Positions 1-47,480 of a stretch of 47,480 nt of DNA are shown one piece after another. Origin of the DNA: an uncultured Verrucomicrobiota bacterium (GTDB lineage Bacteria; Verrucomicrobiota; Verrucomicrobiia; Opitutales; Seribacteraceae). Position 1 is the first letter of the stretch. Every line of letters starts with the position of its first letter. The position numbers and the translations under genes are program-made. The DNA is taken from assembly GCA_902618175.1 (NCBI GenBank), contig CACMZN010000014.1, positions 1 through 47,480 of the forward strand. Direction: 5' to 3'. Under the pieces are notes generated by a model, which worked only from the letters and a program-made list of their open reading frames with translations, did not search any database and was not told where the DNA came from.

Positions 1-1341
1 TTGGAGATTTATCTTCAAGAAAAATGCGATGGTGTAATCGTTCAATACGGAGGTCAAACTCCTCTTAATTTGGCAACTGGATTGCAGGAAGCCGGCGTAA
101 CTGTGATCGGCACCTCACCCGAAAGCATTGATTTGGCAGAGGATCGTGAGAAGTTTAAGCAAATTCTCGATCAAATCGGATTGAAGCAACCCCAAAACGA
201 AACTGTTCTCGAAGCTGCAGATGCTTATGAAGCTGCCTCTCGGATCGGATTCCCCATTCTCTTAAGGCCGTCCTTCGTGCTCGGAGGCAGAGGAATGTTC
301 ATTGTCTACGATGAAGAGGAACTCGCAAATGTGGTGAAGGAAGCGTTTGCCGTGGCTCCCGGCAAGCCCGTTCTATTGGACAAATTTCTCGAGGAAGCAA
401 TTGAATTGGACGTTGATTGCATCTCGGATGGTGAGAACACCGTAGTTGGTGGAATGCTCCAACATATTGAATACGCCGGAGTTCACAGCGGCGATGCCGC
501 AATGGTCTTACCCCCGCATGAATTGTCTGCGGTAATGATGGAGGAAGTTCGCCAAGCGTCCAAAGACTTGGCCAAAGCTCTCAAAGTCGTGGGTCTGATG
601 AATATTCAGTTTGCGATCAAGGATGGAGAACTCTTTCTCATCGAAGTGAACCCTCGGGCCTCTCGCACCGTGCCATTCGTGAGTAAGGCGATAGGGGTTC
701 CCTTGGCCAAGCTGGGAGCCAAAGTCATGGCAGGAGCCAAGCTCGTGGATCTCGGTTTCACCTGTGAAATCAAGCCTCAGCACTGGGCGATCAAGGAATC
801 CGTTTTTCCCTTCGATCGCTTTCCCGGATCCTCAATTGTGCTTACGCCAGAAATGAGAAGCACCGGTGAAGTCATGGGCCAAGACAAAGATTTCGGCATG
901 GCCTACGCAAAGACGCAGATGGCGGCCAAACCATCTCTTCCTCTCAAAGGAAATGTTTTCTTGAGCGTTAAGGACTCGGATAAGATGAAAGCTCTGGTGG
1001 TTGCCCAAGGCCTTACTAAGCTCGGATTTTCCTTTTATTCGACCGAAGGAACCGCTCATTTCCTGAATGAAAACGGAATCCAAGCCAAAACCGTTCTCCG
1101 CATCAGCGAGGGTCGTCCAAACGTCGCAGACTTGATCAAGAATGGAAAGATTCAATTGGTCATCAATACGCCTCTTGGTCTGATTCCGAGAAGAGATGAA
1201 AACGGAATTCGCACCGAAGCGGTCTTGCACAAGGTTCCAGTCATTACCACACTAAGTTCTGCTTTTGCAGCACTAAATGGAATCCGATCGTTGAAGGACC
1301 GCAAGTTCTCGGTCAAATCCCTCCAAGATTATTCGAACTAA
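1..1341 (+). CDS. carB: Carbamoyl-phosphate synthase large subunit, C-terminal part (cut by window edge)
   Basis: This is the C-terminal 446 residues of CarB, which makes carbamoyl phosphate from bicarbonate, ATP and glutamine-derived ammonia for arginine and pyrimidine synthesis in the cytoplasm. The visible part starts in the second synthetase half (QYGGQTPLNLA near residue 16), runs through its ATP-grasp fold (RPSFVLGGRGM near 90, IEVNPRASRTVPF near 213), and ends in the MGS-like regulatory domain from about residue 310 (KGNVFLSVKDSDK onward). CarB is normally about 1070 residues, so roughly 620 residues lie upstream. The TTG at position 1 is the window edge, not a real start. purU follows after 7 bp in the same direction, so the two are probably co-transcribed. 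Confidence 0.97.
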   Translation: MEIYLQEKCDGVIVQYGGQTPLNLATGLQEAGVTVIGTSPESIDLAEDREKFKQILDQIGLKQPQNETVLEAADAYEAASRIGFPILLRPSFVLGGRGMFIVYDEEELANVVKEAFAVAPGKPVLLDKFLEEAIELDVDCISDGENTVVGGMLQHIEYAGVHSGDAAMVLPPHELSAVMMEEVRQASKDLAKALKVVGLMNIQFAIKDGELFLIEVNPRASRTVPFVSKAIGVPLAKLGAKVMAGAKLVDLGFTCEIKPQHWAIKESVFPFDRFPGSSIVLTPEMRSTGEVMGQDKDFGMAYAKTQMAAKPSLPLKGNVFLSVKDSDKMKALVVAQGLTKLGFSFYSTEGTAHFLNENGIQAKTVLRISEGRPNVADLIKNGKIQLVINTPLGLIPRRDENGIRTEAVLHKVPVITTLSSAFAALNGIRSLKDRKFSVKSLQDYSN

Positions 1342-1348
1342 TTGCGAA

Positions 1349-2203
1349 GTGAATTCATCGATCATCGCTCTTCTCCATGGACCAGACCGACCTGGAATCG
1401 TCGCCAAGGTGGCTGGATGGATTCACCGCAAAGGTGGGAATGTGCTCCATGCGGATCAACATCTCGATCTTCAGGAAAATGTTTTTTTTCAACGCATTGA
1501 ATGGGAGCCCCTGGAGAAAAGTGATCGGAAGGAGGAGTCTGCGGAATTCGAGAACTTCGTTTTACATGAACTTGGAATGAACATAAGAATTGCTCTCAGC
1601 GACGACCGGCCCAAAATAGCCTTAATGGTCTCCAAGGCCGATCATTGTTTCCATGATCTTGTGCTTAGAGTAAAAGCAGGCGAGTGGAACGCAGAATTCA
1701 TTGGCGTAATCTCAAATCATCATGATCTTTGCAAGACCTGCGAAACCTACGGCTTACCTTTTCGTCATCTCCCAGTGTCTGCGGAGACCAAATCCGAAGA
1801 CGAAGCCAAACAACTTGGATGGCTCCGAAAGCATGGAGCAGAACTTGTCATTCTCGCTCGATACATGCAGATCTTATCTCCGAGATTTCTTGAACAGGTC
1901 GGTTGCCCCGTAATCAATATTCATCATTCTTTTCTTCCATCTTTTGCCGGGGCCAAACCCTATCACCAAGCTCACAAGAGAGGGGTAAAGTTGATCGGCG
2001 CAACTGCTCACTACGTCACCAAAGACCTGGACGAGGGTCCGATCATAGAACAAGACGTAACACGGGTGAGCCATCGTCATGGTCCCAAGGATCTCATTGA
2101 AAAAGGAAGAGATTTGGAAAAATTGGTTTTATCTACCGCAGTTCGCCGTCACCTTCAGAATCGAGTGCTCGATTACCAAAATAAAACCGTCGTATTCGAT
2201 TGA
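1349..2203 (+). CDS. purU: Formyltetrahydrofolate deformylase
   Basis: PurU hydrolyses 10-formyltetrahydrofolate to formate and tetrahydrofolate, balancing one-carbon pools and supplying formate for purine synthesis. The 284-aa protein has the expected two parts: an N-terminal ACT regulatory domain (about 3-80, with HGPDRPGIV at 10-18) and a formyltransferase-fold domain (about 87-284). The catalytic Asn-His-Asp set of this fold is visible as N190 and H192 in INIHHSFLPSF, and D228 in KDLDEGP. Length matches the family. The start is a GTG 7 bp after the carB stop. It gives the full ACT domain, although no good Shine-Dalgarno sequence precedes it. The position behind carB fits a nucleotide-precursor operon. 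Confidence 0.95.
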   Translation: MNSSIIALLHGPDRPGIVAKVAGWIHRKGGNVLHADQHLDLQENVFFQRIEWEPLEKSDRKEESAEFENFVLHELGMNIRIALSDDRPKIALMVSKADHCFHDLVLRVKAGEWNAEFIGVISNHHDLCKTCETYGLPFRHLPVSAETKSEDEAKQLGWLRKHGAELVILARYMQILSPRFLEQVGCPVINIHHSFLPSFAGAKPYHQAHKRGVKLIGATAHYVTKDLDEGPIIEQDVTRVSHRHGPKDLIEKGRDLEKLVLSTAVRRHLQNRVLDYQNKTVVFD

Positions 2204-2259
2204 ATTTTTATTAACGACCTCAAACTTGATTCCTTGTTCACACCCATGATATTTTATTA

Positions 2260-3729
2260 ATGAAATCCACTCTACATTTGCTCATTTGCTTGCCTTCCTT
2301 GGTTTTTGCCGAACGACCCAACATTCTTTTTATTCTGACCGATGATCAAGCTCCTCACACTCTTTCCTGTTATGGAAACACGGTATGCGAAACTCCCAAT
2401 ATCGACAAGTTGGCCGACTCTGGCATTGTTCTCGACCAAGCTTATCATATGGGATCAATGAGCGGAGCAGTATGCTCTCCTTCTCGAACCATGATCATGT
2501 CCGGTCGAACCCTCTGGCACCTTCCTCCACGGGGAGAAGCTCACCGCAAGAATGAGGAAGGAATCACTCAGGGAGAATACATCTTGCGGAATTCCCTACC
2601 TGCCGTCTTCAATGATGCTGGATATGATACTTTTCGTACCTGCAAAAATGGCAACAGCTACAGGCTTGCTAATGCTCTCTTTCAAAACATCCGAGACAAA
2701 ACCTGCCGCCATGCAGACGATGAAAGGGGAAGCCAATGGCACGGTCGACAAGTACTTGACTTCCTTAATGATCGTACATCTCAGGAAAAAAAGAATCCTT
2801 TTCTCATATACTTTGGATTTTCTCACCCTCATGACGCTCGCACTGGACGGGAGGACTTGCTCAAAAAATACGGTGCCGTAAACTGCCAAAATCCTCCTTC
2901 TCAGTTTTTTCCTCATGCACCTAATCTTCCAATTTCATGGCTGCCGGAGCATCCCTTTCATCATGGACATCCGGGATTGAGAGACGAAGTCAAAGTTCCA
3001 GGAGTATTGACTTCGCGTAGCGAAGCAACCGTCAGGAATGAACTCGGCCGTGAGTACGCCTGCATCGAGAACATCGACGATCAGGTTGGTTTGGTTTTAA
3101 ATAAGCTTAAGGAAATAGGCGAACTTGAGAAAACTTACATATTCTACACGGCGGATCACGGAATTGCCGTCGGTCGACATGGGTTGATGGGTAAGCAAAA
3201 TTTGTATGAGCATTCCTGGCGTGTTCCATTCATCGTCAGTGGTCCGGGCATCGTTCCGAAATCTCGTGCCCCTGGAAACGTTTATTTATTGGACATTCTA
3301 CCTACCCTCTGCGAACTGACGGGCATCAAGGCACCTTCTTCTGCTCAAGGTAAAAGCATCAAGCCCGTTTTAATGGGAAAAAAGAAATACCTGCGAAAAG
3401 TGGTTTACGGAGCCTACTGCGGTGGAACCAAACCAGGAATACGATCCGTGCGGAAGGGAAATTGGAAATTGATCAAATATGACGTCTTGGATGGGGAGAT
3501 TCGCAAGACACAGCTCTTTGATCTAACCCAAAATCCGGACGAATTACTGATCGAGCATCACCAAAAAGAAGTAATTGAAAAAACCGGAAACAAGCCGGCT
3601 GCCAATCAAGTCAACTTGGCCATGAATCCAGGACACAGAAAGAAGTTGATGGAAATGGAAGCTCTTCTTTTAAATGAAATGAGACGTTTGAAAGATCCTT
3701 ATCGCTTATGGGATCAGTCTGATGAATAA
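2260..3729 (+). CDS. Secreted sulfatase (family S1, formylglycine-dependent)
   Basis: This is a 489-aa arylsulfatase-fold enzyme that should hydrolyse sulfate esters, probably from sulfated polysaccharides, outside the cytoplasm. A signal peptide (about 1-17, ending VFA before ERPN) precedes the metal-binding LTDDQ motif (D28, D29). The sulfatase signature C72-S-P-S-R76 marks the cysteine that a formylglycine-generating enzyme would oxidise. Further family blocks are TADHG (about 300) and GKQNLYEHSWRVPF (about 320). The start ATG at 2260 gives a clean signal peptide but has only AT-rich sequence before it. Substrate cannot be read from the sequence. It sits alone between purU and the FKBP gene, and the second sulfatase at 44601-46013 is clearly diverged from it. 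Confidence 0.93.
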   Translation: MKSTLHLLICLPSLVFAERPNILFILTDDQAPHTLSCYGNTVCETPNIDKLADSGIVLDQAYHMGSMSGAVCSPSRTMIMSGRTLWHLPPRGEAHRKNEEGITQGEYILRNSLPAVFNDAGYDTFRTCKNGNSYRLANALFQNIRDKTCRHADDERGSQWHGRQVLDFLNDRTSQEKKNPFLIYFGFSHPHDARTGREDLLKKYGAVNCQNPPSQFFPHAPNLPISWLPEHPFHHGHPGLRDEVKVPGVLTSRSEATVRNELGREYACIENIDDQVGLVLNKLKEIGELEKTYIFYTADHGIAVGRHGLMGKQNLYEHSWRVPFIVSGPGIVPKSRAPGNVYLLDILPTLCELTGIKAPSSAQGKSIKPVLMGKKKYLRKVVYGAYCGGTKPGIRSVRKGNWKLIKYDVLDGEIRKTQLFDLTQNPDELLIEHHQKEVIEKTGNKPAANQVNLAMNPGHRKKLMEMEALLLNEMRRLKDPYRLWDQSDE

Positions 3730-3799
3730 AAAACCTTTGCTTTTCTTGTTTGAGGAAGAGTCGCATGGTAATATTTGTTTGTCCAGACCAAACCAACCG

Positions 3800-3830
3800 T
3801 TGACTTTGGACTTCAAATCAGGAATATAGT
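3800..3830 (+). promoter_or_regulatory. Candidate sigma70-type promoter for the FKBP-fusion gene
   Basis: TTGACT (3800-3805) and TATAGT (3825-3830) each match the -35 and -10 consensus at five of six bases. The 19-bp spacer is slightly long. The site lies 20 bp before the ATG at 3850, which would put the upstream in-frame ATG/GTG-type starts outside the transcript. No other promoter-like pair was seen in the 120-bp gap after the sulfatase gene. Pattern match only. Confidence 0.35.
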
Positions 3831-3849
3831 GCGCTTTTCATCAAGCCCG

Positions 3850-5097
3850 ATGCCTGACAAAGACCAGAAAATCAAATCCGAAACTGACGATTCATCCTTG
3901 GATACAGAAAAGAACGATGACTTGACTGCGGAAAAACCAGGCGAGCGAGCCTATGACGAGGGTGAAATTTGGAAAAAGAACAAAAATTCGCTATTCACTC
4001 TGCTTGGATCAATTGCCCTTGTTGTCGCAGGAATTTCATTTTTCAAAAATAGGGGTTTGGAAGAAGATGCCGAACGAAGCAGGCGGTACATTACCGCCAG
4101 TACCGAAACAGAGGGAGCGGAAGAAAGATTTCTTTCTTTTGCAAATGATTACGAAGACAAATTGGGGGGCGTCGCTCGATATCGAGCTGCCATTCTTCAA
4201 TACAAAGACAATCGTTTCGATGAAGCAGCTGAAAATTTCAAAGCTGCAGCACAACAACTTTCTGGAGATCCACTCTACGGTAGATCGTTGCTTGGACAAG
4301 CCATTGCCCGTATAAAGTCGAATACTTCAACGGCTGAAGGCAAGTCCATCCTAACTTCCCTAGCTATGGACCCTTTGGCTCTGGAAGCCGATCGAAGAGA
4401 GGCCCAATTCTTACTTGCGGTCAACGCATTGGGAGAAGACGACGAAAAACTTTTCAATTCCCAACGAGATGCCCTTTTGAAAGATGTGAATGCAAGCGAT
4501 TTCAGCAGCAGACTTGAGAAATTGAGTAAAACCAAGAAAATGCTCGAGGTTGCCGTTTCCCTTCCTGACTACAATTCGGACAAGGGGGCAGTTTTTCTTG
4601 CAGCTAACAAGGAAAAGGATGAAACAAAGACTCTTGCAAGTGGTCTGCAGTATCAGATTTTGCAAAACGGAAAAGGCGAGGACAGCCCGTCCCTGCTTGA
4701 TGAAGTGGAAGTTCATTACCATGGAACTCTTATCAACGGAGATGTTTTTGATTCTTCGGTCGATCGTGAAGAAACTGCCAAATTCAAAGTAAATGCTGTG
4801 ATCAAAGGTTGGACGGAGGCATTGCAATTGATGAAAACTGGCGACAAATGGAAGCTTTTCATTCCTTCAGATCTGGCTTATGGAAAGTATGGCAATAATT
4901 CCATAGGGCCGAACGAGACCTTGATTTTCGAAGTCGAGTTATTGAACATATTTAAAAACGAACAAGTGAAGAGTGATTCCAAGTCTTTTAATCCTGATTC
5001 CCCTGCATCAGTAGCTGAAAACGATGCGAATTCAACTTCGCCTCCAATGGAGATCGAGGCTAATGCATCCAAAAGCTCAAGCGGAATACAAGAATAA
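3850..5097 (+). CDS. Membrane-anchored YfgM-like TPR protein fused to an FKBP-type peptidyl-prolyl isomerase
   Basis: A 415-aa protein with a charged cytoplasmic N terminus (1-45), one transmembrane helix (about 47-65), a helical segment resembling YfgM/TPR_21 (about 66-240; for example AILQYKDNRFDEAAENFKAAA), and an FKBP domain (about 258-365). FKBP landmarks are VEVHYHGTLINGDVFDSS, VIKGWTEALQLMKTGDKW and IPSDLAYGKYG, so the isomerase fold looks complete. The last 45 residues are low complexity. The topology places the isomerase in the periplasm, with a likely role in folding secreted proteins. Start choice: the open frame extends to 3775, but MPDKDQK at 3850 gives normal N-terminal topology and follows a promoter-like sequence. 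The fusion is discussed in the findings. Confidence 0.88.
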   Translation: MPDKDQKIKSETDDSSLDTEKNDDLTAEKPGERAYDEGEIWKKNKNSLFTLLGSIALVVAGISFFKNRGLEEDAERSRRYITASTETEGAEERFLSFANDYEDKLGGVARYRAAILQYKDNRFDEAAENFKAAAQQLSGDPLYGRSLLGQAIARIKSNTSTAEGKSILTSLAMDPLALEADRREAQFLLAVNALGEDDEKLFNSQRDALLKDVNASDFSSRLEKLSKTKKMLEVAVSLPDYNSDKGAVFLAANKEKDETKTLASGLQYQILQNGKGEDSPSLLDEVEVHYHGTLINGDVFDSSVDREETAKFKVNAVIKGWTEALQLMKTGDKWKLFIPSDLAYGKYGNNSIGPNETLIFEVELLNIFKNEQVKSDSKSFNPDSPASVAENDANSTSPPMEIEANASKSSSGIQE

Positions 5098-5141
5098 TTC
5101 GCTTAAATGGTCTATCTTGTCTTGGACCAACGAAGGTTTTT

Positions 5142-6185
5142 TCATCTGGAGCAGTCCAGCAATACTTTCATGGCTTCTAGATTCTCGGAATCTATGAAAC
5201 CTTTGTCTGCTTGTAGAAGCGGATAAGTCTCTACCAATACGGAAAAATCCACTGCACCACTGCGGAGAAGTTCGAAAGCTCTTAGGTAATCGGGGGTGGA
5301 GGATCCGTAACTAGTACGCAGATCAATTTGTTTCCTTACAAATTGGGTAATGTCGACTTGGATGAATTTCGAATACAAGGCAACCGCCGTGATCATGCCA
5401 TTGGGTCTAACTGATTTCCATGAATTAGCCAGAGCCTGACTCGATCCAGATGCTTCGATGAAGACATCCACTCCATCTTCGAAACAATTTTTCACCATGG
5501 AATCAAGCGAAGCATCCGAATCATTTGTCACGAAGGTCTCAAAACCTATGTGGCGAGCAGACTTCAAACGGGTAGTGAAATCTCTCTCCGTTCCGACCAC
5601 CAGAACTTCAGCTCCCCGACTGCGTGCTACGATCGCACACATCATACCAATCATACCCGGACCACTTATCACAACCGAAGAACCAGGTCTGACTTTTGTA
5701 CGAGTGGCAATGCAATGTTCGGCAACTGAAAGGGGTTCCACAAGGGCTGCCTCTGCAAGACTCAATTCATCAGGAATAGGAAGAAGAAATTCCTCTTCTA
5801 CGCAGACATAGTCTGCCATTCCTCCATCAAGATGAAATCCCTGAACTCTTCGACGAGGAGAAAGTTGAGGCAATCCGCTGGAACAAAATCGATCGTTTTC
5901 CAGATGCTTAGTCTGGATGGCAATCATAACTGCACGTTCTCCAGCTTTCCAATTCTTAACTTCTGAACCAACTTCAACAACCAAACCGGAAAGTTCATGT
6001 CCAAAAGTCACTTCAGTAAGAACGGATTCATACCCCTTGTGGTTAAGCCAAGCATGAAGATCAGATCCACAGATTCCACAAAAAGAAACCTTGAGAAGAA
6101 CCTCATTGTTTCGTGGAATTGGAACCGGCAGATCAACCAACCGTGCGGCTCTTTTCTTGCGGGCCAATCTTCGGAATGCCTTCAC
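5142..6185 (-). CDS. Zinc-type alcohol/polyol dehydrogenase (MDR family)
   Basis: A 347-aa medium-chain dehydrogenase/reductase, expected to oxidise an alcohol or polyol with NAD(P). The catalytic zinc site is visible as C39 in GICGSDLH and H63-E64 in FGHELSG, with ALVEPLSVAEH near 150 as the usual Glu region. The Rossmann glycine motif is GPGMIGMM (about 175-182). The structural zinc loop is degenerate: between about residues 95 and 115 only one cysteine (RFCSSG) remains of the usual four. It starts at a GTG that overlaps the stop of the DJ-1 gene (GTGA), suggesting translational coupling, and is the last gene of a four-gene minus-strand run. Substrate is not predictable. Confidence 0.9.
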   Translation of the reverse strand: MKAFRRLARKKRAARLVDLPVPIPRNNEVLLKVSFCGICGSDLHAWLNHKGYESVLTEVTFGHELSGLVVEVGSEVKNWKAGERAVMIAIQTKHLENDRFCSSGLPQLSPRRRVQGFHLDGGMADYVCVEEEFLLPIPDELSLAEAALVEPLSVAEHCIATRTKVRPGSSVVISGPGMIGMMCAIVARSRGAEVLVVGTERDFTTRLKSARHIGFETFVTNDSDASLDSMVKNCFEDGVDVFIEASGSSQALANSWKSVRPNGMITAVALYSKFIQVDITQFVRKQIDLRTSYGSSTPDYLRAFELLRSGAVDFSVLVETYPLLQADKGFIDSENLEAMKVLLDCSR

Positions 6186-6736
6186 TTTCCGAAATCAGCG
6201 TGAATGGAATGGCGGATTTCCTCTGCCTTTTCAATCCCACAAAGCCGATTTATCAGTGCAAGAGCAAATTCAACAGCCGTCCCTGCTCCCGGGGATGTAA
6301 TAAGAAATCCATCAGTGACTGTTTCATTCTGAGTTTTCAGATCAGGGAGTTCTTCCAGCGTAGAGATGTGGGCGGTGTATTTGCGGTTTGTCAGAAGGGA
6401 GGCATCACGCAAGAGCAAAGGAGCTGCGCAAATAGCTCCAATCGTTTTGTTTTTGTTGGAAAAACGTACGATTAAATCGGTTATGGTTGTATCGTTGCGG
6501 AGATCGAAAACTGCGGGTCCGCCCGGAAGAACAAGCAAGTCGAAATCATCATTGATCACCTCACCAAGCAGTCGATCGCATTTAATTGTGAGCTCGGATC
6601 TCCCAGTCACACAAAGATCACTCGAGACAGAAGCAGTGGTAACTTTGACTTCAGCTCGACGAAGTAGATCAATCGGACAAACCGCCTCAATTTCTTCAAA
6701 GCCGGGAGCTATTATGACAAGAGCACTCGCTATCAT
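6182..6736 (-). CDS. DJ-1/PfpI family protein (YajL-like)
   Basis: A 184-aa DJ-1/PfpI fold protein. The nucleophile elbow GAICAAP places the reactive cysteine at C103, and the conserved acid partner is E15 in PGFEEIEA, as in YajL and human DJ-1. LPGGPAV (about 70-76) is the other family block. Such proteins protect against oxidative or carbonyl damage, and chaperone and deglycase activities have been claimed for homologues, so the exact role is left open. Its stop overlaps the start of the downstream dehydrogenase, and it begins 21 bp after fmdB, so it belongs to the DUF4013-fmdB-DJ-1-dehydrogenase run. Confidence 0.9.
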   Translation of the reverse strand: MIASALVIIAPGFEEIEAVCPIDLLRRAEVKVTTASVSSDLCVTGRSELTIKCDRLLGEVINDDFDLLVLPGGPAVFDLRNDTTITDLIVRFSNKNKTIGAICAAPLLLRDASLLTNRKYTAHISTLEELPDLKTQNETVTDGFLITSPGAGTAVEFALALINRLCGIEKAEEIRHSIHADFGK

Positions 6737-6757
6737 TCGAACGGATGTATTTTAAAT

Positions 6758-7093
6758 TCAAACTTTTCCTTTTTTCTTAGTCGTTTTGGACTTCTTATCA
6801 GATTTCTTTGAAGAAGAATTAGAAGAGGGGGGAGGGTCAGTTGAATTCATACCTGAGGATTTTGGCTCTGCTGAATCGGTAGATCCTTCCTTTTGTTGGT
6901 GATTGCTCTTTTTTTTGTAATCGGTTTCGTAAAAACCAGTTCCTCTGAAAATCAATCCAGCTCCTAATCCGAGAAGTCTTTTGGCTTTTTGTTTTTTACA
7001 GGATGGACATACCTTCACCGGATCGTCTTTCATCGATTGGAACAATTCCCATTCGTAGCCACATGACAGACATATGTAATCATAGGTAGGCAT
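6758..7093 (-). CDS. FmdB/CxxC zinc-ribbon regulatory-type protein
   Basis: A 111-aa protein opening with the typical FmdB family N terminus MPTYDYIC and a zinc ribbon formed by CLSCG and CPSCK, followed by GLGAGLIFRGTGFYETDY, the usual end of the family core. The remaining tail (about 65-111) is Ser/Lys-rich and low complexity. Family members are called putative regulatory proteins, but their molecular function is not established. The open frame extends further upstream to 7249, overlapping the DUF4013 gene. The ATG at 7093 is chosen because the family core begins exactly there and lies 20 bp after the upstream stop. Confidence 0.88.
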   Translation of the reverse strand: MPTYDYICLSCGYEWELFQSMKDDPVKVCPSCKKQKAKRLLGLGAGLIFRGTGFYETDYKKKSNHQQKEGSTDSAEPKSSGMNSTDPPPSSNSSSKKSDKKSKTTKKKGKV

Positions 7094-7113
7094 TGGGGTA
7101 ATTGGTTTTATCT

Positions 7114-7704
7114 TCAAAGAGATAACTGCAAGATCGTGGAATAGGCGAGCAAGACCCACAACCCCAGAAACAAGGATAAGCCATAGAGCGGGAGTGCGAG
7201 GAGAAAAATTCCCCAAAAAGCAAGAATGGGCAGATATAGCTTGGGCCAAGTGTCAAACGCCTCCCGAACCACTCTTCTGATTTGCCAACTGTCTGAAAAG
7301 AGACCATCCCGCAGGTAGGCATGAATAGATGAAAGAAGTAGAAAAGGGCCGGCAAATCCTGTTACCGCCAGAGGAAAATAACTCACGATGCCGAGCAGAC
7401 CAAAAGACAATGTCTGTAAAAGGATACTTAAAATCCAGCCAACAAGTAGAGGAAGTCCAACCCAAGTAAGAAATAACAAAAGCATTCGAATTCCACTGAT
7501 CAACAAAATTGGTAATTCCATTTTGTTCCAATCTGGAAGTTCCCATTGCTTAAATCTACGCAGCCTCCTCGTGTATTCCAAGAGGTACCCAAGAGCAAAC
7601 AGATTAAGCACAGGTATAAAAGAGAGAAGACCTCCCAACAACACCTTGGGCATCCATCCGGAGCTTCCAAAAAGCTTTCCGCAGACCGCTTCCAAACTTG
7701 GCAT
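7114..7704 (-). CDS. DUF4013-like polytopic membrane protein
   Basis: A 196-aa strongly hydrophobic protein with about five predicted membrane segments (around 22-42, 68-90, 92-112, 116-130 and 155-190). The N-terminal block PKVLLGGLLSFIPVLNLFALGYLLEYTRR... is split here for length; the core GYLLEYTRRLRR resembles the start of DUF4013 membrane proteins, whose function is unknown. It is the first gene of the minus-strand run leading to fmdB, DJ-1 and the dehydrogenase, and diverges from ispA across 41 bp, so a promoter for both directions should lie at 7705-7745. Confidence 0.72.
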   Translation of the reverse strand: MPSLEAVCGKLFGSSGWMPKVLLGGLLSFIPVLNLFALGYLLEYTRRLRRFKQWELPDWNKMELPILLISGIRMLLLFLTWVGLPLLVGWILSILLQTLSFGLLGIVSYFPLAVTGFAGPFLLLSSIHAYLRDGLFSDSWQIRRVVREAFDTWPKLYLPILAFWGIFLLALPLYGLSLFLGLWVLLAYSTILQLSL

Positions 7705-7745
7705 AGATTCATATCTCTGACAGAATAGTCAAAGAATCGCAAGTA

Positions 7746-8630
7746 ATGATTTTTTCAAAGCAGTTAACCCAATGGCGCGATCAAGTGAATGAGAACTTGG
7801 ATCTTTTTCTGCCCTCGGAGAACTCTCATCCCACTCGTCTTCATCAAGCGATCAGGCATAGCATGGAGGCTGGGGGAAAACGCTTACGGCCGATTCTCGT
7901 GCTTGCGGCACATCAACTTTTCCCTAATCGAATCGATCCAATGCCTGCTGCTTTAGCTGTTGAATATATTCATACCTACAGCTTGATTCATGATGATCTG
8001 CCAGCTATGGATGATTCCGACCTTCGGAGAGGACGAATCTCTTGTCACAAAGCCTTCGAAGAAGCGACGGCGATTTTGGCAGGTGATGCGCTTCAACCCA
8101 TGGCCTTCGAATTGCTCGTTAAAGGATATGCGGAATATCCGGAATTAGGTTTGGATTTGGTTCGAATCCTAGCGGAAACCGCAGGCAATCGACATTTAGT
8201 TGGAGGACAAATGCAGGATTTGCTCTCGGAAGGAAAAAAGCCCGAAGAAGAAAATTTGAAATATATTCACGAAAATAAGACGGCTGCGATGTTCCGAGCA
8301 TCTCTGCAGATGGGTTTGCGTATTGGAAATATGGGCAACAATGAAGATAAGATGAGAATGATGGGCAAAGCAGGAAGATCGCTCGGCTTGGCTTTTCAGT
8401 CAATCGACGACTTGCTTGACATTACAAGTTCGAGCGAAGAATTGGGTAAGGACGCAGATCATGATTCGGAACAGGGAAAAGTTACTTGGGTGACCTTGAA
8501 AGGAGAAGAGGAAGCAAGAAAGCTGGCGGCCCAGCTCACCGAGAACGCGAGGGAAGAATTAAAAAAAGTAGGCGGTGATCTCGAATTTCTTATGGAACTC
8601 ACCAGCTTTTTGTTGGATAGGAAAAGCTAA
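7746..8630 (+). CDS. ispA: Farnesyl diphosphate synthase-type polyprenyl synthase
   Basis: A 294-aa trans-prenyltransferase that condenses isopentenyl diphosphate with allylic diphosphates, feeding quinone, undecaprenyl and hopanoid or carotenoid pathways. The first Asp-rich motif is D83-D84-LPAM-D89 in YSLIHDDLPAMDDSDLRRG, and the second is D221-D222-LL-D225 in FQSIDDLLD. GGKRLRP (43-49) is the pyrophosphate-binding block. The residues just before the first motif (YSLIH) match those of E. coli IspA, favouring a C15 product, although chain length cannot be proven this way. Length is normal for the family. The next gene begins 13 bp downstream. Confidence 0.93.
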   Translation: MIFSKQLTQWRDQVNENLDLFLPSENSHPTRLHQAIRHSMEAGGKRLRPILVLAAHQLFPNRIDPMPAALAVEYIHTYSLIHDDLPAMDDSDLRRGRISCHKAFEEATAILAGDALQPMAFELLVKGYAEYPELGLDLVRILAETAGNRHLVGGQMQDLLSEGKKPEEENLKYIHENKTAAMFRASLQMGLRIGNMGNNEDKMRMMGKAGRSLGLAFQSIDDLLDITSSSEELGKDADHDSEQGKVTWVTLKGEEEARKLAAQLTENAREELKKVGGDLEFLMELTSFLLDRKS

Positions 8631-8643
8631 AGAAATCGTATGG

Positions 8644-9321
8644 ATGAGAGAAGCTGCATCAAAGTCTCAAAACTGGCGCGAGCGTCTATCGATGTCGCGA
8701 AATCTGGGAAAGGGTTTCGCCGCTCCAGGTGGAGAATTCACCCGTGCCTTATATGAATGGGCACTAACTGATAAGGGAAACTTTCTAGGTGGTTTGCTGA
8801 TTGGCAGAAGAATAGTTGAATTGGGATCAGGAATGATGCCCTATGGATATGCCTTGGCGTCGACTTGCAAAGCAAAGAATTTCGTCGCGGTGGAACCCTT
8901 TTATGGAGATGTTCAGCTTAGCTCGGTATTAAGCTGGATCGATAAAAGAGGAGGGAACTTGAAGCGAATTCCCTTTAAAGTTGAAACGACCGACATGCTT
9001 GAATATCTCAATAAAAGTCCAGACGGGCTGCTTTGCATGTTGGCTTGTGGAATCGAAGACTGCATATTGCCAGGATTGGATTATCGAAGGAAGGTGGAAG
9101 GTGAACTATCTCGCGTATTGGAATCCGATGCTTTTTTCATAAGCTCACAAAGTGATTTGTATCCTCGGGATTTAAGGAGTTTGGAAATTTCCTATCCCAG
9201 GCCTTCGAATCCAAGAGTGTTCGATCGATTGCGTTTGCACGGAAGAAAAGAAGCATTCGAAAGATACGGAGACAAAATCGAAGGCCTCATTCATGGAAAC
9301 TACTTAGAACCTAGATCGTAA
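8644..9321 (+). CDS. Methyltransferase-like protein of unknown substrate
   Basis: A 225-aa soluble protein. The block RRIVELGSGMMPYGYALA followed about 20 residues later by NFVAVEPFYGD has the shape of class I SAM-methyltransferase motif I (ELGSG) and the acidic end of strand beta2 (E in AVEPF). LLCMLACGIEDCILP and a later LSRVLESDAFFISS resemble motifs IV and V. The substrate is not recognisable. The open frame extends upstream to 8575 inside ispA. The ATG at 8644 is preferred because it leaves a 13-bp gap rather than an overlap of about 56 bp. It ends convergently, overlapping the 3' end of the propeller gene by 22 bp. Confidence 0.65.
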   Translation: MREAASKSQNWRERLSMSRNLGKGFAAPGGEFTRALYEWALTDKGNFLGGLLIGRRIVELGSGMMPYGYALASTCKAKNFVAVEPFYGDVQLSSVLSWIDKRGGNLKRIPFKVETTDMLEYLNKSPDGLLCMLACGIEDCILPGLDYRRKVEGELSRVLESDAFFISSQSDLYPRDLRSLEISYPRPSNPRVFDRLRLHGRKEAFERYGDKIEGLIHGNYLEPRS

Positions 9322-10517
9322 GCATAGAGATCACCACGGGCATTACGTAAGTAAAGAATTCCTTGAGAGAAGACTGGCATTGTCCAACAGCGTCCGCCAA
9401 TCGCCTGTTCACGAAAGATTTCTTCAAATTCCAAGGGATTGACCCTGGCAAATACCAATTCCCCCCTCTGCCCGAGCAACATCATGCGATCGCCCGCAAC
9501 CAGCAAAGAGCCGATCTCAAGGCTTCGATCGGTTATGCGCCACTGTACTTTTCCAGTCAAGAAATCCATACAAACGAAATCTTTGGGACCAGCCATGTGA
9601 ACATTTCCATCGAACCCATAAACGAAATCTTCTACCAGAATCGCATGATTCATGTGTGTTGAAAGATTTTTGTTTTCGTACTGTTTCTCGAGCTTTCTAC
9701 CATTCCATTGAAAAAGAGCGCAACCTCGCTGGTATCCGGTGGAAAGAAAAAGTTTATCTCCTCGGACAATGGGAGTTGAAGCATTGGTCTGGTAACTGGT
9801 TTCCCATCCTACAAAATCAAGCGTGCTTCCGTTTTCCGGATTGATTAAAACAAGACCATCGTTCTTGAGAACTGCAATCATCGGAAAACCTTCAGGAGAA
9901 AAAATGGTAGGACTGCCATAGGCTGCTTGAAAAAAATCGCTTTCCCATAAAATCGAACCATTTTTCTTATTCATGGAATAGGTTGCCCCAGCCTCGATGA
10001 TAAGTTGTTCTTCGAAAATCAGCGGAGATGCGGCAAACCCCCAATAAGGCAACTTTTTCATCTTCGCCTCTTTCGGCATGTCTCGTTTCCAAAGGATCTT
10101 TCCAGACTTTGCATCCAATGCGTGAAGCAAGCCGTGCTTACTGATTGAGTAAACGACGGAATCATCAACGACAGGGGTGGAGCAGGGCCCGCCCTCATGC
10201 AGGTAGTCGACTAGAGGGGCAGCATAAGAGTGAGACCATATTGAATGTCCGGTAAGTCCGTCGAAGCAGAAAACAGTTTCCTTTCCTCCCTTTTTCCCTC
10301 CATCATGGCCCATCGCGAAGACCTTTCCACCTGATACTGCAACGGCGGAAAATCCAATCCCAATCTTTTTCCTCCAGAGTGGTTCTTGAATTTCCGCCTT
10401 CCAGTTTGATTCTGTCGTGGTTCCGTCTCCTTGGGGTCCCAGCCAATGAGCCCAGTCAGCACCTGTTAGATTAAGTGAAAATAATAATGGCAAGAAAAGG
10501 GCACGGTAAAATTTCAT
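9300..10517 (-). CDS. Secreted PQQ-like beta-propeller protein
   Basis: A 405-aa protein with a signal peptide (about 1-20, ending LTGA before DWAHWLGPQG) and a series of propeller blades of the PQQ-binding-like type: VFCFDGLTGHSIWSHSY, LHALDAKSGKILWKRDM, YSMNKKNGSILWESDF, LVLINPENGSTL, FVCMDFLTGKVQWRITD and LYAYDLGSK at the end. Each blade carries the usual Asp-x-x-(T/S)-G-x-x-x-W pattern. No dehydrogenase active-site motif is visible, so a binding or scaffold role is as likely as catalysis. It is the third gene after the AroE-like and DUF4432 genes, starting 9 bp after the latter, so it is probably part of the same carbohydrate operon. Confidence 0.85.
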   Translation of the reverse strand: MKFYRALFLPLLFSLNLTGADWAHWLGPQGDGTTTESNWKAEIQEPLWRKKIGIGFSAVAVSGGKVFAMGHDGGKKGGKETVFCFDGLTGHSIWSHSYAAPLVDYLHEGGPCSTPVVDDSVVYSISKHGLLHALDAKSGKILWKRDMPKEAKMKKLPYWGFAASPLIFEEQLIIEAGATYSMNKKNGSILWESDFFQAAYGSPTIFSPEGFPMIAVLKNDGLVLINPENGSTLDFVGWETSYQTNASTPIVRGDKLFLSTGYQRGCALFQWNGRKLEKQYENKNLSTHMNHAILVEDFVYGFDGNVHMAGPKDFVCMDFLTGKVQWRITDRSLEIGSLLVAGDRMMLLGQRGELVFARVNPLEFEEIFREQAIGGRCWTMPVFSQGILYLRNARGDLYAYDLGSK

Positions 10518-10526
10518 AGAAGCAAG

Positions 10527-11771
10527 TTATTTTGTGGAAGGTGGGTCGGGAATAAGTTGAAGGGTGGACTGCATTTGGCGTTTGGATGCTTCCTCAATCA
10601 ATCCATCTACGGCTTCCTTGCCCAGATGAATCCCGAAATTAAGAGTAAAGGAACGAGTCTCTCCAGGAAGGAGCTGGGGAACGCGTCCATATTTCCGTTC
10701 GACGAGACGATTGAAAGGGAAGCTGGTCGCAGGCTCGATTCCTGTTACATAGCCATCTTCCGGAGAGGCAGTGTTTTTCCAAATCGTCAGGCAGGGTAAT
10801 TCATTTAGATTCCAACGAACCGAAGTGGCTTGGGTTTTGTTTCGATTTGCGAGCAAAGCGAAGGCGGAGGAATTCTCGTCTCCCAGAGGATCGATGAGAT
10901 AGACTTCTTCGACGAATCCAGGAATGGGTCCGCGGTATTTGTTCCAAGAATCAAGGTACTTGGCCGCATGTGGATTCATTGGGGTCACGCTTTTTGCAGG
11001 TGCGTGGACGGACGCTCCTTCCTCCAAGATGGAGGAACCGTAATTGCCGTGATAAAGGAGCTGAAATTCTTGAGGCAAAGAACCATGATTGGTGATAAGA
11101 TCTGAAATTTGGAAGGAATCAGTTCCCGCGATGGTTGAAATTTCCGTTACCATGGAAAATTTGGGACCATTGAAAAAGCTCTCATACACAGTTCCACGAA
11201 TACGAATCCGATGAGGCTCCTCAGAATCCACGATTACTTCATATGAGGAGGCGGGAATGTTTTGAATCTTCCCATGAAGTGTCAGATTACGGGTTTCTTT
11301 TTTTCCTGAATTGCTGAGAAATTCATCGGTTCCTGGATGACCCGCAAATTCGAGTCCGCAACGGACCATCCATTCATTGAATCCTTCGAGCCAACCCAAA
11401 CCGCCTCGACTATCTAAATTAATGAAAGAAGGATGCACCACTTCCTTAACCGGAGAATCCCATCCCAACCGAAGTTCTTTCATATTGACTTCGAGAATGC
11501 CCATTCCTCGAGTGGGGATAACCACGATCTTGAGCTTTCCATTATTCAGGGTGAGAAGTTCTACCCCTTCTTGCCTGCCTCCTTCGAGAAGAGTGCGTGT
11601 AACCGACCAACGGGAGGAAAAGGATTTGTCGGGATGCATGGAAGAACTCATTAGAATATCGATTTCATCCGATAAAATTTCAGAGTGAGTTTCTCCCTCC
11701 TGCTGTGGGAGTTCTGAACAGGAAGAAAGAAAGAAAACAAACGAAAGCATTGATGAGAGGAATAAATTCAT
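10527..11771 (-). CDS. DUF4432 family lipoprotein (aldose-epimerase-like fold)
   Basis: A 414-aa protein resembling DUF4432, a galactose-mutarotase-like superfamily member. Supporting blocks are IPTRGMGILEV, GWDSPVKEVVHP, GLEFAGHPG, LHGKIQNIPA and LLYHGNYGSS, all positions where family members carry conserved His and Gly residues. A signal peptide with lipobox L15-S-S-C18 suggests export and lipid attachment. That start (ATG at 11771) is preferred over the longer frame to 11822, which would overlap aroE and bury the signal peptide. The family is thought to act on sugars, but no reaction is established for this type. It lies between the AroE-like gene (31-bp gap) and the propeller gene (9-bp gap). 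Confidence 0.82.
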   Translation of the reverse strand: MNLFLSSMLSFVFFLSSCSELPQQEGETHSEILSDEIDILMSSSMHPDKSFSSRWSVTRTLLEGGRQEGVELLTLNNGKLKIVVIPTRGMGILEVNMKELRLGWDSPVKEVVHPSFINLDSRGGLGWLEGFNEWMVRCGLEFAGHPGTDEFLSNSGKKETRNLTLHGKIQNIPASSYEVIVDSEEPHRIRIRGTVYESFFNGPKFSMVTEISTIAGTDSFQISDLITNHGSLPQEFQLLYHGNYGSSILEEGASVHAPAKSVTPMNPHAAKYLDSWNKYRGPIPGFVEEVYLIDPLGDENSSAFALLANRNKTQATSVRWNLNELPCLTIWKNTASPEDGYVTGIEPATSFPFNRLVERKYGRVPQLLPGETRSFTLNFGIHLGKEAVDGLIEEASKRQMQSTLQLIPDPPSTK

Positions 11772-11802
11772 GATGGTCGATTGGAATAAGAATTTCCAAT
11801 GA

Positions 11803-12654
11803 TCAATCGAATACTTCTTCAAGTGCCTTCCGCATCACTGCTGAATCGGGCTTCATGCCTGTCCAATGCTGAATGCCGATGACACCTTGACTTACGAGCA
11901 TGCCTAACCCATCGATAGCCTTGCATCCCTTTTTCCTAGCCTCTCGAACGAAGGGAGTACTCGGTGGATTTGGGATGACGTCGGCGACCACCATTCTAGA
12001 AAGGAGGGAGTCGGGGTTATAGTCGAGCCTAGCTTCAAAGTCGGGGAAGAGACCAATGGAAGTGGCGTTGATGACGACGTCAGTGTCTGAGGGAATCGAA
12101 TAAGTTCCCTCCCAGGAAACGAAGTCTGCGGAGCAGGGAAGTTTGTCGGTCAGTAGGGTAGTCAATTCTTCACCTCGTAAGATGGAACGGTTGACGATGG
12201 TGATAGAAGCGGCTCCCGAGAGGGCAACTTCCACGCTGATTGCACGGGCAGCGCCGCCGGCTCCGAAGATCACTATTTTTTTATCCATTGGGTCTGTGAT
12301 TTCTTGAAGAGAAGAAATAAAGCCTTTACCGTCCGTATTTTCACCGATCCATAGGCCATCCTTTTGAACGACGCAACTGACCGCTTTCATCAATGAGGCA
12401 GATTCTCCGAGACCGTCCAAGTATTCAATTACTTTGACCTTATGAGGAATGGTGCAGTTGAAGCCTCGAAATCCCATAGCTTTGGCTCCAAGCACAGCGG
12501 ATTCCAATTCTTCGGGACTTACTTCGATGGTAAGGTAGCGCCAGTCAAGGTTATGATGGCGGTAAGCCGCTTCTACCATAACTTGAGTTGGATTTTCAGA
12601 AATCGGTTGTCCAAATGCTGCGGTAAGTTCTTGCTTGAAGTTTAATTCTTTCAT
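11803..12654 (-). CDS. aroE: Shikimate dehydrogenase-like oxidoreductase (AroE family, atypical substrate motif)
   Basis: A 283-aa AroE-fold protein. The catalytic lysine is K72 in NCTIPHKVKV and the partner aspartate D108 in ENTDGKGF. The nucleotide-binding glycine loop is FGAGGAAR (130-137), followed by VNRS, and DGLGMLVSQG near the C terminus is also conserved. The N-terminal substrate motif, normally P-I-x-H-S-x-S-P with two serines holding the shikimate carboxylate, reads QPISENPTQ here, with Asn and Thr at the serine positions. It may therefore act on a related cyclic polyol or sugar acid. It heads an operon with DUF4432 and a propeller protein and diverges from a sugar ABC transporter over 59 bp, which also favours a catabolic role. 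A housekeeping AroE role is not excluded. Confidence 0.85.
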   Translation of the reverse strand: MKELNFKQELTAAFGQPISENPTQVMVEAAYRHHNLDWRYLTIEVSPEELESAVLGAKAMGFRGFNCTIPHKVKVIEYLDGLGESASLMKAVSCVVQKDGLWIGENTDGKGFISSLQEITDPMDKKIVIFGAGGAARAISVEVALSGAASITIVNRSILRGEELTTLLTDKLPCSADFVSWEGTYSIPSDTDVVINATSIGLFPDFEARLDYNPDSLLSRMVVADVIPNPPSTPFVREARKKGCKAIDGLGMLVSQGVIGIQHWTGMKPDSAVMRKALEEVFD

Positions 12655-12713
12655 GTATTTCCAGCTATGGATAATTTTCCGAATTTATAAATCAATCCTA
12701 ATCCGCCCATCCA

Positions 12714-13712
12714 ATGAAAACTTCAATTCTTTTTTCCTATCGGCTAATTTTTTCGCTTTTTGCTGCTTACTTTTTAGGTTGCGGTGGGGAGGGAGAGGAG
12801 GTCGGGATGGAATCTGCCGAAGATTTGGACAGTGAAAGCAAAGGAATAATCGGGGTCTCGGTATTGACCATGGGAAATCCGTTTTTTTCGGTGATTGCCA
12901 ATACCATAACCAGTGAAGCGGCAAGTCATGGATACGAGGTAATCGTTGTCGATGGAGATCGAGACGTTCAGAAGCAGGCCAATCAAATCGACGACTTCAT
13001 CACTAAAGGCGTATCCGCAATCATTCTCAATCCATGTGATCGAATATCCATTGGAGCAGCAGTGAAAAAAGCAAATGAAGCGGGGGTGCCCGTATTTACA
13101 TGTGATTTGAAATGTGTGGCAGAAGGAGCTGAAGTGGTAAGTCACGTTGGTTCGGACAACTTGCAGGGTGGAAAGTTGGCCGGAGAAGCAATGATTGAAG
13201 CGTTGGATGGAATGGGAGGAAAAGTATTGGTGGTTCATTTTCCACAAGCCAATTCTTGCCAACTCCGAGTGGAGGGATTCAAAGAGGTTATTCAAATTCA
13301 CAATCAAAGGAATGAAACGGAAAAAATAGTTGTGGTCGCGGAATTGGATGGAGGAGGAGTTCGTGATGAAGGATATAAGGTGACTGAAGATACGATGCAG
13401 GCACATCCAGACTTGGCGGGAATTTTCGCGATCAATGATCCCTCCGCTCTCGGGGCTCGTGCGGCGTTGGAAAAAGCAGGCAAGCAAAATCAGGTAAAAA
13501 TCGTCGCATTCGATGGACAACCTGAAGGCAAACAGGCGATCAAAGAAGGAAAAATTTTTGCTGATCCGGTACAATTTCCCGATCAGATTGGAAAAAAAAC
13601 AGTTGAATTAATCATTTCCTATTTTAACGGAAAAGAAGTTCCCAGTGAGGTATTGATTCCAACCGCATTATATACTCAGGCGGATGGCTTGAAGGACCCG
13701 GAACTTAAATGA
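12714..13712 (+). CDS. Sugar ABC transporter substrate-binding lipoprotein (RbsB-like)
   Basis: A 332-aa type I periplasmic binding protein (Peripla_BP_4 style) with a short signal peptide and a probable lipid-attachment Cys at C23 (YFLGC, an imperfect lipobox). GVSVLTMGNPFFSVIANTI, VVDGDRDVQKQANQIDDFI, VSAIILNPCD, VGSDNLQGGKLAGEAM, IFAINDPSALGA and VAFDGQPEGKQAIKEG are the familiar ribose/galactose-binding family blocks. It should capture a monosaccharide or polyol in the periplasm for the ATPase and permease encoded next. Ligand identity cannot be deduced. It is the first transporter gene and faces the aroE-like operon across a 59-bp divergent gap that must hold both promoters. No operator palindrome was recognised there. 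Confidence 0.92.
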   Translation: MKTSILFSYRLIFSLFAAYFLGCGGEGEEVGMESAEDLDSESKGIIGVSVLTMGNPFFSVIANTITSEAASHGYEVIVVDGDRDVQKQANQIDDFITKGVSAIILNPCDRISIGAAVKKANEAGVPVFTCDLKCVAEGAEVVSHVGSDNLQGGKLAGEAMIEALDGMGGKVLVVHFPQANSCQLRVEGFKEVIQIHNQRNETEKIVVVAELDGGGVRDEGYKVTEDTMQAHPDLAGIFAINDPSALGARAALEKAGKQNQVKIVAFDGQPEGKQAIKEGKIFADPVQFPDQIGKKTVELIISYFNGKEVPSEVLIPTALYTQADGLKDPELK

Positions 13713-13855
13713 AGATCAATCAAGACAGGTTTTTGATTAGTTCCTTGCATAGAAAATGATCCTTTGCTGCCGACAAGTTCCGACCTTTTCTCACTTCGAA
13801 TTGAAAACGATCCATTTGGATTGAATCTGTACATTTGAAAAAAAAGCACGAGCCG

Positions 13856-15346
13856 ATGCTTCGCATGAAGTCGATTCACAAACGATTTCCGGGAGTACAT
13901 GCTCTGAAGGGAGTTGATTTCGATTTGAATTCTGGAGAATGTGTGGCTCTCCTTGGAGAAAATGGAGCTGGCAAGAGCACTATAATCAAGGTTTTGGGCG
14001 GAGCCATCCAACCGGAAGAAGGAATCATTCAAATTGATGGAAAAGAGAGACGGTTTTCCGAACCGTTGGAATCATTGGAAGCAGGCATAGCGATTATTTA
14101 TCAGGAGTTCAATCTCGTGCCTAGTTTATCCGCTGCCGAAAATATATTTCTTGGAATCGAACCCAGTGATTTCGGATGGGTTCGAGAGGCAGAGCAAAAC
14201 AGGCGAGCTATGGAAACTTTTCAACGAATTGGCGCTGAAATCCAACCTGCGACTTCTTGCGAAAAATTAACAGTTGCTCAAAAGCAATTGGTCGAAATTT
14301 CAAAAGCTTTGGTCCGGGATGCAAAAATTTTGGTGATGGATGAACCAAGCGCTGCTTTGACTGAGAAAGAAGTGAATCAACTTTATCGTGTGGTAGAGGA
14401 TTTGAAGCGCAAGGGGATTGGAATCATTTACGTCAGTCATCGATTGGAAGAAGTCCAACGCCTGGCGGACCGAGCGGTGGTCATGAGGGATGGAGAACGA
14501 GTAGCTGAATTAACCAGAAAAACAATGAGCAAAGGAAAAATAATCGAATTGATGGTAGGTCGGTCGATGGCAAGTGAATTTCCCGTGCACATTCGCAAAG
14601 TGGGCAAAGTTCGCTTGCGGGCTAAGAAGTTGAAATGTGGTCAGAGAGTAAAAGGCGTATCGCTTGAAATACGAGCCGGTGAGATTCTTGCTCTTACCGG
14701 ATTGGTAGGCGCAGGCCGAACGGAAACGGCACGGTTGTTGTTCGGAGCGGACTCACTCGAAGAGGGAGAGGTTGAACTAGATGGTCGAAAGTTGGACTTG
14801 TGCAACCCACGCAAGGCAATAAGATCAGGAATATGTCTCCTTTCTGAGGATCGAAAGGAGCAGGGATTAATTCTTGGATTGTCGGTACAAGAAAATTTCG
14901 GACTTCCGAATTTGGATCGATTTTCTCGATCTGGATGGGTGAATCACAAAGGAGAGAGGGAATCGTTTCATGGATTCGTCGACAAACTTCAGATCAAGAT
15001 TTCCAATTCTTCACAGTTGGCCTCCCAACTATCAGGAGGAAATCAGCAAAAAATCGTTCTGGCTAAGTGGTTGGAGCGTAATGCAGAAATTTTGATTTTC
15101 GATGAACCTACCAGGGGAATCGACGTAGGAGCAAAGTTTGAAATTTACCAATGGATCAATCAACTGGCTGATCAAGGAAAGGGAATTTTGATGATAAGTT
15201 CGGAATTGCCTGAGGTTTTGGGAATGAGTGATCGAATTCTTGTTATGAAAGATGGGAAGGTAGTGGGTGATGTCCAAAATGGCAGCGGGACAACGCAGGA
15301 AAAACTAATGGAAATGGCAATCGGAGAGAAAATTTCCATTTCCTGA
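13856..15346 (+). CDS. Sugar ABC transporter ATP-binding protein, two ABC domains (RbsA-like)
   Basis: A 496-aa duplicated ATPase typical of CUT2 importers (RbsA/MglA/XylG). ABC1 has Walker A GENGAGKST (34-42) and Walker B ILVMDEPSAALT, with a weakened signature LTVAQKQLVEI. ABC2 has a degenerate Walker A GLVGAGRTET, a good signature LSGGNQQKIVLAK and ILIFDEPTRGIDVG. This asymmetry is normal for the family. It should power uptake through the permease that follows 4 bp downstream. The open frame reaches a TTG at 13835. The ATG at 13856 is chosen because MLRMKSIHKRFPGVHALKGV matches the usual N terminus. The 140-bp gap after the binding-protein gene shows no convincing hairpin or promoter. Confidence 0.93.
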   Translation: MLRMKSIHKRFPGVHALKGVDFDLNSGECVALLGENGAGKSTIIKVLGGAIQPEEGIIQIDGKERRFSEPLESLEAGIAIIYQEFNLVPSLSAAENIFLGIEPSDFGWVREAEQNRRAMETFQRIGAEIQPATSCEKLTVAQKQLVEISKALVRDAKILVMDEPSAALTEKEVNQLYRVVEDLKRKGIGIIYVSHRLEEVQRLADRAVVMRDGERVAELTRKTMSKGKIIELMVGRSMASEFPVHIRKVGKVRLRAKKLKCGQRVKGVSLEIRAGEILALTGLVGAGRTETARLLFGADSLEEGEVELDGRKLDLCNPRKAIRSGICLLSEDRKEQGLILGLSVQENFGLPNLDRFSRSGWVNHKGERESFHGFVDKLQIKISNSSQLASQLSGGNQQKIVLAKWLERNAEILIFDEPTRGIDVGAKFEIYQWINQLADQGKGILMISSELPEVLGMSDRILVMKDGKVVGDVQNGSGTTQEKLMEMAIGEKISIS

Positions 15347-15350
15347 TTCT

Positions 15351-16691
15351 ATGATGAAAAGTCTCAAAGCCCTTTTTTCATCCGATTATGGAATGCTTGG
15401 AGCTTTGCTTTTCCTTTGTGTCTTTTTCAGCTTGGTAACCTATGAGCAGCAACAACCAGTCGGAGATATGGGGGCAAAAATTCTGGTTGAGAAGATAAGG
15501 GAAAAATTTTCAGAACCGGGATCTGTTTTAATCATGGGCAAAAAAGGAACAGATGGAAAGGCATTTGTGAATGGATTGAAACGAAGACTGAACACTGACG
15601 GATGGGAAGTAAAGCAAGACTTGACCGGTGGACCTCCGGAGTTAAGCAAAGCTTTGAGAAATACTTTTGAAAACAATTCCAGTGTTGATCTACTCGCCTG
15701 CGAGCAATTCTTTGCCCGTTTGCCCATGTTGGAGAACTTGGAAAATACAAGTTCTCTCGGAAAAAAGATGCTCGTGATGAGCCCAGCAAGTTACGGATGG
15801 CCAAATTTTTTAAAAACTTCGAATCTACTGAATGTCGCGAATCAAATTGCTGTGATTGCGATCCTTGCGATTGGAATGACACTGGTAATCATTACTGCTG
15901 GGATAGACCTTTCCGTGGGGAGTTTAATTGCATTTTCTGCAGTGTTTGCGAGTTGGACAATTCGAGAATGGACCGGAGGAACGGAGGCCTCCGTACTAGG
16001 AATCATCCTTGGATGCCTTATTTCTCTCATGGCATGCGGAGGATTGGGACTGTTTTCAGGGCTGATGATAGCTTGCTATGGGGTTCCTCCTTTCGTTGCG
16101 AGCCTTGGAATGATGATGATTGCGAGTGGCTTGGCCTATATGTTGTCGGGTGGGTTGTCGATTTACCAGTTGCCAGAATCTTTTGACTGGCTGGGAAGGG
16201 GTGATGATCTCGCAGGCATTCCCAATGCCGTTGTGCTAATGATACTTCTATACTTTTTTGCTCATTTGCTTATGAGTCGAACCACTGCCGGCAGATATGT
16301 TTATGCGGTCGGAGGTAATTCTGAAGCGGCCCGTTTGTCAGGAGTACCTGTTAAAAGGATTCTTCTGTGCGTGTATGCAGCTTCAGGAACATTGGCAGGT
16401 TTGGGAGGAATCGTGATGGCATCTCAATTCAGAAGCGGAGATCCGAAATATGGGTTAATGTATGAACTCTATGTGATTGCTGCAGTTGTAGTTGGAGGAA
16501 CTTCCTTGTCTGGAGGGAAAGGAAAAGTTTTCGGCACCTTGATCGGAGCTTTCATCATTGCAGTCATACAAAACGGGATGAATTTGACTGGCGTACAGAG
16601 CTACACTCAAAAGGTGGTCCTCGGAATGGTCCTTCTGGGAGCGGTCCTTCTTGATATGTTGAAAAAAAGAGGTTGGAGATTCAGTTCCTAA
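15351..16691 (+). CDS. Sugar ABC transporter permease (RbsC-like) with an inserted periplasmic domain
   Basis: A 446-aa CUT2 permease, where about 320-340 residues is usual. After a first membrane helix (about 13-30) comes an extra soluble stretch of about 115 residues (31-148). The standard core then starts at NLLNVANQIAVIAILAIGMT, with the hallmark TAGIDLSVGS, and continues through VPPFVASLGMMMI, GRYVYAVGGNSEAARLSGV and VVVGGTSLSGGKGKVFGT. The inserted stretch has a short beta-alpha-beta pattern (SVLIMGKKGTDGKAFVNGL, VDLLACEQF) that resembles part of a type I sugar-binding protein. It forms an importer with the two upstream genes. Its stop abuts the convergent exonuclease stop with no gap. 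Confidence 0.92.
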   Translation: MMKSLKALFSSDYGMLGALLFLCVFFSLVTYEQQQPVGDMGAKILVEKIREKFSEPGSVLIMGKKGTDGKAFVNGLKRRLNTDGWEVKQDLTGGPPELSKALRNTFENNSSVDLLACEQFFARLPMLENLENTSSLGKKMLVMSPASYGWPNFLKTSNLLNVANQIAVIAILAIGMTLVIITAGIDLSVGSLIAFSAVFASWTIREWTGGTEASVLGIILGCLISLMACGGLGLFSGLMIACYGVPPFVASLGMMMIASGLAYMLSGGLSIYQLPESFDWLGRGDDLAGIPNAVVLMILLYFFAHLLMSRTTAGRYVYAVGGNSEAARLSGVPVKRILLCVYAASGTLAGLGGIVMASQFRSGDPKYGLMYELYVIAAVVVGGTSLSGGKGKVFGTLIGAFIIAVIQNGMNLTGVQSYTQKVVLGMVLLGAVLLDMLKKRGWRFSS

Positions 16692-17309
16692 TTAATCCAA
16701 CCGCCTAAGTCTCGCCTTCATGATCAGATAAAGTTCGCGACTTATCCACGCGTCGGTTGCCGCGTAGCTAACCTGAGAAGAAGACAAGGGTCTTTTTTGC
16801 CAATTTGACAATTGAGAAGATTTGGAAAGCCTCTGTTTGAAAAAAATTGCAGTTAAATTCCTCAAACCCGTTTGTTCGATTTTAAGTGACTGCGCCAATG
16901 CAGCCAAATCTTCAAACCCTGCAGGTGAAAACTCTTCGATCTTCTTGAGATTCGACAAGTCGTCCTTCACGGCAACTCCAGTTTTTATGATGTCTCCGTT
17001 TTCCAAAATTTCAAGCAGCGGACCAAGTTTGTGAATGGGATAGAGACGAAAAATAAAAGCTTGGTCTGCCGTAGCTAATTGAATGAGCGCGGGTGGATTG
17101 TTTGGACCGCGCTTGAAATTTGGTTTGCATTCGACGTCGAAGCCCAAAACCCGCTGCTTTTTCAATTGGTTGGCGAAACGATTGAATGATTTCGAATCTT
17201 CAGCTATCTTAACCGCTCCATGAAAGCGGATCAAAGGCAATCCATTGATTGTCTCCTTATCAAGTCTTTTGGGAATCTCTTCCACATTGCCAGCCGATTG
17301 CGACATCAA
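16692..17309 (-). CDS. 3'-5' exonuclease, DEDDy (RNase D-like) family
   Basis: A 205-aa protein with the complete DEDDy exonuclease set: D58-V-E60 in LGFDVECKPNF, an Asp in VAVKDDLSNL (D116 or D117), and Y182 and D186 in VSYAATDAWISRELY. GPNNPPALIQLAT is the typical second strand. It lacks the HRDC domains of full RNase D, so it matches the short stand-alone 3'-5' exonucleases related to the WRN nuclease domain. The nucleic-acid substrate is unknown. It begins 5 bp after the stop of the upstream metallo-beta-lactamase-fold gene, so the two probably form an operon. Its stop directly touches the permease stop on the other strand. Confidence 0.88.
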   Translation of the reverse strand: MMSQSAGNVEEIPKRLDKETINGLPLIRFHGAVKIAEDSKSFNRFANQLKKQRVLGFDVECKPNFKRGPNNPPALIQLATADQAFIFRLYPIHKLGPLLEILENGDIIKTGVAVKDDLSNLKKIEEFSPAGFEDLAALAQSLKIEQTGLRNLTAIFFKQRLSKSSQLSNWQKRPLSSSQVSYAATDAWISRELYLIMKARLRRLD

Positions 17310-17314
17310 AGGTT

Positions 17315-18319
17315 TTAAAAGTTTAGAGACAGTCCATCGTAAGCCATGATTACTTTAGATGGATGAGAGCGGGGAGAGGGGGCGCCGGGAATGCCTGGTC
17401 TGGTGTCTCTGACGGCGATTTTGGAACGATCAAGAAACTTTTTCGTATGAGCGAGAAAATCTTCGATTTCATGATCACTTGAAGAGGGATCGTGATGGAA
17501 AATAGCCAACGTATCTACTTCTCCGCGCGCCGCTAGCTCCACTCCCATGATATTACTCGAATGTCCCCAATGCTCTCGAATGCTCATGGTTTGGGAATGG
17601 GTGTAGGGAGCGTCGAAAATCAACAGGTTGGCATTGCTTATAAAATCAACAAATGGATAGTTCTTGCAATGAGCAGAGTTCTTGTGTTCAGCATCAGTTG
17701 AGTATACTACGGATGAATCTCCCGAATCAACTCGATATCCGTAAGACAAACCCGGATGATCCTGCTCAATCAGACTGATGCGCGAATCGCAAACCTCAAT
17801 GATGTCACCAGGTGAGTGAGTGAAGAATTCAAAGTCAGCCTGAAAGGTTTCAAAGCTAATCGGGAAATAAGGCTTTTTCATCTGGTTTGCCAAAGTACGC
17901 TCGATGTTTCCGTGTCCGCCGTGAAAAATGATCTTGTTATTTGGAACATAAGCGGGAACAAAAAAGGGAATTCCCTGAATGTGATCGTAATGAAAATGAG
18001 AAAGAAAAATGTGAAAGGTTTTTCCTGACATTTCTCCTTTTTCGAGCATTTCCTTTCCAAGAACGCGCAATCCGGACCCTCCGTCAAAAATAAGATAATC
18101 ATCCGAACCAGTTTCTATCTGAACGCAAGGTGTGTTTCCTCCCCATGTGGCAGAATGATGAAAAGGAAGTTTATTCTCCACGAATTCTCGTATTTGACTT
18201 TCAGATCGAAGGTTTTTTCCGCGAGCGGCAAGCAGAGAGGCAACTACCTTTTCCTGAATTTCAAGCGCAGTTGGAGCAACGGGTACGGAACCTCTAGTTC
18301 CTTTGAAATGAACTTTCAT
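17315..18319 (-). CDS. Metallo-beta-lactamase-fold hydrolase
   Basis: A 334-aa metallohydrolase with the metal motif H108-F-H110-Y-D112-H113 in FLSHFHYDHIQGIPF, a later YSTDAEH (Asp bridging ligand region) and EHWGHSS. The N terminus MKVHFKGTRGSVPV and GGNTPCVQIETG are typical of the PhnP/RNase Z-like cyclic-phosphodiesterase branch. It could act on a cyclic phosphate or nucleic acid. Pairing with the DEDDy exonuclease (5-bp gap) makes a nucleotide or RNA-related role plausible, but this is inference. It has no signal peptide, so it is cytoplasmic. It diverges from pilT across 90 bp. Confidence 0.85.
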   Translation of the reverse strand: MKVHFKGTRGSVPVAPTALEIQEKVVASLLAARGKNLRSESQIREFVENKLPFHHSATWGGNTPCVQIETGSDDYLIFDGGSGLRVLGKEMLEKGEMSGKTFHIFLSHFHYDHIQGIPFFVPAYVPNNKIIFHGGHGNIERTLANQMKKPYFPISFETFQADFEFFTHSPGDIIEVCDSRISLIEQDHPGLSYGYRVDSGDSSVVYSTDAEHKNSAHCKNYPFVDFISNANLLIFDAPYTHSQTMSIREHWGHSSNIMGVELAARGEVDTLAIFHHDPSSSDHEIEDFLAHTKKFLDRSKIAVRDTRPGIPGAPSPRSHPSKVIMAYDGLSLNF

Positions 18320-18409
18320 TTAATATGCAGTCTAAATATCTCCTCCTTTAGTGAATCGATTGCAATCCAATTTTCCAATCGAAGAAATTCGTTCCGCAGG
18401 AAAATTCAT

Positions 18410-19603
18410 ATGTCTAAGCTTGAAGAATTTGTCTGCAGAGATCATTTTCTCATCATGTCCGAGCAATACGACCTTAATCAACCGATCTATCAGGTTGGGC
18501 AAACTTCAATGAGTTTTGCTCAAATATTGAGTTATTTTGTGGATCCATCATATAAAAAAGGAAACCTTTCGAGAATTTCAGACTTGCACGTCAAGACCGG
18601 CCGTCCAGTAAGTTTTAGAATTGATGACGATCTTACCCCCATTCCAGAGGGAGCAGGGGTCAGCGATGAAGTGATTCGATACATGCTTGGAATCGTATTG
18701 AGCGAAAAGCACTTTGCAATAGCTCTTAATGAGGATGAGTCAGAAGACGTTGACACCGCTTATGAATGGAAGGAGCAAGAAGTTAATTTCCGTATTAATG
18801 TTTTTAGGGACAGGGATGGATTTGCGTTTGTGATGAGGGTCTTGGCTTCGAACATTCCAACCATTCAGGAAGTCGGTTTGCCTTCCGAAAAAATTTGGCA
18901 GGATATTACTCAGCTAAAAAGAGGCTTAGTGCTTGTCACGGGAGTTACAGGAAGTGGAAAATCCACCACCATTTCTGCTCTCATCAATCACATCAACTTA
19001 TATCGCAAAACCAGAATCATAACTTTGGAGGATCCGGTCGAGTTTTTATTCAAAAGCGAGGCATCAATGGTTTCTCAAAGGCAAGTTGGACAGGACGTGC
19101 CAACTTTTTCGAACGGATTGAGAAGTGCTCTTAGAGAAAATCCAGATGTTATTTTCGTTGGCGAGATCAGGGATACGGAGACGGCTTCATTGGCCTTGAG
19201 CGCAGCTGAAACCGGCCATTTGGTTTTCTCGACCTTGCACACCCGCGATGCCAAAGGTGCTTTAAGCAGGATTGTGGATATGTTCCCGGCAGAACAGACC
19301 AAGAGCCTCTGTCTTCAACTTTCCTTTAGCCTATCTTTCGTTCTTAGTCAGAAACTGGTGCCTAGGGCAGATGACAACGGAAGAATTCTAGCCATGGAAG
19401 TGCTCAAAAACATTCCAGCCTTAGGAAATTTGATTAGGACGGGAAATTGGCAACAAGTTTACTCAACAATGGAAACTCAATCGAAGGAGGGGATGATGAC
19501 GATGGAACAGCATCTTTTGCATTTGTACCAGCATGGAGTAATCTCCAAGGAGTCTGCAATAACCTACACGAATGAAGCCAGTATCATTGAGCGGTTGGGC
19601 TAG
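18410..19603 (+). CDS. pilT: Type IV pilus retraction-type ATPase (PilT/PilU family)
   Basis: A 397-aa hexameric secretion ATPase that should drive pilus retraction at the inner membrane. Motifs in order: Walker A GVTGSGKST (178-186), Asp box IITLEDPVEF (about 203-212), Walker B DVIFVGEIRD (about 246-255) and His box AETGHLVFSTLHT (266-278). NLIRTGNWQQVYSTM near the C terminus resembles the PilT-specific NLIRE region. PilT versus PilU cannot be settled. The open frame runs to 18155, antisense to the metallo-beta-lactamase gene. The ATG at 18410 is chosen because AGGAAAA lies about 6-8 bp upstream, one of the few good Shine-Dalgarno sequences here. A second ATG at 18455 is possible. Confidence 0.9.
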   Translation: MSKLEEFVCRDHFLIMSEQYDLNQPIYQVGQTSMSFAQILSYFVDPSYKKGNLSRISDLHVKTGRPVSFRIDDDLTPIPEGAGVSDEVIRYMLGIVLSEKHFAIALNEDESEDVDTAYEWKEQEVNFRINVFRDRDGFAFVMRVLASNIPTIQEVGLPSEKIWQDITQLKRGLVLVTGVTGSGKSTTISALINHINLYRKTRIITLEDPVEFLFKSEASMVSQRQVGQDVPTFSNGLRSALRENPDVIFVGEIRDTETASLALSAAETGHLVFSTLHTRDAKGALSRIVDMFPAEQTKSLCLQLSFSLSFVLSQKLVPRADDNGRILAMEVLKNIPALGNLIRTGNWQQVYSTMETQSKEGMMTMEQHLLHLYQHGVISKESAITYTNEASIIERLG

Positions 19604-19644
19604 TCCAAATTATTTAAGAAAGCGAGATCTTGCCTTGTGAACCG

Positions 19645-20262
19645 ATGAAAAAAACAGGACTCCATTCTCCCCTCAATTTTATACGCAAACAAATGCGGAA
19701 GCACCCCAAGGAGATATTCGCGTATGGAATTGCGATCCTAGCTGTGGCGATGGTTTCCCTTGCTCAATCCCCATCAAAAGATCATAAGCCTAATTCGGAT
19801 CAATCAGCAAAGGAAGGAAAACTTAATATCGTGCATAAGACTGAGGAGGAATGGAAGAAAATTCTAACGCCCGAACAATACCGGATTCTTCGAAAAGCGG
19901 GCACCGAGAGACCCAACGGTGAAGTCTATCGTGAATTCAAGAAACAAGGAGCAGGAACTTATTTTTGCGCAGGTTGCGATGCGGAACTTTTTTCATCCAA
20001 GGAAAAATTCGATTCACGTTGCGGTTGGCCTTCTTTTTTTGATCCCTCGATGGCAAAAAACGTCAAGACTTCCGTGGATTATCTTCTGGGTTATCCCCGA
20101 ACCGAGGTCCTATGCGCTGTCTGCGGAGGTCATCTTGGACATGTATTTACTGGAGAGGGTTTCGACACTCCTACCGACAAGAGATATTGCATTAATGGAA
20201 CCATATTGAAATTTGTTCCCGCCGAAAAGGAAACCAATATGGAAAAAAGGGAAAGCCAGTGA
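19645..20262 (+). CDS. msrB: Peptide-methionine (R)-S-oxide reductase, membrane-anchored
   Basis: A 205-aa protein whose C-terminal 140 residues are a complete MsrB, which reduces the R form of methionine sulfoxide. Zinc cysteines are C108/C111 (CAGC) and C157/C160 (CAVC). The catalytic cysteine is C182 in RYCINGTILKF, and C126 in DSRCGWPSF is at the usual resolving-cysteine position. The N terminus has one hydrophobic helix (about 25-41) that would export or anchor the enzyme in the periplasm, pointing to repair of oxidised envelope proteins. The frame opens at a TTG (19630), but the ATG at 19645 is preferred. It follows pilT by 41 bp. Confidence 0.93.
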   Translation: MKKTGLHSPLNFIRKQMRKHPKEIFAYGIAILAVAMVSLAQSPSKDHKPNSDQSAKEGKLNIVHKTEEEWKKILTPEQYRILRKAGTERPNGEVYREFKKQGAGTYFCAGCDAELFSSKEKFDSRCGWPSFFDPSMAKNVKTSVDYLLGYPRTEVLCAVCGGHLGHVFTGEGFDTPTDKRYCINGTILKFVPAEKETNMEKRESQ

Positions 20263-20358
20263 TTTTCGTCTCCTTGACAAAATCAACCAAGTTGATTGAT
20301 GGTCATATCCATCTTTTGAAAATGTTGAAATTGTCGCTTCTTAAAAAGACATGAATTT

Positions 20359-21339
20359 ATGATTTCCATTTTTCCCATGGGAATTGCCTGTTTATCTGTC
20401 ATTTTTTTGCTGGAAACCGTCCCCTTTCAAACTTCACCGAAGCTAGAAAATAGTGTATTGCAAGTAGTTATACCTCGATTTGGAGAAGACGGCAGACTCC
20501 TTTGGAAACTAGAGGCGGCGGAGGTAAAACCCTCAGGCAAAAATCTTTATTTGGCAAAAGAACCCATTCTTCAGGCGATTTCGGGAAGGGATCAAGTTAT
20601 GGAGGCCAAAAGCTCTCTTGGTTTATTTGATGTTGTAGAAGGTAAAGCCCATGGTAATGAACTGCTTAAGGTTCGAGGAAAAGGATTTCGCGCTCATGGA
20701 ATCAACTGGCTCTGGCAACAAAAAACGAGAGATGGTTTGCACCGGATGACTTTTCAAGATGAAGCGATTGTTAAATTTTCATTTGATCCTACTTCTGCCG
20801 ATGCCCATATCTCCCCAACCAACCATGAATCAACTGTAAACGAGACAAATTCTGCCGAACAAAATTCTTTCCCGAGGGAATCAAAACAAGAATCACTTGC
20901 CGAATCTGACTTCATCGAATTTATCGCCCTTAAGGAAGGAGGATACCGTTTCAGTCTTGACGGAAATGTTTCGATAAAAGGTGAAGATATTGAAATCTCC
21001 TGTTCACGCATGCAAATTTTTCTAACATCAGATCAGAATGAAAGTTCTGATCAAATTGGAAAAATCAAGGAGATCCAAGCTTTTGATTCCATTGTCCTCA
21101 AGCAACCTGGCCGTATTTGCCATGCAGACACATTGTCCTTTGATGGACAATTAGGAAATTTCATACTTTATGGAAATGCCAAGGTCGTAGACGATCAATG
21201 GGGAACTGCGGTGGGAGAGAAGATAATTTTGGAAAAGGGAAGAAGAAGAGCAAGAATCCTAAAAGCCAACGAAAAACGTCCCCGGCTCAGTTTTCCTGCC
21301 ATTAATGACCTTTTGTATCCTTTTTCCAAAAAAAAGTAA
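20359..21339 (+). CDS. LPS-transport protein with LptC-like and LptA/OstA-like halves
   Basis: A 326-aa exported protein (hydrophobic N terminus, about 5-25). Residues about 30-150 resemble LptC (VVIPRFGEDGRLLWKLEA, AKEPILQAI, FRAHGINW). After a low-complexity linker (about 150-185), residues about 190-310 resemble the OstA/LptA beta-jellyroll (FSLDGNVSIKGEDIEISCSR, ICHADTLSFD, FILYGNAKVVD). Sequence similarity is weak and the assignment leans on context: lptB starts 1 bp after its stop and hprK follows, the same order as lptC-lptA-lptB in many Gram-negatives. It should bridge LPS from the inner-membrane extractor across the periplasm. The 96-bp upstream gap shows no clear promoter. Confidence 0.75.
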   Translation: MISIFPMGIACLSVIFLLETVPFQTSPKLENSVLQVVIPRFGEDGRLLWKLEAAEVKPSGKNLYLAKEPILQAISGRDQVMEAKSSLGLFDVVEGKAHGNELLKVRGKGFRAHGINWLWQQKTRDGLHRMTFQDEAIVKFSFDPTSADAHISPTNHESTVNETNSAEQNSFPRESKQESLAESDFIEFIALKEGGYRFSLDGNVSIKGEDIEISCSRMQIFLTSDQNESSDQIGKIKEIQAFDSIVLKQPGRICHADTLSFDGQLGNFILYGNAKVVDDQWGTAVGEKIILEKGRRRARILKANEKRPRLSFPAINDLLYPFSKKK

Positions 21340-21340
21340 A

Positions 21341-22081
21341 ATGACCGAAAATAAAAGATCAAACCACCTGATTATTTCTGACATAGTAAAGAGATATGGG
21401 CGGAAAGAAACTGTGAGAGGCGTAACCATTGAAGCATTTGGAGGAGAAATCGTAGGTTTGCTGGGTCCGAATGGTGCTGGAAAGACAACCACATTTTCTA
21501 TCGTGGCAGGATTTGTCTCTCCAACCTCCGGTAACATCTTATTGAACGGAAAGAACATCACAAATTTAGCTCCACATGAAAGAGCTAGAAAAGGATTAGT
21601 TTACTTACCTCAAGAACCCTCAGTCTTTGGCAAGTTGACGGTTGAAGACAACATTCGAGCTATTGTTCAAAACCTAAGCTTTTCCAAAGAGGAGGGAGAA
21701 GTCATAGTAAGGCAAAGGCTTGAGGAGTTGAAGCTTTCCCATCTTGCTGGACAGAAAGCACATTCCTTGAGTGGAGGGGAAAGAAGAAGACTCGAAATAA
21801 CTAGAGCCTTGATTCTGAAACCTGATTTCCTTCTCCTCGACGAGCCTTTCAGTGGAGTTGATCCGATCAGCGTAAGTGAAGTGATCAAAATAATGGTTGA
21901 TCTTAAGGGCAGGGGGATGGGAATCTTCGTTACTGATCACAATGTCAGGGAAACACTCCGAACGGTTGACCGAGCCTATCTACTTTTTGAAGGAAAAGTC
22001 CTTGTTGAAGGCAATTCCGAATCTCTGCTTTCCAATCCAGCTGCTAAAGAGAAGTATCTTGGACAGGATTTCATTGCCTAA
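21341..22081 (+). CDS. lptB: LPS export ABC transporter ATP-binding protein
   Basis: A 246-aa single-domain ABC ATPase matching LptB, the cytoplasmic motor that extracts LPS through LptFG. Walker A is GPNGAGKTT (42-50), the signature LSGGERRRLEITRAL, and Walker B FLLLDEPFSGVDPISV. GLVYLPQEPSVFGKLTVEDNI and VTDHNVRETLRTVDRAYLL are characteristic LptB blocks. The open frame reaches 21305, inside the upstream gene. The ATG at 21341, directly after that gene's TAA, gives the normal N terminus. It lies between the LptC/A-like gene and hprK (21-bp gap). The LptFG permease genes are not in this window. Confidence 0.95.
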   Translation: MTENKRSNHLIISDIVKRYGRKETVRGVTIEAFGGEIVGLLGPNGAGKTTTFSIVAGFVSPTSGNILLNGKNITNLAPHERARKGLVYLPQEPSVFGKLTVEDNIRAIVQNLSFSKEEGEVIVRQRLEELKLSHLAGQKAHSLSGGERRRLEITRALILKPDFLLLDEPFSGVDPISVSEVIKIMVDLKGRGMGIFVTDHNVRETLRTVDRAYLLFEGKVLVEGNSESLLSNPAAKEKYLGQDFIA

Positions 22082-22102
22082 TTATTAGAAAGATCGATCG
22101 AA

Positions 22103-23068
22103 ATGACTTCATCCCAAATGCCTATCCCTCCATCTATTGAAAGTATCGCAGTCAAAGAATTTTTCAATGATTTCGGAGAACAACTTAGACTGAGGTTGGT
22201 CACAAATCCTAAGACCCTGTCCCGAAGCACCATCCGGGAAAGAAGCGTAAACCGTCCAGCTTTGGCTGTCACCGGTTACTTCAAGTACTTCGCTCATAAA
22301 CGAATTCAATTGTTCGGAGCTGGCGAAATGGCTTTTTTCAGAGAGCAGTCTGCTCAACGACAGGCAAATGTCATTTCCGCCATGGCCGCAAAGAGAATAC
22401 CCTGCGTGGTCATATCGCGCAATCTTGCTCCCACTCCGGAGATGATCAGGATTTTAGAAAGAAGCGGAGTGCCTCTCTTCCGAACGACTCTTACTTCCAA
22501 AGCTTTTACAACCGAGGTGACGGTTCTCCTTGAGGAACGCTTTGCACCGCGAACATCATGCCACGGCACTCTCCTTGATATCAGAGGAATCGGAACGATG
22601 ATCCGCGGGGACAGTGGAGCGGGAAAAAGTGAGGCAGCCTTGGCATTGATTGAAAGAGGACATAGTTTGGTCGCGGATGACATCGTCAGGGTCAAGCTCT
22701 TAAGCGATCATTCTCCGGTCGGTTTTTGCGATGAAATGAGCAGGGGATTCATGGAATGCAGAGGAATAGGAATCATCAATGTGGAAGAACTTTTCGGAAT
22801 TCGCTTCGTGCGTTTGGAAAAGAGAATTGATCTTGTGGTTACTTTTTTGGAAGACTCGACTAATGCGGAGCCCGACCGAACTGGTTTGGAAAGAAAATCT
22901 TTTGAAATACTCGGAGCAAGCATACCCCATATGGAAATCCCGCTCCGCCCGGGACGGGATATGGCGAGGCTGGTTGAAGTGGCCGCAATGGTCCAGGCAG
23001 CACGCCAACTTGGACATGATTCCGCAACCGAATTCAATGAAAAATTACTTAAAAAGATGAATGGTTGA
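22103..23068 (+). CDS. hprK: HPr kinase/phosphorylase
   Basis: A 321-aa HprK, which phosphorylates and dephosphorylates Ser46 of HPr or its homologues to regulate carbon metabolism. The N-terminal domain (1-130) is followed by the kinase core: H154 in [10 protein letters not shown], the P-loop GDSGAGKSE (169-177), D192-D193 in VADDIVRV, and the family signature [15 protein letters not shown] (217-231). [10 protein letters not shown]-like sequence ([16 protein letters not shown]) closes the core. No ptsH or ptsI is in the window. Its place after lptB is common in Gram-negatives. The following 421 bp before dnaA contain no gene. Confidence 0.95.
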
Positions 23069-23206
23069 AGATTTATGACAGTTCGCATTGGAATTTCATA
23101 TCGTCTAAGTATCGAAATATCAGGGGGCTGTGCAAAGGAGCCAAAAACACCAATCTGGCAACTAAAAAAAGTAAAGAAACTTATGGACCCAACCATGTCA
23201 ATAACT

Positions 23207-23215
23207 TGTGGAAAA
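23207..23215 (-). promoter_or_regulatory. DnaA box-like site (one mismatch)
   Basis: On the minus strand this reads TTTTCCACA, one base from TTATCCACA. It lies 282 bp before the dnaA start, on the hprK side of the AT-rich tract. Confidence 0.4.
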
Positions 23216-23417
23216 GTTTCCTTTGTTTCAAAAATTTTTTTCTTGGTTTAGAGGAGAATATTCTTCAGAAAGATAACATCAATTTGTAACAAAACTTCAC
23301 AATCTCCCTTCTCGAATCTTTTGATAATTTTATTTAAATCTTTATTATACAATTGGATACGCAATTTTAAATGGTATTCGTTCACAGTATTGAATGTAAA
23401 TTTATTTCGCTTCCAAT

Positions 23418-23426
23418 TTTTTCACA
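23418..23426 (+). promoter_or_regulatory. DnaA box-like site (one mismatch)
   Basis: Reads TTTTTCACA, one base from TTATTCACA. It lies on the dnaA side of the AT-rich tract, 63 bp before the dnaA start. Confidence 0.4.
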
Positions 23427-23466
23427 AAGTGTTCGTATTGGGTAAATTCGGTCTTCTTCGACTAGT

Positions 23467-23475
23467 TGTGAATAA
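23467..23475 (-). promoter_or_regulatory. Exact DnaA box (TTATTCACA) just upstream of dnaA
   Basis: The minus strand reads TTATTCACA, an exact match to the TTATNCACA consensus, 14 bp before the dnaA ATG. It overlaps a possible -10 element TAAAAT (23473-23478), so DnaA bound here would be expected to repress its own gene, as known in several bacteria. Confidence 0.55.
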
Positions 23476-23489
23476 AATTTAAACTTTTC

Positions 23490-24887
23490 ATGTCACTGAC
23501 AACTTCATCACCCGAAACCTTTTGGAATTCACTCCGTGAACACTTGCTGGATGTGATTCCTGCCGACACCTTTCGAGTATGGTTCGACAACATGCGTGTG
23601 GGTCGTTTGGATCAAGACGGTTGTGAGTTGATTACACCTAATGAATTCTCAGCCATTTGGATTAGAGACAACTATCTTGATGTCATCAAACAAGAAGCGG
23701 ATCGATTGGTCGGTCGACCTTTTACTGTCGAATTGTTGGGTGATCTGGGTGAAGAGACACAGAGTGATTCACAGGAAAATGACCGTTTCACTCATCAACA
23801 AAACAACCCCAAGAAGTCTTCTCCTCGAATTTCCGGTCCAGCTCTTCAGGGACGCTCTTTGGGAATCAACCCAAAAAACACCTTTTCAAATTTCATAGTT
23901 GGGGGAGGTAGCGAGCTTGCTCATGCCGCATGCATAGCTGTGTCCAATGCTCCCGCACATGCCTACAATCCACTTTTCTTATATGGTGACACCGGTTTGG
24001 GCAAAACTCATCTCATGCATGCAGTTGCCCATCAGGCACTCAATCGAAATCCTTCTTGCAGGATTACCTATGTGTCCTGTGAAAAGTTCACCAACGAGTT
24101 CATCAGGGCAATTCAGGAGAACAACTTGACGAAATTTAGGTCTCGTTATCGCAGCGTAGATTATCTGCTGATTGACGACATTCAATTTCTAGCCGGAAAA
24201 GAACGAATTCAAGAAGAATTCTTTCATACCTTCAACGACATTTATGAATCACAACGCCAGATTTTTCTCACTTCAGACCGACCTGCTGGCGAAATAGATA
24301 AAATAGAAAGCCGCTTGCTATCAAGATTCCAATGGGGATTGGTAACCGACATTCAGGCTCCGGATCTTGAGACTAGGGTTGCGATTCTTTCCCGCAAGGC
24401 AGATGCGATGGGTATTTCCGTCGAACCAGAGATCATTGAATTCCTTGCGAAAAATATTTCCCGCAATGTTCGAAGAATGGAAGGTGCTCTTACTCGCGTA
24501 GCTGGTTATGTTGGATTAACCAGAAAAAAAGCCGACTTGGATACGGTACAGCGTTTACTGAGAGACATCCTTCGTGAAGAAAACTTGAGTCGCATCACCA
24601 TGGAAACCATCCAGAAGAAGGTGGTTGACTATTACCATCTGCGGATGGCCGACATGCTATCTCGTCGTCGTCCGGCCAACATTGCCTTTCCGAGACAAGT
24701 AGCCATGTATTTGTCTCGCATGCTTACGGAACATTCACTACAGGAAATTGGGAGTGCCTTTGGTGGGAGGGACCATGGAACCGTCATTCATGCATGCAAA
24801 ACGGTTGAAAATATGATGGATCAAGATTCTTCCATAAAACATTCAGTTGAATTTCTCAACGAACAGTTGTCACAATCAATGGAATAA
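23490..24887 (+). CDS. dnaA: Chromosomal replication initiator protein DnaA
   Basis: A full-length 465-aa DnaA that binds DnaA boxes and opens the origin. Domain I is at about 5-80 (FWNSLREHLLDVIPADTFRVW), with a linker at 85-125. The AAA+ domain starts at NPKNTFSNFIVG, with Walker A GDTGLGKT (166-173), Walker B LLIDDIQF (226-233) and sensor I FLTSDRPAGEI. Domain IV ends with the DNA-binding signature GGRDHGTVIHA (425-435). The gene is preceded by a DnaA-box-bearing gap and flanked by hprK rather than by dnaN, recF or gyrB, so the classical dnaA-dnaN order is absent here. Confidence 0.98.
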   Translation: MSLTTSSPETFWNSLREHLLDVIPADTFRVWFDNMRVGRLDQDGCELITPNEFSAIWIRDNYLDVIKQEADRLVGRPFTVELLGDLGEETQSDSQENDRFTHQQNNPKKSSPRISGPALQGRSLGINPKNTFSNFIVGGGSELAHAACIAVSNAPAHAYNPLFLYGDTGLGKTHLMHAVAHQALNRNPSCRITYVSCEKFTNEFIRAIQENNLTKFRSRYRSVDYLLIDDIQFLAGKERIQEEFFHTFNDIYESQRQIFLTSDRPAGEIDKIESRLLSRFQWGLVTDIQAPDLETRVAILSRKADAMGISVEPEIIEFLAKNISRNVRRMEGALTRVAGYVGLTRKKADLDTVQRLLRDILREENLSRITMETIQKKVVDYYHLRMADMLSRRRPANIAFPRQVAMYLSRMLTEHSLQEIGSAFGGRDHGTVIHACKTVENMMDQDSSIKHSVEFLNEQLSQSME

Positions 24888-24962
24888 GTTTTTGATTGGG
24901 CGAATCGACTTTGATTTTTTCCAAACTTGTAATCTTGGGAAATTTCACTACGAAACATTTGC

Positions 24963-25499
24963 ATGAACATTTCAGATTACCTCGATCCGATAGATTCTAC
25001 TTCTCCGAGTTCCCAAGAACACGACAGTCAATGTAGCCCTAAAACACAACCAGACGACCAGCAAAAGCGTGAAATTGCCGGGTGGGTGGCAGATGGAATG
25101 GGATTGTCCGAAGTACAGAAAAAAATCAACCAAGACTTTGGTTTGGTCATGACCTACATGGACGTACGGTTTCTTGTGGATGACCTCGATCTTACTCTGA
25201 CAGACAAAGTGGAGGAAAAACCTAATGATCCCAAGGATGACACAGGAGATACTTTGTCCTCTCCAAATGACCCCTTGACTCAGGAAGGGGTAACGGTTGA
25301 ATTGGATACGGTTAATCCGCCTGGTGCAATGGCAAGTGGTTCCGTTACATTCTCTGATGGACAGCAGAAAAAATGGACATTGGATCAATTTGGTAGACTT
25401 GGACTTTCAGGAGGTGAAGATGGATATAAACCAAGCGATGAGGATGTCGTTGAATTTCAAAAGCAACTTGACGGAGCGTTAAGGAACAAAGGATTTTAA
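24963..25499 (+). CDS. Small acidic protein of unknown function
   Basis: A 178-aa soluble, acidic protein without signal peptide. An N-terminal helical block (about 33-78: REIAGWVADGMGLSEVQKKI, then FGLVMTYMDVRFLVDDL) looks like a small helix-turn-helix-type fold. An acidic, Asp/Pro-rich linker follows (about 80-120), then a C-terminal block (about 123-178: GSVTFSDGQQKKWTLDQFGR, then GGEDGYKPSDEDVVEFQKQL). I recall similar proteins in Verrucomicrobiota but cannot name a characterised family. It follows dnaA by 75 bp on the same strand and could share its transcript. It converges with the caspase-like gene across 27 bp. Confidence 0.75.
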   Translation: MNISDYLDPIDSTSPSSQEHDSQCSPKTQPDDQQKREIAGWVADGMGLSEVQKKINQDFGLVMTYMDVRFLVDDLDLTLTDKVEEKPNDPKDDTGDTLSSPNDPLTQEGVTVELDTVNPPGAMASGSVTFSDGQQKKWTLDQFGRLGLSGGEDGYKPSDEDVVEFQKQLDGALRNKGF

Positions 25500-25526
25500 T
25501 TTTTTTGCCGACAGCCCAATGGCATT

Positions 25527-27215
25527 TTATTTTGGCATTTGAGTCCTTTCCAACTTCACCAATTTGAAAAAATCGGATTGCTGACGAAAGCTTCCTTTCG
25601 ACTCTAGGAGTTGAGTAAGCCACACATACTCAATGCATCTCTTCAACCTCATTATTTTCGCCAACTTCTTCTGAATTCTGAATTTTTCAGCTTCCCACTT
25701 CTCCACTTCTTTTTCTTTGCTCAAAAGATCTTCCCATAAGTTTTCCTCGTTTATAAGTTCTTTGAAAGTTCTTCCTTCCGGACCACAAAGGATTTCGGTG
25801 ACCTTTGGATGAAAGGGGTTTTGGAGCTCCGGATATTTTTTTCCTACCATCTTTTTCAAACGATGGTAAATTTTCTTTCTGCCATCCAATGCATCCTTTT
25901 TACTTTTGTCCAAAATATTATTCTCCCCATCCAAAAGTATCTTTTTTTCATGCAAATGCATGAGCGGAAAATCACCTTTGATTTTTAAGACTTCCGAAAG
26001 CTTTTGAAAAACTTCCCGTTCCTCTGCTTCGGCAAAGTGTGAGATGAGGTCGCTGATGATTGGTTTAGGGTGTTCTGTGGGAATTTCACGCGCCTTGTTT
26101 ATTTTTCGTAGAAATAATTCACGCAAATCCAAATCATCTTTTTTATAATCGTAACCGGATGACTGGTTTCCCTCAGTCTCACGTTTGTCGAAACCGGGTG
26201 AAAAAACATTTCGTAACCAGACATCTGATGTTTTTACAGGGACGTCGATGGTATCCGAATGGATGATCACATACGAATGAGCCTCAGCCAGAGAAACAAA
26301 TCCATTTCCATCATAGTCTGGTTTCACGACTTCTTCACCCATTCTGTTGATTCCGCACAGTGCCTCCCAAAATTGAGTACTGTATTCACTGTAATTACTT
26401 TCTCGAATGTCGGGCGTGCACCCTGCAGCAACTCGATCATAGGTGGTCGCGAAAAAGCCAGCTCTTGGTTGCATGGAAAGTCCATTTGCCACAAGCCCTT
26501 CACGAAACATAAGATTGGCGAAACCTCCCGCGTAACATTGTACCATTACAAACAGAAAAGTTTGTTGAGGGGGCATCGAATCCAGCTTCTCCGATAAATC
26601 AATCATATTTAGTTTTTCATCATTCCACAGGAGAACGGAAGTGTTTTTCGGATCATTTTTTTCCCCCTTTCCTCCATGCCCAGTGAAATAAACCAAATTG
26701 ATCTGTTTTTCGGTAGAATTTCCTCTCTCTTCAAACCAAGCATCGAGGTTATCCAAAGAAGATTGACCGTCTGATGCCAGTAAATTGTTTCGATATTGGT
26801 TTCGAATTCCACTACTTTTTCCAATGAGTTTCGCCAATGCCAAATTGGCTGTGGGAATCTGAAATTCCGGATCATTGAACTGCAGATCTCTCGCTTGATC
26901 GATTCCATCTGCAAAAAATAAATCAAGGGGGGCTTCCCCCACTCCTATTCTTTCCCGAATTCTCATAAAATAACGCACGTTGCTTTCCAGTGAAAATTGA
27001 TTTTCGGGAGGAGAGTTACCCCCACCGAAAACCAAAAATCGAAAGGGATGCATTGAATTGGTTTCACCTTTTTGTAAAAAATCGTGGGAATCCTGAAAGA
27101 AAGCTTTGGGAAAATCCAAGCTTGCGGATTCGGAATCTTCAGATCGATAGTTCACAGAGAAGCCATGGTGACAGAGAACTAAAGAGAAAAGGATTTGAAA
27201 TAAAAAGATTCTCAC
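25527..27215 (-). CDS. Secreted caspase-like (clan CD) cysteine peptidase with EF-hand
   Basis: A 562-aa exported protein with signal peptide (about 1-20). The clan CD dyad is visible as H180 in VYFTGHGGKG and C227 in FVMVQCYAGGFAN, with the hydrophobic strand before each that caspase and legumain-type peptidases show. After the peptidase core comes a canonical EF-hand loop, D300-Y-D-G-N-G-F through E311, suggesting calcium binding. The C-terminal 200 residues are Lys/Glu-rich and helical, of unknown role. The frame opens at a TTG (27230). The GTG at 27215 gives the more typical signal peptide MRIFLFQILF, so it is preferred with moderate certainty. Target is unknown. The gene stands alone between two oppositely arranged neighbours. 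Confidence 0.78.
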   Translation of the reverse strand: MRIFLFQILFSLVLCHHGFSVNYRSEDSESASLDFPKAFFQDSHDFLQKGETNSMHPFRFLVFGGGNSPPENQFSLESNVRYFMRIRERIGVGEAPLDLFFADGIDQARDLQFNDPEFQIPTANLALAKLIGKSSGIRNQYRNNLLASDGQSSLDNLDAWFEERGNSTEKQINLVYFTGHGGKGEKNDPKNTSVLLWNDEKLNMIDLSEKLDSMPPQQTFLFVMVQCYAGGFANLMFREGLVANGLSMQPRAGFFATTYDRVAAGCTPDIRESNYSEYSTQFWEALCGINRMGEEVVKPDYDGNGFVSLAEAHSYVIIHSDTIDVPVKTSDVWLRNVFSPGFDKRETEGNQSSGYDYKKDDLDLRELFLRKINKAREIPTEHPKPIISDLISHFAEAEEREVFQKLSEVLKIKGDFPLMHLHEKKILLDGENNILDKSKKDALDGRKKIYHRLKKMVGKKYPELQNPFHPKVTEILCGPEGRTFKELINEENLWEDLLSKEKEVEKWEAEKFRIQKKLAKIMRLKRCIEYVWLTQLLESKGSFRQQSDFFKLVKLERTQMPK

Positions 27216-27297
27216 GGCAAAAAAGACCAACCTTGAAAATATGAACTGGCAACCAAATTAGAAGAATCGACCGGGTACCATAGGATTCTCGGGTTAT

Positions 27298-28131
27298 TCA
27301 ACTCTGAGTTTGAAAACCACCCCGCAAGGCACCCGCCTCCACCGATCCGAAGTTTATTCTAAAGGATTCATCCAATGGACGACTGTTTGGCATGGACAAC
27401 CAAATTCTAAGCAAATGTCTTCTGCGCGACAATTCAACGTGATCTTGAAATTCAGTTCTGCGATGAAGAGTCGTCCAATTATTCAACAACAGAAAGTCAC
27501 CCCTTTTCAAAGTCACTCTGGTCTGGAGATCTCTGCGTTCGCAAACTTCATCAAGGAAATCAATCGCTTGCCTCTGTACTGCAGAAAGATTCGGGCATTT
27601 GGGATCCGCGTCCGCTCGCTCGATCAAAACCCTAAGATAAGAACAAGCAAAGAAATTCCCTTTCCATGAGAAGATTGGCTGCATGCAAAAAGGCATTGGG
27701 TTACCGGAATCAACGACATGGCGTTTATACGGATAGGGTTTCATCAAAATCCTATGCAAATCCGGTCTCTCCGTGCGAATGATGGATTCAATCCGCTCGC
27801 TTTGAACTATATGGTTCTCTCCACCCCAGCTCGCAGCTTGCAGACACAAAAATGCAATCACATCGCAACGGTCGGTATGAAAGCCTAATCTTCGGTTGGT
27901 GTTGGGTCCACGAGTACGCGGATCATTTTCTCCAAATCCCTCGTTTCGAATGTTAAGAATTTTTTCTCCTTTTGCGCTTTGGGATAAAGGAGTGCCAATT
28001 CTCTCCATCGTTTGAAGGAACCATCGGACTGCAAATTTTTCATCCTGTCCCTGCAAATCGATCTCTTGCCGATAATATCCGCAACCAAACTCCAGCTCTT
28101 CCCGGATTACAGTCGGATTTAAGATTTCCAT
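27298..28131 (-). CDS. TauD/TfdA-family Fe(II)/2-oxoglutarate dioxygenase-like protein
   Basis: A 277-aa cytoplasmic protein with the iron-binding facial triad of the family: HTD in GFHTDRCDVIAF for the first His/Asp, and a distal His in NNWTTLHRRTEF. An Arg-rich stretch RRRHLLRIWLS follows, where the 2-oxoglutarate-binding Arg is expected. ASWGGENHIVQS resembles the conserved GG-x-T region. The best fit is the TauD/gamma-butyrobetaine hydroxylase group, but the substrate is unknown. It diverges from the 1515-aa protein over 89 bp and lies upstream of the caspase-like gene in the same direction (82-bp gap). Confidence 0.85.
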   Translation of the reverse strand: MEILNPTVIREELEFGCGYYRQEIDLQGQDEKFAVRWFLQTMERIGTPLSQSAKGEKILNIRNEGFGENDPRTRGPNTNRRLGFHTDRCDVIAFLCLQAASWGGENHIVQSERIESIIRTERPDLHRILMKPYPYKRHVVDSGNPMPFCMQPIFSWKGNFFACSYLRVLIERADADPKCPNLSAVQRQAIDFLDEVCERRDLQTRVTLKRGDFLLLNNWTTLHRRTEFQDHVELSRRRHLLRIWLSMPNSRPLDESFRINFGSVEAGALRGGFQTQS

Positions 28132-28220
28132 TGGAAAAGTTTTCTCGATTTGTTAGCGATAAAAACGGATACCTTCTTATTGAGCATATATGAATAAATA
28201 CTGAAGCTCTACTCAATCAA

Positions 28221-31200
28221 ATGAGATTTTTTCTGAAAAGCATTTTATTTTCCATCCTTCGTCGTAAGGTTGTTACCACTTTAACTCTGTTTTCAGGATC
28301 GTTGTTAGATGCAGAGAAATGGATGGATGATTTACAGGACTTGTCCAGTTCTTCACAAAACATATCAATTTCAATTCCTGAATTTGGTAAGATTACCTTT
28401 AACAAGATTCAATCCATACAACATGGGGAAGGTATGGATTTTTCTTGGTCTGGAAAAACAACTGGATCCGAAGAAGCTTTTCTGACCTTTACAAGAATCT
28501 CTCAAATGATCAGCGGATCCCTTACCTTGCCCAACGATTTCAGAAAAATATCTGGATCGATCTTTGCCCCACTTCTCACTAAGACAAGTTCCAATCCTCG
28601 AGCTTGCAAGAGTTGCCTGAAGTCTGGCTCAATTCCGCGAGATCCAAGACGAGCCCTGCAACCTCAACGGAGTTGGCGAAATGGAGATGCCGGACTCATT
28701 GATCTCTTGGTCGTTTACCCACCTTCCGCCGTGGAAGAAGCAGGCAGCATAGATTCGTTGGAAGCGGAAATCCACAAGTCGGTGATCGATGCCAATCTGT
28801 GCTTCCGGAACAGCCAGGTGTTTGCGCAAGTCCGCATCGTGCATCTTGCAGAAGTTGACTACCAACCAACGGGCATTCTCGAAACTGACTTGGGACGACT
28901 TCAGGAGGATGCGGATGGTTACATGGACGAGGTGCATTCGCTGCGTGATGAATACGGGGCCGATCTGGTTTGCCTAATTACTTCGGACAGCGATTCGGGG
29001 GGGTTGGCAAATACCATGTCTCATCCTTCTCTAAATTTCGCGGAAGAAGGATTCAATATTTCGGTTTGGGATCAGATCGCTGCTCCTGATTATACCCTGG
29101 CTCATGAAATCGGTCACAACATGGGTTGCCTGCACAACCGGGAAGACGACGCTTCTGGGGAAGAGTTGTCTCAATACGACTTTAATTCCTTTTCCTTCGG
29201 CAAACGCTGGATCTCGAATGGAATAGGCTATCGCACGGTAATGTCCTACGACGACGATCTGTCAACCTATTCTGAGGGAATTCCGTACTTCTCGAATCCA
29301 TCTGTAAGTTATCTTGGAATCTCCACCGGCAACTTAGATTCGGAAGACAACGCTCAAGTGCTGAGGGCAACAGCTCCCTATGTCTCAAATTTCAGGAGTT
29401 CGGTTGTTCCAGCCATTCTACCTACCGTTTTTTCATTGGAGGTCCCTAAAGGTGATTTCCATTCATTCTCAGTCCGATTGACCGTGCAACCTGAAATATC
29501 CACGACTTGTACGCTCGTCATATCCGATGGATCCGGATTCTCCTTGGGAAGCTCATCCAACCTGATTTTCGATGAAAGCAACTGGAATCTGAACCAACCG
29601 GTACTAATTCATGCATTGATTGATGACCAGAGTGATCAGACATCTGGAATCTTGGAAATCTCCGCTGACGGCATGGAATCCGTCCAGGTGTCTTTGAGCT
29701 CAATCGAACCGGAAATACCGAATGCCGATACTCGTCTTTTTTCAGGCGTTGTAATCAACGAGCTTGGAATAGGAATCTCTGGAGTTGAACTGGAACTTTC
29801 CGAAGGGATGGATAACGTGCAATCTGATGAAAATGGAACTTTCGGAATTCTCCTTCCCGACGACTGGTCAGGAACTGTTACAGTGAGCATGGAAGGACAT
29901 TCCATGTCCCCTTCAAGCTTTGCAATATCCACTACCGATGAGGGAGAATCGGGTATAGTAATTCAAAGCCAGAGATCTTCCGTTCTCTATGTTGATGCGG
30001 ATGCAATTGGAGCAAACGACGGAAGCAGTTGGACCAACGCATATGTCGAACTCCCAGAGGCTCTGCTGGCGAAGGAGTCCTTCTCTGAAATTTGGGTTGC
30101 GGAGGGGACTTACCTCGCTGGTTCCTTTCGTCCCGCATCCTTTCTTTTGCCTCCAAACATTCCCGTTTATGGTGGGTTCGTTGGTAACGAAACATTGCTT
30201 TCCCAAAGGAATGTAGAACTAAATCCAACCATACTAAGTGGTGATTTGGGAACAGCAGGCATACAAGATGACAACTCTTACCATGTCGTCATCCCCTCTG
30301 AAGGTTCGGTGCTGGACGGATTCACGATTCGAGATGGATTCGCCGACCAGAACTTTGCTGACGACGATAGGGGAATTGGTGCCGGTCTTTGGGCGGACGG
30401 AGCTTCTTTTGTCGTGCGTAACTGCACATTCACTGAAAGTCATGCCGAACAGGGAGGAGGGGGTATTTACCTAAAGGATGCGCAAGGCACTTTTACAAAT
30501 TGCATTTTCTCCAATCTACTGACTGGCGAAACGGGTAGTGGGGCGGCTGCCTATCTGGATAATTCCACGGCAATTTTTTCCTATTGTTCCTTTTCCTCCA
30601 ACGATGCTGATTACTTTGGGGGAGCCATCCGATCGGATACATCGATCATCGAAATCAATGATTCTAATTTTACCGCCAATCGCAGCATTAGTTCCAACGG
30701 AGGGGGAGCAATTTATCTCTTTCAAAGTCAATTCTCCATCAATTCCTGCTTTTTCTCCAACAACCAAGCAACCTACCAAGGAGGAGCAATCTACTCGGAA
30801 GAATCCAACGGTACCCTCTACAAATCAACTTTCATGAGCAATTTCAGCACTCAGACCAATGGAGGTGGCGCTCTTTACCTGCAGGGAGGACAAGTTGATC
30901 TTAAAGAAGTTCACGCAGAAGGTAATTCAGCCACTTTTCAAGGAGGAGCTGCTTATTTGGACAATATAATCGGTTCTATATCTGACTCCAATTTCTCAGA
31001 CAACCAAAACACCGAATCCAATGGTGGTGGGGCTCTTTTTCTGCAGGATTGTTCGCCCACGATCATGAATTGTCGATTCATTGAAAACAAAACCTTTGCC
31101 AATGCTTACGGGGGTGCCCTTAAACTTGCCAACTCCACCTCAATCATTTCGAATTGTGAATTTACCGGCAACCAAAACCTTACCAACTCAGGTGGAGCTG

Positions 31201-32768
31201 TCTATGTTGATTCCACTTCTCAACCAACTTTTTCCAACAACAATTTCACCAACAACCAATGTGCGTCAAGTGGCGCTGCCATCTTTGTGGATCAATCCAT
31301 GCTCGTTCTCACGGATAATTCCTTTACCGAAAACATTGCTGCTAGTGGAGGAGCCTTGTATCTATATAATTCAGACAACTCTACCTTGGAAGGCAATGAC
31401 TTCATCCGTAATTCTGCAACTCAATTCGGAGGAGCTATCTTTAACGATCAATCAACCTTAGTTGTGAGGGGTGGAGTTTTTCTCAACAATTTTGGAACCT
31501 ATGGGGGAGCGTTCGCCTCTCAATATTCAGACCAAGTTTCATTTGAAAACATAAAGGCATTCGGAAATGAATCAAACTCATCCAGCGGCGCCAGTGGTGG
31601 GTTCCTTTATGGTGGAGTTGAAAGCTATAAAGTATTGTTCACCAATTGTATCCTTTCAGGAAACAAATCCTCGGGCAGAAACGGTCTCTTTCGTCCATCC
31701 GAAACCACCCGATTCGTGAATTGTACGCTCTATGGAAATTCCGCCCAATCCGAAGGAGGATTGGCGATTCTTTTCTCCGGAAACTCGGTGGAATTGGAAA
31801 ATTGCATCCTATGGAACAATTCAGCGCTCACCGGAAATGATCTCTACAATTACCAGGGCACCTCCATCGTCAGGTATTCGATTTATGATCCGTCTCAATC
31901 CATAGAAGGAGATATCACCGAGGAAGGAAACCTGAATGCCGATCCCCTCTTTTTTGATCCGGACGGAGCGGATGGAGTGCAAGGAACGGCTGATGATGAT
32001 TTTTCACTTCTCAACGAAAGCCCCGCCATCGATTTGGGTTCTTGGTCCGTCAGTGATTTTTCCACTACTGATTTTTCGGGTAATGATAGAACCGGATTTC
32101 CCGACGCAGGTGCTTTGGAATTTCTATCCAATTCAGCTCCGGTATTCCTTTCTTTTTCTTCAACAATTGAAATCAATGAGAATGAGACTAGCGTATTGTA
32201 CTTGGAGGCCATTGATTCCGAAGGTGATTCCCTAAACTTCCTATTAACTGGGGGAGAGGATTCGAATTTGTTCCTCTTTGGAGAATCCACCGGGTATTTG
32301 ACATTCCTGTCCGCTCCGGACTTTGAAAATCCGGAAGATGAAAATGGAGACAATGTCTATGAGTTGTCCATCGGAGTTTCCGATGGTCAATCCACCACCA
32401 CAGCCAATCTTTCCGTGACCGTTCTCGACGTCGACGAAGGACCGGCAAATGCTGATGAAGTGGTGCTTCTTTCAGAAGGAATAGATTCAGGAAGCGGATG
32501 GAAACAAGCCACTTGGTTTGGCATCTATCATTCAACCCACTACCCCTGGATTCATCACGAGAACTTGGGATGGCTCTATCTTTCTCAGGATGAATCCACC
32601 GGTGACCTATGGATGTACGATCAGGAATTGGATTGGATATGGACGACACCCGCGGTCTTTCCTTTCATCTACCTAGACGAACAAAGCAGTTGGGCCTACC
32701 TGCAACTCGATGTCGAACCAGTCAAGATCTACGACTTTAGTGAAGAAACTTGGGACTTCGTCGATTAG
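28221..32768 (+). CDS. Giant secreted metzincin / Pmp-like beta-helix / cadherin protein with Trp-rich C terminus
   Basis: A 1515-aa multidomain protein. Residues 1-31 form an unusual signal-like N terminus with an internal RRK. Residues about 155-395 are a reprolysin-like metalloprotease with zinc motif HEIGHNMGCLH (295-305) and Met-turn TVMSYDD (M341). Residues about 510-580 resemble a carboxypeptidase-regulatory fold (SGVVINELGIGISGVELEL). Residues 588-1298 are a parallel beta-helix opening with LYVDADAIGANDGSSW and ending SPAIDLG...DAGALEF, matching choice-of-anchor Q proteins. About 16 repeats inside carry GG(A/G)(I/L)Y and FxxN. Residues 1307-1412 form a cadherin-like domain (IEINENETSVLYLEAIDSEGD). 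Residues 1426-1515 are the Trp-rich domain shared with three other proteins here. A surface-displayed or secreted adhesin-protease is likely. Confidence 0.9.
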   Translation: MRFFLKSILFSILRRKVVTTLTLFSGSLLDAEKWMDDLQDLSSSSQNISISIPEFGKITFNKIQSIQHGEGMDFSWSGKTTGSEEAFLTFTRISQMISGSLTLPNDFRKISGSIFAPLLTKTSSNPRACKSCLKSGSIPRDPRRALQPQRSWRNGDAGLIDLLVVYPPSAVEEAGSIDSLEAEIHKSVIDANLCFRNSQVFAQVRIVHLAEVDYQPTGILETDLGRLQEDADGYMDEVHSLRDEYGADLVCLITSDSDSGGLANTMSHPSLNFAEEGFNISVWDQIAAPDYTLAHEIGHNMGCLHNREDDASGEELSQYDFNSFSFGKRWISNGIGYRTVMSYDDDLSTYSEGIPYFSNPSVSYLGISTGNLDSEDNAQVLRATAPYVSNFRSSVVPAILPTVFSLEVPKGDFHSFSVRLTVQPEISTTCTLVISDGSGFSLGSSSNLIFDESNWNLNQPVLIHALIDDQSDQTSGILEISADGMESVQVSLSSIEPEIPNADTRLFSGVVINELGIGISGVELELSEGMDNVQSDENGTFGILLPDDWSGTVTVSMEGHSMSPSSFAISTTDEGESGIVIQSQRSSVLYVDADAIGANDGSSWTNAYVELPEALLAKESFSEIWVAEGTYLAGSFRPASFLLPPNIPVYGGFVGNETLLSQRNVELNPTILSGDLGTAGIQDDNSYHVVIPSEGSVLDGFTIRDGFADQNFADDDRGIGAGLWADGASFVVRNCTFTESHAEQGGGGIYLKDAQGTFTNCIFSNLLTGETGSGAAAYLDNSTAIFSYCSFSSNDADYFGGAIRSDTSIIEINDSNFTANRSISSNGGGAIYLFQSQFSINSCFFSNNQATYQGGAIYSEESNGTLYKSTFMSNFSTQTNGGGALYLQGGQVDLKEVHAEGNSATFQGGAAYLDNIIGSISDSNFSDNQNTESNGGGALFLQDCSPTIMNCRFIENKTFANAYGGALKLANSTSIISNCEFTGNQNLTNSGGAVYVDSTSQPTFSNNNFTNNQCASSGAAIFVDQSMLVLTDNSFTENIAASGGALYLYNSDNSTLEGNDFIRNSATQFGGAIFNDQSTLVVRGGVFLNNFGTYGGAFASQYSDQVSFENIKAFGNESNSSSGASGGFLYGGVESYKVLFTNCILSGNKSSGRNGLFRPSETTRFVNCTLYGNSAQSEGGLAILFSGNSVELENCILWNNSALTGNDLYNYQGTSIVRYSIYDPSQSIEGDITEEGNLNADPLFFDPDGADGVQGTADDDFSLLNESPAIDLGSWSVSDFSTTDFSGNDRTGFPDAGALEFLSNSAPVFLSFSSTIEINENETSVLYLEAIDSEGDSLNFLLTGGEDSNLFLFGESTGYLTFLSAPDFENPEDENGDNVYELSIGVSDGQSTTTANLSVTVLDVDEGPANADEVVLLSEGIDSGSGWKQATWFGIYHSTHYPWIHHENLGWLYLSQDESTGDLWMYDQELDWIWTTPAVFPFIYLDEQSSWAYLQLDVEPVKIYDFSEETWDFVD
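30450..31620 (+). repeat. Pmp-like GGA(I/L)Y / FxxN protein repeats
   Basis: About 16 imperfect repeats of roughly 23-25 codons, each with a Gly-Gly-Ala/Gly-Ile/Leu-Tyr/Phe turn (GGGGIYL, FGGAIR, GGGAIYL, QGGAIYS, GGGALYL and others) and an Asn/Phe segment of the FxxN type (CIFSN, CSFSSN, CFFSNN). The pattern is the same as in chlamydial polymorphic membrane proteins. At DNA level the copies are diverged, so recent slippage is not evident. Confidence 0.7.
32496..32768 (+). other. Trp-rich C-terminal domain, copy 1 (full length)
   Basis: Codons for residues 1426-1515 of the 1515-aa protein. Landmarks in order are GWKQATWFG, NLGWLYLS, LWMYDQ, LDWIWTTP, FPFIYLDE, SSWAYLQLD and a terminal TWDFVD. 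Each aligns by eye with copies 2-4 at the same spacing. Confidence 0.8.
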
Positions 32769-32793
32769 ACTGACTCATTTCTTTTGAAGCATT

Positions 32794-33712
32794 CTAATGA
32801 TTGTGGTCCGTGTCATCGGACCCGGTCTCATGAAAAAGGGATTTCAACCACGGAAGAACGAAGCGTTTGGAATAAGAACGCGGCATTTTGTGCCCTCCAT
32901 CTTCAACGTAAGGAGAGTGCTCGAGACCATTGATTTCAACAAAGCTTGGTACAGAATCACAGATTGATTGTAGGGCACAATGGAATCTGCGAGGCCATGA
33001 AAATGATATGCGGTGGATCGTCGGGGTGAAGTTTATAAAATCGGGGAAGCCTGCAAAGCTAATCCTCTGGCGTTCCATACGGGACTGCCGATCAATTGAC
33101 TTTCTGGAGAACCAGACGAAAGGTGTTTGATTGCACTGGGAAAGTCATCCATTCTGAGAAATTCACTTGGTCCAAAGTATTTGAACACTGCCTGAACCCG
33201 GCTGGATTGCTCCAAATGTTTACCTAGATTTCCCTCCAATTCCTCGACGTTTCCGCTTGATCCAAGCATGGAAGCAAGATGTCCACCAGCAGAAGAGCCC
33301 CAAACCGCGATTTGATCAGGATTGGTTCCAAGTTTTTGGGAATTCGCTCGCAACCAACGAATCGCCTCCTTGCAGTCATGAATTTGGTCTGGCCACTTCG
33401 CTTGTCCGCTCAAACGACAGACAATACTGGCCTCAATGAATTTTCCTGTTGATCCCAGTGCAGGCAGACGATCTTAACGCAAACCGCTGCTCTTGTTTCC
33501 CGTCTTCCAACCACCCCATGTATCCAAATCTGATCTCCGAACTCGGATAGAAGGAGGTTCAAGGTCTGCCTTGGGTTACGAGTCCCGGCGTATTTTGCAT
33601 TCTTTTGTAGGGAAAAGGTCTGATCTTCTAAATCTTCTCCTGTCAAAATGAAGTTTGAAAGAAACAGCAGTAAAACAATGCTTCTGCTTTTGTTTGCCGG
33701 CAGGAAAAACAA
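32794..33712 (-). pseudogene. Alpha/beta-hydrolase (esterase/lipase type), multiply frameshifted
   Basis: The remains of one secreted hydrolase are spread over three frames. A start and signal peptide (33712 inward, LLLFLSNFILTGEDL) lead to YAGTRNPRQTLNLLLSE. The frame then shifts near 33510-33525, where the oxyanion segment GGWKTGNKSSGLR appears in another frame and runs into an in-frame TAA (33474-33476). It resumes as ALGSTGKFIEASIVCRLSG and IAVWGSSAGGHL (nucleophile elbow). After ASPIL near 33035 the frame shifts for YKLHPDDPPHIIF, shifts back for HGLADSIVPYNQ, and shifts again for the C-terminal helix ending at 32794. At least four shifts plus a stop make a single functional product implausible. 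Neighbouring genes are intact, so general sequencing error is unlikely. Confidence 0.85.
32805..32822. terminator. Short perfect hairpin after the large secreted gene
   Basis: GGTCCG and CGGACC form a 6-bp stem around a 6-base loop, 36 bp after the stop at 32768 and inside the 3' end of the converging pseudogene. No uridine run follows on either strand, so it is at best a weak bidirectional terminator. Confidence 0.25.
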
Positions 33713-33722
33713 GGGGCAGCAA

Positions 33723-35450
33723 CTACTGTACTCCTAAGTTGGAAGCTTGGTTAATGATCTTCATGAGAAGAGGAAAATCGAATTCATCATTTTCTTCATT
33801 GGGCAAATCCGGCCATTTTGACAAATCTTCCAATATATCCTCATCTCCTATTTCAAATTTTGAAAGAGTGAAGTTCCCAAAGCGAAGAGTTGATAAATAT
33901 CCTGCAAGATCGAGAGAAAATTCGGCTTTTATGGGATTTGAATTCATTGGATCAAGTAATCGGATGGGATATGAAGTGCCGGAATCAATAGGATTCGCTG
34001 AGAGCAACCACATCCCCTTACGAGCAAGCAAATGGGAAAGTAGAACGTCACGACCCTTGTTGGTGGAAAGATAAGGATTCTCCAACAAATAACCGGTCTC
34101 CTTCACCAGATCGGCAAAGGAAGAAGAAAAGTTCAAATTAAATGAATAACTAAATATGCCCGTGGATATGTCTCTCTTTATGGAAAAGCGTGGAATGGGA
34201 ACGACGCCCGGTTCTGAAAAGGTCAAAATCTTGTCTAGGTTTGGACCCATCAAAGCGGAGTTCTCCTGATTCGTACGATAAGCCAAACGAAGGTCGTTAT
34301 CCACAAATAATTGTATTTCGATTTTCTCTAGGGATTTGGAAATTCCAAGATGTACTTTAATTTCAGATTCTTTATCGTCTCCGCTTCCATTAAACCATCT
34401 GGATTTGATCAATAGAGAATCTCCTCCCTTCTCAATCAAATCATAAGCTTTTCCGATGGAATCCAAAAACAACGATTTACGATTTTCCATGAATTCCAAG
34501 CCATTGGCAAATGACTTTGCATTCTTCGCCCATTTTCCCTGATCGTCACTCACAGCATTTTCAGGAGTCGACTTAAGAGTTTTGATGGCTGAATCCGTAT
34601 CCTCATCCAGGTGTTGAGCAAATCCTAGAAAAGTTTGATGACGGGCTGAATTACGGTTTTTTTCGGGCAGGGATTCAATTAACTTCATGGCTTCCGATGG
34701 ATTGGGATCATCACCAAACAAGTTCTGAATGATCTTCAGCTCGATCACCTCCTCCGACAAAACCTCCACCTCATTCAATTGAGCAAGGTAAAAAGCCTTG
34801 GCGAAATCTGCATCAGCTCCACTTATTCCGGACAGGAATTTTAGTTTCTCCAAAGAATCACCTTCTCTGAAAACGATTTTAAGCACTTTTCCTGTGGAAG
34901 TGTTTGTTTCGGCAATCTCTCTCAAAACTTCGCTAACAGCCGAAGTAATTTCATCAACCTCGGCTTTTTGGGCCAGAAGATAGGCCTGCAGACGAAGCGA
35001 TGAATCCTTCAATAATTCAGAACCCTGTGAGCGTGCGATGAACAAGATGGATCTGCAGAAAGCAAGAGCAAACTCTTCGTCGGCAAGATCCCCTGTCATC
35101 GCTTTTTCCTTGAGCAGTTGAACCAATCGACCCGAACCTCGTTCAAAGGAACTGAGGAAATAAAGAGAAGGCAGACTATTCGTATAGTCAAAGAGAAGAT
35201 GACTCGTTGCCTTGTTCAAAGCATTTATGTCTTGAGCAGCTTTTGCCACCATGAAGTAGTCCATTGCAAGTCTGGGAGCTTCAACGTCATGCGGTTTGGA
35301 TTCGAGAAATTTTTCGGCTGCCCTGAGAAAACCTCTGAAGTCGGAATCCTTGAGATAGTCTTCGTAGAAGGGAATTCGATCCCCGGCCATCGTCCAAAAA
35401 GGAAATGAGGTGAGAAAAAAGATCGAAAAAAAGATTCTCCGTAAATTCAT
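33723..35450 (-). CDS. Secreted protein of unknown function with helical (TPR-like) N-terminal half
   Basis: A 575-aa exported protein (signal peptide about 1-23, ending WTMA before GDRI). The N-terminal half (about 25-320) is helical and shows TPR-like stretches (FRGFLRAAEKFLESKPHDVE, LAMDYFMVAKAAQDINALNK, EAMKLIESLPEKNRNSARHQ). The C-terminal half has beta-rich segments (RFSIKRDISTGIFSYSFNLN, YLSTLRFGNFTLSKFEIGDE). I recognise no enzyme motif. The frame extends to 35504, overlapping hemL. The ATG at 35450 is preferred because it starts a proper signal peptide. It lies 50 bp after hemL and ends 10 bp before the hydrolase pseudogene, so it may once have headed an operon with it. Confidence 0.8.
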   Translation of the reverse strand: MNLRRIFFSIFFLTSFPFWTMAGDRIPFYEDYLKDSDFRGFLRAAEKFLESKPHDVEAPRLAMDYFMVAKAAQDINALNKATSHLLFDYTNSLPSLYFLSSFERGSGRLVQLLKEKAMTGDLADEEFALAFCRSILFIARSQGSELLKDSSLRLQAYLLAQKAEVDEITSAVSEVLREIAETNTSTGKVLKIVFREGDSLEKLKFLSGISGADADFAKAFYLAQLNEVEVLSEEVIELKIIQNLFGDDPNPSEAMKLIESLPEKNRNSARHQTFLGFAQHLDEDTDSAIKTLKSTPENAVSDDQGKWAKNAKSFANGLEFMENRKSLFLDSIGKAYDLIEKGGDSLLIKSRWFNGSGDDKESEIKVHLGISKSLEKIEIQLFVDNDLRLAYRTNQENSALMGPNLDKILTFSEPGVVPIPRFSIKRDISTGIFSYSFNLNFSSSFADLVKETGYLLENPYLSTNKGRDVLLSHLLARKGMWLLSANPIDSGTSYPIRLLDPMNSNPIKAEFSLDLAGYLSTLRFGNFTLSKFEIGDEDILEDLSKWPDLPNEENDEFDFPLLMKIINQASNLGVQ

Positions 35451-35500
35451 GAACAAAATTATTTCTTCCCTATTCCCAAATCTTGTCAACGGAAACTCCA

Positions 35501-36781
35501 TCAAATGGATCCAAAGGCAGATTCAATCTTTTCCAAAGTCTGGTTAATTTCCTTTTCCTGATGAGCTGAGCTGAGAAAACAAGTTTCGTAGGAAGAGGGA
35601 GGAAGATAAACACCTTGTTCAAGAAGTTTTTGAAAAATAGATTGAAAACGATCGTGACGAGATTCGATCGCACCGTCGAATTCCGTAACTTCAACTTCGG
35701 AAAAAAAGAGACAGAACATGGATCCCGCTTGAGGAACCTGTAAGGCAATGTCACGAGTTTTGGCAATCTGTCTGATTCCATCTGCCAGAAGCATTCCCAT
35801 TTTCTCCAAATGTTCGTAGGGTGGAGAATCCCGCAACATTTTGAGAGATGCAATGCCAGCGGCCATAGCCAGAGGATTGCCACTCAAGGTGCCAGCTTGG
35901 TAAACCGGACCCAGAGGAGCCAAATAATCCATGATCTCAGCTTTGCCTCCAAGGGCACCCACTGGCAGTCCACCCCCGATGATCTTGCCCATGGCGCATA
36001 AATCCGGTATCACACCCGTTCTTTCCTGCACTCCACCGATACCCAATCTGAAGCCAGTCATCACCTCGTCAAAAATCAAAACCGAACCCTTCTCGGAGCA
36101 TATCTTCCGGAGTCCCTCCAGGAAACCGGGCTTGGGGAGAATGAAACCGCAATTGGCGGGGTAGGGTTCAACAATGATTGCCGCAATTTGGTTACTCGAA
36201 TCTTTGAAGGCAGCCTCCACGGCAGACAAATCATTGAAGGGCAGAACAATGGTTTCCTGAGCCAAGCTCTTCGGTACTCCTGCGCTGTCCGGATTGCCCA
36301 AAGTCAAAGCACCAGATCCTGCCTTTACCAACAAACTGTCCACATGTCCGTGGTAGCATCCGGCAAATTTGATGATTTTGGACCGTCCGGTGAATCCACG
36401 AGCCAATCGAATGCAGGACATGGTTGCCTCTGTTCCGCTATTGCACATGCGAACCTTCTCAACTGATGGAACCACCTCAACCAATAACTCAGCCATCTCT
36501 ACTTCCGCAGGTCCAGGAGTGCCAAAGCTGGTGCCTCGATCAAGCGCTTGGGCGACTGCCTCACGAACCACGGGATGATTATGTCCGTGAATGGCCGGAC
36601 CCCAAGTGCATACGTAATCGATCAATTCCTGGTTATCCGCTGTGAACAACCGGCAACCCTCGGCACTCTTGGTAAAAAAGGGAGTGCCCCCGACGGATCG
36701 AAAAGCACGAACGGGTGAATTCACTCCACCCGGAATAAGAGCTTTTGCCCGATCGAACAAATTGTTGGATTCAAAATTCAT
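35501..36781 (-). CDS. hemL: Glutamate-1-semialdehyde 2,1-aminomutase
   Basis: HemL converts glutamate-1-semialdehyde to 5-aminolevulinate in the C5 route to heme, a PLP-dependent step in the cytoplasm. The 426-aa protein is normal length. Motifs: [17 protein letters not shown] at the N terminus, NSGTEATM (cofactor phosphate loop, about 114-121), FDEVMTGFR (about 237-245, PLP pyridine contact) and the Schiff-base lysine K266 in [29 protein letters not shown] follows as expected. It is 9 bp downstream of nadE on the same strand, so the two are likely co-transcribed. Confidence 0.96.
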
Positions 36782-36790
36782 AAGAAGGGA

Positions 36791-38410
36791 TTAGTTTTGG
36801 TATTTTTGCACGATGGGAAGACGTCTGCCCACACCGAAGGCAAGGGGCGTTGTCTTCAGACCAGGCGCTGCTTGGTTGCGTTTGTATTCGTTTAGATCAA
36901 CCAAGCGAACGATTTGACGTACGATCGCTTCATCATGACCAAGTTCAAGAATGCCGGATATGGAACGAGACTGTTCTATGTAAAGATTGAGAATTTCATC
37001 CAGAATTTCGTAATCAGGCAAGGAATCACTGTCCTTTTGATCAGGCCGCAATTCGGCAGAAGGTGGTTTTTCAATGGTATGAAGTGGAATTACGATACGA
37101 TCACGATTCAAATGCCTGGCCAAGTCGAACACCTGCGTCTTGGACACGTCGGAAATGACTGCCAATCCTCCGCACATGTCTCCGTATAAAGTACAGTATC
37201 CAACGGCTAGTTCGCTCTTGTTGCCGGTTGTCAGTAGGAGTGCTCCGAACTTGTTGGAAATTGCCATCAGAAGCAAACCCCGACTCCTCGCCTGCAGGTT
37301 TTCCTCAGTGACGTCAACCGGACGATCTTCAAACAAGGGCTTCAACTCTTCCGTGGCAGAATCCACAATTGATTGTATGGGTAGAGTATGGAATGCAATG
37401 TTCAGGTTTTCCGCGAGATGCCGAGCATCATCCTTACTGTGATGACTGGAAATGGAAGAAGGCAGGCTTACTCCTGTGATTCTGTCTGCTCCCAAAGCCT
37501 CCACTGCAAGGGCGGCAGTCACCGCCGAGTCAATACCCCCACTCAATCCGATCAATGCCCTCGAGAATCCGCTTTTTCGCGCGTAGTCACGAATTCCCAG
37601 CACTAATGCTCGGCGCAAGTTTTCCATTTTCTCGAATTTCGGAGACAGTTCACTTTGGGTGTCACAAATATCATGAACTTCCACACATTCTTGAAAGCAA
37701 TTCGATCGTTCAAGCAGGGTTCCGTCTGAATTTAAAGTCATGGACGCACCGTCGAAGATCAATTCGTCGTTCCCGCCCACGGCGTTGACATAGGTGACAG
37801 GACACCCAACTTTTTCCGCCACTTCCCTAAGCAACTCAAATCTTTGCTCTTCTTTTCCCATAAACCATGGACTAGCGGATAGATTGATCAGGAAATCCGG
37901 ATGTGCTGCGGCAATTTCATCAACTGGATCTTTTGGATATCGTGCGCAAGTGGTATTCCAAATGTCCTCACAAATGGTGACTGCAAACTTCTTCCCATGG
38001 TAGGTATGAAACATGGGGTGTTCCCCTTTGGTGAAGTACCGCTCCTCGTCAAACACATCATAGGTTGGAAGCAGACGCTTTCGGAAAACCCTTTCCATTT
38101 TTCCCTCCACGCACCAAGCGGCGGAGTTGTAGATAAAATCTTCTTTCTCTACTTCCTGTTCCGGAAATCCGATTAAGGCGGGCACCGGACCAGTCTGCTG
38201 AGTGAAATCCATTAGAACGGCATGGGCGTCTTCCAGAAATTTTTCCTTATGCAACAAATCACGAGGCGGGTATCCGCATAGAAACAATTCGGGATACAAT
38301 ACCAAATCCGCTCCCTGTCCAACCATTTGCTCGTAGGCATCAATTGCCAACGACAAATTGCCTGACAAATCACCTACCGTTGGATTTAATTGTGCAATTC
38401 CCACTCTCAT
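36791..38410 (-). CDS. nadE: NAD+ synthase, glutamine-hydrolysing
   Basis: A 539-aa two-domain enzyme making NAD+ from nicotinate adenine dinucleotide, ATP and glutamine. The N-terminal nitrilase-type glutaminase has its catalytic Glu-Lys-Cys as E41 (YPELFLCGYP), K111 (FRKRLLPTYDVFDE) and C147 (VTICEDIWN). The C-terminal synthetase has the PP-loop SGGIDSA (290-296) and TGNKSELAVGY. The frame extends to 38452, but the ATG at 38410 gives MRVGIAQLNPTVGD, the standard N terminus. It diverges from maf over 43 bp and is followed by hemL. Confidence 0.96.
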   Translation of the reverse strand: MRVGIAQLNPTVGDLSGNLSLAIDAYEQMVGQGADLVLYPELFLCGYPPRDLLHKEKFLEDAHAVLMDFTQQTGPVPALIGFPEQEVEKEDFIYNSAAWCVEGKMERVFRKRLLPTYDVFDEERYFTKGEHPMFHTYHGKKFAVTICEDIWNTTCARYPKDPVDEIAAAHPDFLINLSASPWFMGKEEQRFELLREVAEKVGCPVTYVNAVGGNDELIFDGASMTLNSDGTLLERSNCFQECVEVHDICDTQSELSPKFEKMENLRRALVLGIRDYARKSGFSRALIGLSGGIDSAVTAALAVEALGADRITGVSLPSSISSHHSKDDARHLAENLNIAFHTLPIQSIVDSATEELKPLFEDRPVDVTEENLQARSRGLLLMAISNKFGALLLTTGNKSELAVGYCTLYGDMCGGLAVISDVSKTQVFDLARHLNRDRIVIPLHTIEKPPSAELRPDQKDSDSLPDYEILDEILNLYIEQSRSISGILELGHDEAIVRQIVRLVDLNEYKRNQAAPGLKTTPLAFGVGRRLPIVQKYQN

Positions 38411-38453
38411 CACAATTCCATTTTGCAAGATTTCCTCATAAGCTAAGTTCAAT

Positions 38454-39074
38454 ATGCAAATTAAGACTGAAAAAGCGAACTCGAAGGATTATCCTTTCTT
38501 TATTTTGGGGTCTGGATCCCCACGCAGAAAAGAGCTGTTGTCTGAAATCATTATTGATTTCCAGGTAATTCCATCAAAAGCGGAAGAAATCCAATCTCAC
38601 CCAGGAGGACCGCTAGCCCTAGTGGGAGAAAACGCCCGATTAAAGGCATGGGAAGTCGCCCGTAGATATCCCCAAAGTTGGGTCTTGGGAGCTGATACCA
38701 TGGTTTGGATCGGCAAGAAGATACTGGGCAAACCCAAAGACAAGCAGGACGCATTCGACATGCTCAAGCTTCTTTCCGACAAAACCCATTCGGTTAGTAC
38801 CGGAGTTGCTTTGATCTGTAAATCCGAAGGATTTGAAAAAAGCTTAGTGGAAACCAGCCAGGTCACCTTTAAACTTTTATCTGACAAGACCATTAAGTTA
38901 TATTTCCAAATGGTGGATCCGTTGGACAAAGCTGGAGCTTACGCCATACAAACCAGAAGCGATCTCATAATCAAATCTTTCGATGGTTCCAAATCCAACG
39001 TCATCGGACTGCCCACGGAAGCCCTTTATGATTTTTGGCCTTCATCCATCGAACCGATTCTCAGATGGCACTAA
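38454..39074 (+). CDS. maf: Maf/YhdE-family nucleoside triphosphate pyrophosphatase
   Basis: A 206-aa Maf protein that hydrolyses non-canonical or pyrimidine nucleotides to monophosphates, a housecleaning role. LGSGSPRRKELL (18-29) is the diagnostic N-terminal motif. GENARLKAWEVA, VLGADTMVWIGKKILGKPKD and the C-terminal YAIQTRSDLIIKSFDGSKSN and VIGLP complete the family pattern. The substrate subgroup was not resolved. It diverges from nadE (43 bp) and ends 76 bp before the following secreted-protein gene. Confidence 0.93.
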   Translation: MQIKTEKANSKDYPFFILGSGSPRRKELLSEIIIDFQVIPSKAEEIQSHPGGPLALVGENARLKAWEVARRYPQSWVLGADTMVWIGKKILGKPKDKQDAFDMLKLLSDKTHSVSTGVALICKSEGFEKSLVETSQVTFKLLSDKTIKLYFQMVDPLDKAGAYAIQTRSDLIIKSFDGSKSNVIGLPTEALYDFWPSSIEPILRWH

Positions 39075-39150
39075 ATCTCTCTTTTTCCCATCTGCAGTTC
39101 TTATCCAATAAATTCTTTTACCTTCGATGGAATGGCTGTTATGTTAAGGT

Positions 39151-40497
39151 ATGATTCCTAAATTGAAAAACTTATCGATATTCACTCTGAAGCTTTTCTT
39201 TGGATCACTCATTGCTTTTGGTCAAGTTCCAGAGAATTGGGATCTGTATTCTTCATATTCCAACGGTTCCTTGGTTATTCACGAAGGCGTCGCCTACCTT
39301 GCCCAACAGGAGTTACCCGCAGGATCTCCTGCCCCCGGAACGGATGCAATGTCCTGGATGAGCTTGGACGAACTGGTTCCAACCTCTGCTCCCACTTCCT
39401 CTCCCCCCACCACTACTCCAGACATCGGTTCAGCACCCTCTGACTCACCTCCTGAATCCACGGATGATGTTGTGGAAGACAATGTCACCGAAGAAGATGA
39501 GGTGATTGAAGAGGATTTGACTGAAGATACGGATATTGGCGAAGAGAATTTGCTGCCTGACGAATGGGACTTGCTTCTAAGCTATTCCATGGGTTCCCTT
39601 GTCCTTTTTGATGGGACTTCTTACCTTGCTTTTCGGGAAGTGCCCACCGGCGTGTCCATAGATTCCAAGGAATATTGGATTTCTCTCGATGAATCAATCC
39701 CTTCGGACGTTCCCGGAGATGCCCCGATCGAAGAGATCGACCTTTCCACCATACCGGGAGAAATCCCACTCGAGGAAGAAAACCTCTCTTACGTACTACA
39801 GGTTTTTGCCGGTTCGAATGGCCTCGCAGATGGAAATGGAACCTATGAATACGGAACCAATGCTGAATTATATGCATCTGCCGATCCGGGATATGTCTTC
39901 ACCGGATGGTCAGGTGATGCTTCCGGGGAAAGCTCATCTTTGTCCCTGGTCATGGATATGGATAAGGTCGTATATGCCAGTTTTTCGCCCGATTTGGATG
40001 ATTTTGACCAAGACGGTCTTAGTAACTATGACGAATTTGTACTATATAATACCGATCCCTATGATTCCGACGCCGATCTCGATGGCTTGACTGATGGGGA
40101 GGAGATCGAATTTGGACTGGATCCGAGAATCTCCAATCACTCTCTCATCGAATTTATCGCCCAGAGATCAAGCGACGGCACACCCTATAGTTCAAGTGAT
40201 GCGTACGAAGAGGGTAAAATGGAAGTCATGAACAACCCTGCCAACTATTCTCTGATTTCCATTCATGATCACGCCAGCATGTTGACGGACGCCTTTACCA
40301 TACAGAACCAGAGTGCCACACTTTACACCGCCGGTTGGTTCTTCATCGAAGACCGGGGGTGGCTCTATTCCGACCCATCTTTCTTTCCGTATTTCTTCGA
40401 CATAACGAGCGAAGGCTGGCTCTATTTCAAATCAGGCAGAGAAAAACCGACCTTCTACGACTACTCTACCGGTCTCTGGATGCAGTTCGAATATTGA
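39151..40497 (+). CDS. Secreted protein with tandem CBM5/12-like modules, InlB-like repeat and Trp-rich C terminus
   Basis: A 448-aa exported protein (signal peptide about 1-24). Two similar modules, about 30-73 (WDLYSSYSNGSLVIHEGVAY) and 138-179 (WDLLLSYSMGSLVLFDGTSY), have the W-x-x-x-x-x-Y-x-x-G-x-x-V-x-x-x-G-x-x-Y-x-A...W pattern of chitin-type carbohydrate-binding modules. They are joined by Thr/Pro/Ser-rich and Asp/Glu-rich linkers. Residues about 215-279 resemble a divergent InlB B-repeat (NAELYASADPGYVFTGWSGD). Residues 281-326 are Asp-rich calcium-binding repeats (DFDQDGLSNYDEF, DADLDGLTDGEE). Residues about 395-448 are a half-length Trp-rich domain. No catalytic site is visible, so it is probably a surface binder of polysaccharide. 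Confidence 0.85.
   Translation: MIPKLKNLSIFTLKLFFGSLIAFGQVPENWDLYSSYSNGSLVIHEGVAYLAQQELPAGSPAPGTDAMSWMSLDELVPTSAPTSSPPTTTPDIGSAPSDSPPESTDDVVEDNVTEEDEVIEEDLTEDTDIGEENLLPDEWDLLLSYSMGSLVLFDGTSYLAFREVPTGVSIDSKEYWISLDESIPSDVPGDAPIEEIDLSTIPGEIPLEEENLSYVLQVFAGSNGLADGNGTYEYGTNAELYASADPGYVFTGWSGDASGESSSLSLVMDMDKVVYASFSPDLDDFDQDGLSNYDEFVLYNTDPYDSDADLDGLTDGEEIEFGLDPRISNHSLIEFIAQRSSDGTPYSSSDAYEEGKMEVMNNPANYSLISIHDHASMLTDAFTIQNQSATLYTAGWFFIEDRGWLYSDPSFFPYFFDITSEGWLYFKSGREKPTFYDYSTGLWMQFEY
40333..40497 (+). other. Trp-rich C-terminal domain, copy 2 (half length)
   Basis: Codons for the last 54 residues of the CBM-like protein: GWFFIEDRGWLYSD, FFPYFFD, EGWLYFK and FYDYSTGLWMQFEY. It aligns with the second half of copies 1 and 3 (LDWIW...FPFIY...SSWAYLQ...TW). 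Confidence 0.75.
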
Positions 40498-40516
40498 ATC
40501 TGATTTCCTTCCCTGT

Positions 40517-40783
40517 TCAATCCACCACCCAAGACCCGGAGGTAAAATGCCAGAAGGTTCTGGATTTCGATTTGATTTGGAAAAAAGACCAGGATTGCCT
40601 CTCCGACACCCATAGATAAGGAAAAATCGAAGCGTTTGTCCAACACCACTTGAGAACCGGATCAAAGAGCCAAATCGAATCAAGCGACGAGGGAACACCG
40701 TACATCCATCCAAGTCCAAAATGATATTTCCATCCTGAATTCGTGGAAAGAAAAGATCCAAACCAGCCGAGTTCATACCAACC
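40517..40783 (-). other. Trp-rich C-terminal domain, copy 3 (full length)
   Basis: Codons for residues 493-580: GWYELGWFGSF, SGWKYHFGLGWMYG, SIWLFDP, LKWCWTNA, FPYLWVSE, QSWSFFQIK and a terminal GSWVVD. Same landmarks and spacing as copies 1 and 4. Confidence 0.8.
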
Positions 40784-42259
40784 GTTGCCAAGATCCAAAC
40801 TTGAGGATTTCAAAGCATCCGCATGCTCTTTTTCAATGGATGAAGAATCTGGTTCCAGTACCAATAATCCAACACCGAACGCTTCATCCGTGACAGAGAA
40901 AAGCTTGCCATCCGCCAGTATCGAAAGATATTCGCAGGCAGAGGACAGGGTAGGTTCTCCTTCCGGAGAGAGGAAGGAATCCACCCTTTGCCAAACCTTG
41001 TTACCCTGATCATCAAACTTTGTGATCATTCCTCTCCAATCACTTCTTGGATCAGTCTCGCATTCCTCCAGAATGGAAATCCTCGTTTCATTGGAATCAG
41101 TTCCCTGCCAAGGGTCACATCCTTCAATTCCAGTCCCGCTGGCCACAATCATTCCTCCATCCTCAGTAGATTGAATTCCCCAACTTTCGTCGTAGATCAA
41201 CTTGGGGTTTCCGGCTCCCAAACCGGAAAATTTATCCACACCTCCCACAGGGTTACCGAATTCGCGGGTCCAGACAAGAGTGCCATTCAAATCCAAAACG
41301 GTGAGAAAGGAGTCAAGTACTCCTGAGGATTTCTCACCGTGTCCACAAAAAGCCAACCCACTTTTTTTACCCCATCTGCTCAGGACGCACAAGTCGGTGG
41401 GTTCACCACGGGTTGGATAGGATTTGCTCCATAAAACACCTCCCTGGGCATCAAGTCTCTTGAGAATTGCTTCATGAGGATATTCGGCCGCAGAAGTAAG
41501 GAGTACAAACTCACCAGTCTGACCCAGTGGCCTGATTGCTTTCACGGTGAGGGAATCAGAAAAATCGATCCGCCAAGACGGTGCGGTAGGCGCACTCGAA
41601 GCAGAAAGGAGTGAAGGGCTGTAATAAGCGACAAAAGCGTTTCCACTTGATGGATTTCCATAGGATTTGAATCCCTCAAGCCCTCCACGATAGGCATTGC
41701 TTACACCCCCCGTAATCAACCCCCCTTCGGGAGTTGAGTGGACGACTTCGTAAGCGGAGGAAAGTCCGCTTTTGGATTCGCTTACTACATGCTCCCAATC
41801 CACTTTTCCGGAAAAGGAATCGACTTTGAGCAAACAAGCATCCTCGCTCCCATCGCTAACGCCCTTAAAACCTACAAGAAAACTTGCCGAACCTACTTCC
41901 GCCACCTGGTTGAACCCATCCTGCCTGCCCGCACTTCCCAAGGATATACTCCACGACCAAGAAGCCTCTTCTGCTTCGGCAGGGGAGGGTAGGTATAGGT
42001 ATCCCGACCAGTTTTCCGGCATAACTTTTAGGGCAAACGCATCGCTCGACCCACCACCGTCCATGTGTTTCCCCACCACCATATATCCTCCATCGGAGAT
42101 TCCGATCCCATGCACCGCATGCGGATCTTCCCCGATTCCATCTTCCCCAATCCCTGCATAAAAAATAATGCCCGGAGCATTGGGACTGACTCCGGAATTA
42201 GCTTCAACAAAACAGATGCCTAACAACAGCAAAATGTAGCTTAGCCCTAAGTTCCTCAT
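40517..42259 (-). CDS. Secreted delta-60-like beta-propeller protein with Trp-rich C terminus
   Basis: A 580-aa exported protein (signal peptide about 1-20). The body (about 25-480) consists of about six propeller-like units of the type D-G-G-x-(I/M)-x-x-G ... D-x-x-(L/A)-x-K-x-D-x-x-G-x-x-x-W: ISDGGYMVVGKHMDGGG, ACLLKVDSFSGKVDWEH, TPEGGLITGG, ILKRLDAQGGVLWSKSY, LTVLDLNGTLVWTREFG and STEDGGMIVASG with ITKFDDQGNKVWQRV. Such repeats occur in many exported proteins of unknown function. Residues 493-580 are the full-length Trp-rich domain. It is convergent with the CBM-like gene (19 bp between stops) and lies 88 bp downstream of the third cluster member. Confidence 0.85.
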   Translation of the reverse strand: MRNLGLSYILLLLGICFVEANSGVSPNAPGIIFYAGIGEDGIGEDPHAVHGIGISDGGYMVVGKHMDGGGSSDAFALKVMPENWSGYLYLPSPAEAEEASWSWSISLGSAGRQDGFNQVAEVGSASFLVGFKGVSDGSEDACLLKVDSFSGKVDWEHVVSESKSGLSSAYEVVHSTPEGGLITGGVSNAYRGGLEGFKSYGNPSSGNAFVAYYSPSLLSASSAPTAPSWRIDFSDSLTVKAIRPLGQTGEFVLLTSAAEYPHEAILKRLDAQGGVLWSKSYPTRGEPTDLCVLSRWGKKSGLAFCGHGEKSSGVLDSFLTVLDLNGTLVWTREFGNPVGGVDKFSGLGAGNPKLIYDESWGIQSTEDGGMIVASGTGIEGCDPWQGTDSNETRISILEECETDPRSDWRGMITKFDDQGNKVWQRVDSFLSPEGEPTLSSACEYLSILADGKLFSVTDEAFGVGLLVLEPDSSSIEKEHADALKSSSLDLGNGWYELGWFGSFLSTNSGWKYHFGLGWMYGVPSSLDSIWLFDPVLKWCWTNASIFPYLWVSERQSWSFFQIKSKSRTFWHFTSGSWVVD

Positions 42260-42347
42260 CCTAAAGGAAGGAGAAAGATTCTCCCGAAGAAGAGCAAGGG
42301 AAATTCAAGAATGAAAGAAGCAAAAGGAGCCTCAGGCATTCCGATAG

Positions 42348-42587
42348 CTAGCTTGGGGTGTACCAAGTACCCGCATTGATCTGGTAATATTTCCAATGTT
42401 GACCATGATCGAACCAGGTCCATGGATAAGTGGAATGGGTGGCCCACAACCAACCATGGTTTGAAGAATAAAACCAGAAAGAATCAAAGGCACTGGCTAC
42501 CGGATAAACCCATCCGTGATCCAGGTGATAGAGCCAACCGCCGGATGAGGCGTAATAATACCCAAACCAATCGAGTGAGTGCCATCC
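42348..42587 (-). other. Trp-rich C-terminal domain, copy 4 (full length)
   Basis: Codons for residues 396-474: GWHSLDWFGYYY, GGWLYHLDHGWVYP, SFWFYSS, HGWLWATH, YPWTWFDH, QHWKYYQIN and a terminal GTWYTPS. Relative to copies 1 and 3, about nine residues are missing before the last Trp. Confidence 0.8.
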
Positions 42588-43772
42588 GCCACCCAAATCA
42601 GAACCTGCGGTGGAAAAGTCTGCATGACTAACAGAAGATATCTCATCCAAAGTGTCACTCCCTACAGCAAAAGTCAGGGTTTCTGGTTTAAATGAAGAAA
42701 TAACAAAGCTTTCTGTACTGGAAAAGGCTTCATTGAGATAACCCAAGTCATTCGAAAATTCTGCATCGATGATACTTGCTAAATTGGTTCTTTCGAGAGG
42801 GTTCTCGCCAAAGCTAAAGTGAAAAGCGGGTCGATCAAAGGTAAAGATTGAACTTAGTCCCGAATCCAAACTGCCTTCAATGAACGTACGCCAGTTTCCA
42901 TCCATATCTTCATCAATTTCAGCAATAAATTGCTTACCCTCAGCCTTAAAGTGGGCACGTAATTTAGTTTTTTTACTCCAGTCTTTGGAAGAAGAGTTAA
43001 TTAAATTCCAATCCATATACAGCTCGTCAAAACCAGTATTAAATGGGCTCCATCTGTACCTGGCAAATATACTTGAAGAACCAGAGATTTGCGCATAGTA
43101 CCCTCCTTCTGAAGAACCTACAATAATTAAAGAATCATCAGAGGAGAAATCACTCATCCACTCTCCCGACCAATTTTGATATGTTGGTATAGTGTATCTA
43201 AACCAATATCTTGTCGTAGAGTTTTCGTCGACATCCTCTGAAAGTAACCAGTCGGATTGATCATTATAAATACCGGTGGTAACCGGAGTTGGCAAAGTGG
43301 GCTTTGTATCCAAAAGCTCAATTTCAATTTTTCCGACAATACCATGAGGGTTTTGACCATCCGAACGATGCCCTGCGAGATTTATTACTGGATAAAAGGT
43401 TCCAGTTGCTTTTTTGTCGTTTATCATGACGACTGACGCTTTCCAAAAACTTAATTTGGGAAGCTGCATCCAATAATCCAATTCGAACTTATTCGGATAT
43501 GTTTTGTTGTATGTAAAGAAAATTTGCTTATGCATGTGCTCCTTATTGAAACCCAGATACATTGAACCGTTTTCAACATATGCATACGATAGTTCTCTAA
43601 TGCTTGGAATGGTGAAAGTCTCATTTCCATCCAAGATAATTTCCATTTCCTCATTTTCGGTAATAACTTTGAGAAAAATACCCTCCAAGGAGTCAGGTGC
43701 CCAATCGGCGGCACGCCCGAAAGAAAAAAGGGTAAAGACACAGAAAGTTAGAAACAATGAATACTTTTTCAT
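42348..43772 (-). CDS. Secreted protein of unknown function with Trp-rich C terminus
   Basis: A 474-aa exported protein (signal peptide about 1-21, ending GRA before ADWAPD). Residues about 22-380 are beta-rich and aromatic and contain segments such as YLGFNKEHMHKQIFFTYN, ATGTFYPVINLAGHRSDGQ and GEWMSDFSSDDSLIIVG. I recognise no family. The pattern of a value measured twice (lengths about 150 each) might reflect two beta-sandwich domains, but this is a guess. Residues 396-474 are the full Trp-rich domain. It begins 61 bp after the DjlA-like gene on the same strand and precedes the propeller protein by 88 bp. Confidence 0.82.
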   Translation of the reverse strand: MKKYSLFLTFCVFTLFSFGRAADWAPDSLEGIFLKVITENEEMEIILDGNETFTIPSIRELSYAYVENGSMYLGFNKEHMHKQIFFTYNKTYPNKFELDYWMQLPKLSFWKASVVMINDKKATGTFYPVINLAGHRSDGQNPHGIVGKIEIELLDTKPTLPTPVTTGIYNDQSDWLLSEDVDENSTTRYWFRYTIPTYQNWSGEWMSDFSSDDSLIIVGSSEGGYYAQISGSSSIFARYRWSPFNTGFDELYMDWNLINSSSKDWSKKTKLRAHFKAEGKQFIAEIDEDMDGNWRTFIEGSLDSGLSSIFTFDRPAFHFSFGENPLERTNLASIIDAEFSNDLGYLNEAFSSTESFVISSFKPETLTFAVGSDTLDEISSVSHADFSTAGSDLGGGWHSLDWFGYYYASSGGWLYHLDHGWVYPVASAFDSFWFYSSNHGWLWATHSTYPWTWFDHGQHWKYYQINAGTWYTPS

Positions 43773-43833
43773 GACCGGAGAGATATCCGATCAAGCTAGT
43801 AAGCTAATTGTTCAAGTAAAGATTTTAATCAAA

Positions 43834-44595
43834 TCAGTATAATCCACGGGCTTTGCGGACCACCTGATGTGCTTGGTTGATCTTCGCCAGTTGGTTATTG
43901 GCGAAGGCAACGAATTCCTCCGGCAGATTTTTACTTCTCAACTTGTCGGGGTGAAAATCGGCCGCCTTGGCACGATAGGCTTTCTTGAGCTCGAGCTCCG
44001 AGCAGTCCCGGGCCAAGCCCAATGCGTCGTATGCTTCCTCAAGCGAAAGGGTATCCACTGAGGGATCATGCTGGGGTGGGGCATATCCACCCCGAATCCA
44101 TGAACGGAGGGTCCCGGGTTGAAGCTTGAGTCTTTCCTCTCCGCGCAAAAGGAAGCGAACCTGCATTTCATTGAGTTTTTCTCCGTTGGAGCGGACAATC
44201 TCAAAAAGTCCGCCGAGAAAGGACTGAGCCACGGTGGGTTCGTAACCGATCATTTTCCCGACTTCCTTGAAATCCTCATCAATGGATCGCCGACTACCTT
44301 TAGCCTTGCGGAAGACGTTCTTGGCGAATTCAGCAGTTTTTTCATCCAGACCCATGCGTTGCATGAGAGACTCGGTCACGGCAATCTCTTCGGCAGAGAT
44401 CCGGCCATCTGCCTTGGCCACCTTCGCAGCGCAGGAAAAGAAATAAGCAAGATAGAGGACGCGTGCCTTTCGTTCGTCCTGAGTGGCGGGATCGTCCTCA
44501 TCGTACAGATGACCGAGCGCCGCACCAGCAAGAGCCCCGATCGGTCCACCAAACATCCCGATACCGGTTCCGATCAATTTACCCCACCAATTCAT
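43834..44595 (-). CDS. DjlA-like TerB/J-domain co-chaperone
   Basis: A 253-aa protein in three parts: a Gly-rich hydrophobic N terminus (about 5-30, GTGIGMFGGPIGALAGAALG) likely to anchor it in a membrane, a TerB-like helical domain (about 45-160, AAKVAKADGRISAEEIAV), and a C-terminal J domain (about 185-253) with the HPD motif in AADFHPDKLRSK. The layout matches DjlA, a membrane co-chaperone that stimulates DnaK. SLEEAYDALGLARDCSELEL is helix I of the J domain. It is 5 bp downstream of the sulfatase gene, an unexpected but close pairing, and is followed by a Trp-rich-domain protein. Confidence 0.9.
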   Translation of the reverse strand: MNWWGKLIGTGIGMFGGPIGALAGAALGHLYDEDDPATQDERKARVLYLAYFFSCAAKVAKADGRISAEEIAVTESLMQRMGLDEKTAEFAKNVFRKAKGSRRSIDEDFKEVGKMIGYEPTVAQSFLGGLFEIVRSNGEKLNEMQVRFLLRGEERLKLQPGTLRSWIRGGYAPPQHDPSVDTLSLEEAYDALGLARDCSELELKKAYRAKAADFHPDKLRSKNLPEEFVAFANNQLAKINQAHQVVRKARGLY

Positions 44596-44600
44596 CCGAT

Positions 44601-46013
44601 TTACTTATTCTCCTTTTTCCCTATGGAATAAGCTGATTTGGGATCATATTTAGGATTTGGCTCGCTGGGTACGGGTGCCTTGACTTCTTTGCGCCATGCA
44701 AGCATGACCTGGTGCATTTCCCTGGTCTTTTCTGGCATTTGCCCGGCTAAATTAATGGTTTCTGCGAGATCGTTCTTGGTATCATAGAGTTCAAGGATTC
44801 CATCCTCGAAGAATTCGATCAATTTCCAATCTCCCATCCGCACGGCGGCCGCCGGAGTGGTACGAAAATCTTCCGGTCGCTTGACGCTGCCTTGAAGATA
44901 AGCAGGGAAATGCCAATGTATGGCCCTGCGTTTCAAGCGAGCATCACTCTCTTTCAGCAAGGGCATCAAGCTGATTCCGTCAAGTGTGTAATTTTTTGGC
45001 GCCGGAGTACCGGTGGCTTCGAGCAGCGTGGGATAAAAATCGATTCCAATGACGTTTTCTCGGCAGATTGAACCCGGCTTGGTAACGCCGGGCCACTTGA
45101 CGATCATTGGTTCGCGTATGCCTCCCTCGTACAACATGCCCTTAGATCCGCGAAGGGGTGAGTTGGATGTGACTGGGCCATGACCACCGTTGTCCGAGAA
45201 AAATAGAACGATGGTGTTTTCTGACAAATCCAGTTCCTCAAGTTTGGCCAACACCATCCCCACGCTGTCATCGGTACTCTCTATCATGGCGGCATAAGCC
45301 GGGTTATTGTGGCGATCGGTGGCTTTCTTGCGCTGATATTTCTTAATCAATTCTTCCTTCGCCTCAATGGGTGTATGAACCGCATAATGTGTGAAGTAGA
45401 GGAAGAAGGGCTTGTCTTTGCATTGTTCTATGAATTTGCAGGCTTCCCTACCCAAACGGTCGGTCAGGTATTCGCCTTTGTTCTTCTGTTCGAGATTAGG
45501 ATATTTGTAAGGGCTATGGTATCCGCCGCCACTCGGGCTTCCCCACTGCTTGCCCGCCACATTGAAGTCGAAGCCTTGTGTCGTGGGATCTTTCCCGAGA
45601 TGCCATTTGCCGATGGTCGCTGTGACGTATCCTGCAGCTTGTAGGGATTCCCCCAAAGTGACGAATTCGTCCGCCAGATGTATGGTATTCCTTATTGGAA
45701 TGAGCTTCCGGTGCTTGGCTGATCCGCGATCCGAGTTGTTCACCGTATAGATGCCATGCCTGGGAGTATATTGACCGGACATCAGACAAGCCCGACTGGG
45801 AGCACAGTTGGGAGCGGCAGCGTAGGCATTCATAAAGACGGTTCCCTCGCTTGCCAGGCGATCAATGTGAGGACTCTCGTAGTATTTGGATCCCATGAAG
45901 CCAAGATCCGTCCAACCAAGATCGTCGATGAAGAAAAAAACCACGTTGGGTTTGGCTTTGAGGCTAAAAGAAATGATTACCAGCAAACAAAGACTTGTGA
46001 TTCGTACAAACAT
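44601..46013 (-). CDS. Secreted sulfatase (family S1, formylglycine-dependent)
   Basis: A 470-aa sulfatase with signal peptide (about 1-20, ending LKA before KPNVV). Metal ligands D30-D31 lie in FFFIDDLGWTDLG. The formylglycine motif is C70-A-P-S-R74, followed by ACLMSGQYTPRHG. TIGKWHLGKDPTTQGFD, FFSDNGGHG (second metal Asp-Asn) and LRGSKGMLYEGGIREPMI are classic arylsulfatase/N-acetylgalactosamine-sulfatase blocks. It probably removes sulfate from algal or animal polysaccharides outside the cytoplasm. The start ATG at 46013 replaces a longer frame to 46064 because it begins the signal peptide. It is co-directional with, and 5 bp from, the DjlA-like gene. Confidence 0.94.
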   Translation of the reverse strand: MFVRITSLCLLVIISFSLKAKPNVVFFFIDDLGWTDLGFMGSKYYESPHIDRLASEGTVFMNAYAAAPNCAPSRACLMSGQYTPRHGIYTVNNSDRGSAKHRKLIPIRNTIHLADEFVTLGESLQAAGYVTATIGKWHLGKDPTTQGFDFNVAGKQWGSPSGGGYHSPYKYPNLEQKNKGEYLTDRLGREACKFIEQCKDKPFFLYFTHYAVHTPIEAKEELIKKYQRKKATDRHNNPAYAAMIESTDDSVGMVLAKLEELDLSENTIVLFFSDNGGHGPVTSNSPLRGSKGMLYEGGIREPMIVKWPGVTKPGSICRENVIGIDFYPTLLEATGTPAPKNYTLDGISLMPLLKESDARLKRRAIHWHFPAYLQGSVKRPEDFRTTPAAAVRMGDWKLIEFFEDGILELYDTKNDLAETINLAGQMPEKTREMHQVMLAWRKEVKAPVPSEPNPKYDPKSAYSIGKKENK

Positions 46014-46090
46014 GATCCAAAGCCAAAAAGGTAATGGGATAACCGTCAAACTCGATTCCTTCACAAGAACCGAAAAAAACTTTCAGTCAA

Positions 46091-46570
46091 TCAACTTCTT
46101 CGGTAGGGTTCAGGATTGGGGCCAATGGGATTACCGGTGTTCGGAATGACTTGTACGCAGCGATCGTCCCAAAGTTCGATCATATCCATATCTTTGGCGT
46201 TGGTAATTTCAAGATCTGGAAGTCCATGCTTCTTGAGCCATGAACGAATGGGAGGAACAGCATCTTTCGGATTTTGGGCCCGAGCAGTGACGATCTTTAC
46301 ACGGTAACCCATTTCCAACCAGATTTTGACCCGCTTCATCATGTTGGGAACGGGTTTGCCAATATGTTCAAAGCCTTGCCAAGGCTCGGCTTCCGCCAAC
46401 GTCCCATCGAGATCCACTCCTATCCATTGCAGGGATTCTGATTTTTCTCCAAATTCTTCACGGTCGGTCAAGGGAAGTCCTTTCGCATGAGGTATTTGTA
46501 CGATGGGCTTTTTTTTTCCTGAAAATGCTTTTGCAAAAGATTGAAACATAGGGAATGGATTCATAATCAT
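46091..46570 (-). CDS. HAD-superfamily phosphatase-like protein
   Basis: A 159-aa cytoplasmic protein. The nucleophile motif D53-L-D55-G-T57 in IGVDLDGTLAE is HAD motif I. VTARAQNPKD near 95 gives the motif II Thr region, and MIELWDDRCVQVIPNTG near 130 holds the motif IV acidic pair. The fold is small with no cap, like phosphatases of the phage/polynucleotide-kinase C-terminal type, so the substrate is open. The N-terminal 45 residues are Lys/Pro-rich and unassigned. It lies 77 bp upstream of the sulfatase gene on the same strand and diverges from the M50-like gene over 39 bp. Confidence 0.8.
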   Translation of the reverse strand: MIMNPFPMFQSFAKAFSGKKKPIVQIPHAKGLPLTDREEFGEKSESLQWIGVDLDGTLAEAEPWQGFEHIGKPVPNMMKRVKIWLEMGYRVKIVTARAQNPKDAVPPIRSWLKKHGLPDLEITNAKDMDMIELWDDRCVQVIPNTGNPIGPNPEPYRRS

Positions 46571-46609
46571 TTGCGCATTAACAATTAGTCCGCAAGATCA
46601 ATTGAAATT

Positions 46610-47143
46610 ATGGTTTCATGGACAAGTTCTTTTGATTATTTCAGTTTGGAAGGAATCCCTTGGTTGATAGGTGCTTGGCTAGCTTTAATTTTCTTCAGAC
46701 CATTGGCCACGCTGTTGCATGAATGCGGTCATTTGCTGCCGACTTGGCTACTTACTAAAGGATCCATACAAGTGAGAATCGGATCCGACTTCAACCATTC
46801 CATTCAAATTGGGCGGCGGATCGAACTTTTCCTTTCCCTGCGCAATCCGATGGAAGGAGTTACCATTTGCGAAGACGAAAACTTGAAAAAAATTTCCCAA
46901 GCAATCATTCTTCTGGGTGGACCATGTTTTTCGCTCGGATTTGCTGCTGCAACGGGTTGGGCGCTTCTGAGTCATGCAAACCCCGTTTGGTTGGAGATAT
47001 TGATGGTGGGAATGCTTTGCGCCCATGCTCTCGCTTTCTTGCGTTCCGTAGTACCCATGAGGTTAAAGGCGACAAAGTCCTATCCCCAAGGACCACCCAG
47101 CGACGGTCTGCAGCTTATTCAGTTGCTTACACAAAGAGATTAG
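46610..47143 (+). CDS. Small M50-like membrane protein (putative zinc metalloprotease)
   Basis: A 177-aa membrane protein with a metalloprotease-type motif H37-E38-C39-G40-H41 in LATLLHECGHLLP within the first hydrophobic segment, and a second possible ligand, D165, in PSDGLQL near the C terminus. This matches the order seen in site-2 protease-like M50 enzymes (HExxH in helix 1, a Pro-Asp-Gly motif late). A further hydrophobic stretch spans about 97-145. It is shorter than usual M50 proteases, so catalysis is unproven and similarity is inferred from motifs only. Its TAG overlaps the converging ABC exporter stop by four bases. Confidence 0.65.
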   Translation: MVSWTSSFDYFSLEGIPWLIGAWLALIFFRPLATLLHECGHLLPTWLLTKGSIQVRIGSDFNHSIQIGRRIELFLSLRNPMEGVTICEDENLKKISQAIILLGGPCFSLGFAAATGWALLSHANPVWLEILMVGMLCAHALAFLRSVVPMRLKATKSYPQGPPSDGLQLIQLLTQRD

Positions 47144-47480
47144 GAGACTGAATTGGTATTCTGCTGATCATAAAGTCTACGATAAAGAGTACAGGACTGA
47201 TGAATTTCATCGTGGGATCCATCGGCCACAATTTTTCCCTCGTCTAGAACGATGATTCGATTCGCCAAGCGGATGGAACTGAAACGATGGGCGATCAGCA
47301 AGGTGGTTTTGCCCTTTATGAGCTCGGACATGGCTTGGTGTATCTTTTCCTCATTCTCCGAATCAAGAGCGGAGGTTGCCTCATCGAGAATGAGAATTGG
47401 AGAATTTCGATGAAATGCCCGTGCCATGGCCAATCGCTGTACTTGGCCACCAGACAAAAGACTGCCGTTTTCTCCGAGTC
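47140..47480 (-). CDS. ABC exporter, C-terminal part of the ATPase domain (cut by window edge)
   Basis: The 3' end of an ABC transporter of the MsbA/ABCB type. It carries the signature LLSGGQVQRLAMARA, Walker B ILILDEATSALD with the following Asp-loop, and the H-loop LLIAHRFSSI. GKIVADGSHDEI and LYRRLYDQQ are the usual exporter C terminus. Coding continues beyond position 47480, where LGENGS leads into the signature, so the Walker A motif, membrane domain and start are outside the window. A lipid A/lipid flippase or other exporter is equally possible. Confidence 0.92.
   Translation of the reverse strand, partial: LGENGSLLSGGQVQRLAMARAFHRNSPILILDEATSALDSENEEKIHQAMSELIKGKTTLLIAHRFSSIRLANRIIVLDEGKIVADGSHDEIHQSCTLYRRLYDQQNTNSVS

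Follow-up and report, generated by a model that had tools for sequence, protein, structure and literature searches.

The window that we analyzed is a stretch of 47,480 nucleotides from an uncultured Verrucomicrobiota bacterium (Verrucomicrobiia; Opitutales; Seribacteraceae in GTDB; Opitutia), taken from assembly GCA_902618175.1, contig CACMZN010000014.1, positions 1 to 47,480 of the forward strand. It encodes four exported proteins that share an aromatic C-terminal domain, which we call the tail, and the four open reading frames end where a first-pass annotation of this DNA had placed them, at 32768 and 40497 on the plus strand and at 40517 and 42348 on the minus strand. The first carrier (28221 to 32768, plus strand; 1,515 amino acids) combines a reprolysin-like metallopeptidase, a right-handed beta-helix, and a full-length tail of five hairpins in its predicted structure (32490 to 32765, from the HMM and a structure model); Pfam confirmed both the metzincin and the beta-helix of the earlier reading. 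The second (39151 to 40497, plus strand; 448 amino acids) had been labeled as similar to a carbohydrate-binding module (CBM), and a CBM_5_12 match is present but below the Pfam cut-off (20.7 of 26.2 bits); a divergent InlB B-repeat exceeds its cut-off, and the tail is half-length, with three predicted hairpins (40318 to 40494, from the HMM and a structure model). The third (40517 to 42259, minus strand; 580 amino acids) has a full-length tail at 40520 to 40792 by HMM and no Pfam family, and the propeller that had been suggested for it went unconfirmed, with zero Pfam matches at E ≤ 1. The fourth (42348 to 43772, minus strand; 474 amino acids) also has no Pfam family, and its tail (42351 to 42596, by HMM) is shortened at the end, covering model positions 2 to 77 of 95. 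A crude test found a signal-peptide-like start in all four carriers, in agreement with the first-pass annotation.

We used an HMM of 78 tail copies from which the window copies were left out. At E ≤ 1, this window-free model matched 4 of the 939 window frames, exactly the four carriers, with E values of 6.9e-25 (28221 to 32768), 3.4e-24 (40517 to 42259), 5.2e-18 (42348 to 43772), and 4.2e-10 (39151 to 40497). Reversed frames served as the control and gave no matches at E ≤ 1 among 939 window and 6,729 locus frames (7,668 in total). These results bear out the proposal of a common C-terminal domain on the four window proteins. The half-length copy is indeed the second half of the domain, aligning to positions 40 to 93 of the window-free model, and represents its last three hairpins; an HMM of four half copies, all from outside the window, matched this carrier with an E value of 1.7e-16.

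The full domain is about 90 residues long and consists of five aromatic beta-hairpins with an internal repeat of about 20 residues. The aromatic repeat rhythm described earlier is supported by the self-match at offset 20, which scored 17.1, whereas the best of 500 column shuffles reached 13.2; at offset 21 the score was 11.4, between the 95th and 99th percentiles of the shuffles. AlphaFold2 confidently predicted ten strands for a full copy, which we read as five hairpins (pLDDT 94.6, pTM 0.82), and the three-hairpin half copy modeled alone (pLDDT 88.0, pTM 0.71) is predicted to fold by itself. In the 83-row alignment, strand positions 30, 32, 43, 45, 51, 53, 61, 63, 70, and 72 are aromatic in 0.90 to 1.00 of rows and strand positions 23, 31, 42, 52, 62, and 71 are aliphatic in 0.67 to 0.93, with positions 22 to 30 biased by the search pattern used to collect the copies. 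This alternation is interrupted at 73 and 82, which are mostly aromatic too (0.73 and 0.78). The Trp and Tyr residues look to line one face of the sheet. Judged by its sequences and the all-beta model, the tail is a folded soluble domain with no hydrophobic helix.

The tail had been described as a modular unit on otherwise unrelated exported proteins, and the diverse Pfam content of 54 carriers supports this: cadherin repeats (11), TSP3 (6), laminin-G (4), and reprolysin (4) were the most common, followed by subtilase (2), PQQ propeller (2), FGE-sulfatase (1), and DUF3179 (1). Thioredoxin-like, cyclophilin-like, CxxCH, and DUF1800-like proteins were seen by eye among the carriers. A permissive test detected a signal-peptide-like start in 44 of 53 carriers versus 190 of 417 other frames (Fisher p = 1.5e-7). 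In the crude test used for the window carriers, 10 of 58 complete frames failed, some of them near the threshold or fragment-like. By eye, the L100 carrier is membrane glycosyltransferase-like, and the minus-strand carrier of L155 is sulfotransferase-like and appears truly cytoplasmic. The carriers are a diverse set of exported proteins, with L155 as an apparent exception.

The distance from the stop codon was at most 12 residues for 132 of 161 copies, 13 to 30 residues for 8, and more than 30 residues for 21. Seven of the 21 remote copies lie directly behind a signal peptide (L158, L184, L186 with three, L193, and L218). Because of the remote copies, C-terminal placement is a strong bias and not the fixed terminal position first described. 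All 16 copies of a Deltaproteobacteria set are terminal, and two tail copies occur in only one of approximately 160 carriers.

The domain is undescribed and without a name in the libraries that we searched, and the statement that it belongs to no named family holds for both the sequence and the structure libraries. Pfam, NCBIfam, PHROGs, and PDB sequences gave no convincing match, only weak ones from single or few members (best single-member E values: DUF4123, 0.0044; YPYG_dom, 0.0049; Aq_1974-like, 0.0095). With 68 members at E ≤ 1, NCBIfam returned three families with one member each, YPYG_dom being the best, and no T9SS tail. Foldseek found nothing at E ≤ 0.001 in the PDB (best E, 0.67 for the full model and 3.3 for the half model) or, with the full model, in BFVD (best E, 1.1). 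A literature search by title and abstract found no description of the domain, which is weak evidence of absence with most subscription papers outside its reach.

The window's genome has 24 tail matches. All 37 genomes examined from the window's family carry the tail, with 3 to 37 matches per genome, as do 4 of 20 genomes from other families of the order. Four Deltaproteobacteria/Syntrophobacteraceae metagenome-assembled genomes (MAGs) contain 16, 9, 5, and 7 copies over many contigs, and two more near genomes carry the tail (6 of 97 altogether). The 16 Deltaproteobacteria copies form one side of a tree branch with a support of 88, not starred. Contamination of these MAGs is less likely, because the copies are spread over many contigs, occur in further near genomes, and group on a single branch.

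We favor the reading that the tail is a non-covalent cell-surface retention module, with a probability of about 0.45. The all-beta aromatic hairpins, usually five and sometimes three, would fold independently and would be joined to proteins that a signal peptide exports. Their aromatic residues would bind non-covalently to an envelope polymer of the same cell, for example a polysaccharide on its surface, and the carriers would be held at the outer cell surface through the tail. We infer the surface location, the glycan-like ligand, and the retention purpose alike. The variable number of hairpins fits an open repeat module, tails after a signal peptide or inside proteins are as expected of a binding module, and we count it for retention that the tail sits on proteins of the kinds usually exported or displayed at the surface. 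Wall-binding modules often occur in tandem. Against retention stand the single carrier with two copies, a C-terminal bias that exceeds the need of simple binding and is complete in the Deltaproteobacteria set, and the frames that fail the signal-peptide test, together with L155 and L100.

Choline- and glucan-binding repeats are aromatic beta-hairpins of about 20 residues that occur in variable numbers on surface proteins. The tail is like them in its hairpin repeat of about 20 residues and in the hairpins of its models. It differs in matching no such family in Pfam (15, 5, and 68 members) and no solved structure in Foldseek at E ≤ 0.001, and in occurring in Gram-negative hosts in units of five or three hairpins. 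The choline-binding resemblance proposed earlier is therefore one of rhythm only, with no Pfam or Foldseek match behind it. Nor did the Listeria-type GW module appear when 68 members were compared with Pfam at E ≤ 1.

The main rival, which we consider possible though less probable than retention, is that the folded tail is a C-terminal sorting signal for a dedicated outer-membrane export or attachment machine, like that of type IX secretion. T9SS tails are C-terminal and adopt a beta fold, and each genome has dozens of unrelated proteins with a signal peptide that bear one. The tail is like the type IX domains of Bacteroidota in its C-terminal place, length (approximately 80 to 100 residues), beta fold, and many carriers, but it matches no T9SS tail model and is not strictly terminal. 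The predominance of copies near the stop, the nearly constant single tail per protein, and the many unrelated carriers per family genome all favor a sorting signal; the remote copies, above all those behind a signal peptide, and the varying hairpin number speak against it. PEP-CTERM, GlyGly-CTERM, and MYXO-CTERM are described as C-terminal homology regions on many unrelated exported proteins per genome (PMC1569441, PMC3237569, PMC11980579). The aromatic tail shares this pattern: within a single genome it recurs as a C-terminal homology on numerous exported proteins that are otherwise unrelated. PEP-CTERM-type tags comprise a short motif, a transmembrane helix, and a basic end; the tail, unlike these, has an all-beta model and neither the helix nor the basic end.

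A co-occurring transporter or sortase was not found in limited tests of flanks, SprA_N, and exosortase. The flanks of tail genes (at most 8 kb) had no shared neighbor resembling a sorter; the commonest neighbor cluster is sulfatase-like by eye (16 proteins, 12 of 81 loci examined), and the other common neighbors represent one orthologous region. The type IX marker SprA_N matched 0 of 57 genomes but also 0 of 14 control genomes and so says little. Exosortase is present in 38 of the 57 genomes, tail-free ones included, and was not detected in tail-bearing G000 (67% complete) or G033 (91% complete, 5 tails), where incompleteness can hide it. In two genomes of one genus, a tail gene has an exosortase immediately upstream (L242 and L243). 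A model of these two exosortases had no match in the available flanks of L142, L163, L120, and L156, which contain related tail genes, and no tail lies in the stretches around the exosortases of two further genomes (L244 and L245). Together with its occurrence in tail-free genomes, these results speak against exosortase as the partner. From the first-pass reading of a sorting or surface-attachment module, the modular exported-protein domain stands, and the fixed terminal place does not.

We regard as doubtful the more specific proposal that the tail marks substrates for an undiscovered secretion or surface-attachment machine common to a group of Opitutales and, by horizontal transfer, a Deltaproteobacteria lineage, read in folded form and possibly as a new beta fold. 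Should the tail prove to be a sorting signal, there would be a secretion system still to be discovered. Since the tail occurs in two phyla, genomes can be compared in search of a partner gene.

It is unlikely that the tail is a CBM that targets secreted enzymes to outside glycans serving as their substrate, such as polysaccharides from algae or detritus. Glycan-binding proteins typically have an aromatic sheet face, the sulfatase-like neighbors would fit, and some carriers are enzymes or have CBM-like or laminin-G parts; however, many carriers, such as proteases, DUF3179, and the types recognized by eye, are not polysaccharide enzymes, and the Pfam matches of 68 tails include no CBM family. 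More improbable still is a cap with no specific ligand that serves large exported proteins in a general way, for stability, adhesion, or self-association: the all-beta aromatic fold and varied carriers would suit it, but several Trp/Tyr positions conserved at 0.95 to 1.00 across otherwise diverged copies suggest a definite role in structure or binding, although structure alone would explain them as well.

The tail forms a new family, though one of a kind already known. Its profile opens a way into the exported proteins of the mostly uncultured Opitutales, many carriers being otherwise unannotated; if the retention reading is true, the tail marks cell-surface proteins and is a new Gram-negative display anchor. 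A weak rhythm likeness to OCRE and WW, aromatic beta modules that are mainly eukaryotic and intracellular, was not significant (OCRE, 8 of 68 members, best E 0.033; WW, 1 of 68, E 0.17). Two scans of viral contigs yielded zero and one related locus (L096), respectively.

Four open reading frames of the window, 28221-32768 and 39151-40497 on the plus strand and 40517-42259 and 42348-43772 on the minus strand, have a similar Trp/Tyr-rich end, hereafter the tail. We built a full-length HMM from 78 tail copies found elsewhere, leaving the window copies out, and of the 939 window frames it matched these four and no others (E of 6.9e-25, 3.4e-24, 5.2e-18, and 4.2e-10). This result bears out the first-pass annotation, which had proposed a domain common to the four proteins, with a half-length copy in 39151-40497; a half-length HMM made from four half copies from outside the window matched that copy with an E of 1.7e-16. 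Reversed frames, which keep composition (939 from the window and 6,729 from loci with tail-related DNA), gave no tail-HMM match at E ≤ 1, so composition does not account for the similarity.

The tail consensus, dLGGGWkeSSWFGsFyptssGWIYHadLGWLYsssdssdSIWLWdEeLGWLWTgegvYPYLYrdsdsnWLYFdkgssgprrFYDYSTgSWekl, was drawn from 83 alignment rows, 15 of alignment A1 and 68 of alignment A6, with two window copies occurring in both. Aromatic repeats of about 20 to 25 residues had been proposed, and a repeat of about 20 was confirmed: WIYHadLGWLY recurs as WLWdEeLGWLWT 20 positions on, and this self-match scored 17.1 against a maximum of 13.2 in 500 column shuffles. A later repeat pair with an offset of 21 scored 11.4, between the 95th and 99th shuffle percentiles. 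In a 15-copy own-genome alignment that predates the motif-based selection of tail loci, nine columns are invariant, seven of them Trp (W9, W14, W33, W45, W53, W55, and W72) plus F15 and G16, and W25 and H28 are nearly so.

AlphaFold2 modeled the tail of 28221-32768 with 68 sequences (pLDDT 94.6, pTM 0.82) as ten short strands, which we read as five hairpins. For the half tail of 39151-40497, 60 residues long, the model made with 36 sequences (pLDDT 88.0, pTM 0.71) has six strands in three hairpins. One sheet face of the model looks lined with Trp and Tyr, because aromatic and aliphatic positions alternate within most predicted strands in a per-position table that is biased at positions 22 to 30, since the scan of the species-genome collection selected for that motif; positions 73 and 82 are also mostly aromatic and break the alternation. 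Foldseek matched neither the full nor the half model to solved structures at E ≤ 0.001, nor the full model to viral models. Since small repeat folds can escape Foldseek, we regard a new fold as possible.

Scans of the tails gave no convincing match in Pfam (best single-member E, 0.0044), NCBIfam (best E, 0.0049), PDB sequences (best E, 0.48), or, for three of the four window proteins, PHROGs, which agrees with the earlier statement that no named family was known for the tail. The weak Pfam match that recurred most was to OCRE, seen in 8 of 68 members with a best E of 0.033, and the comparison families were absent from the matches listed. The titles and opening abstract lines of the literature retrieved held no description of the domain. 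PEP-CTERM, GlyGly-CTERM, MYXO-CTERM, and type IX tails are of the same kind, C-terminal modules common to exported proteins; unlike the first three tags, the tail is a folded domain that varies in hairpin number. The kind is known; none of the libraries searched contains this family.

The window's own genome, at 2.03 Mb and 67% completeness, gave 24 full-length-profile matches at E ≤ 1 and 21 at E ≤ 1e-5. The tail occurred in 41 of 57 genomes examined. The window's family accounts for 37 of these, with 3 to 37 matches in every one of its 37 genomes (own genome included); among the 20 placed in other families of the order, four have it. With at most 13 candidates scored per genome, a class-wide draw found it in 8/384 genomes, all within the order, and a phylum-wide draw in 8/387, where two carriers belong to other orders and have few, weaker matches; both counts include the own genome. 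Within the class, the half-length profile matched 4 of 286 genomes, each a carrier already found. The species-genome collection held 180 tail-related loci, and viral contigs held one (L096). Of the best 80 of the 180, 67 are labeled Opitutales, Opitutia, Opitutae, or Verrucomicrobia, and 13 come from four MAGs labeled Deltaproteobacteria or Syntrophobacteraceae, which have 16, 9, 5, and 7 copies; 6 of 97 genomes near one of these MAGs have the tail, the four included. A tree of 125 copies, built from few columns, put the 16 Deltaproteobacteria copies to one side of a branch with support 88 (not starred). This placement suits, but does not prove, a single transfer with later spread inside the genome.

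Among 161 copies with a known stop, not all independent because related genomes contributed orthologous loci, 132 ended within 12 residues of the stop, 8 at 13 to 30, and 21 farther away. By these three classes the counts were 18, 1, and 4 in the own genome (n = 23); 68, 3, and 8 at the non-Deltaproteobacteria loci (67 labeled Verrucomicrobiota plus L096; n = 79); 8, 0, and 5 in genome G390 (n = 13); 7, 0, and 2 in G037 (n = 9); 7, 1, and 2 in G211 (n = 10); and 8, 3, and 0 in G056 (n = 11), while all 16 Deltaproteobacteria copies were terminal. The terminal position expected of every copy therefore held for most and failed for the 21. Seven of these lie, by eye, directly behind a signal peptide (L158, L184, three L186 paralogues, L193, and L218); others are inside proteins or ahead of further sequence. 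One protein (L228) has a tandem pair. The L186 paralogues form an array (2899-7749), and the paralogue whose full sequence was read also carries a CxxCH haem-binding-like motif. At L158 (7404-9602), adjacent genes have the module at opposite ends, at the C terminus of a thioredoxin-like protein and right behind the signal peptide of a DUF3179-like one. The C-terminal ~125 residues at L123 and L135 have a variant layout: the tail, then an InlB-repeat-like stretch, and then a short common end, AELLIFG.

Pfam domains in 54 complete carriers (25 families listed of 51) included cadherin repeats (11), TSP3 repeats (6), laminin-G-like domains (4), reprolysin (4), InlB-type repeats (3), pro-kumamolisin (3), subtilase (2), and beta-helix (2). 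By eye we added thioredoxin-like (L158), cyclophilin-like (L238), CxxCH (L186), DUF1800-like (L193), and FGE-sulfatase-like (L218 and L219) carriers. A crude, permissive signal-peptide test was positive for 44/53 carriers versus 190/417 other frames of the same loci (Fisher P = 1.5e-7). A signal peptide had been claimed for each of the four window carriers; 48 of 58 were positive in an enlarged set that took in those four. Two proteins depart from a simple rule of secretion. One protein of a Deltaproteobacteria MAG, sulfotransferase-like by eye (L155:9572-10897, minus strand), ends in a somewhat degenerate tail without a signal peptide and is possibly a cytoplasmic carrier. In L100:6462-8282, also from a Deltaproteobacteria MAG, a glycosyltransferase-like protein (by eye) with multiple membrane spans has a C-terminal tail that presumably faces the periplasm. 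At L238 (genome G000, contig C16), the exported cyclophilin-like protein has a terminal half tail, and a 290-residue frame close by has a half-like module toward its N-terminal end.

The many unrelated exported carriers, the aromatic face, the varying hairpin number, and the module's occurrence behind signal peptides as well as at C termini fit a self-contained binding module that would keep exported proteins at the envelope. The tail might instead be a sorting signal, which its strong C-terminal bias and single copy per protein suit at least as well. Because of these two features we give envelope retention a probability of only about 0.45, and consider sorting the less likely role. The partner suggested earlier, a co-occurring transporter or sortase-like gene, did not emerge: in flanks of at most 8 kb the commonest neighbors of tail loci were sulfatase-like by eye (12 loci), and exosortase did not appear to follow the tail. 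In the type IX test the control was silent. The window has a sulfatase-like gene (by eye; 44601-46064, minus strand) close to three clustered tail genes. In two genomes of one genus (L242:7838-10262 and L243:7776-15173), a short exported protein with the tail is encoded immediately downstream of an exosortase gene; at L243 a large laminin-G-like surface protein (by eye) comes next.
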